DNA of 64,000 nt, taken from assembly GCF_026210795.1 (NCBI RefSeq), contig NC_089448.1, forward strand, positions 1,550,001 through 1,614,000, read 5' to 3'. The notes beneath the pieces were generated by a model, which saw nothing but the letters and a program-made list of their open reading frames with translations, made no database searches and was not told the origin of the DNA. Source of the stretch: Rhizophagus irregularis (taxonomy: Eukaryota > Glomeromycota > Glomeromycetes > Glomerales > Glomeraceae). Both the position numbers and the translations under genes were made by a program. Each line of letters begins with the position of its first letter. Positions within the stretch are counted from its first letter, which is position 1. Below, in pieces: positions 1 to 64,000 of the stretch.

Positions 1-1700
1 ACACTTATTAATTATAGTAACGAAAAAGATTATTAAATAAGATTTGGCGTTAAAATTGTAATATCACCCAACATTGAAATCAAAAGGCTTTATTAACAAT
101 CTAATACGATGATATACAATAATAATGAAATAAATCTTAATATTTAATTTCGGGAATGACGACTTTAAACCAGTAGGAGTACGTGTAATATTCAAGAATT
201 TATTCAATGATTTCCAATTATTTTATTGCCGAAGATAGTTTAAAGCGAGAAAATTACTGGTTTATAATGAAAGAAAACTTAAAAATAAGTGACTTGCTTA
301 AATTATTTGTACTATTTTTGTTACATTAACCATGTGTAATAACCTAATCATACTCACCAATAAAAACGATGTTTAACGGAAGGAAGACCCAAAAAACAAC
401 TGAACCGCGAATGGATCATTCGTAATTTGCAAAGGCAATCGACTTATTAATGTATTGACATTAAACGTACTTCCATGTATTTTGTTGATGACTCTGCGTC
501 TTCTTCGTTTATGAATAACACGATTGAAATTATCAGAAGGAACATGATTTTTTAACGTCATCTTAAGTAATAAAAAAAGGTTGAAGTGAAAGTTAAAAGG
601 ATGAAAGAACGAAAGAAAATTTATTAGTTACTGTATACTTATATAATTTTTTTTTACTATAAAGTCTTTGTAGAGTTGATGAATACCAGTTACACGAAGT
701 ACGTAATTACCAATGAAATAAATTGATTGAGATGAAAAAAATTACCTTCTCGGAGTTCTCGGGAGTTATTCAATCCGAATTACTAATTTTTTAAAATATA
801 AATAATGAAAACTTTTTTGGATATATTAAAAAAATAAATGTTAATTTAAACAATGTTAATATAAAAAATAAAGAAAAACAATATATGACATTTTTATTTA
901 AATAAAGTTTATTCTGCACCCTTTCGCATGTTATGATTGGCTTTGTGGGTTCTTTTTGCATATAAAGAAATGATCGGCAATGAGTCACACGATCTTTGTT
1001 TTTTTTTTTACGACGTTTGCTCTATAAAAAAAAAATTTATTATAATAGTTCTGATTCTTCTGGTTCTTATAAAAGTAATTTAACCATTAATATCATGCCA
1101 CGCGTTTGTATTTTTATTTTTTTATTTTTTTAACAAAATGATCTGGAAAAGAGAAATACTCGAGAATTTGAACCTTTCCATATCGTCCCATTATTAAAAT
1201 AAAAAAAATATATAAAAGTTTCCCCTTAAAGTATAATACAGCCGAAATCTATTTTTTTTTTCTTTATCAAATATAGATAAGCTATACCTTAACGGAACAA
1301 AGAAAATACATTTTTTTAACTCTGAACTCCGTCGTGCGATCTCAATTACAGAAGTACAAACAATAAAAAAGAGAAAAGGTTTTAGTCAACAAGATTTAGT
1401 TCGGTCAGTCGGTTTTAAAAAACAAAAATTTATTTTTTTTAATAAAGTAAGTCGGTAAAGATTTATTATTATAATACATATATATTATATATTTTATAGT
1501 TAATTTATAATAGTAATTTATATGAAAGTAATATGAATAAATGTTACTGGAAATTATTGTAATTGATACAAGTATAATTTAAGAAAAAAAGAAGTTTTTA
1601 GTATAGCTTTGTGTTGAGGAGACGTTATTCCTTACTTTTACAAAATTGGCTAATACTTATTATTTTTATTTTGTTATAGAAAGGTCACCATTATCGCTCT
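1..1700. other. AT-rich region without a supported gene
   Basis: No gene could be supported here. A 62-codon reverse frame at 373-561 has a run of five arginines but no recognisable domain, no partner exon and no flanking splice signals I trust. A second reverse frame at 791-988 is hydrophobic low complexity. The rest is A/T homopolymer-rich DNA. Confidence 0.5.
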
Positions 1701-1720
1701 TTTTTCCTCATTACTGATAC

Positions 1721-2130
1721 TTGAGTCAAACGGTTGAGAAAAAAAAAAAATCTTACGACGAAACCTTCATGTTACCAGAAACAAACTTCGTTCAATCCAA
1801 CATTTCGCAAGATAATTTTATTCGTGGATTCCCGAATAAAAAGCAAAGAAAAAGCTCAAATAGGTTCATTAAATATCGAACGGTAGAATGGCAACGTTTC
1901 AAGAAGAAATACCCTAACGTTACGACTCAACAATTTTCATCTAGCTATTGCTGCAGAGCAATGGCATAGAATGTCTGATAGCGAAAAAATTACTACATTA
2001 AATTAAAACTAGACGAACGGCCAAAAAAGAATAATAGAGACGGGCCCAAGCGAAGAATAATGAAAAGAACGAAAATATTGAACGAGGATTATCAGCAGAA
2101 TCTTCTCCTTTTCACTTACAATTAGATTTT
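1721..2130 (+). pseudogene. HMG-box protein remnant (MATA_HMG-like)
   Basis: The frame from about 1721 carries a basic segment followed by N-R-F-I-K-Y-R, the typical opening of fungal HMG boxes (N-x-F-I-x-Y-R), then a lysine-rich stretch ending near 1945. The expected second half of the box (A-E-Q-W-H-R-M-S-D-S-E-K) continues in the +1 frame at about 1945-2000, so a frameshift splits the domain. A further frame change follows, with a basic tail running to about 2128. There is no ATG at the natural start: the codon at 1721 is TTG, and the first in-frame ATG lies inside the protein. HMG-box DNA-binding proteins are expanded in Glomeromycotina, so a decayed family member is likely. An unseen intron could explain one of the frame changes, but not the missing start. 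Confidence 0.6.
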
Positions 2131-2356
2131 AATAACTATAACGAATATCTTTGTTTTAATAATTCTACTAACCAAGTGGATTTATATTTTTATTACCCTA
2201 TCCTTCTTATCCTTTACATGATGACGCAGACCTTTTTTATGATTTTTGTTTTTTAATAGTATTTTACTAGGGTGACCTTATCGTGTACGCTATATTTTTA
2301 TTATTTACTTATGTAACTGGGGGTTATGTATGTATGTTTTGCAAAGGGAATATGTA

Positions 2357-2390
2357 CAGTGGCCTGCCAAAAATGACCGACCACTTGCGA
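2357..2390. repeat. left terminal inverted repeat of the Tc1 element
   Basis: This 34-bp repeat begins CAGTGGCCTGCC and pairs with 3707-3740 with two mismatches. It is preceded by TA at 2355-2356. Confidence 0.95.
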
Positions 2391-2549
2391 TTTTGCGATA
2401 ATTTTGCCGATCATTACCAATTTTGTTTTTTGTTTATTTACGTAACGGACTAATAAAATTGCGCCAAATTTTTTTTCCCACCTCTCCCAAAACATTTTCT
2501 TCAAAATGTAATTATTGTCAATTTTCAAAAAGCTACTTCCTAAATAAAT

Positions 2550-3581
2550 ATGACTGACAAACGCAAAGAGCTCTCTATTTTTGAACGTGGTGAGGTTGTT
2601 GGTGCTTGGAAGTGTGGAATTAGCGAACGAGCTATTGTTGAGAAATTAAACCACCCCAAAACGACTATTCATGACGTTATTGAAGCTTACAAAAAAGATG
2701 GACTGGAGATGCCTCCACCTCGGGTAGGTAGGCCACCTATACTAACAGAAAGAAATGGGCGTTGTTTATTAAGAACTCTTAAGAAGGATAGACAAGCAAA
2801 TATTAAAGAACTACATGATAATTTTACACAAACTGCCGATGTAAAAGTAAGTGTAAGGACTGTTCAACGTTATCTTCATGAACAGGGATTTTTTGGGCGA
2901 GCTGGAGTCAGAAAACCTTTTGTAACTGAGGCTAATAGAAAGAAACGATTTTCCTGGGCTAAAGAGAGAAAGGATTGGGGGGAAGAGTGGAAAAACATAA
3001 TTTGGAGCGATGAGTCAAAGTTTGAACTTTTCAAAGGAAGTGGTAGAAGGTGGGTTTGGCGAAGGCCTCACGAAAAATATGATGTAGGGTGCCTTATTCC
3101 AACTTTTAAGTCAGGACAAGATGGTATAATGGTGTGGGGATGTTTTACGTATAATGGGCTTGGCCCTTTAGTTAGGTTAGAAGGAAGAATTAATGCTGCA
3201 GCGTATATAGATGTTTTGGACGATCATTTACTTGGGTTCATAGATGATTTAGGTGACGAAGAAGAGTATCTTTTTCAGGAGGATAATGCTCCAATCCATA
3301 CAGCAAGGGTTACTACGGAATGGAAAAGGGATAATGATATTGAAACTCTACCGTGGCCTGCACAGAGCCCGGATATGAACCCCATTGAAAATTTATGGGA
3401 CGAGTTGGAAAGACAAGTCCGGGCGCGCAAACCACTACCAAAAAATCGGGAGGAACTTTGGTCTGTACTTCAGGAGGAGTGGGGTAAAATCAGAATTCAT
3501 AAACTCCAAAATCTTGTTAATAGTATGCCTAACCGAATTAAGGCTGTATTAAAGAGCAAGGGTAACCCCACAAAATATTAA
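2550..3581 (+). CDS. Tc1/mariner transposase (DD34E)
   Basis: The 343-residue protein is the usual length for Tc1-family transposases, which cut and paste the element at TA sites in the nucleus. Residues 1-55 and roughly 60-115 form the two helix-turn-helix units that bind the terminal repeats; a G-R-P-P motif lies near residue 60. The catalytic triad is visible: D154 (W-S-D-E-S), D245 (E-D-N-A-P-I-H) and E280 (S-P-D-M-N-P-I-E-N-L-W), with 34 residues between the second D and the E. The ATG at 2550 is the first in frame and lies 159 bp inside the left repeat. No intron, stop or frameshift is seen. Codon use is less AT-skewed than in the neighbouring genes, which fits a mobile gene. Confidence 0.96.
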   Translation: MTDKRKELSIFERGEVVGAWKCGISERAIVEKLNHPKTTIHDVIEAYKKDGLEMPPPRVGRPPILTERNGRCLLRTLKKDRQANIKELHDNFTQTADVKVSVRTVQRYLHEQGFFGRAGVRKPFVTEANRKKRFSWAKERKDWGEEWKNIIWSDESKFELFKGSGRRWVWRRPHEKYDVGCLIPTFKSGQDGIMVWGCFTYNGLGPLVRLEGRINAAAYIDVLDDHLLGFIDDLGDEEEYLFQEDNAPIHTARVTTEWKRDNDIETLPWPAQSPDMNPIENLWDELERQVRARKPLPKNREELWSVLQEEWGKIRIHKLQNLVNSMPNRIKAVLKSKGNPTKY

Positions 3582-3706
3582 TAAATGAGCCTTAAACTTT
3601 CAAATTTTGCCTTTCGAATAAATCAATTTTTTTATAAAATTCACTTAATAGTTTTTGAGAAAATTAAGTTTAAATTTTCGTAACGATTTTATAAATTTTT
3701 TATACC

Positions 3707-3740
3707 TCGCAAGTGGTCGGTCACTTTTGGCAGGGCACTG
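3707..3740. repeat. right terminal inverted repeat of the Tc1 element
   Basis: This is the reverse complement of 2357-2390 with two mismatches. It ends in CACTG and is followed by TA at 3741-3742. Confidence 0.95.
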
Positions 3741-3944
3741 TACGTTCGGTGCTTATGCGCCATTCACATTATGTAATAGCATGATGTATTTTTTTATCAA
3801 ATAAATGTTTTTATCAATAAATCGGTAATTTTTACGACGCATCAATAATTAAATTGATCCCTAAATCATTGAACTTTGATTGAGTAAAAAAAAAAATGAT
3901 TCACGTGAATAATTTTCACACTAATTCCTAAGAGTACTAGGGCA

Positions 3945-4340
3945 TTGTTGGCATTTGGCCATGCCAGCTTCACATAAAATAAAATAGTTGGCATTTGGCC
4001 GAAATTTGATTTACCGTTTGGCCGATTTGCCGATCGACTAAATCCAACGGCCAAAATTGATCGAGAATTGGAAGACAATGTTAATCAAATGGCTAAATAT
4101 CTAATTCTCTTTCATACTTTATTCATTGGAAACAATAAAAAATTGTTTTATAAAATTATTTTATTAAAATAATTTATTAAATATAGAGAAAATAATTTTA
4201 TTGAAAATATTTTAAATTAATCGTAATTTTATAATTTTCAAAATAAATTAGAAGTTTGGACTTTTGGCCGGCTAAAACTTATTAAAAATTTGGCCGTTTT
4301 GGCCGGCCAAAACGGCTAACATCCAAGTGTCAACCCTGTA
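3945..4340. repeat. TTTGGCC-rich repeat, possibly a decayed MITE
   Basis: The motif TTTGGCC or its complement recurs many times here, including a GGCCG-TTTTGGCC-GGCC palindrome near 4300. The outer edges read TAGGG on the left and CCCTG on the right, as in hAT termini, but I found no convincing 8-bp target duplication. A degenerate non-autonomous element is the best guess. Confidence 0.35.
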
Positions 4341-6310
4341 GAGAATGATAAACCATTGTGAATCCGGAGCGTGATCAAGGATCATTTGTATAGCATTTAC
4401 AATGGTTTAACATCAATTTATCCAATCAGAAATGACGTGGCGGGCACATGATTTCAAATTTTCACACTTCATAGTACAGTACATAAAAGTTATAATGTCT
4501 TTCGCTTCGCTCTGTACAATTATAGATAATGACAAAAATTTTAAGTTTTATTAAATTTTTAAAGTTTTATATATCACAGATATATTTTCAATACTGGACC
4601 ATGCTTATTTTGTATTTATACTTAACGTTAAACTAATTTTCTTCAAAAAAAGCAAAAAAGCCAATCGAGTTTGGAAAATATAATATTTAATATTCTAATT
4701 AGTAGAAGAATAAGAAAAGAATTTCTTCACTGAGAAAATTTATATAAAATCATTTTTTATCTAAGCTTCCAGTGATAAAAAATTGGGTATACATATAAAC
4801 TGTACTGTACGAATACGATTTTTTTTCGTATAGAGGTTTGACTGTAATCTACATTTATTGATAAATAAAGGTAATGATGAATCATAAAAGCAAAATTTTA
4901 GACTTAAAAATTTATTAAATTTATTGTCACTCTCACAAAAAAAATTTGTAAAAAATTTGAATCTTGAATATATTTTACACAGGTAGGAATAATAAATAAA
5001 TTTTAATAAAGAAAAAATTTTATGTGAATTTTTCTAAATGCATAATTGATTCAAAGTTCTATTTTTATTTTTTTTTGTAAACTTTCTTAAAATATAATTT
5101 TCTTAACATTGTCGTATAAAATGATTGTCTTCTGTATGTTCTGTTTCAAAAAAATTTCCTATATAATTTTTTTTATATGTAAAGCTTACTTCAATATCAC
5201 TATCGACCTTGTTTTGTTTATAATATATTAGTTTAAAATCATTTATTTTTATAATTACTTTTTGAATATAAATATCACCAGCTAATTTATCACCACTATG
5301 ACCACCGCACATCCTTCTCCTACAACTTATTCAATTTATTTACGAGCACTATGAAACAAATATATAATTAATTAAAAATCTAAAGGGCACCATTAAGGAA
5401 GAAATCTTACTAATAAATTTTTTTCATAAGTAATAAAATTAAATATTCAGAAATTTACATTTTACAGCAACAAAAAAAAATTTTTTTTTACCTTAAAATC
5501 ATACGATTTTTAATCAGTCAAGCAACTGGATCAAATATCAATATCTTCCTCATCCTTATTTTAACTAAATAAGTATGTATAGTAAATATATATTATATAT
5601 ATAAGATTTGGCCAAAAATACGCAAACTAATTTTTTATATATAAAAATTTTGATAAAAAATACGTAATCCTGATGACCTAATTACGGACGAAAAATTCTT
5701 AAATTGTATGCAAATCGCCGTCTAACTCCACTATGATGGCGACGCTTCCGTATACCTACCCCTGTATATATATTTCTGGGTCTTAGCATTAACTTTTTTT
5801 TTTTATAGTTTTTGAGGTGAATGGTATACTGTAAGTTAAAACTTCGAAAATTTCATAAATAAAATTTCCTTGTTGCTTAAAATTTCTAACAAGATACTTT
5901 TTGTAATAATATTTTAATGGGCAGAGTTTCATGATATTTTTAATTCTACTCAAAATTATACCCTAATTCTGGTAAGTTGAAAATCACAAGCGGTGATATT
6001 TGTGGAAAATTGAGCAAATCACAAATTCCTACAGAAACAATTCGTACATTCCCTAGTTAAAATATTTTCTAAATTATTATACACTACTTGAATCTTTTTA
6101 AAAGATCAAAGTAATATTTACAAAAATAATAAAAATAAATTAAAAAACTCATAATGTATAAATATCAATGTTAGTTTTGAATTTGGTAACGACATTAAAT
6201 TTTATCCAGAATCTGGAACTTTTAATTTTTAACTAAATTAGGTTGGTATGATCGCTTCTGATTGGATTATACTGTATATATTCTCATAATGATAAGTTAA
6301 TTAAACTGTC
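4341..6310. other. AT-rich intergenic region, nothing supported
   Basis: Only homopolymer-rich DNA and short frames were seen. A reverse frame at 5103-5312 (69 codons) is the best-looking, but it has no recognisable motif and no supporting context. Confidence 0.5.
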
Positions 6311-6640
6311 CCTTTGCCATTTTGTACAAACGTACAAATAACCCAGGAATTCAAGGAAATCAAGGGACAACTAATAAATTTTTACCTACCTTTACATTAC
6401 ATATTATCAACCAATCAATTAACGAGTACACTTGTTTATTACTTGGCTATATTCTTTTCAAAAAAAAAAATGTAAAATTGACTGATTCATTTGCCACGTG
6501 TCTTGTTGGCACAGTAAAAATTTCTTTCACGTGATTTTTCATCACTGGTGCCATGTCATTTCTTCATAAGTATTTGATGAACAAAAATTATAAACATTTT
6601 TCGTTGTTGTGAAACATTTTGTATCATTTGATCAAGTTTA
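6311..6640 (+). repeat. upstream block shared with F-box gene 2
   Basis: The sequence resembles 25305-25600 at the base level and holds a same-phase short frame beginning M-Y-K (6322-6534 here, 25311-25592 there). The resemblance continues into the conserved box upstream of the F-box gene. Duplicated upstream DNA is the simplest reading. A conserved upstream peptide is possible but poorly preserved. Confidence 0.6.
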
Positions 6641-6700
6641 TGGTCGCACAGAATAATCTAATTTGGAAAATTTGTCGGAGTTGATTCCAGTATTTATTAC
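6640..6700 (+). promoter_or_regulatory. conserved upstream element of F-box gene 1
   Basis: A segment reading GGTCGCACAGAATAATC, then AATTTGGAAAATTTG, then a degenerate TCGGA-N6-TCCAG palindrome (6675-6690) lies 192 bp before the ATG. Near-identical segments precede the three other F-box copies at 25849-25890, 53548-53605 and 58113-58170. Conservation across diverged paralogues suggests a binding site or core promoter element. Confidence 0.6.
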
Positions 6701-6881
6701 ACAACAGTTACAATTTTCGGTTTCTTCTCATTTCTTTTTCAACAACCTTATATTCAAATATTTCAAAATTATATAGTTACCCCAATATTTTGTCAAACTT
6801 GTTTCGAATTTTTTTTTTTTATATCAGATATATATATATATACTTTGTCACTTGCAAAACTTTTTCGCTTTTTGAGTAAAA

Positions 6882-8402
6882 ATGTCCATAATCAATAAAG
6901 ATACTCTTTTCTTGATATTTGAAAAATTACAAGAAGATCCTAAATCACTATTTTCATGTCTAATGGTCAATAGACTTTGGTGTGAAACAATGGTCCCAGT
7001 TTTATGGAGAAACCCCTGGTCTTATAACGATATTAAATATAAAACCAAAAGCTATTTATTCATTATTCTTGCTAGATATTTATTTGATGATATTAAAAAA
7101 TTCATAACGGATCAAAGAATCCACTTGAATACAGATATAGTTAAATCACCCTTATTTGATTATTTATCCTTCTGTAGAAGTATCAATGTAAATACAATAA
7201 ATAGTATAATTTCTATTGGATCACCCTTACCTTATAATCAATTTTCTATGCAACAAAAATTTTATTCTCTTTTACTAAGAAAATGTCCGGAATTAAAATA
7301 TTTTGATATGAGATCACTTAAACATCAAATATTTTATTTTCCAGAAGCTAAAGTTCGTCTTGAAACACTCTGTGAATTAAAATGTGACACATTAATTGAT
7401 TCTTCATATTTTTATGGATTATCACGATCCTGTCAACTTATACAAAAACTCATCATTTTTAACATGGACCCAAGACCTAATAATGGGATTGTTAAGTTAA
7501 TTGAAGTTCAAAAAAATTTAAATCATTTTGAATGGAGTGATTCTTTTGATGATGAATATTTTATGAATGATCCTTATAAAGAAATTCTTCTTGCACTAGA
7601 AAAGAAAGCAGAAAGTCTCAAATATTTAAGTATTGTCTTCCAATATGTAGAAGGTTATGAACATACAACATTACAAGAGATACTTCCAAAACTTTATAAA
7701 TTGAAAGTATTATTTATTAATGCTTCTATTTGTTTTACTGAACATCAATTAAAACAATTAAAATTGCAGACTTATAATGAGCTTGAAATCCTTTATATGG
7801 ATGAAAATGAATTAAACTTTTATTCTAATATAGTTGAAAATAGTGGAGGACATCTCAAAAAAATTTTATTCAAACCTTATGACGTTATCGACTTTGAACT
7901 TGATCACGATTACTTTAATGAGAATTCTCTCAATTTTATTCGCAAAGTTTATAAAACTTGTCCTTTAATTGAATATTTGTCAATTTTAATTTCGTCAACA
8001 AAGGAGAATTTCTCTGAACTTGAAAAATTACTAAAAATTTGTCAAAATTTAAAGTCATTATTAATAGTTGCATTAGATGATGATGATAATTATACTAACG
8101 AAGGATTTTCTGAATATGGGAAAGAATTATTAAAAATATTAATTAGATCAGCACCAACTAATCTTAAAGAAATTAGATTAGGTAGGGAATTCAAATTTTC
8201 ATTAGAAGACCTGGAAGAATTCTTAGAAGAATGGAAGGGTAGACGTGCACTTTCCATATTTATTGTTGCTACCATTTATATGGAAGATGATTATACAGAA
8301 TTAATCAATAAATATAAAAGTAATGGAGTAATCAAAGATTTTGTATGTTTGAGTAATGCACATAGAATTAATTATTGCATAGATGACTTGAAATTATCCT
8401 AA
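6882..8402 (+). CDS. F-box protein with leucine-rich C-terminal region, gene 1
   Basis: A single open frame of 506 residues starts at the ATG of 6882. Residues 1-48 form an F-box (D-T-L-F-L-I-F-E-K-L, then S-C-L-M-V-N-R-L-W-C-E and V-L-W-R-N-P-W), the motif that binds Skp1 in SCF ubiquitin ligases. The rest is rich in leucine and isoleucine with irregular L-x-x-L spacing (for example C-P-E-L-K-Y-F-D-M and Q-N-L-K-S-L-L-I), as in degenerate leucine-rich repeats that would select the substrate. Paralogues lie at 26111-27601 and 58307-59821, with a pseudogene at 53759-55231. F-box families of this type are greatly expanded in Rhizophagus. The substrate is unknown. Confidence 0.9.
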   Translation: MSIINKDTLFLIFEKLQEDPKSLFSCLMVNRLWCETMVPVLWRNPWSYNDIKYKTKSYLFIILARYLFDDIKKFITDQRIHLNTDIVKSPLFDYLSFCRSINVNTINSIISIGSPLPYNQFSMQQKFYSLLLRKCPELKYFDMRSLKHQIFYFPEAKVRLETLCELKCDTLIDSSYFYGLSRSCQLIQKLIIFNMDPRPNNGIVKLIEVQKNLNHFEWSDSFDDEYFMNDPYKEILLALEKKAESLKYLSIVFQYVEGYEHTTLQEILPKLYKLKVLFINASICFTEHQLKQLKLQTYNELEILYMDENELNFYSNIVENSGGHLKKILFKPYDVIDFELDHDYFNENSLNFIRKVYKTCPLIEYLSILISSTKENFSELEKLLKICQNLKSLLIVALDDDDNYTNEGFSEYGKELLKILIRSAPTNLKEIRLGREFKFSLEDLEEFLEEWKGRRALSIFIVATIYMEDDYTELINKYKSNGVIKDFVCLSNAHRINYCIDDLKLS

Positions 8403-8864
8403 ACAAATTTTGGGTTTTTACATTTGCACGACCTTTTCAAATAAATTATTGTTTTTGTATATTTGTATAAGATCTGAATTAATTATAAGCAAAGTATAAA
8501 ATCTTTTTGCATATAATGATATAATCTTTAATCAAACAACATGTGATCAGGTGACAGTAAGTTTATGCAACAATATAAGTTATAAATTGATTTATTCACT
8601 TTTATTAAATTGTTCTTCATAAAATATAATAAAAAAATTATATCATATATACTATTTTTTGTAACTTACCAATTATTAATATAGATTGTCAAAAAATATA
8701 AATGTGAAACCATTCCCAAAGTGTGAACTCAAAATAAATAATAAAATCCTAATTGCTTTAATATCATCAGATCTTGAAAAGCTTTCAAGTTGTTTCGCTT
8801 TTGAATATAAATATAAATGCAGGCCACTAACTAGATAATAAATGTAATTTCACTTTAACTCAAT
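8403..8864. other. 3' flank of F-box gene 1
   Basis: AT-rich DNA with no supported gene. It resembles the 3' flanks of the paralogues only in the first few tens of bases (a GGGCTTTTACATTTGC-like stretch). Confidence 0.45.
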
Positions 8865-8990
8865 AAAATAAACACATAAAAGCACCTTTCTACAAACAAA
8901 ACTTCGCAACTATAAATAACACATTTATTGAAAAATTTTAATTAATTGAAGAATGTGCCAACTTGACTCCTGATTCTTCCCTAGTTTAAA
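8865..8990. repeat. dispersed ~125-bp repeat, copy 1
   Basis: This segment is nearly identical to 19770-19894, with a few substitutions and single-base indels. It contains AGCACCTTTCTACAAAC and GTGCCAACTTGACTCC. No terminal inverted repeat was recognised. A fragment of an unknown interspersed element is likely. Confidence 0.85.
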
Positions 8991-10950
8991 AAAAATTTTT
9001 TTTTATTTTTTTTTGAATAATTTTAAAACCATGATGATATCATACCTCAATATTTCCTAAGAAGGTAATAAGCAATTATATTGCGGTTACTAAAATAGTC
9101 ATTGGAGGCTTATCGATCTTTAATTAGATTAAATCAATTAACCTTCTTTTTTTTTATTTTGAACACGAAATTGTCTAACATGTAAACACGTAATAAATTC
9201 ATTTTCGAAAAAAAAAAAATTATATTTTTTTTTCACAATTATTTATTTATTATAATTGACAATTAATTATTTTATTTATTAATATTATTTTATTTAATTT
9301 TATTTTATATTTATTTATTATTATTGTCAATTAGGATTTTCGTATAAACGTATATTATTAATTGTCAATATTTCCTAAAAAAATAAACAATTTTAACGTG
9401 GCTGTGATTTAATTAAATTAGTAGTTGGGGGCAGATTTAGTTAAAATATAATTTTTTTTTTATTACTAATCTCATTCGTTAAAAAAAATCGTTAATTTTA
9501 CAATAAAAAATTTTTTCAATTTTTTTTATAAATAAAACCCAAGTTCGACAGGTGATATATATATATATATAGGGAGGGTGGGCGCTACTCTAAGCGATAA
9601 TGATTAATCGCAATAAGTAATGATTATTTAAAATTTCACCCAAAGTATTCCCTTAAACGTATAGGTAGGTCATGGGAATTTCATGGAGTACATATATATA
9701 AAAAATATAAAAATAAAATTAATTATAACCTTTGCGTTACAAGGTACAAATAATTAAAATAGGGAAAATCGATGACTTGTTTTCTATCCTACGATAACAT
9801 ACGACCATTACATTACCTAATTCTGAAAAACTCCTTTCTTATACACTTCTACTAATTCAACGATTTAGTAGCGGCAACGCTATTATTTTATCTTCATTAT
9901 TATCTTATTGTTGGATAATAAAGTGACATTATGATTAAATCTTGGACTTGGTACATTAACTAAACTTCCTTCACCCCAATTAAGATTTATTGTATATAAA
10001 ATAAGCACATCATTTAAAATAATATCACTATCGGTTCTTCCGCCACACCACATAAATAAAATTTTCCATTATAGTCTATAACTCCTTTTTTCTAATTGTA
10101 TTAATTCTAGTTATTAAATAAATATGATTAAGGTTTTTTCAATTAAATTGAAGCTGGATAAATAGTTTAATTTTAAGAAATTGTTGATTTTATTATAACC
10201 AAATCCATATCCGAAATTCTCTAAATAATCACCAGATTTTTGAATAAAGATTTTAATTCAAATAGTTTAGTTAAATTAATAATTTATCAAGTAAAATGAG
10301 TATCAAAAGATGAAATGAACAGATTCTAATATATTTAATTGGTTATAAGTTTAAGATTGACGTAATAAGAAATAATAATAAAATTTATAAAAATATTTGT
10401 ACTATTTAAGTTTTTTCGAAAATACTTCTAAAAAATTATTGATAATTATTTTTTCACAATTCTTTAATTAATCCGAATTTCATTCTATACTTAAACGTCA
10501 AATCATTAATATAAATAGCTACATTATTGTAAATTTAATTGGGAATTGCTAAACGTTGCCTGGGCAATTGTCGCCTGGGTTTTTTTTATTAAAATATGTC
10601 ACATGATGTACAATATATAAAGAGTAAATTTATTTAGTCTGATTTTTCAACTTGCTAATTTTCGATCGGCTAAACTTAAAATTTTTATCGCAAGATATTT
10701 TTAAAAAAAATTGTTTTGCAAACATATTTTAATATTCAAAATAATCTTATTTAATGAAATTTTATTTGCAAATATTAAAATTTAAATCATACATTTAAAA
10801 AAATCACTGTATTTATTTTTTAATGAAGCGATACAAATAAAAGAAAAGATAAGTAAATTAAAATGATCAAGAAAAAAGATGCTAATAAAAAAAATGAAAT
10901 AACAAATGAGTAATGAAAAGTAATAGAAGATGAAAGAGAGTAAAAAAGAG
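8991..10950. other. AT-rich intergenic region
   Basis: Nothing gene-like was seen. There is a TATATATATATATA microsatellite near 9557-9570 and long T runs. Confidence 0.5.
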
Positions 10951-10956
10951 TAATAA

Positions 10957-12330
10957 GTGGGAGATGAAAAGGAGCGATGGGAAGATGAAGAGGAATAATG
11001 AGAAGATGAAGAAGGGTGATGGAAGACGAAAATGGGTGATGGGAGACAAAAGGAGGGGAAAATGAAGAGGAATAATAAGAAGATGAAGAAGGGTGATGGA
11101 AGACGAAAATGAGTGATGGGAGACAAAAGGAGTGATGAAAGATGAAAAGGAGCGATGAGAAGATGAAGAGGAATAATAAGAAGATGAAGAAGGGTAATGG
11201 GAGACGAAAAAGAGTAATAAGTGGGAGATGAAAAGGAGCGATGGGAAGATGAAGAGGAATAATGAGAAGATGAAGAAGGGTGATGGAAGACGAAAATGGG
11301 TGATGGGAGACAAAAGGAGGGGAAGATGAAGAGGAATAATAAGAAGATGAAGAAGGGTGATGGAAGACGAAAATGAGTGATGGGAGACAAAAGGAGTGAT
11401 GAAAGATGAAAAGGAGCGATGAGAAGATGAAGAGGAATAATAAGAAGATGAAGAAGGGTAATGGGAGACGAAAAAGAGTAATAAGTGGGAGATGAAAAGG
11501 AGCGATGGGAAGATGAAGAGGAATAATGAGAAGATGAAGAAGGGTGATGAAAGGCGAAAATGGGTGATGGGAGACAAAAGGAGGGGATGATGAAGAGGAA
11601 TAATGAGAAGATAAAGAAGGGTGATGGAAGACGAAAATGAGTGATGGGAGACAAAAGGAGTGATGGGAGATGAAAAGGAGCGATGAGAAGACGAAGTGGA
11701 ATAATAAGAAGATGAAGAAGGGTGATGGGAGACGAAAAAGAGTAATAAGTGGGAGATGAAAAGGAGCGATGGGAAGATGAAGAGGAATAATGAGAAGATG
11801 AAGAAGGGTGATGGAAGACGAAAATGGGTGATGGGAGACAAAAGGAGGGGAAGATGAAGAGGAATAATAAGAAGACGAAAATGAGTGATGGGAGACAAAA
11901 GGAGTGATGGGAGATGAAAAGGAGCGATGAGAAGATGAAGAGGAATAATAAGAAGATGAAGAAGAGTGATGGGAGACGAAAAAGAGTAATAAGTGGGAAA
12001 TGAAAAGGAGCGATGGGAAGATGAAGAGGAATAATGAGAAGATAAAGAAGGGTGATGGAAGACGAAAATGAGTGATGGGAGACAAAAGGAGGGGAAGATG
12101 AAGAGGAATAATAAGAAGATGAAGAAGGGTGATGGGATACGAAAAGGAGTGATGAGAGACAAAAGGAGTGATTGGAGATGAAAAGGAGCGATGGTAAGAT
12201 AAAGAGGAATAATGAGAAGATGAAGAAGGGTGATTGAAGACGAAAATGAGTGATGGAAGACAAAAAGAAGCGATGGGAAGAGATGGGAGACGAAAAGGAG
12301 TGATGAGAGACAAAAAGAAATGATGGGAAG
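10957..12330. repeat. nested C-poor minisatellite with a 264-bp higher-order unit
   Basis: The plus strand is made of variants of GATGAAGAGGAATAAT, AGAAGATGAAGAAGGGTGAT and GGAGACAAAAGGAG. The marker GTGGGAGATGAAAAGG recurs at 10957, 11221, 11485 and 11749, exactly 264 bp apart, then at 11993 as GTGGGAAATGAAAAGG. The last full unit is 244 bp because about 20 bp is missing near 11873. Copies degrade after about 12100. Because 264 is divisible by 3 and the minus strand lacks stop-forming combinations, three overlapping reverse frames of 426-581 codons stay open. Their Ser/Phe/His/Leu strings are repeat artefacts. Confidence 0.93.
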
Positions 12331-13949
12331 TGGAAAATGAAAAGATGTAATAGAAAATAATGGGAGACGAAAAGAATGAAATAATGAGAAGTAATAGGAG
12401 GTGAAAAATGATGAGAGACAAAAAATAAAAAAATGATCATGATAGGAGGTTGGGTAGCAAAAGATAATGATAGGAAACCAAGTAAAAAATAAACCATAAA
12501 GTAAAAAAAAATGAAGTTAGTAAACATATCTTTATTAACTGTAGAACCGAATAAAATTAATGAAAAACGAAATATGAAACAGAAACAAATAACTGAACCT
12601 TAATTGCAGATTCGGAGGGACTAAAAGACCTAAAAATAATGAAATAGAGTTAGTAAGAAATAAAGTGTAAGAATGTGAGTTAGAAATAAAAATAAAAAGA
12701 AAAAAAGAAAAATACCTTGAGGTTGAAAGAACCGAGGAAACGAACCTCGAACCTATAATGAAAATGAGATTCAATAAACAAATAAACATGACGCGATCAT
12801 GTGGCCAATCTGGCCAATCAAAAATACCAATTTTCAATATAATTTATATCATTCTAATATTATAATTATAATTTAATACATATTATTTTATTTTTAATAA
12901 CTTAATTATTACCTATATTAAATTCCTAATTATAAACAAAAAACCGCTGTAACCATCTATATTATAATACTATTTAAACAAACTCATTGGTCTTGGTGCG
13001 AAAAATATCTAATTTTTATAATAGACCGTAATACCAATTGAAATAATGATTTAATTGTTATCTATTGAAGATTAAAGAACGCGTGAAAGGTTATCGTTTC
13101 ACTGAGAAATCCGTTTTGATCTATTTGATCTTCTTTTTGACTACTGATTAGTCATACTTATATAATTGATTTTTACATTATAACTAATCTTAATTATGTA
13201 CGATGTAATTCTTTAATATAATAACTAGAGTAATTGAAACAATGTGTTTCTATGTGACAATTGTTTTACCAATTGATTATCGTACCATCAGTTAATACAT
13301 ATTACAATCACATTTATATTATATTTTATCCCACGGTTAAAAATTTGGGTAAAAAGTCCATCAATATTGGAATAAAAAATCAATTATTATTAGTTAAAAT
13401 AAATATATTAAAGGGCTTCATGGTACGGATACCGTGAGATAAAACAGTTATTTCACGGAGTCACATGATTTTCACGGCTGCGCTGAAATAACTATTACAT
13501 ATATTACTTATGTGTACATTATATCATATACTGTTTCTTTAATTAAATAATCAAATAATATTTAATCGTAATATGTGATATAAAAGTTATTATTACTCAT
13601 ATTACATAGTTCCGATCTTTTTTTTCATCGGGTGCAAATTTTTGTGTGTGATAATTGTATCCATCTTATCAAAATGTAATATTTTTCTCACGAGTTTAAT
13701 AATGTGAATTCATTTGAGCCATGAGTCATCCTTTGAGTCATCCTATACATGTATAAAAAAAATTATATAAATATACCCATACATACATACATGAATTTTA
13801 AAAATACGCAAAAAAAAACTTTTCTTTTTTCTTTACCAACACCGTTACTCTCAAATATACAACCTCGCACTTCTTATTTTTTTTGTTACTCTTTACTCTA
13901 CATTTCTTCCAATATATATTTCTAAATTTTTTTTAAATATCAACACAAA
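12331..13949. other. intergenic region upstream of the charged-protein gene
   Basis: No gene was supported. A short reverse frame at 12535-12837 has no features of a real gene. T-rich, pyrimidine-rich DNA at 13800-13930 just before the next ATG is typical of fungal promoters. Confidence 0.45.
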
Positions 13950-14816
13950 ATGCAGTCAACTTCAGATTTTCAACAACAACAACAAGAAAAAATTTCTCAA
14001 ATACGTCATCCTGGAATTTTCGCAAACTTTATATATAAAATTGTAGAACTTGCTACCTATACTTCCGCTTTTGCCACTAATGCTATTAATATATTAAGTG
14101 AAAATACGTTAAATACTGGAGGTCATTCAACAAGACGAAATTATGGTTACGATGATATCGATTATGATGAAAATGTCTATGATCATAAGGAAAAAGATGT
14201 TTCTACTTGGGGTGAAAATGTAGAAACTGTTGAAGATGAAGAACTTCCTCCACCTTACGCAACAACATTTGCAACTACCAATACAACAACAACCGAAACT
14301 AAACTTTCACTTACAATTGATTATCCAACTATTCAAACTTCTCAAAAAATTTCAACACCAACACACTCACCAACGAATTCAACTTCACGAAGAAGAAAAT
14401 TCCGTGTTCGTCGTGGCCGTAGAATTATACGTCGCAAATCATCTTCCATTGATATGAATATTATTGAAAATACGGATACTCATACTGATAATAATGTCGA
14501 TCATGATGTTGATAATTTTAATATGGATAGTCATATTGATAATAATTTTGATGATGATGTTGATACTGATAATAATGTCGATGATGATGTAGATATTATC
14601 TATGAAAGACTTAATTCCAAAATATCTGATATGATAGCCGAAGGTGAAGCTGCTTTAATCAGTAAGGTTGAAATTACAGAAGTTGACATGATACTTGCTG
14701 AGGAAAAAGAATACAAAGAACGAATTATGAAAGAATTTGGAATTCAAACTCCACTTCGTAGGCGAGCTCGTACAAATTTTAATGTCCACAATTACAATTA
14801 CAATTACAATTTTTAA
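13950..14816 (+). CDS. hypothetical low-complexity charged protein
   Basis: This is a 288-residue uninterrupted frame with an ATG right after a pyrimidine-rich leader. It is not a recognised family. In order: a Gln run (about 9-13); a weakly hydrophobic stretch at about 25-48; an acidic Asp/Tyr segment; L-P-P-P-Y near residue 100, matching the PY motif bound by WW domains; a Thr/Ser-rich linker; a very basic patch (S-R-R-R-K-F-R-V-R-R-G-R-R) at about 146-163, which could be a nuclear signal or bind nucleic acid; Asp/Asn repeats of the D-N-N-x-D-D-D-V-D type; and a charged helix before an N-Y-N-Y-N-Y-N-F tail. The Asp/Asn codons form imperfect nucleotide repeats. Probably real, because biased composition is kept in one frame with a clear start and stop. 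Confidence 0.65.
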   Translation: MQSTSDFQQQQQEKISQIRHPGIFANFIYKIVELATYTSAFATNAINILSENTLNTGGHSTRRNYGYDDIDYDENVYDHKEKDVSTWGENVETVEDEELPPPYATTFATTNTTTTETKLSLTIDYPTIQTSQKISTPTHSPTNSTSRRRKFRVRRGRRIIRRKSSSIDMNIIENTDTHTDNNVDHDVDNFNMDSHIDNNFDDDVDTDNNVDDDVDIIYERLNSKISDMIAEGEAALISKVEITEVDMILAEEKEYKERIMKEFGIQTPLRRRARTNFNVHNYNYNYNF

Positions 14817-15023
14817 TTGGATAATTTATATTCTCCTTTTTTCTTATTCATTTCTTTACAAAATTATCCATTTAGTAAATACTATTCTACTTTCTTATTT
14901 TTTCTCAATTCATATATTTTATATATTTTTCAAAATTATCTTATATTATGTAGCTAGGTCCATTGCTTACCAAATATAGCATGGAGACATAATCTTTACC
15001 CTTTGGTCAACTTGGGATTACTT

Positions 15024-15236
15024 GACCATTCTTTAGATAGATAATTTTTACAAGGGGATCGTTTGCATCGCCCTTAATTGGTGTCAGAGAGATCCTTTGT
15101 CTTGTAAAAATTTACCCTTTTTTGATCATTTGACCATTCTTAGATAGATAAATTTTACAAGGGGATCGTTTGCATCGCCCTTAATTGGTGTCAGAGAGAT
15201 CCTTTGTCTTGTAAAATTTACCTTTCTTGATCATTT
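15024..15236 (+). repeat. tandem duplication of a ~108-bp hairpin-forming unit
   Basis: Two near-identical copies (15024-15131 and 15132-15236) each hold the arms TTTTACAAGG...CTTGTAAAA and GGGATC...GATCC around GTTTGCATCGCCCTTAATTG. Each could fold into a stem-loop of about 65 nt. They lie 200 bp 3' of the charged-protein gene, so could be in its 3' UTR or be an independent RNA. No known RNA family was recognised. Confidence 0.7.
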
Positions 15237-15289
15237 GATCTATCTCATGTGATTTCCTTCTTCACATGTGATATCCTTTATTTCATTCC

Positions 15290-15331
15290 TTTGTTGAGTT
15301 TCTTTCCTTAATAACTTATCAACTCAACAAA
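15290..15331 (+). repeat. short perfect hairpin
   Basis: An 11-bp inverted repeat (TTTGTTGAGTT at 15290-15300, AACTCAACAAA at 15321-15331) with a 20-nt loop. The loop is T-rich. It could be a processing or termination structure. Confidence 0.5.
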
Positions 15332-15339
15332 AATCCATC

Positions 15340-18300
15340 ACCGTTGGTTCCACAATTCTGTGTCCAAGTTCAATTCTTGGAGGTGATTTTCTTTATCTTC
15401 TTTTTTCAATTTTCTTTCTTCTTTTATAGGAGTTCCAGACGAAATTATAAACTAGACTTTAGGTAGAAAATATTTTATTATTTGTTTTTTTAGTAATATT
15501 TTTAACATTACTTATTTTTCTTTTTCTTTTAGGGATTACTGAGACGAACTGGACTCCTGTGTTACAAAACAAATGATCACACAGCAAGGTTTGTGCGTCT
15601 ATATAGTACATTCAGTATTCTTTGCACAAAGAGTAATAAAATTTTTATCACGTTGTCCTTAATGGCGATTATGACGTTCATTTGAAGAATCTCTCACTCC
15701 AAGACAGGTGATAAAACAGAGAATCTAACAATGATGGTATTTTCAGTTTTTTCGTGTGGCAGTGTTAAGCCATCACAGGAATTGTTTGAAAATCTAATGA
15801 CAGAGTTGAAGTTCCTACAATCATAACTCTCTCCGCCGATCTTTCTAACCAAAATTTTCACGTTAGAAAAAAACAATTTTTTATTATAAAACTATACACA
15901 AATATTTTAAAACTTACAGTTTTAATGCAGGAAGAGAAGATTAACAACTTTATGGAGAAGTTTTTTGACTGAAAGAAAATCAACCTTAATATAAAAATGT
16001 TTAATTTATTTATTATATATAATACGGACTTCATTGATAAAACACAAAAAAAATCTTATTTTTTTTTTTTTTGAATCAACCAAAATTGATCGTACACTAC
16101 ATACATTGTGAGTATGAAGATATATGAATTTAAATTCTTAGTGGAAAAGAAGCAACATTTCTTCTAGAAGTTTTTAGCATAATAACGCAAAACAATTGGT
16201 ATTTTATTGAATTTTTAATTTTTTTCATAAAAAAAAAGAAAAGTTAAAGCTTAATATAAAGGCCTATAACTAAAAATTAGACTTGCACCAGGTAAACCAG
16301 GCACGCCACACCTCCCCACCTCTTCAAACAGGCAATCCGAAGTGGTCTGTGAACAGAAGACAATGCCGCTGCCACAAACCAATCTATATGATAAAAGTTA
16401 TTTTATAATTATTCACCCGATCACGTGAAAATTTGAAATTCAACACCCTTTTTCGTGGACGCGATTTTTTTAACGTGGATGTGACAAATAGGTATCAGAC
16501 CACCCAACAAAGCTGAGATAAATATACTCTGCGCCAGTCACATGTACGGATGACAAGTAACGTAAATCAGAATATCAAAACACTATTCCACAATTATATA
16601 AAATCCATTATGGTATTATATTATTGATCAAGGTGAAACTTGCTCACCATTTGATTATCTGTTAATTCTTTTACCTTCCATAACTTTTTTTTTTTAAAAA
16701 AAAAAAATGAAACTTTCAAAACATGATGGAGATATTCATCCAAATGAATGGATAAAACAAATTCAATTGTATTTTAAAAGAAAATGATATTCTTAAAATT
16801 GCGAAAATGATGATTGATCCCATTATAACTAAATAAATAATAATAAATTATAGAAATAATTCTTTTTTAATTTTTAAAAAATCATGTAAAAGAAAATTAC
16901 AATTATTAAAATATTATGCATGATGATATATCAAATTTTATTATAAAATATTTTGAAGAGTAAAAAAAAAAAAAATATTACCTATTAATTTAATTAATTA
17001 ATTTAATTTTGTAAAAATATTATGTTAAACCTTTTCTGGTTCATATTTCCGAATAAATTACATTTTTGATAATGAACTGTCCTTAAAGATCTCGCATGGA
17101 AAAACTGGAGCTGAACAAAATTTCGGTTTAAAATTTGTATATTCGTTTTTATTTTTATTTTTATTTTTATGGCAGATGAACAATTTGGACATACATGAGT
17201 TAAGAACTAATTAAAGAAAAAAAAACATGACTATGTAACAAACAAGCCAACAATAGCTGACAACATCTGATCTTTAGCAGGAACTGGTACAGTATTTGTA
17301 TATTCGTTGTTATCTGATTATTAATTCTCATCATTAAAAAGGTTAGTCACGATTTGATATATAATTTAATTTATCAAGTCAATTGTTTTTGGAGAAATTT
17401 TTTGGTAATTTTTTTTTTTTAATAAAGAAGGGACTAAAATTTTAAGAAGGAATTATATTCGTATAGAACTTATTTATTTTTAGAATTTTGTATTTTTGTT
17501 CAAAAAATTCAAAAAAAATTATCAATATTTTTTGATGAATGTCAACTTCAAACGTAATACCATCTATTTCATGATAGAATGAAAAAATCATTCACGAATA
17601 ATTGATAAACTGTAATGTATGAAAGTGATAACCAATTATATTTTATTGTACAATAAGTTATGATTGGGTACAGTACGGTTTAGCTGACCGCACAGTACAT
17701 TTAATTAATAAATAATAAATTAAATCATAATAAATTACATAAAGCATAAAATCGTATAGAAAAAATCTTAGAATGATCATTATTTTTTCAGGGTTGGTAT
17801 CTTTATTTGTCCATTTTAGCTTGAATGAAATAGTAATGATACTTAAAGTTCAAAATTCATAGAAAGGAATATTAAAATATATAACCGTTATTCTACAGCA
17901 TATGTTTTTGGTTCTAAAAAGATAATAATATTTTTATCATTTTCCGTTAAAACAAAATCTTATGTCTAATTTGAAACTGAATTCAAGATTCATTTTTAAA
18001 TCATGATTGATCTGATTAATATCATAGAATATAAAGAATTTTATAAACCCGCTACATGATCATTTAATTACGTACCGTACATTGTCATTAATTAGCGTGA
18101 AAACTGGAATAAATTATGGTTATCATGTAAACTTTGAATGTATAAATTTTTCCAATCGAGCAAGATTCTGGTTCACATAATACGTACTGGTCAATTCTAT
18201 TTTAATTCAAAAAATTTTTAACGAAAATGTCTCGTTTTAATTCAAGTCCAAGCTTAAATCCTCAAAATATATTATTAATTCTTACTATTTCGACTTGTAA

Positions 18301-19769
18301 AATATATCCCAAAGTCTCATGGTCATGGAGTTACATTTTTCATTTTCTTTCGGCATGTGATAAATTACAATATATCACCAAGTATCAATACGCAAGGTGA
18401 TTGATTGTGTATAATTGCGTTAAATATTTTATATTTCCACGTTGTTATTTCCGGTTTGGAATGCGGCTTTGTTAATTGTTAAGGCTCAGCGTTTAAGGAT
18501 AGAGTACTGAAATTTAACTATCTTTGAAAGATTAAAATTTCCATTGAATTTCTTACTCATAATCTTTTAATTATCTGAAACTTTTTTTTTATTGTTCCTC
18601 AAGATTAATTTTTAAATAGAGCTAAAGGCTGAGATTTAAAACGTATTAGTAAGCCACGTATAGTCGTATACAAATAATGTAAAGCCAAATGTGGCTTGCC
18701 AAGTACTGACATCGCCACAATATTCATTGAAAATTTATAATTTTTGATGTTATAATTTTATATAAGAGTACGGTTGGTATAATTACTTACTTCCGGGTGG
18801 TGTTAATCACAACAGGATGAAAAATTCTCTAATGGAATTTTTTTTAATAGAAAGAAAATTTTTTTCTTTACTCCTCTTTTTATTTTTGACTAATCTTCAC
18901 AATACGGAAAATGTTCTCCTCAATTATTCTCTTCTTCACATTCTGTTCACAGTTAAAACAAAGTGCTTCTTTAAACATTCCATTGAATATTAAATATGGA
19001 ATTTCAATGGAACTATTCACTATTGCATGTTAAAGTATTATTAGCTTTAACAATAGAAAATAACTTTTTTGAAGAGTCATTTGTGCTATGAGAACTTCGT
19101 ATATTTCTAGATATATCATAAGAATTTCATCTAAAAATCTTGTGTTCATCACTTTCATGTGAAGATAACTTGGATTTGAATAGATTACACGCCACTTGTC
19201 ACACTCTCCACATTGAATTAGTGTACCTACATTTACAGTATTGTGCACTAGATCTAAGACCACTTCATTATTATTTTCATTTTCTCTTTTAAAGAAAGTC
19301 TATATTCTTATGTAGTTTCAGTTCTTAACCATTTAGCTCTTCGAAACTTTTATATTTTTACATCTAACGCTAATGTTGGAATTGGATCGGGAAAGTTATG
19401 AATTTTAAGCCTTCCCAACCTTTTAAAGATGCAGAATTGCAACTTATTCGTAGACATTTTTAGTATCAAAACGGAACAAAAAAAAAATCAATTTCTGATT
19501 ATAAGTTAGCCGATCACATGAAATATAATAAAAACTTTTTATTAATAAAAAATAAAACCCGGGTCCCCGGGTCAATTTTAAATTTTAATGTTACGTGAAT
19601 CAAAAATATTAATTTGCGTGGCCTTATCTGTGTAATTCACTCATTTGTTGAACGCGATAGTAATAATTTTATTGTGAAAGAAGTTATTGTTTAATCATAG
19701 AAATAATAATATATATAATATAAAATAATTTACATAAAATTTAAATTTTTATTTAATTAAAAAATACAT
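15340..19769. other. long AT-rich region without supported genes
   Basis: The short reverse frames at 15694-15876 and 19030-19263 carry no motif. A patch of higher GC at about 16285-16385 (GGCACGCCACACCTCCCC) stands out but was not identified. The remainder is homopolymer-rich. Confidence 0.45.
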
Positions 19770-19894
19770 AAAATAAACACATAAAAGCACCTTTCTACAA
19801 ACAAAACTCCGCAACTATAAATAACACATTTATTGAAAATTTTTAATTAATTGAAGAGTGTGCCAACTTGACTCCTGATTCTTTCCTAGTTAAA
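19770..19894. repeat. dispersed ~125-bp repeat, copy 2
   Basis: This is the second copy of the segment at 8865-8990, in the same orientation about 10.9 kb away. Confidence 0.85.
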
Positions 19895-21470
19895 ATGTTA
19901 AGAATAATATGAATGATTTTTAGATTTCTTATTTTATTTGTTTTTTTTATTACACTTTTATTTTTTAATTAAATACACCATTCTACACGCCGTACAACAC
20001 AATAATGTAATAATCTTTCATTGAATATAAGAAAAGTTGGCTAAGTGCGTAACGTAAGATGGCAAAAATCACACAACTACGTTACCTCCTTGGATAGAGT
20101 AAAACTGATAAAATTCCTACGCAGTAGGTGCTGTTTGAATACATCTATCTTTTCCAAACTGCCGCTATTCCAAGACCTGCGAGAGTTGTAAGTTACCACA
20201 TTCTCAGGAAGTTTGACTAACAGAGAAAAAATTAACGCTATTTATTTTATTACGATACTGTACATGTACATTACATTTATTATTCACGAAACTTCTCGTA
20301 TTTCCTGAGTTATTAGATAGTTTCTCAAATTGTTTGAAATGTTCCTTGCTAAATAACTTCTAATTGAAGTACTGGCGTTGCAGCAAATAATATTAATGGT
20401 AGATAAAAACATAATGACACGAATTTTTGATTACTAAGAAAGCTTTGACTACTAGAATGGAAAGGGTGTCAGAAGAAGATTGGCTAATTAAAAATTCTTG
20501 CGAAAGTGATAATTTAATAGTTTGAGGAAGTATAAGGGTATACATATATACAGTGCATGTATATTTGTATACATTTATAAATAGAATTGATCAGTGACTT
20601 CTTATGATATTAAAAAATTGATTAACTTATCGGTAAAATTATTGCCCGCATGAAAAAAATTCTCATGGATATTTATTTATTTTAAATTAGCCAATCGGAA
20701 ATCAAAAATTGTTGAATTAAAATATTTTTAATGATATGTAAAACTTTAAGAGTATAATAAACGAATTATTTAAATACTAAACTTAAGAAATTAAGTAACG
20801 TAAATATAAATCATATTCACTGATAAACTTATAAAACGTATAATTTAATAAATTCAAAGTACGTTTTGTTATGAAAAGAAAAAAAAAATTTCGGTGGGAA
20901 TGGCAAGATTATATATAATTAAAGAATCAAGGGGGGATTATCCGAATTTTTTTTTAAACCCCATAAAAGCCATAAGTAAATTACTAATAGATAATGAAAA
21001 TTACAATTCTTTCCTACTGTATCTTCTTTTTTAAAAAAATAATCTAAATATTAAAAAGAGATGCGAAATCTCATTTATTGGAAATTTATATTTTAAAGAA
21101 ATGTATTAACGTTTCTTTTTTTCATTTTTTTGTGAGTTACCGGACTCTTAGGAAATTGGAAGAAAGGTCATATAACATATAGATGTAACGTAAGATTTAT
21201 AATAAATAAAATAAATGTAACGTTACTTCGCGTGTCGCATAAATATCATGATTTGCAGTCGTGAAAATCAATTACGTAATAAATGGATATTACGCAATAA
21301 TGTCACTGCCCTAACAATATTTCGCGTGTCGTGAAAATCATTGATATTCATGAAATACATGAAATAACTATTATGAATTTTTCCTTTTATCCTTTTATGT
21401 TAGGTATTATAGAAGTTAATATTGTACGACATTTCCTATAATGATTTTCATTAAGGAGAATTATCTACCC
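19895..21470. other. AT-rich region, nothing supported
   Basis: No coding region was recognised. The phrase TTCGCGTGTCGTGAAAATCA and close variants recur around 21225-21345, suggesting an old short repeat. Confidence 0.45.
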
Positions 21471-21478
21471 TTAAAAAA

Positions 21479-21975
21479 TCGGTAAGACGAATACCAGTGG
21501 TGTAGGGTCGACCACCTGTGTGGTGTATGGTGATATTTAACAGTGTATAACAGGAGTGCTACGGAGATGAGTGGTGTAGGGTCAAGGAGATGTGTAGTGT
21601 ATGGTCCCCTATGTGACAGTTTACACAGGTGATAAATAACACGACGGGCCAAACACGTGATTTTGAGTGGGCCGAAATGCTATTAATCACCTGTGTATGG
21701 TTCACACCCCTTATTTTACACACTGTTACACACTGCTAAATATCACCATACACCACACAAGTGGTCGACCCTACACCACTGGTATTCGTCTTACCGGTAT
21801 AACAGTGTGTAAAATAAGGGGTGTGAACCATACACAGGTGATGATTAGCATTTCGGCCCACTCCAAATCACGTGTTTGGCCCGTCGCGTTATTTATCACC
21901 TGTGTAAACTGTCACATAGGAGACCATACACTACACATCTCCTTGACCCTACACCACTCATCCCCGTAGCACTCT
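21479..21975. repeat. interleaved inverted repeat, order A B A' B'
   Basis: Segment A (about 21479-21540, starting CGGTAAGACGAATACC) is inverted at 21738-21797. Segment B (about 21563-21735) is inverted at 21803-21975. The A' arm lies between B and B', so the two pairs interlock rather than nest. A and B also share an internal motif (GTGGTGTAGGGTC followed by GTGTATGGT). Local GC is higher than in the flanks. The same short frame beginning M-A-R-R-V-I appears on both strands because of the inversion and is not evidence of a gene. Confidence 0.88.
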
Positions 21976-22099
21976 TAAAAAATGTATTTATTCCAACTAA
22001 AAATCAATACCAACCATATTTGTTTCATATAAAAAAATATATATATTTATTTATTTTGATTATATGGCCTATCTAGAAAGAAACTATTAAAAAATCGGA

Positions 22100-22560
22100 A
22101 AAGGGGGGTTTTCCTGAAGTCAATTTCCCGATTGGCCATTTCCCGATCTGGATCATTTCCTGAAACTCCAAAGATGAAATAAATAATAATATACCTATAA
22201 CCTATACATATATAAGTTAATAAAAATAAAAAGAATATTAATAAATTATAAAGGGAAAAAAAAATTCAGTTTTTAAAAAACCAGGCGGTTAAAAATTCAG
22301 TTTCAGCTTTAAGAAAAATAGAAGAAGGAAAAAATTATTTAAATATCAGTTTTAAAAAAACTGAATAAAATATTACCATTGAAAAAAAAAATTCGGTCTA
22401 AAAAAAAGCTTCGGTCCAAAAAGAAACCAAAAAAAACAAATCAGTTAAAAAAGGAGACCAGAAAAAGAGACTGAAAAAAAATACGGTAATATTATTAAAA
22501 AAAAAATTTTGCCTAAAAAAAGACAAAAAAAGCTTTCTTTTTAAAATCATTGCGGATACA
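22100..22560. other. A-rich segment with repeated CAGTTTTT/AAAACTG words
   Basis: Low-complexity DNA with several ATTCAGTTT and AAAAAACTG words. No gene was seen. Confidence 0.4.
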
Positions 22561-22562
22561 AT

Positions 22563-22720
22563 CTTCCTTTTCCTTTCATTTTTCCTTTCCCTTTCGTTTT
22601 CCCTTTCCCTTTCCCTTTCGCGTTCCCCTTTCCCTTTCGTTTTCCCTTTTCCTTTCGTTTTCCCCTTTCCCTTCCCTTTCCTTTCATTTCCCCCTTCCTT
22701 TTTGTTTTTCCCTTTCCCCC
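22563..22720 (+). repeat. polypyrimidine tract (CCTTTCCCTTT repeats)
   Basis: About 160 bp of almost pure C/T in CCCTTTCC-type words, interrupted only by occasional G or A as in TTTCGTTTTCCC. It is a mirror-repeat-rich homopyrimidine run, able in principle to form a triplex. Open frames on both strands here reflect composition. Confidence 0.85.
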
Positions 22721-23320
22721 GGTCAATGTTGCTGCACTTCAACGTGGTGATTAGGTAACAAGAAGTTTTTTAAAAAGACTTGGCCAAGTCAGCAATAAAT
22801 AGTAATTACCGATTGTTCACTTTACTAATTTATTAAATTGATTTCATATAAATATAGCTAAATAAATAATTTAATATATCAATTATGATTTCAATTTTTA
22901 AATTATGAAAAATATTAATTACTAAATTTCATTAAAAAAAAAAAAATTATAACATTAAAAACTACTTAGTATTTATTTTAGAAGAATATTAAATTTATCG
23001 AAATTGAGTTTATTTGTTTATGAGGATTTTATTCATTTTGTTATCTGTTATTATATTACTTATTTACTTATTTCAATATTTCCTGAAATAATTTTTGGAA
23101 AATTTATTAAAAAATTCTTACGTATCAACTTTTTTTGAAGTATAGCTTTAAATTTTAAATTAATCGTCAGTTAAACTTTTTAGGATTTATCTTACATTGT
23201 TTTTTTCTTTGACATATTTCTAAAGAATATTTGAAATGGAAATTTAAATTACATATTCAAAATTATACTTTATTGAAAAACAATAAATCAGATTTTGAAA
23301 TGAACGTTAACGTTTCTTTT
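22721..23320. other. AT-rich spacer
   Basis: Nothing recognisable was seen apart from long A runs. Confidence 0.4.
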
Positions 23321-23328
23321 TATTGTAG

Positions 23329-23662
23329 ATTCCATGTTTGAGCTTGGAAACCTTAAACGAAACGGCAAGTTATGCAACATTTCGTTGCGAAACAATTTAT
23401 TATTTTTTTTCTTAATAAAGAAACGTTATCTAACGTTTCTTTTTTTTTGTAGGTTCAAGTATTATGTTCAAGCGGTTAATTTTGAAAATGGTAAGTTTCG
23501 CAACGTTTATATAAACGTTGCGAAACTTAAATTTATTTTATTTTATTTGATTTTTTTTTGTAAGAAACATCATTTATTCTAACGTTTCTTTTTTTGTAGG
23601 TCCAAGTGTTTCGGTATGGAAACTTCAGAACGGTGAATTTCGAAACAGTAAATTTCGAAATG
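23329..23662 (+). other. train of three exon-like units with consensus splice sites
   Basis: Three short blocks (23329-23364, 23453-23490, 23600-23662) are each preceded by (C/T)TAACGTTTCTTTTT...TGTAG, which has a branch site and acceptor, and followed by GCAAGT, GTAAGT and GTAAGT. The putative introns are 88 and 109 nt. From the ATG at 23334, joining the blocks keeps one frame open through all three (about 43 codons, ending in repeated V-N-F-E). I could not find the next acceptor, so the 3' end is unknown. The intron at 23491-23599 contains a perfect 24-bp palindrome at 23498-23521. The units look tandemly duplicated. It may be a gene fragment or a decaying gene. Confidence 0.45.
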
Positions 23663-23699
23663 GTAAGTTTCGCAAAGAAACAATGCAAACCAATTTTTT

Positions 23700-25300
23700 T
23701 TTAATAAGAAACTAGGCGTAACCCGTCACGTTACGCGTCTGAAGTGTAGCGTGTAGCGTATGTATATACTCATACATATTATAATTTATTTACTGTTTTT
23801 TATATGATTTAAATTCCTTACTTTTAATTTTCAACATAATGTTTGGCAATAAAAAAGAAGAATTATCTTGAATACGTGATTTACACATATTTGTTGAATA
23901 TAATCAAAATAACGAATAAAGTAAGCATTCTTGAAAAAACTTTCTTTACTCTTATCAGTTAATAACGTGATGGTCAGTAGCGAAATTATTACTAATGTAT
24001 TACTTAATATTAAGTTATCGTTCAGCCCAATAGGATCATGCAGATTTTCAAGCAAATTTGCAATATATAATTTCACATAAAACTTTATCGTGCGATACAG
24101 GTGACGTGCGTCAGTTATCAACATACGCAAATCTACACCCGAGACACAACAATGTGGTTTATATATATCGTTTTTTTTTTCGATCACATTTTCTGTTTAT
24201 TTTAATTCAAAAAAAAAAGATACTTTTAATTTTACAATAAATTTAAAAATATTATAACGCCATTATATTTTTCTCGGGGAGTAATGATACCATGCTCAAC
24301 ACGACCGCCATTTTGTTCTATTGAAATTATAAATTTCTTAATAACTTTTACTACACTTAAAAATGAATAAAAAGTGCTAATGGTTTCTTTTTATTTCATC
24401 AAGCAAGAAAGTATAAGAACATGAAGATGAAAAATCGACAATGCCGTTACATTTAACTGAAGTACTAATATTACCAATATCGAATAACAGATACTGTTAA
24501 TTCAAATATTAAGTGTAATCCATGAAGTTATTAAAACGTATAAAACTAAATCAACTAATACAGAAAAAAATTAATAATAAAAGAAGCAAAAATAATTGCT
24601 TAAAGAGTTTACACAGCTTTTCATTAATTTACAATTTAAATTACTTACATCCGTCTTTTTTTCGATCAATTAGTTAAATTTATAGTACACAATAACTACT
24701 TTATCTTGGGGACGTTAATTATAATACAAGTAACTTTGATCATATGGAAATAAAGAATTAAAAAATATATTAGCTTGAGTGTTATTAAAAATGATAGGAT
24801 TGAATTGATGATGTTTCTTAAATTTAATATATGTGCATATCGATATTTATATTTCAAAATTACGTTTGAATGATAATAGTTAATACAGTTTTGATTGAAT
24901 AAAACGTGAATGTCTCGTAACTCTCGTTGTTATTATGATGATTAAGCGAAACTAAATACCTTTCAAAAAGTTGATAAAATTATGATAATTCATCATGAGT
25001 TTAGCACTGTACGAAGTGATAACACTCAACTATCCCTGCTTGAAGGTTCAAAGAACATATTCTATATTAAAATGTAATTATTAGAATATTAACGGATTAT
25101 TTCTAACTTACTGTAAATTCTAATGAATGAAAATCCGGTTTATAATTAAATTATTATATAAGGTGGGAGCGGAATATAATTCCTGAGTTTATTTATGAAT
25201 CACACAAACTTTTCTGTAAAATATCAGCCATTGACCCATACTACGGTCATCATACTTACTATTTACTGTATTTGTTTTAAGATAGCACAAAATGCGTAAA
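23700..25300. other. AT-rich region, nothing supported
   Basis: A reverse frame at 23831-24187 (118 codons) has no recognisable domain and is crossed by homopolymers. No other candidate was seen. Confidence 0.45.
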
Positions 25301-25304
25301 AATT

Positions 25305-25600
25305 ATTATTTTGTACAAGCAAAATAGAATTCAAGGAATTCAAGGAAAAACTAACAAAATTTTACCTACTGTACGTCTGTACATTTACATTGCATATCAT
25401 CAACGAACACATCGGTTTATTGCTTGCTTGGCTATATTTTACAAAAAAAAAAAAAAATATAAAATCGATCCTTTTAGCACATGTCTTGTTGACGCGTGCA
25501 GTAAAATTCCTGTTGACTTTCCCTGTAAGGATGCAACTACCACGAAATATCACGTGATTTTTTCATCACCGGTGTCATTTCTATTTTCATAAAACATTTG
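25305..25600 (+). repeat. upstream block shared with F-box gene 1
   Basis: This is the counterpart of 6311-6600. Shared words include GGAATTCAAGGAA, TTTTACCTAC and CACGTGATTTTT-CATCAC. It ends where the MITE at 25604 begins. Confidence 0.6.
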
Positions 25601-25603
25601 TAT

Positions 25604-25830
25604 CCCTGCGTAACCGTAAAAAAAGCACCTACAGGGCCGGCGGCATTACGGCATTATGCAGTTGCACGTGAAAGTGCGGGTGACGAATAATGAGTGATAA
25701 ATAAGTTTTTGCCCACTCGAAAAACAGTCCCTCAGATAAATAGTATTTCGCATTCGGAGGTGGGTGTGATGCCTTGTGATGAATAAAATGGGCGAATACG
25801 TGATAATGCATTTTCACGGTTACGCTTGGG
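25604..25830. mobile_element. MITE inserted upstream of F-box gene 2
   Basis: Its termini are inverted (CCCTGCGTAACCGTAAAA on the left; the right end is the complement of CCCAAGCGTAACCGTGAAAA). Its interior matches the element at 29263-29500: GGCCGGC-x-CATTACGGC, ACGTGAAA, GTGACGAATAA and GTCCCTCAGATA occur in the same order. The homologous upstream region of gene 1 lacks it. No clear target duplication is visible. It has no coding capacity. Confidence 0.75.
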
Positions 25831-25848
25831 AAAATATCATGTACGGAA

Positions 25849-25890
25849 TAACCTAATTTGGCAAATTTGCCGGAGTTGATTCCGGTATTT
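25849..25890 (+). promoter_or_regulatory. conserved upstream element of F-box gene 2
   Basis: AATAACCTAATTTGG is followed by the perfect palindrome CCGGAGTTGATTCCGG (25870-25885), 225 bp before the ATG. The GGTCGCACAG part seen in the other copies is lost next to the MITE. Confidence 0.65.
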
Positions 25891-26110
25891 TATTGTACTT
25901 TGCACAAATGAAAGTTACAATTTTGGTTCTCTTGTTTCCTTTTCAACAATTTTATATTCAATATTTTGTAAATTCTAATAGATAGAGAAGTTTATTTTGA
26001 TCGCCCCTTTTTTGTCAAGTTTTTTTTGAAAAATTTTTTTATTGATATATTGATATCAGATATCACTTGCGAAAGATTATTTTAATCCGCCTTTTGTTTT
26101 TTGAATAAAA

Positions 26111-27601
26111 ATGTCCAACCTCAATAAAGATACTCTTTTCTTGGTATTTAAAGAATTACAAGATGATTCTAAATCCCTCTTTTCATGTCTTATGGTCAGT
26201 AGACTTTGGTGTGATACTTCAATACCAATTTTATGGAGAAACCCCTGGTCCTATAGCGATATTAATTATACAAACAAAAGCTATTTATTCATTATTCTTA
26301 CTCGCTATTTATCCGACGATATTAAAAAATTCATAACAGAACGAATCCACTTGGATTCGGTTGTAGTTAAATCACTTCAGTTTGATTATTTATCCTTCTG
26401 CAGAAGTATTAATGTAGATACTATAAATATTATATTTTCTATTGGATCACCCTTGGCTTATAATAAATTTTTTATGCAACAAGAATTTTACTCTTTCTTT
26501 ATGAGAAAGTGCCCGGAATTGAAGTATCTAGATATGAGCTCTATTAAACATCAAATATTTTATTTTCCAGAAGCTAAGGCTCGTCTTGAGTCACTATATG
26601 AATTAAAATGTGATACATCTATTGATTCTTCGTACTTTTATGGATTATCGCAATTCTGTCAATATATACAGAAACTCATCATTATTAATATAGACACAAA
26701 AATTAATCATGGGATTGTTAAGTTGATTGAAGTTCAGAAGAACCTAAAGCATTTTGAATGGAAGGATGATTTTGATGATGATCTTATAGAAAATCCTTAT
26801 AAAGAAGTATTTCGTGCATTAGAAAAGAAAGCAAATAGTCTTAATTACTTAAAAATACGCCCCTTTTATATTGAATATAGATTAATACAAGAGGCACTAA
26901 TAAATTTTTATAAACTAAAAGTATTAGTAATTGATGGATATCTTTTTATTGCTGAAGAACAATTAGAACAATTGAGAATGATAGCTTATCATGAACTTGA
27001 AGTGATTAAGGTTGATTATAATCAATTAGACATAATTTCTAGTATAATTGAAAATAGTGGAAGATGTCTCAAAAAAATTTTGTTCAAACCTTATGATATT
27101 GTTGATCTTGATGATTTTGATGACGTTGATTTTAACAAGAGTTCTCTCAATTTTATTCGTAAAGTCTATGAAAATTGTCCCTATATTGAATATTTGTCAA
27201 TTATATTTCCATCATCAAAGGAGCACTTTATTGAATTTGAAAAATTATTAAAAATTTGTCAAAATTTAAAGTCATTGTTAATAGTTTTATGGAATAGAGA
27301 TGAAGTAGAAACTTATGAGAAAAATGGGGAAGAATTATTAAAAATATTAATTAGATCAGCACCAACTAATTTAAAAGAAATTAGACCTGGTGATGAATTT
27401 AAATTTTCTTTAGAAAGCTTGGAGGATTTCTTAGAAAAATGGAGGGGCAGACGTGCACTTTCTATATTCACTATTGATCCTATTTACATAAGAGAAGATT
27501 ATAAAAAACTGATCGATAAATATAAAGGTGATGGAGTAATCAAAAATTTTGAAAACTTGCATTATTTAGATTTTATTAAATATTGTGATAATGCCTCGTG
27601 A
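26111..27601 (+). CDS. F-box protein with leucine-rich C-terminal region, gene 2
   Basis: The 496-residue frame starts at the ATG of 26111 and has no intron. The N-terminal 48 residues are an F-box (D-T-L-F-L-V-F-K-E-L, S-C-L-M-V-S-R-L-W-C-D, I-L-W-R-N-P-W), expected to bind Skp1 in an SCF ubiquitin ligase. The rest aligns end to end with gene 1 (6882-8402) and gene 4 (58307-59821) and shows the same leucine-rich pattern. Conserved landmarks include S-S-Y-F-Y-G-L-S, N-H-G-I-V-K-L-I-E and L-I-R-S-A-P-T-N-L-K-E-I-R. Divergence between copies is spread over the C-terminal two thirds, as expected for changing substrate specificity. Its upstream DNA carries a MITE (25604-25830), which may alter its regulation. 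Confidence 0.9.
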   Translation: MSNLNKDTLFLVFKELQDDSKSLFSCLMVSRLWCDTSIPILWRNPWSYSDINYTNKSYLFIILTRYLSDDIKKFITERIHLDSVVVKSLQFDYLSFCRSINVDTINIIFSIGSPLAYNKFFMQQEFYSFFMRKCPELKYLDMSSIKHQIFYFPEAKARLESLYELKCDTSIDSSYFYGLSQFCQYIQKLIIINIDTKINHGIVKLIEVQKNLKHFEWKDDFDDDLIENPYKEVFRALEKKANSLNYLKIRPFYIEYRLIQEALINFYKLKVLVIDGYLFIAEEQLEQLRMIAYHELEVIKVDYNQLDIISSIIENSGRCLKKILFKPYDIVDLDDFDDVDFNKSSLNFIRKVYENCPYIEYLSIIFPSSKEHFIEFEKLLKICQNLKSLLIVLWNRDEVETYEKNGEELLKILIRSAPTNLKEIRPGDEFKFSLESLEDFLEKWRGRRALSIFTIDPIYIREDYKKLIDKYKGDGVIKNFENLHYLDFIKYCDNAS

Positions 27602-28461
27602 GTTTGTGAAAAGCTGCTTCTTCTGGTTACTTTTCGTACAAAGTTTGTGGATTTATTATAGTATGCGAACATACGATATAGCTATGATTCTTATCAAAAT
27701 AGTAATATAGTTTCATAGATATCAAACCAGATTAATTAATAAATTGTTTTTTTTTTGAAATTTTGAACTTTTTACAATTGCACGAGAATTAACTATAAAC
27801 AAAGTAGTAAATCTTCTATTTTTGCATATAATTCGAGTTAAACAGCATTTATAATCGTTATATTGTGAGCCCGAGGTGCTTATTCCAGAAAATAAGTATT
27901 GAAACTTTCTTTAAAAATCTTTATAGGAATCATATAAATCAATCAATACATAGATGATAAGATGAATTTATTCGTATATATATCGTTTTTTTAAAAGGAA
28001 TCAATCTTTTTTTTTTAAAAAAAAAAAATATGACAGCAATAATACAGAAAGAATTTACATAACGTCAAAAGAATTTTTTATTTGTCTCTTTTACCTTGCT
28101 TATATTAATGGTAATTATTTTCTTTTCAGAAGCGTCCATATTAATGTTTATTATCCTTTAAAAATAAAGATAAGTATTAAGTATACACAATAAAAATGAA
28201 GGTTAGCCTTTAATTTCTTCTACAATTATTTTTTTAGATCTTTGTATTTTACGTACCATGCATATTACGCATCTCGTGTCGTGCGCATCAATTTTAGTGC
28301 GCATGGTTCTCACCAGCATGTGATCTGATCATTATTAAGCTTTTGTGGTTTTCGCTTATTATTTTTTTTTAATCCCTTTTTCTCTTATTTATTTCAACAC
28401 ACATATTCTTAATTTTCCTTTACTTTCCTCATTTATTATTTTTTTTAGCTTCAAAACCAAT
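27602..28461. other. 3' flank and spacer
   Basis: No gene was seen. There is a T8-A12 palindromic homopolymer near 28008-28028. The T-rich stretch at 28360-28450 precedes a small ORF. Confidence 0.4.
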
Positions 28462-28653
28462 ATGAATGGTTCAAATTCTATGTTCAGTGATGATTCTGAT
28501 ACAGAAACCTTTACCAATGAATTTCTTAATAGTATTCCTGAAGATAGTGATGAAGAAGAATGTTCTTCTGAGGTTATTGAGAATTCTAATAATTTTAACA
28601 AATATTTAAATACCTTAGGCCGCTCCAATTTAATAGTTTGTTTAACGTCCTAA
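28462..28653 (+). CDS. small acidic hypothetical protein
   Basis: This 63-codon frame starts at an ATG just after a T-rich tract ending in TTTTTTAG, and the open frame continues upstream of it. The product is strongly acidic and Ser-rich (D-D-S-D-T-E-T-F, P-E-D-S-D-E-E-E) and matches no family I recognise. It may be the first exon of a gene disrupted by the transposons beginning at about 28960, or a chance frame. Confidence 0.35.
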   Translation: MNGSNSMFSDDSDTETFTNEFLNSIPEDSDEEECSSEVIENSNNFNKYLNTLGRSNLIVCLTS

Positions 28654-28689
28654 CTTTATATAAAAATTGAGGGAGGGGGGTCAAATTAA

Positions 28690-28845
28690 GTAAACATTTA
28701 AAAATGAACATAGTTTTTTCTTTATCACTCAATGCATTTTTACTAAAAATACATTTTGGTTTATTACAGATAATGCAACTAATAAGTTTACGTATATTAC
28801 TTTTATTAATTATACCACTAGGAATATTTTCTTTGGTAAATTCAA
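28690..28845 (-). pseudogene. exon-like remnant with a C-x2-C...K-P-K-C motif
   Basis: On the minus strand an acceptor-like TTTCTTTCCAG ends at about 28853. It is followed by an open block with I-R-K-L-I-S-C-I-I-C-N-K-P-K-C-I-F-S and a charged tail. The C-x2-C...K-P-x-C-I pattern looks like part of a zinc-binding module. It runs out at G-rich sequence near 28670, and no partner exons were found. Confidence 0.35.
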
Positions 28846-28859
28846 ATACACTGGAAAGA

Positions 28860-28890
<31 letters not shown>

Positions 28891-29262
28891 TAAATATAGA
28901 CACAACTGGGGTCCAACAATACATAAGAACAATTCTAAACTAAAAGTCTACTAAATTCTAAGCTAATGATAAAACCCAACTTCTCGGGAGAAGCCCGAAG
29001 GAGTTGCCTTGCCTGTTGAGATTTAGGGGACCCACGCATAGTGTGGACCCCCTAAATCTGCTTTCATACCAGTACCCACCTTATGGTAGGCGTAGTGCAA
29101 TGGTAGTTCATTTCTATTCAAAGTCCTGCTGCCCATGTACATAGGGATTGGAAAAGATTCGATTAAAATCGAAACTATCGAAAATCGATAAGAATCGATT
29201 TTAAATCGAATCTCGAATAAAAATCGAATCTACTTATTGTGGCGCAGTTTCGTTAATTTGAC

Positions 29263-29500
29263 TACCCCTGCGTACCCTTCAAAAATGTCACAAAACGGCC
29301 GGCATTACGGCGTTATGCACTAACACGTGAAAATAAACAGTGACGAATAAGGGTGTGACGAATAGGTTTTTACTTACTCGAAAAAAACTAAGTCCCTCAG
29401 ATACTTATAGAAAATGGAAACGCAGTGGGTGTGACGGTTGTGACAAAAAAAAGTCACGTGAATTTTCGTGACATTTTTTGAAGGGTACGCAGGGGAAATC
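29263..29500. mobile_element. MITE with TIR CCCCTGCGTACCCTTC
   Basis: The 238-bp non-coding element has inverted ends CCCCTGCGTACCCTTCAAAA...TGTCAC. It is flanked by the direct repeat CGTTAATTTGAC (29251-29262 and 29501-29512). The length of that duplication fits a Mutator-type mechanism best. It is the same family as 25604-25830. Confidence 0.8.
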
Positions 29501-29897
29501 CGTTAATTTGACCGTAAACATATGGGCTAATCGGACTCAACTCACTAAGTAATAATCAGGTTAAAATTGAGGGATATATATGGAATTTGTGTAACAAAAC
29601 AATCTATATTGATAATCGCCAAATAGGAGAGCGAAGAAAATATTTTCTCTCAACAAAACAATATAGTGGGGAATCGTCGGGGAATCGTCATTTTATTGGT
29701 TATTCATTCTTATATTATATAAACTGGGTTTGTTTTAAAATATACCAATTTTTAAAGTACAAACATTTAAAGTATATAAATAATACCCTTATTTTTCTTT
29801 ATTTCGAGTTAACATTAACGATACCTGAAATATTTTACAAATTTCGCTTGCTATTACGTTCCAATTTGGTAATTTTTAAAGTATTCAGTTAGTTATA

Positions 29898-32573
29898 ATG
29901 GATAATATGGAACAAGTATATAAAAAAAATTATTATATTGCTATTTTTTTTGTTTGATTTGTTTTACTTATTGTTGTGTTTTATTTATTTATTTATTTAT
30001 TTATTTTTTTTGTTAGAATTCAAATCGCACTTTTATTCATGATTATCCAAATAGCAATATAATTACTACCATCTATTATGAAAGTGGTAGCAAATCTCAT
30101 TCGAGAAAGTACATTATTCATTCGTTAGGTATTTATCCTTCCAATGTAAAAAAAACAAAGAGAACATCAAAAAATTGCCCTGAATATGAAATACCAGATA
30201 ATTATAAAGTTGAAACAACTTTAGAAGGGTATGACATTATTTGTGAAACAAATTATTCATCTAATGGGACGGTAAAGTTTATACTTAACTGGAAAGATTC
30301 ACAAGGTATTGATCGATATATCTCAAATAATAATTCTGCATCGGGTGTTGGCAAAGACTTTTTAATGGTAATTTATTGAATTTTTATATTTAATCATTTT
30401 TATTTTGTTCATTATTTATATTGAATTTGTTTGTTAATTGTATTTTATTTTATTTTATTTTTTTTTTTAAAAAAAAAATATTTAGCTATTAAATAAAAAA
30501 ACTCGTATTTCTGGAACTATTCTATTTGGTTTTGATATTCCTTGTTTAATTGAAGCACAAAAATCTATTTTGATACCTATCAATTGTAAAAATTCTTTCA
30601 CTGCTCTTACATCACGTTCACAACAAAACAAGCGTATAAAATTACTAGCTAAAGATATTGAAAGGGCATCACAAATAATTTTAAAACAACAAAATTTTGA
30701 TAACACAAAAATTCGATATATTGAACTTGAAATTGGTGATGAAATAGTTGGGATTGATCTATCAAAAGTTAATTTAGATTTTACTAGAATTCGTCAGGAC
30801 GTGGTTGTTTGTGCATGTGATGAAGCACTAATACCAAGAGATGGGTATAGACATTTGGCAGCTATTAGTCCAAATCTTGAAAGAGAATATCAAATTAGTA
30901 ATAGGCGAAATGAAATTTCTAAATATATGGAAACAATCATTCCAATTTATAATTGTAAAATAGAATTAGATAATGTACAAAATAATTCTAATAATTCTTC
31001 TAATAATTTTTCTAATAATAATTCTGTAAATTCTAATTTTTCTTTAACTAATGATCAAAGTGGAATTTGTTCTTATCGTTCTATTAAAGATTTATTAAAT
31101 ACTTTGATACCAATTTGGAAAAAAAAATCAATTTTAAATATTGGCGATAATATTAAATTAAAATTTGGTGGTGACGGTCATATAGTTACAAATAAATATT
31201 CTCACGTTATGTTTACAATGTGCTTACTTAATGAAGGAGATGAAGTATTAAAACCTGATAAACAATATTGGTAAAATCTATTTTTATTAAATAAATGTAA
31301 TTTATTTATTGTATTCTAATTTTAAATTTTATCAAGTATCCTATTATACATAGGTAAAGAACAATATGAAAAACTTTCTATTGCGGTCTCAAAATTCAGT
31401 AATGAATTAGATTCTTTAAAAAGTGCTGGATTTATTGACCAAGATAACATTACATGGAGCATTGAATTTTACTTTAGTGGGGATTGGAAATTTATGGCTC
31501 TCGTTAAAGGATTAAAAGCAGCAAATTCAAAATATTTTTGTTTATTTTGTGAATGCCCAAAAGATTTACGTGGAAACTTAAATTTACAATGGAATATTTC
31601 AGAAAATAAGAAAGGTATTTATTTGATAGTTTATTTATATAAAAATTGATATTGATAAAAGAGTCTGTGATAATAATTCTACTATTACTAATATTGCAAA
31701 AGGTTGAATTTATTTAGGTATTGAACATCCAAGTCTTTTTCCAATAATCGAACTTGATCATTGGATCCCTGACGAATTACATGTCATGTTAAGAATAACT
31801 GATGTTTTAATGGATTGTCTATTCTGAGATTTAATGATCGATTTAAATGAATTTAAAAAGGCTACCAAAATTTTAATTGAAAAGGAAATGCAAAGAATTG
31901 GTTTGACACATTTCCAGTTTTTTGAATCAAAATCCAAAGGAAAGTCTTGGGATTGGACATCTTTGACTGGACCTGATAAATTGATAATGTTACAACATTT
32001 TGACGTAACAAAATTTATTGCTGGTGATCGTGGAAGAAAAATATCATTTTTATGGAAAGAATTCTTTAGTTTATATCAATTTTTACGCAAGGATTTATTT
32101 ACTGATGCTGAAATTAACTCTTTTGAGGTTAATGCGAAAAATTGGATCAAGTTGTTTTGTGAACCTACTATCGGAAAATCAAATTCTATCAATCAAAAGA
32201 GAGGCATGTTTAATCCTACTGATATAACTCCATATATGCATATTTTTGTATTTCATATTCCAGAATTTTTAAGGAAATTACAACATAAAGGATTAAATAT
32301 GAGACAGTTTTCTACTTCAAGTATAGAAAAGAAAAATCATTTACATGTATGATTTAATTGTAACTTAATTGCTTGGCGTTAAATTACTAATTATTTATTT
32401 TTTTATTTTTAGGTGAAATTATTTTTTGGGGGACAACTATGGGAGGAGGAAATAATAACAACAATCATTCCGTTTTACATGATATCATGTCGTTTGAAAA
32501 TAGACAATTATACTACTTAATTAATGATACACCCCGATGTATTAAACAAAGAATCATCCGTTCAAATCCTTGA
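29898..32573 (+). pseudogene. decayed transposase-like gene of the hAT-like element
   Basis: A six-exon model fits consensus splice sites and phases: 29898-29915, 30017-30367, 30486-31270, 31337-31614, 31718-32346 and 32413-32573. Recognisable motifs are P-R-D-G-Y-R-H-L (exon 3), S-G-D-W-K-F followed by F-C-L-F-C-E-C (exon 4), and L-D-H-W-I-P-D-E-L-H-V-M-L-R (exon 5). D-E-L-H fits the C/D-x2-H motif of several eukaryotic transposases. Two lesions disable it: an in-frame TGA at 31825-31827, and a frameshift in the T6/G5 run at about 32423-32432, after which a G-G-G-N-N-N-N segment continues in another frame. I recall related proteins being multicopy in Rhizophagus, but this is unverified. Catalytic function is inferred from context. 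Confidence 0.7.
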
Positions 32574-32819
32574 TTTTTTATATAATTATAAAAAAATAAA
32601 AAAAAAATTATAAAATATTATACAACTAATATAAAATATCTTTTATTGTGAAAAATATGAAAGATTATCGAAAAATTTTATTCTATTGTTAGCTTTTATA
32701 AATGACATTTTAACAATATGAGAAATTTTATAACGTAAAATAAGAAAAACATATATACAAAATTAAATGTTAATTTCTAAATAAAAATTTGGTTCTATAT
32801 TTTAAAAATGGAATTAATT

Positions 32820-33551
32820 TTAATAAAACAAATTATTATTAGCTTTAATTAAATAAAACGTACCATTATTTGAGTTATCACTCATAATACATTCTTCGCA
32901 TTTCTTAAAAATGTTTGCATCAGTATCATCCTCTTGACTTTGAACAAAATAACCGGCAGAAATTGTAAAAGAAACCACCAATTTTGGACTATGTAAAATT
33001 AAAGGTTTTTTGCCATCACGAATTCTTGTTACTACAAAATCAGACCAAATAAAAGTTACATCCTTTTTCCGCTCTTCATTCTCCATAAACACATAAGCCT
33101 TTGTTCCGCTAACGTGATTTTTTTCTCCCCAATCTTTACAATCAAATAAGTATCCTAATCGGTTATATCCTGCTTCTCCTGTAAATACGCATTTATATTT
33201 TTTTAAATAAGGTATATAGGTGAAGCTTTCCTCATTAGAAAAAATTTTAACAAATAATTCTTCACTAAATGGTTCGCATGTCAATTGCCTGACTCCACTT
33301 TTGGAACGGTGATATGAAAGCTTTTTTTCAATTCTGACTAGCAAGGAACTCCAAAAACTTCGAACTTGAGTATCAGAAATACTATCAAGTAAAAGTTGTT
33401 GTATATGTGGAATGACGCGATTATTGGGATGTAGTTGTCTTTGGTGTAAAGAAAGTTTAGTTTTTGTATAGAGACGGGTTGAATTGTCAGTAAATTGACA
33501 TAAAGAACACGTAGTTTTATTAAAAGAGCTTTTTTTATTCTTGGCGTTCAT
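32820..33551 (-). CDS. zinc-finger-like protein carried by the hAT-like element
   Basis: The intact 243-residue frame lies at the right end of the transposon and converges on the transposase-like gene. Residues 15-41 hold C-x2-C-x17-H-x4-H (C-S-L-C ... L-H-Q-R-Q-L-H), a C2H2-type zinc-binding arrangement with an unusually long finger. The remainder has a Trp- and Tyr-rich globular character and ends with a C-E-E-C pair. No known family was recognised. An element-encoded DNA-binding accessory, or a captured host gene, are both possible. The start at 33551 is the first ATG of the frame; about 480 bp separate it from the element end. Confidence 0.6.
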   Translation of the reverse strand: MNAKNKKSSFNKTTCSLCQFTDNSTRLYTKTKLSLHQRQLHPNNRVIPHIQQLLLDSISDTQVRSFWSSLLVRIEKKLSYHRSKSGVRQLTCEPFSEELFVKIFSNEESFTYIPYLKKYKCVFTGEAGYNRLGYLFDCKDWGEKNHVSGTKAYVFMENEERKKDVTFIWSDFVVTRIRDGKKPLILHSPKLVVSFTISAGYFVQSQEDDTDANIFKKCEECIMSDNSNNGTFYLIKANNNLFY

Positions 33552-34137
33552 TGTTCTAAAGAATAAAAATTAGACCTGTTTCACAAATCACGGTAATTTT
33601 GATTTTCAAATAATTAGCCAATCATATCCAAATTTTGAGTAATCACAATAATCACGATTTTATCACATTGTTTTGCCATGTGACATTTGGTTGATGCGTC
33701 AAATTAGCCTATATGATTATTATTTGTTCATAATAGTTAATTTTGGCCAAATTCATAATTCCGCCCGCGAATCACGTGACGGAACACAACTTCCTAAAAA
33801 GGAAATTTTATCTCCCAATAAAATTCAAGTTGCTATCGCACAAGGTTGTACAAATTTCCAAAAAAGGAAATTTGTTCGTCGATCACTGTATTTTTGTAAT
33901 CACGTGATATGTGTTTAAACACACCTATTATAAATAGTATAAAAAAAAATCGGTATTTGCGAAACGATTAATCGCGATTAATCAATTTTAGAATCGATTC
34001 TAATAATGGGAATCGATTCCAATCCCTACATGTACACTACACTAGGTATGAGCTGACTGCAATGTATCCAAGGCTCACGCAAATTGGTGGACCACTAGTA
34101 CTCCCGCCTGCACTATAATATTCCCATAGGGGCCTAT

Positions 34138-34288
34138 ATAGAGCTCCTAATGAGTCGAGTCGAGTCGAGTTACGAGTTAAAAACCTTAATTTTAAAGTAC
34201 TTTTTATTAAGTTAGAATATAATTAAACGAAAATTTACAATTATGCGAGTCAAAATGTGAGTTTATGCGAGTCATTTTCGGAGCTCTA
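34138..34288. mobile_element. hAT-type MITE, 151 bp
   Basis: Inverted ends TAGAGCTCC are flanked by a perfect 8-bp duplication GGCCTATA (34130-34137 and 34289-34296). A GAGTC tandem repeat (GAGTCGAGTCGAGTCGAG) lies next to the left end and GCGAGTCA words near the right. It belongs to the same terminal family as 62038-62730. Confidence 0.9.
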
Positions 34289-34559
34289 GGCCTATATCAG
34301 GTACCAAGATGCTTTAACAGAGTCATAGGACCATCTGGCATATTGGATATGCTGGAATCGCAGTACGGGACCACTATCCCTTGGTTATCTGAAGTCAAAT
34401 GACCATTTCTAGAACTCGCCATACCAGTCTACCAATGATCACATCTACCACCTCACCATTCAGTAGGCATCATTTCAGCTCCCCCTAAGGGTACGGGATC
34501 TTCAACGCAGTTGGTGGCTGCGCACGCAGTAATATTCGTAGTAAGGATCGTTGGCTGAA

Positions 34560-34627
34560 TGATCTGAACCTGCGTCCTATTGATTGGTCAGATCAATAGG
34601 AAGCTTAGGCCATTACACTAGGGATGC
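34560..34627 (-). tRNA. tRNA-like head of a retroposon (not a confident functional tRNA)
   Basis: On the minus strand a 7-nt acceptor-like arm (34621-34627) precedes an A box, TAGTGTAATGG (34610-34620), and a B box, GGTTCAGATCA (34560-34570), about 40 bp apart. Between them a 9-bp stem (34576-34600) closes a seven-base loop, CTGACCA, with T at the U33 position and GAC in the anticodon place. The 3' acceptor strand does not pair well and GC-rich non-tRNA sequence follows, so a SINE head is more likely than a functional tRNA-Val. Confidence 0.5.
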
Positions 34628-35100
34628 CAATCTCCTGGAAAGAAATTCTTTTAAATATTATACAGATCGGTGATGTTATTATAAGTCACGTGATATAACA
34701 TATGTTTGTTTATTTTTAAAAATTTTTCAAAAACGAGGGGGTGGTGTATGTTAAACAAACTATTAAATTGGAGTGGCCTTAACATGAGAAGTTGGTGTCA
34801 TTTTTCACTTGGAAATCTGCATATAACTATATCAAGGGTTCTTTATTTGGCAAGAAAGATATGTAAAACTGGAAAATGAGCATAGAGAACAAATAATAGT
34901 ATATGGCTGTGTGGTACATACAACAATGAATCAAAAAGGAACAAAAGCAATAAATGGCATAAATGGCATATCAATCTTTCTCGACCTGTCAAAATAATCC
35001 AAAACCTTTTCTATTACTACGCTATTTAATGAGCATTTTCGTCACAATTTAAACCTTTTTTTATGTTATTTTGAGATGAATAAAGCTTTTACAAAGCTCA
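34628..35100. other. spacer between nested elements and MULE relic
   Basis: Short coding-like fragments without an open frame are present (for example around 34780-35000). They may be earlier parts of the decayed element whose C-terminus is at 35107-35238. Confidence 0.35.
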
Positions 35101-35106
35101 TGTTAG

Positions 35107-35238
35107 ATGACATCTACTAATTCTAATGAAATTATTGGTGGACGAAATCAAAATAAATGTGGACTATGATATAATGTTGGATATAATCGTGCAACTTGTC
35201 CATCTAGTCCTGATAGAAAGAAAAGAAAAAAACAATAA
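35107..35238 (+). pseudogene. relic of a Mutator-like transposase C-terminus (zinc knuckle)
   Basis: The frame reads ...N-K-C-G-L-stop-Y-N-V-G-Y-N-R-A-T-C-P, then a short Lys/Arg-rich tail and a stop. It fits the zinc knuckle C-G-x-C-x4-G-H-N-x2-T-C-P that ends many MULE transposases. The second Cys has become TGA and the His has become Tyr. Nothing longer upstream could be reconstructed. Confidence 0.5.
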
Positions 35239-35245
35239 ATTGATG

Positions 35246-35298
35246 GCTCAAATTACTATTGTAAGCTGGCCGGTTTGAATTACAGTAGTAATTTGAGC
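35246..35298. repeat. 19-bp hairpin next to the MULE relic
   Basis: Arms 35246-35264 and 35280-35298 (GCTCAAATTACTA...) pair with one mismatch around a 15-nt loop. It could mark an element terminus or be a structured RNA end. Confidence 0.6.
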
Positions 35299-35299
35299 A

Positions 35300-38200
35300 C
35301 AGCGCCCTTCGGTTGCCAGAATGTGCCAAATAATTATAATAATGTAATTCAAATTTATGCAGTACTATTAAAAGGACGCGTATTAAAAAAATGTGTATTG
35401 CTAAAATTATTATTATTTTTTTTATTGATTTTTATACATACGTAAAATTTTAAATTTAATTAGTATTAATAAATTTGTGCGCACCCTGAAATTTTGCGCA
35501 GATGTGCAAAAAATAAAAACCGTATTTTTTTTTATATATTTTTATAAGAAAATGTATACTTCGTCAGTCGTATACTATTTTTCAAGCTGTAAACAAATAT
35601 GAAATTTTTTACATTTATCAATGATTTGCTCGATCACTTGATCATGTGATAATTAATAAGCCTGAGCGGAGATAGTTGACGATTAAAAAATTGATTAGAA
35701 ATATGAATTTATTTTAAAAACAATAACATTGGTTTTTACTGAGCAATGACTCCTATTCATGTTGAAAAACACAGTAAGAGAAATGCAAGTTGACTCATTA
35801 AATTTTAGAATTACTACTGCTAGCAAAGTAAAAAATGTAGAACATATTCTATTTTATAGGCAACATACACTATATCTAGGGATTTCTATGGATGTCAAGT
35901 AAGTAGTTCAGAGCTTATTGAAATTTACTTATTTTGAATATCATTTTCTCTTATAATAATATTAGTAAATCTCGTAATAATAATCTTTTAACCAAATTTA
36001 GTTAATGAAGCTGAGCAATTCAACTTGTCTATAATGAGAAATCAATAATTTTAGTTGGTAGGAACCGAATTTAGGAACTGGTTCAGTTCCAAAGTTCCAA
36101 AGTTCCAAAGTAGTTCAAAGCAATTGCTCATTTTGGAGATCATTTTTTCCTTATGAAAGGGAAGAGGAAAGGAGCAGGAAAAACAAAACATACACCCACA
36201 CATTCACACCACTCACATACATGATGTAAAGAACGGGATTTAAGAGAAATTCTAATAAAGAGAGAAGAAAACACGAAAAGAAGATTGAAAAAAGAAAACC
36301 TGACAATTAACTTACTAATTATTTGCTTCTTTCTTTCTTATTTAGTGTCTTATTTTTTGATGAAATGTTTGTTAACATTTCTTGTTTCTCTCCTTTTCAG
36401 ATGGATTGCAGGTATTTGGGTATTTGATTGCATGGGAATTTAGTAAGTGTTCACAAAATATTTACTAACATTTTGTTTTGCCTTTAGATGGATCTAGACA
36501 CGTAGATTTAGTTGAACTATTTCTTTTTTTGAGCAGCTAACTCTTCGGTCTTTCTGAATCTCTTTGGAAGTGTCAGTTTTTATATATTTTCGTAAGTAAT
36601 TTTTCCCTTTACTTATTTATATTAATAATCAATTACTTACACTTTGTTCTTTTTTCTTAGCTGAAATATGATACCATTATTTAAATCAGGTTTCCATCTT
36701 GTTATAGTTGTGTCACCAGGGTGCTATATCAACAGAAATTTAGTATGTTATAGTAGAGTAAAAAACAGACAATAGCCTTTTCCTATTTGGTAATCTGTCG
36801 TACTCTCTGAAATATAGTGGTACAATTTTTTTTTATATTTTTTAAAATAATGTGCCCCATAGACTCCCGGTCAAACGATCATCAAAACACTTGCAAAGTA
36901 TACTCTTTTTTGGTTGTGATCAACACGAAAAGTTTGCCTGCGAATTTAATATCTTAGATTTTAGATTATAGATTTAATAATAAGAATAATGAATCCTAAA
37001 TCTAAGAGTATAACGCCCACCCTCCCTCCTTATGAACCGATGGGCTATATATATTTTTTTTCCTTCATTTTTTTTCATTTTAAAAAAAAAAAAAATTTCG
37101 GGTTACTCTACGTATTACGCAATATTTACTTACGCAAAAAAAAAAAATTTTATTTTATACCCAATATAATTTATCAATTTATTCAACAAATCAAAAAAAT
37201 TTTCTTTATTGTCTTCATATATAAAAAATTACTCAATGTATTATGCAATATTTACAAAAAATAAAATAAAGAAAATTTTACGTATTACTCAATATATACT
37301 GTATTATATAATATAAAATTTGTCAATTTATGTAAAAATAAATAAACCCATATATTACTGCAATATAAAATTTATTTTTTTCATAAAAATTTTTCAAAAT
37401 TAACTTATTACGAAAATTATTACGAAAGATATATTTCATAAAAATTATTTTTTCTTCATAAAAATTTTACACATTACTCAATCAATCAATATATTTTCCA
37501 GTATAAAATTTATTTATTCATAAAAAAAATAATTTAAATCAAAGAAAAAAAACTGATCTTTATTTGTTTCCTATCTCTTTTTTTTTACTCATTTACTCAA
37601 TCAAATTTCATAATTTCATAATTTTTACATTTACATAAATAAATAAATCGAATAAATTCATGTAAAAAAACTGGTATAAAAACAAATTTTTTTTTCGTGA
37701 CTTTTATTTGACTGTTCTAATTTCCATAAAGGTATAAATAAATAAATAATTACAAAAAGGCAGATGATGTGGCTATAATACAAATATTATATTAATCAAA
37801 ATATAAATTATTTCCAAATATATAAGTTGTTTACGATATAATATAAATTTTTATATATTATCTATATAAAAAAAGGAAAGATTCGGATGATGTGGCTTAA
37901 ATAATTACAATATTACATAAATTACTCGTGCTTCTAAAAAAAAAAATCCTAAAATAGGTTTTTTTGCAGCGATCAGACTCCTTTATTTTATTATCGAAAA
38001 AAAAAAAATAGATCTTTAGTTAATCAAATCAAATAAAAATTTTTTTTAAAAAAAACGAATCTTTATTCTGGAGTGCAAGAATGATTATTAAAAAGAATCC
38101 ACTCTTTATCATATTTTTTTTAAAAACTTTAATAAAAAAATTCCTTATATTTTAATTGAAACATTTTTTTTAAGTCTTTTTTTTTAATTTTTTTAAATAA

Positions 38201-38441
38201 AAAAAAATTTCATGTAATTAAAATAAAAATAAAAATATTTCATGTCGTAAATTCATACATTTTGCATTTTTTTTTCTTCAAATTAAAACCCGATTATCAT
38301 TTCATCTATTTAATATTTGTATATAAATACTCTGATATTTTTTTTACTTAAAAAAAAAACGTATATTTATATTTTCAAATATACAGTTTTATTCTTAAAA
38401 AAAAAAAAATTACAATATCTTTTCTACCTCCTATATCTCTA
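35300..38441. other. AT-rich region with splice-like blocks at 36395-36665
   Basis: Around 36400-36665 three intron-like signals occur in a row (CTCCTTTTCAG; GTAAGTGTTC...ACTAAC...GCCTTTAG; GTAAGTAATT...TTTCTTAG), but the blocks between them contain stops in the frames I joined. A GGAACTGGTTCAGTTC patch at about 36077-36092 resembles the interior of the MITE at 63117-63541. From 37060 to 38420 the DNA is almost pure A/T with long homopolymers. Confidence 0.4.
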
Positions 38442-39167
38442 ATGCCAGCAAAGTTGAGTACGATATGCTACATTCACGATTCAACCCAGAGGTCGACAAA
38501 GGAATATAGTATAAAAGAAATAACTGGAATATCCAGACTGAGTGATGAAGACCCAACCAAAATCATATATCTAAAAATTAAAGCGTTTGTTCCATTGGAT
38601 AAAGAAATTGATACACAAATCGAAGAATTTGAAAATGGCCAGGTAATTTACTTGAGAGGTAAATTTATTGCCTGCAATGGATGGTATACGGTAATGTTAC
38701 TTATTTTTAGTTCAAAAAACAAAAATTAAAATAAAATAAAAATTAGTATCAAATTATTAATTTTGAAAAAATTGAATTAATAGGTCAACGCTACATCCAT
38801 TAAACCTATGCCAAGTCTTGATTTTGATATGATGCCAGCTGTAGGCATAAACATAATGGTGATGGGTTTGACCACTCAAACTGTTAAAAATGTAGGTGAC
38901 GAATCTGTTCTTGACTTTCACGTGGAAGAAAATCTTGGAAATAGAGAACCAAAGGATTTTTGGTTAGAGATGAGACATAATTCAAATATTAATTATTTGG
39001 CCAATAAAATTAATTCTATCAATCAAACCATGAGATCTACGATGGCAATTTTATCAGGCCTACTCTATTATCAAGAATCCATCATAGATACCAGCACAAC
39101 TGAAGAGTCTATACCTGGGAAACATATCTTGAAATTAGATGATATATCACTAATTTCTAGCAACTGA
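38442..39167 (+). CDS. hypothetical protein, possible tandem OB-fold ssDNA-binding protein
   Basis: Two exons (38442-38690 and 38784-39167) are joined by a 93-nt intron (GTAATG...TTAATAG) in phase 0, giving 210 residues. Exon 1 ends in V-I-Y-L-R-G-K-F...G-W-Y-T and exon 2 opens with V-N-A-T-S-I, a pattern reminiscent of an OB-fold strand. The later I-N-I-M-V-M-G-L-T-T-Q...F-H-V-E-E-N-L-G could be a second one. The OB-fold assignment is inference; I recall similar proteins as multicopy in Rhizophagus. The TGA at 39165-39167 may be premature: the same frame continues for about 60 codons with similar codon use, and a Ser/Thr/Arg-rich frame then runs on at 39200-39397. The C-terminus may be truncated. 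Confidence 0.6.
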
Positions 39168-39397
39168 CCTAATACGTCTGCTCAATCCATTAATCTACCA
39201 TGGTTGAACCAAGAGTCAACAAGTTCAAGGAACACACCTCGTACACCAAGAGGATCTACACCACGTTTAAAAGAGGTCGTGTTACACTTTCACAACTATC
39301 TTCCACCAGGAAGACTCGAAGCCAATCACTAGCATCCGCATTACAAGAAAACCCCCTTCCAACCATGACCCAAAACGAAACCTCTAGTGAAACTTAA
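39168..39397 (+). pseudogene. possible lost C-terminal tail of the preceding gene
   Basis: Directly after the TGA, the in-frame sequence reads P-N-T-S-A-Q-S-I-N-L-P-W-L-N-Q and then T-P-R-T-P-R-G-S-T-P-R. The +1 frame then continues T-L-S-Q-L-S-S-T-R-K-T-R-S-Q-S and ends at TAA 39395-39397. Base composition is C-rich and unlike the noncoding flank. One nonsense change and one frameshift would explain it. Confidence 0.45.
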
Positions 39398-42120
39398 ATA
39401 ATAAAATTTATTTTCTTATTCTTTTTTAAAAATATATATATATATATATTTTTAACCATATAATTGCTGAGCATAAAAAAGTCAATAATAAACAAAAAAG
39501 GTATCAGAGATTGCATAAAACTAATTTTCCTTTATTAAATATATAAAATTTTTCACATTAATTTTTAATTTATTGTATTTTTTTTTAAATAATAAATAAA
39601 ATTAAAACAATACATCAAATGAAACAATTTATTTTTCTTCATTATTCTAATGATGATTTACAACATTTATGATAATCTCGTTTAAACAAATGCATTCTTA
39701 CATTTCTAAAATTTATGTTTTAATATTAAAAAATAATATGCTCCGATCCCTGATTGTTGATCCCGTGATGCTATTAATTAATACACTCGAATTTGTCCCC
39801 ATCAGTCCCATGTTCTGTGGTGGGTACTAAAACAAAAAAAATACTGGCTAGTTGATCTCTTAAAAATCCATGGCTATCCAATTATAACAAGAGAAAGTTA
39901 AGTAATACAGTTAGTGTAAATCAAATCATTAGATGATTTTACATTAGTTAATATATTTAAATGTACTGTATTTTATATATTAAATATACATGTTAATAAA
40001 TTAATATTACTTTGTTTGTATGTATATAAACTTAATATCAATAAAGCATATATAAATCATTAAAAAAAAAAAAAAAAAAAAATAAATTAATATTACAATT
40101 ACGATAATAATATACTGTGACATTATTTCAACAATCTCAATGCGATGTTTTTAAGATTTATGTAATAATATAGTGTTAACACTGTAATGATATGCCATTA
40201 TTTTTACTGTTACTTAATGTAAGTATATTGTGACATATCATTATAGGAATATAAACTGGAATAATATTGGTATTTTATTGATACCATATCAGCATCATAT
40301 TAACATCAGAAAAAATTTTATAGTTTCTGCAAAGCTTTATGTTAATTTCCAAGTGTGGACCAGGCTGGATTGTAAAATAGTAGGGGTCAATGCAGACCTC
40401 TAGTTCTCTATCTGAAAATGACCTCTAAGTCACTATGTGCAATGTACTTGTAAATCAAATAGAATAAAGTTAATAAACTTTGGTTTATCAAGATAAATAA
40501 CTTATATGTAATAAACCAGCAAATATCTTTGGTGTAGCACCTTACATTGACCCAAAATATTTAAATCATATTAAAAAATAAAAGTCAGCTAAATACAATC
40601 AACTCATAAAAAATTTTACATTATTTATTTTTAATTTTATACATTAGAAATAATTTTATATACTTATTGGTATTTTGACAATTTATATTTATCGCCATTT
40701 TCAAAATGGTGTGTGCAACGTCGATCATCTGATTAAAAAAAATTCCCAGATTTTCACCGAATATTTTAAACCCAATATATGTTTCGCATTCTTTTCTAAC
40801 TATTACCCAAGATTCCCTGCCAGAACTTGCGTTAATAGGTTTGTTTACAGCTTTTCCTTGAGTTATAAGTCAATTTATTATGTACAGTTTTGAGTTTCTT
40901 TCGTCCAAAGTTTGAGATTATTGGCGATTATTGAGTTTACCATCAATAACTAATGATTTTTTCATTTTCTCTAAAACTTTAACGTTCTTACATTTTTTTT
41001 TCTATTCACAGATACCATTTTCTCTCTTTTTATAATAATTATAATCAATTACATTAATAGTGTTAATAAATTTTGTAAGTAATTTTAAATTTTTTGCCTA
41101 TTACGTTATATTGCATTATTATAAAATAATTTAGCATTTTTGGTTAATTAAAAGGTTTAGAAGGCTATATAAAGTTTTTCTGTAAATATTGGAACGTTTA
41201 GAATTTAGATTTGTTGAATTTTAACTGTGTATGCTTATTTTTATAATTTTATAACAATAGATATTTTATGCTTCAAAACAAGTTAAGAGTTAAGTTAAAA
41301 AATTAAATAAGTTATTTAACAGGTATAGTGTTGCTTAGACTAAAGTTTTATCAAGTTTAAATGGTTATTTTAAAAAATTCTAAACATTTTTATAATAATG
41401 ATATTGACTCTGTATTTATTTTCTCTTTATCTTTACAGAAATTCTATATGAAAATTTGGAATTTTTATATTGTAAAATTGAAGCCTTATGAGGATTTAAT
41501 TTGTAATTGTATAAAGGAGAGATTGAAATTATAAAACAAATAAAATTTTAAATAAAAATTATTTTTTTCGCGGAGCAATGATTTTTTTCACTTATTGTCA
41601 CATGACCGTTATAATATTTGATTGGCCAATTTTGTTTATTTTGATCATATGACCAATAATCATAATCAGTATTCGAATTTCATGCATGATCGAGCTGCAT
41701 ATACCATTTTGAAAACGGCGATAATAATTGAAAAGTTATGAATAAAAAAGATTTATTTAAATTACAAACTAAGAAATTTGTAAAATATTTACTACTCTAG
41801 CTTTAGTGTTTAAATAATTCTTAAAAAAGAATACAATATTTAATATTTGGATAAAATATAAAAAAAAAGGAATTATTTAAATTACAAACTAAGAATTTTG
41901 TAAAATATTTTACTAGTACTCTAACCTTAGTGTTTAAATAAATCCAAAAAGAAGAACAATTTCTGTTGAATGTATGATATCAAATATCACTTAAAAACTA
42001 CAAATCCTTTTTTGAAACACAAACTATTAGCTAGTTAATTATCATCTGTTTTAATATATAAATAATTAAATAAATAAAGTTAATTAATTTGCAAGATTAA
42101 TTTTTATATATCATAGCACA
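39398..42120. other. AT-rich intergenic region
   Basis: Contains a (TA)n microsatellite at about 39430-39450 and the small retroposed insertion at 40011-40080. No gene was supported; the frame at 40675-40893 has no features of interest. Confidence 0.45.
39995..40096 (+). mobile_element. short 5'-truncated retroposed insertion with 16-bp target duplication
   Basis: The direct repeat AATAAATTAATATTAC is perfect at 39995-40010 and 40081-40096. Between them lie 70 bp ending in a 19-A tract (40062-40080) with an AATAAA signal at 40040-40045. Target duplication, polyadenylation signal and poly(A) tail together are the signature of target-primed reverse transcription of an mRNA or LINE 3' end. Confidence 0.8.
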
Positions 42121-42123
42121 TAC

Positions 42124-43268
42124 CTAATAACCCCAATCTTCAATTATACAATCATTCAAATCTTCACTTTCACTTTCAAGAATTTCATTCAACATTTTAC
42201 TAGTAAAATTATGTAAGCAACTTGTATAATATGCTTTAGGATGAGATTTAGCAGCAAGATTGTTATGCCCAACTGGTGCATTTATAAATTCCATAATATT
42301 GCTTTTTAATTCTTCACTGACTTTATAAGGATGGAAAATCCAATTTTCAATAATTTTTAGTGCTTCTTTAGAAGATGGTCTTTTTAATGGATCTTCATTC
42401 CAACATTTTTTCATTAAATCTACATAACAATGTGGAGTATTTTCAATAATTTCAGGACGTTCACCTTTACAAATACTTAAACTAAGTTGAATATCATGTG
42501 CTCTATTATTAAATGGTGGTACTCCAGATGTAAGTTCCCACATAATCATAGAAAAACTATATATATCACTAGCTGGAGTATAAGATTTTCCTCTTAAAAC
42601 TTCAGGAGCCATAAATGGTATAACACCATAAATATCATTTTTCAAAAACGATTTTACAAGTTGACATGATCCTAAATCACTAACATAAATTTTGTCCTTA
42701 TTCTTATTATTATGATTTAAAATATTGCCATCATGAAAATCACAATGAATAATATTATGTTCATGCATATCATTAAGTCCAGAAATAATTTCGTACAACA
42801 TATATAATTTTTGGTTCCAATTATTTTCAACTATTCTTGGTAAATTTTCTCTTAAATTACCTTTATTTGCATAATCCATTACTACCATATATTTCAAAGT
42901 ATTTGGATCCTCTGTAAATCCATAAAAATATATAATATCATTCGAATATAAAATACTTGTATGATATTTCCACTATAAAAAATAATAATAATTATTAATA
43001 GAAATAAATCTTAATTTTAAATTAAAAATAGAAAATAATATACTATCATACTTCTTTTAAAAATTCATTTAAATTTTCATTTAAATTCTTATGGCATTTA
43101 AGAATTACTTCTTTGTCTTTATTATTCTTTAACCAAGTAGCTTTATATATAGTACCAAATCCTCCTTCATTAAAATATTCAACAGTTTTAAATTTGTTAT
43201 AAGGAATCCATTTTAATCTATTTTTAAGAATAAAATCATCCATAATTGCATTTCCACTTTTTCCAAAT
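42124..43268 (-). CDS. protein kinase (TKL-like), kinase-domain exons
   Basis: Two exons (43268-43052 and 42972-42124) are separated by a 79-nt GTATGA...TATAG intron in phase 0. From the internal methionine at 43243 the protein is 346 residues. It has the glycine loop N-E-G-G-F-G-T-I-Y (25-33), the ATP-binding lysine in V-I-L-K (about 49), the catalytic loop H-C-D-F-H-D-G-N, metal-binding D-L-G, A-P-E in the activation segment, D-I-Y-S-F-S-M-I-M-W-E-L, and C-W-N-E-D-P-L-K-R-P. HRD is replaced by H-C-D, so it is a non-RD kinase. The exon is open upstream of 43243 (F-G-K-S-G-N-A-I before M-D-D-F) to an acceptor at 43269. That S-G-N...I-D-D-F-I linker is usual in Rhizophagus kinases, so coding probably continues into the array at 43320-51960. 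Confidence 0.9.
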
Positions 43269-46200
43269 CTATAAATTTAAATAGTTAAAAATATATTATA
43301 ACTTGTATTACAATTAACTAAAATAAATTACTTACTCTAAAATTTAAATCAGAATTCAATGTAATATAGATCTTAGTTTTTGGATAAATATATAATAACC
43401 TATAATTTACAACTTACCAACTAAAGTGATAGATATTTTTTTAAATGAAAAAATTTAGTTAACAAATAAATATTATACAAACTTTATAACAATAGAAATA
43501 TAAATATCTTACAAGCTATATCATAAATAATTTTTTAAATAAAGAATTCAAGTTATATATAAATAAGTACTAATAATAGAATTAAATAAATAACTTGTAA
43601 CTTACAATCTATTAAATAAAGAAATTAGTTAGTTAAATTATATGTAAATAAGTAATAATAGAATTACATAAATAACTTACTCCCTATATTATTTAATAAT
43701 TTTTTAAATAAAGAAATTAGTTAGTTTAAATTATAATTATATAAATAAGATAAATAAGTAATAATAGAATTAAATAAATAACTTACTTCCTATATTATTT
43801 AATAATTTTTTAATAAAGAAATTAGTTAGTTTATAATAGAATTAAACAAATAACTTATAACTTACGATCTATTAAATAAAGAAATTAGTTAGTATAAATT
43901 ATATGTAAATATTAATAAGCAATAATAGAATTAAATAAATAACTTATGGCTTACCAGCTAAATAAATTACAAAATAATTTTTAAGATAAAGAAATTAGTT
44001 AGTTTAATTATATGTAAATATTATATAAATAAATAATAATAGAATTAAATAAATTAATTTATGAATTACCAACTAAAATAAATTACAAAATAATTTACAA
44101 ATAAAAAAATTAGTTAGTCTAAATTATATATAGTAATAATAGAATTAATAAATAACTTATGGCTTACAATCTATTTAAATAAAGAATTTAGTTAGTTTAA
44201 ATTGTAATATTATAAATAAGTAATAATAGAATTAGATAAATAACATATTATCTAATAATTTTTTAAATAAAGAAATTAGTTATTAAACAAATAACTTATA
44301 ACTTACAAACTATTAAATAAAGAAATTAGTTAGTTTAAATTTTATATGTAAATATTATATAAATAAGCAATAATAGAATTAAATAAATAACTTATTATGG
44401 CTTACCAGCTAAAACAAATTACAAAATAGTTTTTTAAATAAAGAAATTAATTAGTTTAATTATATGCAAATATTATATTAATAAGCAATAGTAATAGATA
44501 AATAACTTATGAATTACCAACTAAAACAAATTACAAAATAATTTTTAAATAAAGAAATTAGTTAGTTTAAACTATATATAATATTATATAAATAAGTAAT
44601 AATAGAATAAATAAATAACTTACTCTCTATATTATTAAATAATTTTTTAAATAAAGAATTAGTTAGTTTAAATTGTAATATTATAAATAAGTAATTTTTT
44701 AAATAATATGTATAAAATAATATTATAAAAATAAGTAATAATAGGATTAAACAAATAACTTATAACTTACGATCTATTAAATAAAGAAATTAGTTAGTTT
44801 AAATTGCATGTAAATATTATAACAATAAGTAAATAATCGAATTAAATAAATAACTTACATTCTATTAGTTAATAATTATAAATAAGAAATTAGTTAGTTA
44901 GTTATACGTAAGTATTATATAAATAAATAATAACAATAAAATTACAAAATAATTTTTAAATAAAGAAATTAATTAGTTATATGTAAATTATAAATAAATA
45001 ACAGTAGAATTAAATAAATAACTTATGACCTACCAACTAAAATAAATTATTTAATAATTTTTTAAATAAAGAAATTAGTTAGTTTAAATTATATGTAAAT
45101 ATTATAACAATAAGTAATAATAGAATTAAATAAATAACTTACGCCCTATATTATTTAATAATTTTTTAAATAAAGAAATTAGTTAGTTATATGTAAGTAT
45201 TATATAAATAAATATATTAATATTAAATAAATAACTTATGACTTACCAACTGCAAAATAATTTTTTAAATAAAGAAATTAATTAGTTATATGTAAATTAT
45301 AAATAAATAATAATAGAATATCTTACCTGCTATATTATTTAATAATTTTTAAATAAAGAAATTGGTTAGTTTAAATCATAAATAAATACTATTACATAAA
45401 TATGTAATAATAGAATTAAATAAATAACTTACGCCCTATATTATTTAATAATTTTTAAATAAAGAAATTGGTTAGTTTAAATTATATGTAAATATTATAT
45501 AAATAAGTAATAATAGAATTAAATGAATAACTTACATGCTATATTATTTAATAATTTTTTACATAAAGAAATAAGTTAGTTATATGTAAGTATTATATAA
45601 ATAAATAATAATATTATTAAATAAATAACTTATGACTTACCAACTAAATAAATTACAAAATAATTTTTTAAATAAAGAATTGATTAGTTATATGTAAATT
45701 ATAAATAAATAATAATAGAATTAAATAAATAACTTACACGCTATATTATTTAATAATTTTTTAAATAAAGAAATTAGTTCATTTAAATTATATGTGAATA
45801 TTACATAAAATAAGTAATAAAAGATCAAATAAATGACTTACTCCCTATATTATTTAATAATTTTTTAAATAAAGAAATAAGTTAGTTATATGTAAGTATT
45901 ATATAAATAAATAATAATAATATTAAATAAATAACTTATGACTTACCAACTAAATAGATTACAAAATAATTTTTTTAAATGAAGAAATTGATTAGTCATA
46001 TGTAAATTATAAATAGATAATAATAGAATTAAATAAATATTTTATGGCTTACCAGCTAAAATAAATTACAAAATAGTTTTAAAATAAAGAAATTAGTTAG
46101 TTTAAATTATATATGCAAATATTATAACAATGAGTAATAATAGAATTAAGATAAATAACTTACTCCCTATATTATATAATAATATTTTAAATAAAGAAAT

Positions 46201-49200
46201 TAGTTAGTTTAAACTATATGTAAATATTATAACAATAAGTAATAATAAAATTAGATAAACAACTTACTCCCTATATTATTTAATAATGTTTTAAATAAAG
46301 AAATTAGTTAGTTTAAATTATATGTAAATATTATAACAATAAGTAATAATAGAATTAAATAAATAACTTATAACTTACAATCTATTAAAATAAAGAATTT
46401 AATTTGTTTAAATTATATATAAATTATATAATAAATAACTTGTAACTTACAATCTAGTATTAAATAAAGAAATTAGTCAGTTTAAATTATATGTAAATAA
46501 GTAATAATAGAATTACATAAATAACTTACTCCCTATATTATTTAATAATTTTTTAAATAAAGAAATTAGTTAGTTTAAATTATATGTAAATATTATATAA
46601 ATGTAATAATAGAATTACATAAATAACTTACTCCCTATATTATTTAGTAATTTTTTAAACAAAGAAATTAGTTAGTTTAAATTATATGTAAATATAATAT
46701 AAACAAGCAATATTAGAATTAAATAAATAACTTACAAACTATTAAATAAAGAAATTAGTTAGTTTAAATTATATGTAAATATTTATAACAATAAGTAATA
46801 ATAGAATTAAATAATAGCTTACAAACTATTAAATGTGAAAATTAGTTAGTTTAAATTATATGATAAATAGTAAGAATTAAATAAATAACTTACTCTCTAT
46901 ATTATTTAATAATTTTTTAAATAAAGAAATTAGTTAGTTTAAATTATAATTATATAAATAAGTAATAATAGAATTAAATAAATAACTTACTCCCTATATT
47001 ATTAATAATTTTTTAAATAAAGAAATTAGTTAGTTTAAATTATATGTAAATATTATATAAATGTAATAATAGAATTAAATAAATAACTTACACCCTATAT
47101 AATTAAATAATTTTTTAATTAAAGAAATTAGTTTAAAATATATAAATATTATATAAATAAGTAAATAAATAACTTAATAGCTTACGATCTATTAAATAAA
47201 GAAATTAGTTAGTTCAAATTATATATAAATATTATATAAATAAGTAATAATAGAATAAATAAATAACTTATAACTTACGATCTATTAAATAAAGTAATTA
47301 GTTAATTTAATTATAGGTAAATATTATATCAATAAGTAATAATAGAGCTAAATAAATAACTTATAACTTACGATCTATTAAATAAAGTAATTAGTTAATT
47401 TAAATTATATGCAAATATTATATAAATAAGCAATAATAGAATTAAATAAATAACTTATGGCTTACCAACTAAAATAAATTACAAAGTAGTTTTTTTAAAT
47501 AAGAAAATTACTTTGTTTAAATTATATGCAAATATCATATAAATAAGTAATAATAGAATTAAATAAATAAATTATAAGCTATAACTTACGAGCTATTAAA
47601 TAAAGAAATTAGTTAGTTTAAATTACTATATGTAAATATTATATAAATAAATAACTTACTCTCTATATTATTTAATAAAGAAATTAGTTAGTTTAAATTA
47701 TTTATAAAAAATATAAATAAGTAATAATAGAATTAAATAAATAACTAATAACTTACGATCTATTAAATAAAGAAATTAGTTAGTTTAAATTATAAGTAAA
47801 TATTATATAATAAGTAATAATAGAATTAAATAAATAACTATTAACTTACGACCTATAAAATAAAGATATTAGTTAATTTAAATTATATGCAAATAATATA
47901 TAAATAAGTAATAATAGAACTAAATAAATAACTAATAACTTACGATCTATAAAATAAAGAAATTAGTTAGTTTAAATATATGTAAATATTATATAAATAA
48001 GTAATAATAGAATTAGATAAATAACTTACTATCTATATAATCAAATGATTTTTTAATTAAAGAAATTAGTTTAAATTATATGTAAATATAATATAATAAG
48101 TAATAATAGAATTAAATAATAACTTACAAACTATTAAATGTAGAAATTAGTTAGTTTAAATTATATGTAAATATTATATAAATATGTAATTATAGAATTA
48201 AATAAATAACTTACTCTCTATATTATTAATAATTTTTAAATAAAGAAATTAGTTAATTTAAATTATATTTAAGTAATAATAGAATTAAATAAATAACTTA
48301 CTCCCTATTATTTATTAATTTTTTAAATAAAGAAATTAGTTAGTTTAAATTATATGTAAATTTTATATAAATGTATTAAATAAATAACTAATAACTTACG
48401 AACTGATAAATAAAAAATTAGTTAGTTTAAATATTATATAAATGAGTAATAATAGAATTAGATAAATAACTTAACTTAAATAAAAAAATTAGTTAAGTTA
48501 TATGTAGATATTATACAAATAAGTAAGAATAGATTTAAATAAATAACTATGACCTACCAACTAAAATAAAATTTTTTAATAAAGAAATTAGTTAGTTTAA
48601 ATTATATATAAATGATATATAAATATGTAATTATAGAATTGAATAAATAATCTACCCCCTATATTATTTAATAATTTTTTAAATAAAGAAATTAGTTCAT
48701 TTAAAATATATAAATATCGTATAAATAACTTGACAGAAACTTCAAGATCGTAGCGATAGCTTAATGCACAGTAACTGCATTATAAATTCCAGTCTGGAAT
48801 GTGTGGCAGATTATGCTGAATATATTAGCTTTAGAGTAAGGAGTGATGGTTAGTGGTTTAAGTGTCACATGATCATGTGCAAGCCTGAGGTTCAAAAACA
48901 CTATTTATCTGAGAGACGTGTTTTTTTTAGTGGTCCAAAACTTATTTGTCACCTGTTATTTGTTACTGATTTTGGTGTAACCTGTCACACATTTTTGGAT
49001 GTGCGTTATAAATACATAGTGACCACATTATGTAATCGTAAATAAATTATATATATGCAGTTAATGTGCATTAAGCCATCGCTATGATCTTAAAAAGAAG
49101 TAATAATAGAATTAAATAAACTACTTACTCCCTATATTATTTAATAATTTTTTAAATAAAGAATTCAAGTTATATATAAATAAGTAATAATAGAATTAAA

Positions 49201-51943
49201 TAAATAACTTATAACTTACAATCTATTATATAAAGAAATTAGTTAAGTTATATGTAAATATTTTATAAATAAGTAATAATATAGTTAAATAAATAACTTA
49301 CTCTCTATATTATTTAATAATTTTTAGATAAAGTAATTAGTTAGTTTAAATTATATAAAATATTGTATAAATAAGTAATAATAGAATTAAATAAATAACT
49401 AATAACTTACGATCTATTAAATAAAGTAATTAGTTAGTTTAAATATATGTAAATATTATATAAATAAGTAATAATAGAATTAGATAAATAACTTACTATC
49501 TATATTATTTAATAATTTTTTTAATAAAGAAATATATTAGTTTAAATTATATGAAATATTATATAATAAGTAATAATAGAATTAAATAATAACTTACAAA
49601 CTATTAAATATAGAAATTAGTTAGTTTAAATTATATGTAAATATTAGATAATAAGTAATAATAGAATTAAATAATAACTTACAAACTATTAAATATAAAA
49701 ATTAGTTAAGTTATATGTAAATATTATATAAATAAGTAATAATATAATTAAATAAATAGCTTACTCGCTATATTATTTAATAATTTTTTAAATAAAGTAA
49801 TTAGTTAGTTTTAATTATATGTAAATATTGTATAAATAATAAGTAATAATAGAATTATATAAATAACTAATAACTTACAATCTATTAAATAAAGAAATTA
49901 GTTAGTTTAAATCATATGTAAATATTATATAAATAAGTAATAATAGAATTAGATAAATAACTTACTATCTATATTATTTAATTATTTTTTTAATAAAGAA
50001 ATTAGTTAGTTTAAATTATATGTAAATATTATATAATAAGTAATAATAGAATTAAATAATAACTTACAAACTATTAAATAAAGAAATTAGTTAGTTTAAA
50101 TTATATGCAAATATTATATAATAAGTAATAATAGAATTAAATAATAACTTACAAACTATTAAATATAGAAATTAGTTAGTTTAAATTATGTGTAAATATT
50201 ATATAATAAGTAATAATCATCAAATAAATAACTTATGACCTACCAACTAAAATAAATTATAAAATAATTTTTTAAATAAAGAAATTAATTTAAATTATAT
50301 GTAATTATTATATAAATATGTAACCATAGAATTGAATAAATAACTTACTTGCTACATTATTTAATAATTTTTTAAATTAAGAAATTATTTATTTCAAATT
50401 ATATGTAAATATTACATAAATAAGTAATAATAGAACTAAATAAATAACTTACACCCTATATTATTTAATAATTTCAAATAAAGCAATTAGTTAGTTTAAA
50501 TTATATATAAATATCATATAAATTAGTAATAATAGAATTAAATAAATAACTTATAACTTACGATCTATTAAATAAAGAAATTAGTTAGTTCAAATTATGT
50601 GTAAATATTATGTAATAAGTAATAATAAACTCAAATAAATAACTTATGACCTACCAACTAAATTAAATTACAAAATAATTTTTTAAATAAAGAAGTTAGT
50701 TAGTTTAAATTATATGTAAATATTATATAAATATGTAATTATAGAATTGAATAAATAACTTACTCCCTATATTATTAAATAAAGAAATTAGTTGGCTCAA
50801 ATTATGTGTAAATATTACATAAATAAGTAATAATAGAATTAAATAAATAACTTACACCCTATATTATTTTATAATTTTTTAAAGAAAATAGTTAGTTTAA
50901 ATTATATATAGACATTATGTAAATAAGTAATAATAGAATTAAATAAACTACTTACTACTCCCTATATTATTTAATAAAGAAATTAGTTAGTTTAAATTAC
51001 ATGTAAATATTACAATAATTAAGTAGTAATAGAATTAAATAAACTACGTACTCCCTATATTATTTAATAAAGAAATTAGTTACTAGTTTAAATTACATGT
51101 AAATATTACATAAATAAGTAATAATAGAATTAAATAAACTACTTACTCCCTATATTATTTAATAATTTTTTAAATAAAGAAATTAGTTAGTTCAGTTATA
51201 CTGTATATAAATAAGTAATAATAGAATTAAATAAATAACTTACTTCCTATATTATTTAATAATTTTTTAAATGAAGAAATTGGTTAGTTTAAATAAGTAA
51301 TAATAAAGTTAAATAAATAACTTATGACTTACCAACTAAAACAAATTACAAAATAATTTTTTAAATAAAGAAATTAATTAGTTTATAAATGTTATATAAA
51401 TAAGTAATAATAATAGAATAAATAAATAACTTATGACTTACCAACTAAAACAAATTACAAAATAATTTTTTAAATAAAGAAATTAGTTAGTTTAAATTAT
51501 ATAAATAATAGAACTATGAATACCAATACCATATTATAACTTACACCCTATAGTATTATTAATTATTATTAATTAGTTAGGTATAAATATGATATAAATG
51601 TATTTACTGTAAGTTAACATATATTACTTACAATCTAGTTATTTAAATTAAGAATATAATTAGTTAAATTATATTAAAATATTAAACAAATAAATACAAT
51701 ATATATATTGTAACTTACCATCTGTAATATAATTAATTATTAAATAGTTATTTAAATAAAGAATTTAGTTATTTGAATGTTACGTAAAATAAATGAAGCA
51801 AATTATTAAAAATTTATATAACTGATAACTTACTAACTATAGTATTATTAATCATTAAATAAATTATTTAGTTATATGGAATACAATAAAAAATAATGAG
51901 TAATTGAGTAATTCATCATCATTCAATTATATAAACTTACGAG
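43269..51943 (-). CDS. candidate micro-exon array of the kinase gene (84 micro-exons)
   Basis: On the minus strand the motif TAG-NNN-GTAAG recurs 83 times between 51943 and 43418, and once as TTTTAG-A-GTAAG at 43336. Micro-exons in transcript order include 51943-51941, 51836-51834, 51721-51719, and so on to 43420-43418. At least 24 different trinucleotides occur, most often GGA, TTG, ATC, TTT and ATT. The site at 50956-50961 can be read as 6 nt. Intervening sequences are about 80-110 nt, each with an AACTAAC branch site. The 5' exons deliver phase 1, the array adds 3n+1 nt, and the kinase exon requires phase 2: the frame closes. No stop arises in phase 1. Whether the spliceosome recognises 3-nt exons here is unproven; a non-spliced intron minisatellite is the alternative. 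Confidence 0.5.
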
Positions 51944-51960
51944 CTAAAAAAATATTTAAT
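43320..51960 (-). repeat. tandem array of ~100-bp intron-like units
   Basis: About 85 imperfect copies of one unit occupy roughly 8.6 kb. On the plus strand a unit reads AATAATAGAATTAAATAAAT, AACTTAC, NNN, CTATATTATTTAATAATTTT, TAAATAAAGAAATTAGTTAG, TTTAAATTATATGTAAATAT. Units group into sub-types by the trinucleotide and its flank (tcc-CTATATTATTT, gat-CTATTAAAT, caa-CTAAAATAAATTACAAAAT). Units at about 44240, 44945 and 48475 have lost the donor or acceptor. A few donors vary (GTAGG at five sites, GTAAT at two), and acceptors are CAG at 45250, 48403 and 51722. One transposon-like insertion lies at 48744-49091. Confidence 0.95.
48744..49091. mobile_element. TIR element with tRNA-like promoter boxes inside the array
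   Basis: Inverted ends of about 37 bp (left from 48744, right to 49091; AAGATC-x-TAGCGAT-x-GCTTAATGCACA) bound 348 bp unrelated to the array. Inside are an A-box-like TGGTTAGTGG (48847-48856) and a B-box-like GGTTCAAAAAC (48889-48899) around the palindrome CACATGATCATGTG, suggesting tRNA-derived sequence. No target duplication was found because the flanks are themselves repetitive. Confidence 0.65.
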
Positions 51961-52080
51961 ATAATTTTTATATAATATAGTTAGTCTAAATTATATTTGC
52001 ATATTACATAAGGTATAATTATAGTTGGTATTTGAGTTGTTTATAAATAAAAATTTAATATTTTAGCTTGTTTGATATAC

Positions 52081-52448
52081 CTTTAGATTCCTTGGTATTA
52101 CTTCCTTCAAACTCCTCAATACTACTTCTTTCAAATTCTTCAGTGCCATTCCCCTCAAATTCTCTAGTGCCACTTTCTTCAAATCCTTCAATATTACTGG
52201 GAACTAGTTTTGTTATATTGCAAATTTGGTTTAATTATATTTGATTATTTACAATTAAATTTTTTTAATAAATAAAAATCTTTATATTTCATCTTTGTTT
52301 TGTATATTATATTTACCTTTAGGTTCCTTGATATTATACAAATCTAGTTTTATTATATTGCAAGTTTGTTTTAAAAATTTTGAATAATTTAATTTATATT
52401 ATTATATATTTATGCTATATGCTTACCTTCACCAATACATTGACCCAT
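52081..52448 (-). CDS. 5' exons of the kinase gene (M-G-Q-C start, octapeptide repeats)
   Basis: Three exons are predicted on the minus strand: 52448-52427 (22 nt, ATG to GAAG, donor GTAAGC), 52343-52317 (27 nt, acceptor AACTAG, donor GTAAAT) and 52203-52081 (123 nt, acceptor AACTAG, donor GTATAT). All junctions are phase 1 and the joined frame is open. The product begins M-G-Q-C-I-G-E, compatible with N-myristoylation at Gly2 and palmitoylation at Cys4, which would anchor the kinase to a membrane. Exon 3 encodes four octapeptide repeats of the form F-E-x-(S/N)-x-(T/I)-x-E. Exons 2 and 3 both end in K-E-(P/S)-K, hinting at exon duplication. The next coding sequence downstream in the same phase is the micro-exon array. 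Confidence 0.6.
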
Positions 52449-53540
52449 TACTATATTATTAAAATTTTCTCTCTAATTGGAAAAGATTAAATATCTTTTT
52501 TATATTTATTAAACGTCTTTATTAGTATAAATAAGGTAATAATATTTATGCAAAATGTATTATATGCAAAATGTTGATCACAACCACCGCATATATATGA
52601 CAAATCAAATTTATACATCCGGAATTTCGGAATGCAAATCTTATTGTTGCGTAAAATCGGATGAAAATTTCTAAATACATGATATATAGACTTAGTTACT
52701 TTACAATTTATTTAAAGTGCAAAGATAATTGTAAATATATCTGTATAATACATATAATACATTTTTTATTTTAAAATATATATAATTTAAAATCACGTGA
52801 TCACATCCAATTTTTCGCATGGGACTATTATCTTGAGAAAAAAAGAAAAAATAAATATTTTTTTTTCTTAAAATACATAAAATATAATCATTTATTTCAA
52901 GTTAGCTTGATAAAATTAATACTTAAGTAATGTAATTTTACACTTGTTGAACACTTAATTTTTTTAAGCCTATTTTATTTAGCCAAAATACTCTATGAAA
53001 TTGAAAATAAATATGGCACATAAGCAATATTAATACTTTTATTTCTCTTTGTTCCTGGTTGTTTTTTTTCATTTTTCTTTTATCATTTTTTATTTATTTG
53101 TTAAATTATTTTCTATCAACTTATTAGTACATTTTTCTTTATATTTTCATTGTCAGGTTTCTCTTTTGTATTGTTATTTTAGTTCATATTGAATAATAAA
53201 GTATAAATTTTATTCAATAATTTTTAAATAAATAATGCTTAAAATCATTATAGATGCATAACTTTACGGTTTAATATTATATTTATCAAATAAATTTTAT
53301 AATTTAAATAAAATGGTTTTTGTAAAAAAAATGTGTTTAACGGAAATTTTAAAAAATGCGTAACAAAAAATTTAAGAAAAACATGTTGTTTTTAATTTTT
53401 GACGCATTACGTCATATAGAATAATTATCACATGAGGTATGGTGGTTAAAATATCATCCGCAGTTCGGTGATATTTCAACCCCCACCCAACAACTATTAT
53501 TTAGTATTCACAGTGATAATTGTAAAATATAATTGTATCA
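52449..53540. other. spacer between kinase 5' end and F-box pseudogene
   Basis: AT-rich; it should contain the kinase promoter (minus strand) but no defined motif was recognised. An imperfect inverted repeat (GGTGG-TTAAAATATCA ... TGATATTTCAA-CCCCCACC) lies at about 53441-53488. Confidence 0.45.
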
Positions 53541-53605
53541 AAGTTTATGGTCGCACAGAATAATCTAATTTTGGAAAATTTGCCGGAGCTGATTCCGGTA
53601 TTTTA
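53541..53605 (+). promoter_or_regulatory. conserved upstream element of the F-box pseudogene
   Basis: TTTATGGTCGCACAGAATAA, then AATTTTGGAAAATTTG, then the perfect palindrome CCGGAGCTGATTCCGG (53583-53598), 161 bp before the ATG. It is better preserved than the coding region it precedes. Confidence 0.65.
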
Positions 53606-53758
53606 TTATGAAAATCACTAATAGATCATCGGCTTTGATTTTGATGCTGTTTTATTTATATTTTTTTTCTCTATTTCGCAATTATTTTATTGATGATACT
53701 TTTGAAAATATTTCACTCATAAAGATTATTTAAGCCGCTTTTTTGTTATTTGAATAAA

Positions 53759-55231
53759 ATGTCCAATCCCATTAAGGATACTATTTTCTTGATATTTGAA
53801 GAATTACAATTTAAAAGATGATCTTTTCATGTCTAATGGTTAATAGGTGTTGGTAAAAAATAGTGGTCCCAGTTTTATGGAGAAATCCTTGATCCTATAA
53901 CGGTATTAATTATAGAAAAAAAAGCTATTTATTCTTCTTGCTACATAGCTATTTGTTTGACGATATTAATAAATTCATAACAGAGAAAGGAATCCATTCG
54001 AATTCAATTGTAGTTAAAACGCTCTTGTTTAATTATTTATCCTTCTGCAGAAGTGTCAATGTAAATACTATAAATAGTATAATTTCTATTGGATCATCTC
54101 TAACTTATAATCAATTTTACTCTCTCTTACTGAGAAAATGTTCGGAATTGAAGTATTTTGATATGAGGATCAATTAAACATCAAATATTTTATTTCCAGA
54201 AGCTAAGGTTCGCCTTGAATCACTTTGAGGTAACACGTCTATTGATTCTTCATGATATTTTTATGGATTACCACGTTTTTGTCAAAACTTGTCATTTTTA
54301 ATAGACTCAAAACCTAATCATGGGATTGTTAAGTTAATTGAGGATCAGAAACATTTAAAGTATTTTGAATGGAGTAATTCTTTTGATGATTCTTTTAAGG
54401 ATGATGATCCTTATGAACAAATTCTTCTTGCACTAGAAAAAAATGTAGAAAGCCTCAATTATTTAAATATTTTCTTCCAAGATGTAGAGGACTATAAACA
54501 CACATTATTGCACGAGATACTGTACTTCCAAAATTTTATAAATTAAAAGTATTATTTGTTGGTGCTTCTTTTTGTTTTACTCTACAGCAATTAGAATAAT
54601 TGAAAATAAGTTTATTATGAACTTGAATTCCTTTATATAGATGCAAAAAACTGAATTTTATTCTAATATAATTGAAAATAGTGGAGGACGTCTTAAAATA
54701 ATTTTTATTCAAACCTTATGACATTATTTACTTTGGATTTAATGATGATGGCTTTAATAAGGATTTTCTCAATTTTATTCGTAAAGTTTATAAAAAGTAT
54801 CCTTCAATTGAATATTTGTCAATTTTAATTTTACCAACAAAGGATAATTTCATTGAACTTAAAAATTTATTAAAAAGATGTTAGAATTTAAAGTCATTAT
54901 TAATAGTTATATTAAATAGTAATTACAATGATACTTACGAAGACTATTTAGAATATGGGTATTAAAAATATTAATTAGATCGGCACCAACTAATTTTGAT
55001 TTGGTAGTGAATTCAAATTTTCTTTAGATATATTGGAGGAAATCTCAGAAAATTGGAGAGGTAGACGTGCACTTTCCATATTTACTATTGATTCTATTTA
55101 CATAGGAGAGGATTATACAAAAGTAATCAATGAATATAAAAGTAATAGGGTAATCAAAGATTTCGAATATTCGCGTTTTGATTATGGAATTAATTATTGC
55201 CATAGATGATCTGATTAGTAAATTATCTTAA
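53759..55231 (+). pseudogene. F-box family pseudogene, copy 3
   Basis: The sequence aligns along its whole length with the intact copies but is broken repeatedly. The segment after E-E-L-Q is rearranged near 53810-53822. TAA at 53854-53856 replaces a Cys codon and TGA at 53890-53892 replaces the Trp of N-P-W. Further frameshifts follow near 54165, 54225, 54530, 54600, 54650 and 54955. Open stretches survive only at 53938-54177 and 54289-54546. The final I-N-Y-C...D-D-L region and stop are still recognisable near 55190-55231. The ATG and upstream element are intact, so a truncated transcript is possible. Confidence 0.93.
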
Positions 55232-58100
55232 ACCTTTTTGGGCTTTTATATTTGCAAATACTGTATATTATCAAGAAATTTCTACTCTATGTACTTTTAT
55301 ATAAGTTTTACTGTATAAAAAATAGGAAAATTATTTTTGTATATAATTTTAGGTCAAACAATTTCATTGTCGTCATACTTTGAAAATGACAATTTTGGTA
55401 TTATCACATGTATTAGTCAACACATAAATGGATAAATAAATTTAATCGAATGAATTTTCATTCATTCCATTAAATGAATGAAGTTTCTTTCTTTTTTTAA
55501 AGAGAAATAAAGTATGCTTACAATATGACAATTATTTTCCTTTTTTTTGGATTTGAATTTTTATTAATGCAGATTAGAAGCTAATAAATTCTGGAAAATT
55601 CAAATAACGAACGAAATTGCTAAGTTCATCCAACTTCGAGTATATTACGTCATCCCATATATGGCAAAAAATTGGAGATCATCTTTTTTTACTTTCGTTA
55701 CAAGAAAAAATTTTTTAATGTTTTTCAAACTCCTGCTTAAAAATATCTGTTAGAGAGCCAAAGTTTCTGGTTTTTCAAATAAACTTTAAAAAAGTATAGT
55801 ATAAATATAGTTTACAACGAAAAACTACCATATGAAGTTAACAGTAGTTGCGAATTCTCTAAGGTAAGTTGCGAATTCTCTAATTAGATTAACTTTAAAT
55901 TAACTTAAAACTTGCGAAACTCTGAGACTTAATAATATAGTAATTAGTTAAATAATTTATATCAAAAAATTAGCAAGCATCATATTCAAATAAAAATTTT
56001 TACTAATACCATTTTATTTTTTTATTATCTTAAGCGTATATGTTCTTTTAAACTAAATACAAAATATTTCATGTGTTGTGAAGTAATAATTAGATTATTA
56101 TAATTTTATAATGAAATGGAAAGGCAAATAAATTAATTTAATAACCTTGAATTATATATTTGGCGTGGTATTTTCATTAAGTTTTGTCCATAAAAATATA
56201 TAGAAATATTAATAAATGGTTAAAATGTAGATAGGATGCATTATATTTATTATTTGAACGTATATTTAATAAAATTCATATGGTAGGTTGGGAAATATTT
56301 TATTTTTCCAAGAGTTTTCTCGTAAATTTCGTGGTCACGTGATCATATAAAATGATCGTCATATGGTCATATACAAATGATGACGTAATATACTGGACCC
56401 TTAAGTTCTTTTTATTTTTTTAAAAAATTTAAAAAAAAAGACATTTGACATTTTCTTTTTTTCTTTTTGTAGAATAACCGGCCAGGCTTCTGGGACGAGT
56501 TTCGTCGATAATCATAATTAAACTTTCGAAATTTCTTCCCTTATGTTATTTTTTTTTTGTAGTTTCTTTGGGAACAGCATTTTGAAGGACCTAAGTAAGT
56601 TTTTGAAAATGTCTCAATAACTTTCTTTAAAACGGTTTATTACATTTTTTTATAGAACTACCTTAAGGAATAGTACTATTATTGAGTACCATTGTAGACT
56701 ATATAGCATCCCTTAAATACACATTTAGATTGAAGATAAGTATGTTTTATATGCATGGTTCAACTTTATTTCAGAACCCGTGAGTTTTCGAATTTAAAAA
56801 ACAAGGAACATTTTTGCTAACGTCTATTTTATCTTGATAGTTATAATAACAAGAGTGTAAGTCCAAATGACTTTAAATATATTGTTTCTCCCATTGGAAA
56901 ATTGATGATCATGATGTTAAAGCAATTGAATCAGGTCGACAAAATATTTGTTGAAATTTGTATAATTTTTTTTTAAGTTATCTAAAAAAGAAGTCTCAAA
57001 AATTCCCCTCCCTTTTATGTCATATGACTTCATATAAAATCATGGGATTCAATAATTGATGAACGCGTCTTGCACTCTTAAAATTAAAAATGAATATTTA
57101 TTGTTATTATGTAAATTAAGTAGTTGAAAATTTTTACTTATTGTTTTATACATATATTAATTTAATAAATAATAATATTATTGTTACATAATTTTTTTAA
57201 ATAATAATTTTTAATTATTCAAATCATATGACTTTTCGTAGAGGTAGATTATATTTTTAATTTAATTTCCAATAAAAAAAGAGATCTTAGATAAAATCAT
57301 TCACACAATTTAATCTAAGAATTTTTTCTTTTTTTTTACGATCGTCTAACCTAATAAAAAAATTTTAATAAGTTATTTTATATGAACGATTATCAGAAAA
57401 CTATCAATGTAAAAATTACTACATAATTTAAATATGGCAAGAAAATTTATAATCTTTTAAATAACATTCATATTTTTTTTTAAACAAAACAATTCTATAG
57501 GATACTTTCTAAACAAAATAAGAGAATTTAGTACTTTTTATCGATTTTTATGCATTTATTTATTTACTTATTTTTTTGGTCTAGTTATAAATCGGAATAA
57601 TAAAATAATCTACTAATAAAAAAATTAATTTAGTTAGTGAAATCTATGCGAAGGTAAATAGAAAAATTCTTTGATCTGATAATTCAAATCTTAAACAATT
57701 TTTATTAACAAAAAAAAAAAATAAATAAAATACATGGAATAATAAAAAATTTTCAATTGTTTTTAATTTTTTTTTCAACTGCTAAAAGTAACCTCTTTTT
57801 TTGATCAACTTTTTAAAGTTAACTTGTAATTGCTATTTACTAACTTTTTTTAAAACTGGGAAAAACACTCTATCAGACAAATTTTGCAAATGAGAAAAAA
57901 TTATATTTGAATGCCTCTTGTTCGGCAGTCGTTAGGCCAGGTATTGAGACGTACAGTGCTGAACAAAAAGTAACGATACGTATATATATGTATAAAATTT
58001 TGTTTTTGACAATTCTCTTTAGAATGCCGATCTTCCATCGATTTAGACTTCCCTTTTTAGTATTCATATTATTTATTTTCGTTGTTGTGAAACACTATTG
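55232..58100. other. AT-rich region with splice-like blocks at 56450-56790
   Basis: Around 56450-56665 acceptor-like TTTCTTTTTGTAG, TTTTTTTTTGTAG and TTTTTTTATAG signals and a GTAAGTTTTTG donor enclose short blocks, but I could not assemble an open frame. No other gene was seen. Confidence 0.4.
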
Positions 58101-58170
58101 TATCAAAGCTTACGGTCGCACAGAATAATCTAATTTGGAAAATTTTCCGGAGCTCGATTCCGGTATTTTA
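58100..58170 (+). promoter_or_regulatory. conserved upstream element of F-box gene 4
   Basis: TTACGGTCGCACAGAATAAT, then AATTTGGAAAATTTT, then CCGGAGCTCGATTCCGG (58147-58163, spacer 7 rather than 6), 143 bp before the ATG. The segment TCGTTGTTGTGAAACA just upstream (about 58079-58094) is also shared with gene 1 (about 6600-6615). Confidence 0.65.
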
Positions 58171-58306
58171 TTACATAAATGAAATTCCCATTTTACTTAT
58201 ATCTCTACTTCGAAATTATTTTATTAATAATAGTCATAATATTTCTAAAAAATATTTCACTTTCAAAAGATTATTTTAAGCCTCTCTTTTGTTTTTTTTT
58301 AATAAA

Positions 58307-59821
58307 ATGCCCAATCTCAATAAAGACATTCTTTTTTTGATATTTGAAGAATTACAAGATGATTCAAAATCCCTCTTTTCATGTCTAATGGTTAGTAGAC
58401 TTTGGTGTGAAACAGCTGTTCCAGTTTTATGGAGGGACCCTTGGTCTTATAGTGGTATCATTTATGGAAATAAAAGCTACTATTTATTTATCATTATTAC
58501 TAGCTATTTTTTTGATAATATTAAAAATTTCATAACAGAGGAAAGAATCCAATCTCCTTCAGTTATAGTTAAACCTATCCTGTTTGATTATTTATCCTTC
58601 TGCAGAAGTATTAACATAAGTATTATATATAATATAATTTCTATTGGATCATCCTTAGCTTATAATCAATTTATTATACAACAAGAATTTTATTATTTCT
58701 TTATGAACAAATGTCAAGAGTTGAAATATTTAGATATGACATCAATTGAACATCAAATATTTTACTTTCCAGAAGATAAGACTTGTCTTGAGTCAATTTG
58801 TGAATTAAAATGTGATACATCTATTGATTCTTCATACTTTTATGGATTATCCCAATTCTGTCAACGTATACAGAAACTCGTCATTATTAATATAGACTCA
58901 AACCCTAATCATGGGATTGTTAAATTAATTGAAGTCCAGAAGAACTTGAAGCATTTTGAATGGAAAGATGATTTTGACTATGATTTTCATACAGAATATC
59001 TTTATAAAGAAAGTTTCCTTGCTCTAGAAAAGAAAGCAGAAAGTCTCAATTATTTAAGGATATATTTCTATTATGTAGATGATCATGATTATACATTATT
59101 GTTAGAGATACTTCTAAAATTCTATAAACTAAAGGTATTAATAATTGGTGAACATCTTTTTCTTAATAAAGAACAATTAGAAAAATTGAAAAAGCAGGTT
59201 TATCCCGAACTTGAAATCCTTAATATAGAGTATAATAGATTAAATACAGTTTCTAGTATAATTGAAAATAGTGGAGGGCGTCTCAAAAAAATTTTGTTCA
59301 AACCTTATAACATTATCGACTTTGAATTTGGTGACGATAACTTTAATGAAAATTCTCTCAATTTTATTCGTAAAGTTTATGAAAATTGTCCTTCAATTGA
59401 ATATTTGTCAATTTTAATTTCACCAACAAAGGAGATTTTCTCTGAATTTGAAAAATTATTAAAAAGATGTCAAAATTTAAAGTCATTATTAGTTATATTA
59501 GATAATTATGATGATAATTACGAAGACGATTTAAAAGATGGAGGAGAATTATTAAAAATATTAGTTAGATCGGCACCAACTAATTTTAAAGAAATTAGAT
59601 TTGGTAATGAATTCAAATTTTCTTTAGAAATGTTGGAAGAATTCTTAGAAAATTGGAGAGGAAGAAGTGAACTTTCTTTATTTACTATTGATCCTATTTA
59701 CATAAGCGGGGATTATACAAAACTGATTAATAAATATAAAATTGATAAAGTAATCAAAGATTTTAAATATTTGAGTAATGAATACTATAGATTTAATTAT
59801 TGTATAGATGATCTTGATTAA
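58307..59821 (+). CDS. F-box protein with leucine-rich C-terminal region, gene 4
   Basis: The first ATG is at 58307; the open frame extends six codons further upstream, but only from a TTG. The 504-residue product begins M-P-N-L-N-K-D with an F-box in residues 1-48 (I-L-F-L-I-F-E-E-L, S-C-L-M-V-S-R-L-W-C-E, V-L-W-R-D-P-W), expected to bind Skp1. The remainder is the same leucine-rich region as genes 1 and 2. Landmarks such as S-S-Y-F-Y-G-L-S, N-H-G-I-V-K-L-I-E and F-N-E-N-S-L-N-F-I-R-K-V-Y are conserved. It resembles gene 2 more than gene 1 in the middle third. No lesions were seen. Confidence 0.9.
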   Translation: MPNLNKDILFLIFEELQDDSKSLFSCLMVSRLWCETAVPVLWRDPWSYSGIIYGNKSYYLFIIITSYFFDNIKNFITEERIQSPSVIVKPILFDYLSFCRSINISIIYNIISIGSSLAYNQFIIQQEFYYFFMNKCQELKYLDMTSIEHQIFYFPEDKTCLESICELKCDTSIDSSYFYGLSQFCQRIQKLVIINIDSNPNHGIVKLIEVQKNLKHFEWKDDFDYDFHTEYLYKESFLALEKKAESLNYLRIYFYYVDDHDYTLLLEILLKFYKLKVLIIGEHLFLNKEQLEKLKKQVYPELEILNIEYNRLNTVSSIIENSGGRLKKILFKPYNIIDFEFGDDNFNENSLNFIRKVYENCPSIEYLSILISPTKEIFSEFEKLLKRCQNLKSLLVILDNYDDNYEDDLKDGGELLKILVRSAPTNFKEIRFGNEFKFSLEMLEEFLENWRGRSELSLFTIDPIYISGDYTKLINKYKIDKVIKDFKYLSNEYYRFNYCIDDLD

Positions 59822-62029
59822 TTAATAAATTATTCTAAATATTTTTTTGGGCTTTTACATTTTTAGAATTAATTGTAAGCAAAGTAAGAAATTTCTACTC
59901 CATGTGTTTTTAATATACCATGTATGAGTTCTACTTTCGTTTTAACTAATTTTTTTGCATTAAAGTTTATTTGACCGCCTAATAAATATAAACTATACTC
60001 AATTTAGGCTTTTGATAAACTAACTTATCATTGTTCTAGACTATAATTTTCACTCCAACCAAATGGATGATACCCAAATATTTGATTTGAGTTTTTGATA
60101 TTTATTATGAAACGTTTCAGCATTTGTCATGTAATGTCATGTTTTTAGATATCTTTGCGATGTTTTGTACTTAAATAATTCGCATGTGATTAACTATTTT
60201 TTCCATGTTGACTAGTTGTTTTTTTTTGAAGTATCTTAGAAAAAAAAGTTACACATCTAAAAGAGCTCGTCTTTGATTTACATTAGTGATACTAACGGCC
60301 TGAAATGAAACAATTATAGAGAATTTTCTCCAAAAAAGACATTTAATGAAAAACTTGGAGGAGAAAGGGTATTTTCTCAACACTTGTTATTTTTAGTAGA
60401 ATTAATTTAAATTTAGCAGAAAACGTTTAATAATTTTTTAATCAATGCACGCGCTTCTATCTTCAGTTAACCTCATCTATTTCTCCATTATCAAGATAAC
60501 TTTTGATGTATCAGATCGAATTGAACTTTTTTTCTTTTAGGATTAAACTGTTACTATTAATTAATAATATGTAACTTGTAAAAAAAACGTTAAATCTGTC
60601 TTGACAACTTGCAATAATCATTGAGTTTCTTATTTTTAAATTGATCAGAATATCATTGAATATCAGATGAAGTTGGTGCTAAAGTTATAAAAAATTTAAT
60701 GATGTTTTATGTGCAAATAATGTTAAGTGAAAGAGGTTGACATAATTTACTTAATGATTGGTCTTTCACGTTTTAGTAGAACTTGCATTAAATCCTGTTT
60801 TCATAGCTTTGATAAATACAGTTGATTAATTTCTTGACAAAGAAAGGAAATGGGTAAAGAATAATGTATATGATAGGTATGAATACTTAATAATTATTAT
60901 TAACAACATAAACTTTTTTTATGAAATAGCTAATAATTTTTATCCATATGAAAACTTTGATTTTACAAAAAATTCAATATAAATAATTTAATTATATGCT
61001 ATATACTTATATTACACCAAAAATACTTATTTAATTTTACGTTATTAATCCAAACACTACTACTCTAACCATTCGATGAATGGCAATATTATTATGAAAA
61101 AGATATGAATAAATCAGCACTTTAAATTCATACTTATTTATTACTGTATTAGGTGATTGTATTAAAACTGAATTTAATTGTAGTATGTAAACTTTTAAAT
61201 TTAAGTAAATGAATATTGTAAGTTATTCTTTAAATTTATAATTTCTCTTATATTTTAAGTATTATGAATAAATGAAAGGATTAGAATCCCATATAAATTT
61301 AATTCAAATAGCTTGATGAATAGTTTTAAAGCATGTAACTGAAATTTGGATTTTGGAAAAGAGGTCAAACGATCTGTACCTGTTTAATAAATTATGTAAT
61401 GTTTATAATATATATACACATATGAACATGATTTTCAGTTGAAATATAACTTAGATTCGATAAGATAAAAAGATTTTAATCAGCAAGTGTTAATATTAAC
61501 TTTGTTGATCAGTTACTAGAAGCTTCAATAATTGTACTCGTAATTAAGATTAAGGAAGATCAAAAAGTAAAGGTGTGTGATGCGAAAATAATATTATTGA
61601 GTTCTGATTTCAGACAATTGATATTATTACATCAAATTTGTAAAGAACTCTAGGTAGTGTGAAGATTTCTTTATTATCTACTAAAATAAAATATACAAAT
61701 ATGATCACCTTAATTGAGAATCAAATAATTTCTCATGTATAATTCCCTGTGTTTACTATTTGATTAAGTATATAAATATATAGAATATTAAATTTTAATA
61801 ATAATATAAATTTATATTTTAAATCAATGTAAAAAAAATGTCTACATATATTTACTATATAATCAGTGTTAAACAAAGATTACATACCAAATACTATTAT
61901 TAAAAAAAAAGGGATTTAGTTTTATTAATCACTTTCATTCTTGATTGATATACTACAAAAAAAACAAATTTTAATAAATTTATGACAGAAAAAAACAAAA
62001 TTTAAATGAATATAATCATACCTTGTAAA
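59822..62029. other. AT-rich intergenic region
   Basis: No coding region, repeat or RNA was recognised. Confidence 0.5.
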
Positions 62030-62037
62030 GTCCAGTA

Positions 62038-62730
62038 TAGAGCTCCGAATGGGTCAGGTCAGGTCAGGTTAATTGATAAACCTGACCTGAAATTTTTTTT
62101 CAGGTCAGGTCAGGTCAGGTTATATCAGGTTGTCTGTTTGACCTGACCTGACCTGAAACCTGAAAATTTCAGGACTATTTTTATTAAAGTATTGAAAAAA
62201 AACGGTACAAAACTTTTTTTTTTAATATAATATTATGAAAAAAAACGTTTTTGCAACGTTTTTTATTAAAATATTGAAAAAAAATATTGCAAAACGTTTT
62301 TTTTAATATAACATTATGAAAAAAATGTTTTCGCAATGTTATTATTGAAATATAAAAAAAAAAACGTTACGAAACATTTTTTTAATATAATATTATGAAA
62401 AAACGTTTTCGCAACGTTTTTCTCGAAATATCGCAACTCACTTTTATTATATAAAATCAATATAAAAAAGTGAATCGCAATACCGCAACTCACTTTTTTT
62501 ATATAGAATCTATATAAAAAAGTGAATCGCAATACTGCAACTCACTTTTATTATATAAAATCAATATAAAAAAGTGAATCGCAATACTGCAACTCACTTT
62601 TATTATATAGTAGAATCAATAGTTTCAGGTCAACAGGTCAATCAGGTCAGGTCAATCTTCATACCTGACCTGAATTTCAGGTCAGGTCAGGTCAGGTTTC
62701 CTAAATTTGGCTGACCTGTTCGGAGCTCTA
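62038..62730. mobile_element. hAT-type MITE, 693 bp, with AGGTC subterminal repeats
   Basis: Inverted ends TAGAGCTCCGAA are flanked by a perfect 8-bp duplication GTCCAGTA (62030-62037 and 62731-62738). Both subterminal regions are arrays of CAGGT/ACCTG words (62049-62160 and 62627-62716). The interior (about 62400-62610) has tandem ~54-bp units, each a hairpin between CTCACTTTT and AAAAGTGA. No coding capacity was seen. It shares its termini with 34138-34288. Confidence 0.92.
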
Positions 62731-62738
62731 GTCCAGTA

Positions 62739-63116
62739 ATCGAGATGTATAATAAGCATTAACTGGTTATTTCAGTAGATAAAAGATTCACTCTTACATA
62801 TAATACTAGCCTTAACCAATAATAATGTTTAATTTTGTATTATGGTTATTTTTAAGTGAATCATAGTGTAGTCAATAAAGTTTGAATTTTAATGGCCTAT
62901 TTTATAATACTGTTCAGAATTACGAAATTCATGGTGGCACAAAATAGTTGAAGTAACGTGAACTATGGTTTTAATCATCAGACTATTGATGGGAGAGAGA
63001 ATTTCTACACAACCTCAAGAACACCACCAAAAAATTTTCAGTAGTAACGTGACTTTGTACACAGTGAAATTTGATAACCCAGATCTATCAGTTCCACTAA
63101 AAATATCCAGTTTATC
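62739..63116. other. spacer between MITEs
   Basis: A frame at 62965-63183 runs into the next MITE and has no recognisable features. Confidence 0.4.
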
Positions 63117-63541
63117 TAGGGATGGGAATGGCTCGTTCAGTTCCATTTTAGTTTACCATCGGTTTCACGTCAGTTCGCATTAAGAAAAATATGAGCTACA
63201 TGTGTCAAATTAAAGACACAAGTTGAACATATGTTGATTATGAATTAAAAAATTTTTGATTGGTTAACATTCAATAGTTGGTTCATGATCATCATAATTT
63301 TGATGTTGAACCAGTTTTTAGAACCAGTTCGGAACTGGTTCAGTTCAATTTTTAAAAGCTATTAAAAATTGTTTTTGACATAAAATTTTCTTTTTTTTTT
63401 ATTTATTGTAAAAATATTAGTGTTTCTCTATTCCCAATAAGATTTTTGGCTCGTATAAGTTCAAAACCCACGAGATTTTGATCAGTTCCAAAAACCACAA
63501 AAACTGCTCAAAATTATGTAATTGAACTGACCCCATCCCTA
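63117..63541. mobile_element. hAT-type MITE, 425 bp
   Basis: Inverted ends TAGGGATGGG are flanked by AGTTTATC (63109-63116) and GGTTTATC (63542-63549), an 8-bp duplication with one change. The interior holds inverted GAACC/GGTTC words (for example GGAACTGGTTCAGTTC). It is non-coding. Its ends are similar but not identical to those of the 4.9-kb element (TAGGGATTGG). Confidence 0.8.
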
Positions 63542-63549
63542 GGTTTATC

Positions 63550-64000
63550 GGGATATCTGTTATAGCGAAAAAATTTTGATATATTGGAAATCTATTATAC
63601 TGAATTTTTTTAAAGAATTCATGCTAATAAAATTAATATACACTATATTTTAATTTTTCATCTTAGTTTTAAGTTGAAAATGAATACAAAATATTTTTAA
63701 TTGAATATATAAGTAATATATAACTTCGGCCGGAATTAAGATTTTTATAATTCTGGCCAAAATTAAGATTTACCGCATCACGTTACTTAAATTTTATTGG
63801 GTAATGATCACATGATCTGGTTTATCGAATTATTTTTACTATAGCTGGTTAGAAAATTGATCCGTTATATCAAATATCAAGCTTTTACTAGTAAACTTTG
63901 GTATATCGAAATTATTTTAATATACGTGATTTGGTTCCAGCAAAAAAGTCCAGTTTAGGGCCAAATTCGGTTTATCGAAGATCCAGTTAATCGAATTTCA
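63550..64000. other. AT-rich window end
   Basis: No gene was seen. GGTTTATCG / TTTATCGAA words recur (63543, 63821, 63969). Confidence 0.4.

Follow-up and report, generated by a model that had tools for sequence, protein, structure and literature searches.

In the micro-exon genes of schistosomes, chains of small symmetric exons encode variable proteins; these exons are longer than those considered here, and the proteins are secreted. The exons of the aphid bicycle genes are also longer than 3 nt, and these genes have no tandem satellite of introns. Bicycle genes are described as rapidly evolving genes with many small exons, nearly all of one phase, that encode putative effectors, and the megacycle gene as having >100 microexons (PMC9168663). 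They are the nearest case with many microexons, but they belong to insects, unlike the fungal kinase family analyzed in this work. Isolated 3-nt exons are also known: among those reported are a 3-bp exon in RPS24 and a single-codon insertion in PICALM (PMC12686416, PMC11162997, PMC4148152), which are likewise one-codon exons but single or few, found in animals and outside any array.

Exons of a single nucleotide have been described in two settings. The sequence-only reading of this DNA had cited a plant precedent, and such a precedent is found in Arabidopsis APC11, where a constitutive 1-nt exon tested by reporter constructs is reported (PMC4674806); that exon is isolated and lies in a plant gene, whereas the one predicted here would end a chain of 3-nt exons. 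In Fusarium CYP621A, one G exon is reported to be supported by reads and conserved in related genes (PMC12940212); this fungal gene shows the identical phase-1-to-phase-2 logic, one base being supplied, but has no array. An array of one-codon exons had no published example among the matches listed in our literature search, which included few subscription papers. The array described below would be an extreme case of the microexon genes.

Organization of the gene in the window

The window is a stretch of 64,000 nucleotides (C20:1550001-1614000) from a genome assembly of 146.7 Mb in 32 contigs. A kinase gene lies on its minus strand, in the order three small exons, array, one-base site and two kinase exons (Table 1). 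In NCBI, the kinase portion is annotated for Rhizophagus irregularis DAOM 181602/197198 as protein P0001, which begins at an internal ATG (43243) within kinase exon 1. Exon 1 has an equivalent in the NCBI model P0002 (MGQCIC...) at another locus, L019; its amino end, MGQC (MGxC), we take to be a possible lipid anchor, a candidate for N-myristoylation or palmitoylation. The end of exon 3, GAATCTAAAG followed by GTA, is also found in L019, L020, L023, L024, L025, L027 (twice), L029 and L037.

Table 1. Position of the exons, array units and insert of the kinase gene within the window.
Feature	Position	Strand	Remarks
Exon 1, 22 nt	52427..52448	-	MGQCIGE, MGxC amino end; phase 1 at end
Exon 2, 27 nt	52317..52343	-	Phase 1 to 1; agrees with the P0002 model
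Exon 3, 123 nt	52081..52203	-	AAAG/GTATAT at end; phase 1
Array, 83 units	43418..51943	-	About 95 nt of intron, then AG/NNN/GTAAG
First unit, CTC	51941..51943	-	Opens the array
Units TTA, ATG, ATT and GGT	51836, 51721, 51634 and 51547	-	Follow the first unit CTC
MITE-like insert	48741..49094	n/a	40-nt terminal inverted repeats; within one array intron
Penultimate unit, CTT	43513..43515	-	CTT precedes the last unit in 29/38 loci with the terminal site, window included
Last unit, TTG	43418..43420	-	TTG, TCG or TCA in 36/38 loci with the terminal site, window included
Putative 1-nt exon, A	43336	-	TTTTAG/A/GTAAGT; would provide 3n+1; site found in 38/40 loci
Kinase exon 1, 217 nt	43052..43268	-	Acceptor TTTATAG/ATTTGG; entry in phase 2
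Kinase exon 2	42124..42972	-	Includes the stop codon

Of the 83 units in the array, 82 measure 3 nt and the remaining one 6 nt (GGAGTA, 50961-50956). This bears out the earlier claim that the array offers only multiples of three, and it gives the gene the long run of very small predicted exons, all in the same phase, by which a microexon gene is recognized. Its first five units match the usual start of the paralogues, A-[LF]-[DNH]-[DN]-W in phase 1. Intron-like units have a median length of 95 nt in the window and 98 nt across 20 loci, where the donor is GTAAGT in 651 of 708 units. A few units of the window show weak donors, such as GTACGT at 51054, and a few array introns are long (136-172 nt) and may hide decayed units. 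The MITE-like insert plays no part in the mechanism proposed below.

The 20 arrays were scanned with acceptor and donor weight matrices trained on 3-nt sites, with spacers of 0-15 nt allowed, and 619 of the 637 in-array sites showed a 3-nt spacer. The other 18 are seven sites of 1 nt, five of 6 nt and six of 7-12 nt. The 1-nt sites correspond to the terminal A in five cases, to a T within the final intron of L029 and to an AGT unit of L037 with the AG shifted, while those of 7-12 nt were, by inspection, weak or overlapping a 3-nt reading. Intron length modulo 3 is evenly spread (219, 222 and 247 of 688). The invariance of AG and GT was not counted as evidence, because the units were selected by those letters.

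Paralogous loci and conservation of the one-base site

With P0002 as the query, 130 match rows were obtained from 91 scored candidates out of 6,266. The paralogue sample consisted of 20 stretches of about 10 kb, covering 19 loci, and 20 tails of 1 kb; the 40 loci compared are therefore 20 array loci, window included, and 20 tails. All 19 fetched loci show an array on the sense strand, its chain ranging from 9 to 63 units as used here, and its 5' part, where recovered, usually reads CTC/CTT, TTN or TCN, ATG/ATA, ATT and GGT. In L035, this customary opening is absent from the fetched stretch.

The one-base site was found at the corresponding place in 19 of the 20 array loci and 19 of the 20 tails, as A in 37 loci and as T in L030. 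The two missing cases are L027, whose fetched stretch stops short, and L042, which is interrupted by foreign sequence. The site shows the features of a single-nucleotide exon, being one conserved nucleotide, required by the frame, that separates AG from a strong donor. Its 27-nt core has 46 genomic copies at ≤1 mismatch, and the reversed control has 0. Forty of these copies lie 319-477 nt upstream of a same-strand kinase match; the remaining six include L028, where the kinase was detected by tblastn, and a copy about 3.7 kb upstream of the interrupted L042 copy. With the paralogues, phase closure goes well beyond chance.

Reading frame of the gene

The three 5' exons add up to 172 nt (57x3+1) and end in phase 1, and kinase exon 1 has to be entered in phase 2, as two bases are needed before its first A; both points agree with the sequence-only reading. 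That reading also held that direct joining is out of frame and meets a stop within 20 codons, and the join reads ...TKESK-DLEKVEMQLWMILFLKID-stop, 18 codons and then the stop. The single nucleotide at 43336, just upstream of the kinase exon, gives the missing base as claimed, and the predicted E-F-G-K-S-G-N at the kinase entry was recovered by joining all exons.

All window exons joined have 1,491 nt and form a single open frame of 496 amino acids, with a predicted linker that contains the peptide TVGTFAWPVGLEYQIAVYFADR in the phase-1 reading. The joined protein matches PF07714 (E 1.5e-39, 136.3 bits against a cut-off of 23.1, residues 172-418) and is assigned to the protein kinases at the curated cut-off of PF07714/PF00069. 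In all five loci assembled (window, L019, L020, L029 and L037), no stop interrupts the frame between the ATG and the kinase, L020 being assembled without exon 2, which was missed by the pattern used, and the requirement of the frame for the single base was seen in each.

In the window alone, phase closure has a chance of about 1 in 3, and a chain of 83 units has a chance of about 1 in 10 of staying open if about 2.7% of pairs give a stop, as they do at lags 2-12; the window by itself is thus no proof. The frame solution is plausible from the window, and the case for it becomes strong once the paralogues of the same genome are added. In this comparison the observation of the sequence-only reading is confirmed as real, and its interpretation is supported.

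Avoidance of stop codons between neighboring units

Read in phase 1, each codon of the linker straddles two adjoining units: its first position is the final base of one, and its other two positions open the following unit, some 95 nt away in the DNA. Neighbor junctions in this phase show 1 stop in 688 across the 20 arrays, which are paralogues within one genome, so that neighbor pairs are not fully independent. The strict set (GTAAG or GTAGG donors, 3-nt units only, 20 loci) shows 0 stops in 662 junctions. The sole exception is in L035, at a unit with the donor GTAAAT, and skipping that unit gives TGG. The count of 688 omits six array-edge units (the first of L021, L026 and L031, the first two of L033 and the last of L023+L022) and likewise gives 1 stop when they are included. 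Units outside the longest run of each locus were omitted, L027 contributes just 11 units because a gap divides its array, and the strict count drops 26 further units with weak donors or 6 nt, their neighbors being then joined.

Control pairs at lags 2-12 gave 12-20 stops and neighbors in reversed order 18; at lag 2 there were 17 stops in 668 pairs and no avoidance. Shuffling of the unit order gave 18.3 ± 3.3 stops, with a minimum of 6 among 20,000 shuffles. Random circular lags for each locus, which keep the repeat structure, gave 19.2 ± 3.3 stops (minimum 9 in 20,000), and the same null with strict donors 18.4 ± 3.3 (minimum 8 in 20,000). When each distinct neighbor pair was counted once, 0 of 222 were stops, compared with 12 of 222 in reversed order and 7-12 at lags 2-8.

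TAG and TGA account for the depletion: with L035 left out, observed and expected numbers were 0 and 7.0 for TAG, 0 and 4.1 for TGA, and 0 and 1.4 for TAA. GTC, which is not a stop codon, was also missing from the same set (0 against 2.6 expected). The 20 tails, which lie outside the main test, showed 0 stops in 81 junctions, where only 1.4 were expected and the chance of none is 0.19, and as an independent test they therefore carry little weight.

As the avoidance is limited to direct neighbors, one order and one phase, it points to a translated mRNA in which those neighbors are joined; translation of an mRNA joining adjacent 3-nt exons would be the only explanation that we see. We infer the splicing of the array from this selection, and the lack of avoidance at lag 2 suggests that selection acts mainly on transcripts in which every unit is included.

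Alternative readings of the array

If the array were skipped, exon 3 would be spliced to an acceptor that lies within the kinase exon (ATAG/ATGATTTT), which would give ...ESK-DDFIL. Joins of a similar kind are present in the models P0008 and P0018, and 9 of the 14 loci inspected read ATTATAGATGATTTT, which fits such skipping. However, the gene in the window has ATTATGGATG, without the AG needed, and the stop avoidance is left unaccounted for. We consider a minor or alternative isoform of this kind unlikely; it may coexist with the spliced array.

Public gene models also include a different phase solution, the outcome that the sequence-only reading had named as speaking against it; it is present in P0002 and others, with a poorer fit. 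Here the units are whole codons (phase 0), and the final acceptor is paired with a donor 4 nt further on, so that a 5-nt exon AGTAA (Ser-Lys) precedes the kinase exon. P0002 carries GEEGILELVIELLLGIG...GIEL-SKFGKS, which is the unit list of L019 in phase 0 plus AGTAA, without three units of the L019 chain (ATC, GGT and CTT), and P0012 and P0020 appear to resemble it. AGTAA is followed by GTAAT in 11 of the 14 loci inspected, phase-0 stops are rare (1 in 712 against 18.0 ± 3.7 in a column shuffle), and the substitution pattern, with the third unit base most variable and the second least, resembles phase-0 codon wobble. Nevertheless, exon 3 ends in phase 1, so that P0002 needs an extra exon of 23 nt (a unit plus 20 nt of intron) for the phase change, and it omits the first four units of L019; with the single A included and phase 1 adopted, L019 is open without such devices. 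TGA units break phase 0 in L035, L049, C6:472196 and C6:473260, and the avoidance that spans adjacent units finds no account in it. The rarity of phase-0 stops may be tied to the scarcity of units starting with TA or TG, of which TAA and TGA would make competing donors. With its TGA units and poor fit to exon 3, phase 0 with AGTAA was rejected as the main reading, and we regard it as very improbable.

Among the public models, P0001 begins at the internal ATG, and P0002, P0008 and P0018 have different joins. None of the 9 candidate annotated proteins scored shows a phase-1 linker, and a query with residues 1-98 of P0002 recovered only P0002 itself among 108 candidates, so that direct support from public proteins was not obtained. 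Ultra-short exons are often missing from annotation (PMC12409088), and the public models of these kinases are therefore probably wrong.

The array might otherwise be a satellite, intergenic or within one 8.8-kb intron, with the kinase translated from ATG 43243 and the 5' exons belonging to a separate or dead gene. The annotation of P0001 from that ATG and the tandem repetition of the array agree with this, but untranslated repeats predict no stop avoidance across units in one order at distance one, and we give this explanation very little credence. Recursive splicing across the array, leaving nothing in the mRNA, is scarcely credible, given that at a ratchet point AG directly adjoins GT, with 0 nt separating them: the units do resemble such points in having AG near GTAAGT, and L030 has one AG/GTAAGT site of 0 nt, but 3 nt are kept at 619 of the 637 sites scanned and their letters follow a codon rule. 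Phase 2 was rejected, as it shows 95 stops.

Proposed mechanism

Taken with the anatomy of the locus, its conservation, the open frames and the stop avoidance, the array is very probably coding, its 3-nt exons and the terminal 1-nt A being spliced into one kinase frame. Under this proposal, 85 introns with a median of about 95 nt would be removed from the pre-mRNA by intron definition. A 3-nt exon cannot accommodate the splicing factors for both its sides simultaneously, and because of this lack of space the removal would probably be stepwise, each step adding one codon-sized exon to the growing 5' exon. Linker codons would straddle the units because exon 3 ends in phase 1, and each would take the last base of a unit and the first two of the following one. 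Together with the base that opens the kinase exon, the terminal A would complete G-A-A (Glu) and so carry the frame into the kinase.

The predicted product consists of the MGxC amino end, an acidic repeat stretch, a linker of 84 residues and the kinase domain. Linkers would differ widely among the paralogues in length and sequence. Tandem duplication of an intron plus 3 nt would let them grow or shrink by whole codons with no frameshift. As a guess, the linker may be a variable docking or recognition segment.

If confirmed in RNA, this would be the longest known run of the smallest exons as far as our literature search shows: a single gene with >80 exons of one codon and one exon of one base, and like arrays at each of the 19 other array loci. 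It would bear on the minimum size of an exon and on how the spliceosome can work through dozens of 3-nt exons and skip none.

Variability of the unit letters

Among the 455 pairs of units with the most alike flanks, the letters at positions 1, 2 and 3 differ in 26, 13, and 45%, respectively, compared with a mean of 7% per position and a maximum of 20% in 45 control windows; the slow letter (13%) is within the control range. When the units are read in phase 1, the slow letter falls on codon position 3 and the fast ones on positions 1 and 2, a pattern expected under diversifying selection. Exon letters that vary more than the surrounding introns fit diversifying selection on a hypervariable linker, and a mutational or splicing-related cause is possible.

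We tentatively suggest, while holding it to be somewhat doubtful, that the satellite of intron plus one codon acts as a codon amplifier, in which unequal exchange and strong diversifying selection would have given rise to a large kinase family, anchored in the membrane, whose hypervariable linkers may have a part in recognition. If RNA bears out the splicing, the arrays would also be a natural example of protein variation that increases one codon at a time through intron duplication. One 35-place form of the unit has at least 396 copies in the genome and 0 in the reversed control, and 100 of the matches listed, which agree at all 32 flanking bases, show 18 distinct triplets.

Insert and repeats in the window and variation among kinase loci

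One intron of the proposed array of 3-nt exons in the window kinase gene is 470 nt long because it contains a MITE-like insert, whose 40-nt terminal inverted repeats are 90% complementary. Elsewhere in the window, an ORF of 581 aa spans 264-nt purine-rich tandem repeats in a region of strong GC skew, and two adjacent tandem-repeat arrays show periods of 79 and 52 nt.

Among the paralogous kinase loci of the same genome, the end of exon 3, the last exon before the array, is doubled in tandem within a single locus, L027. In L030, AG directly abuts GTAAGT (0 nt) in place of the usual last 3-nt unit, and the proposed one-base exon is T, not A. The first kinase exon of the L042 copy is interrupted by unrelated sequence, and a one-base element is found approximately 3.7 kb upstream of this copy.

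Coordinates of the features (L027 and L030, locus-internal)
Feature	Sequence	Position	Strand
ORF, skewed region	window	10782-12527	minus
MITE-like insert	window	48741-49094	
Tandem-repeat arrays	window	62178-62609	
Exon-3 end copies	L027	1799, 2739	
AG/GTAAGT junction	L030	near 8616	sense
Kinase copy	L042	G000:C17:4227766-4228765	
One-base element	upstream of L042	C17:4231856

Follow-up and report, generated by a model that had tools for sequence, protein, structure and literature searches.

Near-identical introns in large numbers are familiar as introner elements. Genes built from very small exons are known from the schistosome micro-exon genes (MEGs), in which, in the passages describing them, tiny symmetrical exons account for most of the coding region, dN/dS exceeds 1 in some families, and variants are attributed to alternative splicing (PMC4350168). 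A spliced exon of only 3 nt is described, in the passages devoted to it, for micro-exon 8 of Drosophila homothorax (PMC7392893). In Rhizophagus irregularis, the kinase repertoire is reported to be expanded, with 2,533 members in the published assembly, and the passages on it make no mention of micro-exons or intron arrays (PMC10234402). The same paper describes Nanopore RNA reads of R. irregularis DAOM197198, and minimap2 was run there with introns limited to 3,000 nt.

The gene described here lies in a window of 64,000 nucleotides from this fungus (the whole stretch of DNA analysed), and it belongs to a large family of kinases, presumably part of the expanded repertoire. In this family the segment leading from the N-terminus to the kinase domain is very probably encoded by tandem units, each made of a ~96-nt intron and a 3-nt exon, which would be joined in order and translated. 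As in MEGs, a coding segment is made of tiny exons whose lengths are multiples of 3 (1,384 strict 3-nt sites at 45 loci), and stop counts suggest that these exons are coding and consecutively joined (0/1,203, and 0/434 at held-out loci). Unlike the MEGs as portrayed in those passages, the array exons are nearly all exactly 3 nt long, their introns are near-identical tandem copies, and the variation lies in the genome, with joins that skip exons unprotected from stops. Homothorax micro-exon 8, as described there, shows that the 3-nt size is feasible, but it is a single exon in one gene, whereas the Rhizophagus arrays line up dozens in a row in many genes. Like introners they comprise many near-identical introns; unlike them they are tied to one gene family, keep a fixed 3-nt spacing and, as far as tested, are undispersed over unrelated genes. 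Among the matches listed in the open-licence literature without preprints, no published description of such arrays was found, although one may exist.

Proposed architecture of the window gene

The gene is read on the minus strand, and its spliced model comprises the following features:

52427..52448, minus strand: exon 1 with the ATG, 22 nt, coding for MGQCIGE and ending in phase 1
52317..52343, minus strand: exon 2, 27 nt, phase 1 at both ends
52081..52203, minus strand: exon 3, 123 nt, phase 1 at both ends, with an EEFEGSNT-type coding repeat
43418..51943, minus strand: micro-exon array, 78 strict 3-nt exons, 83 micro-exons including weaker ones
51943-51941, minus strand: first array micro-exon, CTC
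48741..49094, strand not given: MITE-like insert within one array intron, with 40-nt inverted ends that are 90% complementary
43420-43418, minus strand: last array micro-exon, TTG
43336..43336, minus strand: 1-nt exon A, shifting the frame from phase 1 to phase 2
43052..43268, minus strand: kinase exon 1 (FGKSGN...FLKE), entered in phase 2
42124..42972, minus strand: kinase exon 2, carrying the stop codon

When the three ordinary exons, the first with the ATG, are joined to the micro-exons of the array and then to the 1-nt exon and both kinase exons, the result is a single open frame of 490-496 codons, to which the array is predicted to contribute between ~234 nt (strict units) and 252 nt (with weak units). 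The joined kinase exons of this gene match the Pfam family PF07714 (PK_Tyr_Ser-Thr; E 5.9e-40, 137.6 bits, cut-off 23.1), and 22-nt first exons corresponding to exon 1 were also read by eye at loci L003, L009, L010 and L012.

When 43,200-52,500 is scanned as its reverse complement for the strict pattern YAG-N(k)-GTARG, k=3 accounts for 78 occurrences. A single one is seen for k=1, for k=6 and for k=0, the last coinciding with a k=3 CAG unit, and the remaining k among 0 to 12 have none. Over both strands of the whole window YAGNNNGTARG has 80 matches, 78 of them inside the array, while 100 dinucleotide shuffles give 2.25 +/- 1.51 (maximum 7) and Markov resamples of the array (n=200) contain at most 2 strict units. 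Neighbouring strict sites lie 70-124 nt apart. The 83 micro-exons consist of these 78, four units with a weak donor and one 6-nt exon; with the 1-nt exon counted in addition, the total comes close to the ~84 of the original prediction. Its figure of at least 24 different triplets is likewise reached, with 23 in strict units and GGG in a weak-donor unit. It had also given nearly every unit a GTAAG donor, an AACTAAC branch site and a TAG acceptor; AACTAAC was overstated, the exact motif being present in 42/70 introns between neighbouring strict sites (CTAAY in 61/70).

A kinase family sharing the architecture

The array had been placed in a single kinase gene, where it is indeed present, but the architecture proves common to a large kinase family: micro-exons of this type occur at every one of the 45 kinase loci studied (that of the window plus 44 selected ones), with 1,384 strict ones in total, from which a genome-wide number of ~5,800 is extrapolated. 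A set of 41 loci (the first 21 plus 20 held out) contains 1,283 strict sites spaced by exactly 3 nt, and 4, 40, 2, 3, 2 and 6 sites at spacings of 0, 1, 2, 4, 5 and 6. The 40 sites at spacing 1 fall one per locus, L039 excepted, and the 1-nt exon site is found in 44/45 loci. Genome-wide, ATWTAG-NNN-GTAAGTTAT has 1,811 matches (backwards control, 4), and the version with four N before GTAAGTTAT has 6 (backwards control, 6). Among 97 copies of the 1-nt-exon motif, 89 have a kinase exon downstream on the same strand, the distance being 64-99 nt for 88 of them and 391 for the other.

The array introns have the features of spliceosomal U2-type introns, donor and acceptor being given by the definition of the sites, and their removal is predicted. 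In their last 60 to 8 nt, CTAAY occurs in 900/1,122, YTRAY in 1,047/1,122 and AACTAAC in 502/1,122. Their lengths modulo 3 are distributed 361/364/397, without conservation of frame. The kinase exons look constrained, with a median dN/dS of 0.63 and values above 1 in 14/119 pairs (for the 16/45 exons caught by the pattern, at 72 codons). Stops interrupt the kinase exon at C31:354,096 (L024) and C6:1,478,097 (L011), so some copies may be dead. At one array (C23:888-893 kb) no kinase exon occurs within the 7.2 kb read, and the 150 kinase-exon matches listed, of 151, include no intact intronless retrocopy and no open frame above 124 aa.

Triplets as split codons

The original prediction equated one triplet with one codon. 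This is not the case: the flanking exons set the micro-exons in phase 1, so that each codon is split by an intron, and a triplet completes one codon with its first two letters and opens the following codon with its third. Judged by the sequence, consecutive triplets are to be read together as such split codons, with the 1-nt exon bringing the frame to the kinase exon.

The joins between neighbours bear this out. Read in phase 1, they contain 0/1,203 stops over all 45 loci, while the same neighbours in reverse order give 50 and the phase-2 reading gives 162; at least one stop appears at 20 of the 45 loci in reversed order and at none in the forward order. The 41 loci have 0/1,122 stops where shuffling predicts 40.6, the first 21 loci 0/688 (shuffle mean 25.5) and the 20 held-out loci 0/434 (shuffle mean 15.2, smallest of 5,000 shuffles 4). 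These shuffles ignore the kinship of units, to which the reversed-order control and a count of distinct ordered triplet pairs (n=403; 0 stops forward, 27 reversed, 18.0 expected) answer only in part. Triplet order departs from randomness in further respects: in phase 2 the 41 loci show 151 stops against 125.8 expected, above expectation, and TTT is in excess (94 against 56.4 expected); both excesses are put down in part to shared array ends.

The pattern has exceptions. Of an estimated 1,415 unit slots, 173 fail the strict splice pattern. At 8 gaps a direct join would give a stop (5/120 in the 41 loci, 3 in L041 and L043), and, in favour of the split-codon reading, using units with weak signals removes it in 7 of them, read by eye: GTAAAT in L001, GTATGT in L030, GCAAGT in L017 and L035, GTATGT or GTAAT plus GTAAAT in the two gaps of L041, and a unit with an AAG acceptor in L043. 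With weak units included, the 41 loci have 2 stops in 1,356 triplets (L016 and L019). The former vanishes if a GTAAATT unit is skipped, whereas L001 conversely needs such a unit to be used. Two 4-nt sites in L017 and the 2-nt exons of L019 would break the frame if used; odd spacings elsewhere include one 2-nt site in L022, one 4-nt in L031 and two 5-nt in L029.

Alternative readings of the arrays

The arrays might serve to make isoforms by omitting subsets of exons, a reading compatible with ordered joining. As the original prediction had it, any subset could be skipped in frame to generate combinatorial linker variants, and the omission of a 3-nt exon does keep the length a multiple of 3; moreover, the weak-signal units of many arrays make some skipping likely. 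That skipping is free and serves to make such variants is unsupported, since joins between non-neighbours produce stops at about the random rate: skipping one exon in the 41 loci yields 33/984, about as frequent as in shuffled order (40.6/1,122), and skipping two, three and four yields 36/866, 22/766 and 26/682. Selection thus appears to leave combinatorial skipping unprotected, and although skipping itself may occur, it is unlikely to be what the arrays are for.

A second alternative concerns origin only and is equally compatible with ordered joining: identical introns may have transposed, like introners, into a once continuous coding exon. Full-length identical introns do flank different triplets; in 139 such pairs between loci the downstream triplet differs in 67% and the upstream one in 90%. 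However, for the one unit type tested no dispersal over many unrelated genes was seen, 55/58 exact matches having a kinase exon on the same strand no more than 10 kb downstream. Insertion would not predict a fixed 3-nt, phase-1 spacing, and block repeats in the array peptide, such as DHPAY in L015, indicate tandem duplication, which makes transposition an improbable source.

Also improbable is an intronic minisatellite, lying in a single long intron or ahead of a kinase that starts at its own ATG, whose splice-like motifs were inherited with the repeat. The units are plainly tandem repeats, many of the introns are near-identical, and the kinase exon has internal ATG codons. Yet an ordinary minisatellite is a repeat without coding constraint and has no reason to avoid stops across ~100-nt units, as happens here in a single direction and phase; a direct join of exon 3 to the kinase would be out of frame (phases 1 and 2). 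Its triplets should also diverge like its introns, whereas intron-anchored counts put their divergence roughly 8-19 times higher. An ungapped comparison of nearest-neighbour units, in which choosing partners by intron columns biases intron rates downwards, gives mismatches of 26% in the triplet and 3.4-3.7% in the splice-signal columns, which were not used in the choice. The earlier observation that triplets differ while the surrounding splice signals stay is confirmed. Long-tract alignments between arrays again find triplets the most variable, but carry little weight as they mix unit types. Of the three triplet positions the middle one, a third codon base under phase 1, is the least changeable, with 40/209 differences; this would fit selection on amino acids but is suggestive only, as the base also tracks intron type. 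The phase-1 stop counts and the single open frame favour what had been proposed, a gene with about 80 exons of 3 nt rather than an ordinary minisatellite.

In some genes snoRNAs are carried by introns repeated in tandem, but an array processed into small RNAs, with non-coding exons, is hardly credible here, as no Rfam family is found at E up to 1 within 42,000-53,500 and stop avoidance indicates coding exons.

Proposed mechanism

Under ordered joining, the array introns would be removed by the spliceosome through intron definition. Two splicing complexes do not fit on a 3-nt exon simultaneously, for which reason removal is probably stepwise, each step adding three nucleotides to the growing exon. 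Arrays would lengthen and shorten as units duplicate in tandem or recombine unequally via their near-identical introns; only whole codons come or go in this way, which leaves the frame intact, and with fast-changing triplets the linker peptide would become hypervariable between paralogues. The array can accordingly be read as a hypervariable peptide grown by duplication of intron-plus-codon units. Its role is a matter of guesswork, a fast-evolving recognition or docking segment on the kinase being the likeliest candidate. More tentatively, this could be diversification by one-codon exon shuffling, with introns as the recombination substrate through which codons are added, dropped and rearranged in frame, and triplets under strong diversifying selection. 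About a hundred kinases would then each carry a distinct recognition peptide, which a mycorrhizal fungus might use to sense partners or to tell self from non-self.

Significance

Exons of 3 nt are troublesome for standard RNA-seq aligners. Gene annotation would easily miss this architecture, and current gene models may for that reason be wrong about the N-terminal portion of these kinases. Should the reading proposed here hold, single genes contain more than 80 three-nucleotide exons, with thousands in one genome, far outside the usual view of exon recognition. The arrays would offer a natural substrate for studying how the spliceosome handles exons too small for both splice-site complexes. 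They would also embody a route of protein evolution in which a codon and its intron form the duplicating unit, so that a peptide may lengthen, shorten and reorder without frameshifts.

The window gene

On the minus strand of the window, between exon 3 and the kinase exon, tandem units follow one another, each made of an intron and a 3-nt micro-exon. Such an array, with about 84 introns separated by single-codon micro-exons, was the original prediction, and in the sequence it is borne out: 78 strict units matching YAG-NNN-GTARG are seen, against a chance expectation of about 2 sites in the whole window. At other spacings, the pattern scan finds one site at spacing 1 and one at spacing 6 in the array region, and the single spacing-0 site coincides with a 3-nt CAG unit.

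Features of the gene model, in order of transcription
Exon 1: starts with ATG, codes for MGQCIGE, ends in phase 1
Exons 2 and 3: both end in phase 1
51,943 to 43,418, minus strand: array of 78 YAG-NNN-GTARG units (pattern scan)
Five added units of the array: one with a GTACG donor, one with GTAGA, two with GTAAT, and one 6-nt exon
43,336: 1-nt exon (A) just ahead of the kinase exon, the sole 1-nt site found in the region
Kinase exon: entered in phase 2

The difference between the phase 1 of exons 1-3 and the phase 2 of the kinase exon is made up by the single A at 43,336. Spliced in order, the gene reads as one open frame, starting at the ATG and ending at the stop codon of the kinase, with 490 codons when the 78 strict units are used, and the frame stays open at 496 codons when the five added units are included. 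A protein kinase makes up the downstream part (PF07714, E 5.9e-40). The N-terminal MG is a possible myristoylation start; it is not common to all copies, as MAHSNNK, MACSNNK, and MDQHIGK also occur. One array intron holds a MITE-like insert (48741-49094) with 40-nt inverted ends, 90% complementary, and the micro-exons flanking it fit one open frame.

Elsewhere in the window, the following features were seen:
2550-3581: 343-aa Tc1/mariner-type transposase ORF without internal stop (PF01498, PF13358)
6882-8402, 26111-27601, and 58289-59821: three ORFs, each some 500 aa long, alike at their N-termini and apparently paralogues, one with a weak F-box-like match below cut-off and two without a match
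10943-12265: GA-rich minisatellite (unit of 264 bp) whose minus strand has long open frames

The kinase family across the genome

The genome searched comprises 146,748,485 bases in 32 contigs, and the window lies at C20:1,550,001-1,614,000. As a DNA query, a three-unit stretch gave at least 494 matches, a lower bound since 40 of 435 candidates were scored, with matches partly listed; by eye, the listed clusters lie mostly upstream of same-strand kinase-exon matches. From the match lists, and not at random, 44 kinase loci were fetched, six of them (L035-L040) picked as more distant kinases with 56-74% identity. Together with the window gene, these 45 loci hold 1,384 strict 3-nt sites; no locus is without one, and the number is one in L038, ten in L036, and 81 in L013. 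A 1-nt site is present in 44 of the 45, L039 being the exception, and its base is mostly A, with T in L010 and L037.

The form ATWTAG-NNN-GTAAGTTAT has 1,811 matches genome-wide and 4 in the backwards control, while with four N ahead of GTAAGTTAT there are 6, and also 6 in the control. As the three-N form accounts for 401 of the 1,283 strict units in a subset of 41 loci, the whole genome would, by extrapolation, contain some 5,800 strict units. With at most one mismatch allowed, there are 97 copies of the 1-nt-exon motif (control 3); downstream of 89 copies lies a same-strand kinase exon, in 88 cases 64-99 nt away and in the remaining case 391 nt away. Among the matches listed, the other 8 have no kinase exon within 400 nt, none of the 97 has one on the opposite strand within that distance, and 89 of 150 kinase exons have the motif. 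Three of 58 exact unit matches (C23:888-893 kb) have no kinase exon within 10 kb among the matches listed, and for the array units there (G000:C23:888306-893500) none was found in the 7.2 kb examined from 893,300 on.

Split codons without stops

In phase 1, each codon is split by an intron (median length 96 nt), its first base closing one triplet and its other two opening the following one. If the array were unspliced or untranslated, triplets beginning with AA, AG, or GA should follow T-ending ones at the rate set by composition. With joins counted solely between strict sites at most 140 nt apart, the first 21 loci yield 688 neighbour joins and not one stop, against 25.5 ± 3.9 by within-locus shuffling, and a held-out set of 20 further loci gives 0 of 434 against 15.2 ± 3.0. 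Pooled, the 41 loci have no phase-1 stop in 1,122 joins (40.6 ± 5.0 from shuffles), with TAG, TAA, and TGA all at zero for expectations of 27.1, 7.5, and 6.2; in phase 2 the stops number 151 for an expectation of 125.8, and 6 triplets are themselves stops when read in phase 0. Over all 45 loci, forward stops number 0 of 1,203, whereas the same neighbours read in reverse order give 50, spread over 20 loci, and phase 2 gives 162. Among 403 distinct ordered pairs there are no forward stops and 27 reversed, for 18.0 expected. Order departs from the shuffles elsewhere too (TTT 94 vs. 56.4 expected, GGG 37 vs. 61.3, in 41 loci), in part because arrays share common starts (ALNDWF or ALDDWF) and ends.

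Joins that skip exons behave differently: stops arise in 33/984, 36/866, 22/766, and 26/682 joins on skipping one, two, three, and four exons, approximately the shuffled rate. The idea that any subset could be skipped freely, yielding combinatorial linker variants, is not supported by this count; skipping may occur, but selection does not appear to have made it safe.

Weak units and doubtful copies

By estimate, 173 of 1,415 unit slots do not match the strict pattern. Joining directly across the gaps in the arrays creates a stop in 5 of 120 (41 loci). In four of these (L001, L030, L017, L035), a unit with a GTAAAT, GTATGT, or GCAAGT donor removes the stop if used; the fifth, in L019, has a 2-nt exon. 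At two gaps of L041 a direct join would give a stop, which disappears with the use of GTATGT or GTAAT + GTAAAT donor units; the same is true of one gap in L043 with an AAG-acceptor unit. With weak units counted in, two stops occur in 1,356 triplets (L016, L019), and that of L016 goes solely by skipping its GTAAATT unit. Odd-length sites include two of 4 nt in L017, and the loci L022, L029, and L031 also contain some. A stop lies inside the kinase exon in L024 and in L011, so some copies may be pseudogenes. In L041 (G000:C2:17500-26500) the array is diverged: most of its extra units combine a G-ending exon (AAG or ATG) with the donor GTAAAT, as though the final exon G compensated for the lost donor G.

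Fast-changing triplets

The introns are homogeneous, with 54 groups of full-length-identical ones covering 174 of the 1,203 units. Identical introns make 362 pairs, not mutually independent, in 41 loci. Their downstream triplets are unlike in 67% of the 139 pairs between loci and 26% of the 223 pairs within loci, their upstream ones in 90% and 58%; taking each group once, two or more downstream triplets occur in 22 of the 54. Within-locus minimum spanning trees (292 edges, each of at most 4 intron edits) give 0.0168 differences per nt in introns and 0.257, 0.137, and 0.322 at the three exon positions, hence ratios of 15, 8, and 19, which are biased high, and the intron rates low, since the trees choose the closest introns. 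Change is least at the middle position, which in phase 1 is the third base of a codon. Among array residues, R, D, F, Y, N, and W are frequent (41 loci).

Kinase exons were compared for 16 loci, leaving out 21 of 45 missed by the pattern and 8 more not of 72 codons; median dN/dS is 0.63, with values above 1 in 14 of 119 pairs. Close pairs have dissimilar arrays: the arrays of the window gene and L003 (pS 0.08) run to some 80 and 31 residues, with little in common past the start by eye.

The sequence comparisons can be taken to show that the micro-exons are coding, read in this phase, and joined in order, that the structure is family-wide, and that the triplets change fast.

Related systems and possible mechanism

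The nearest known systems are schistosome micro-exon genes (PMC4350168) and isolated 3-nt exons of the homothorax type (PMC7392893). Tandem one-codon exon arrays are not described among the matches listed in the open-licence literature, preprints excluded. In the mechanism that we propose, introns would be removed by intron definition, neighbour by neighbour. Arrays would lengthen and shorten as [intron + 3 nt] units are duplicated, a view suggested by block repeats, DHPAY in L015 being one. As for the array peptide, our guess is that it might serve in recognition or docking.
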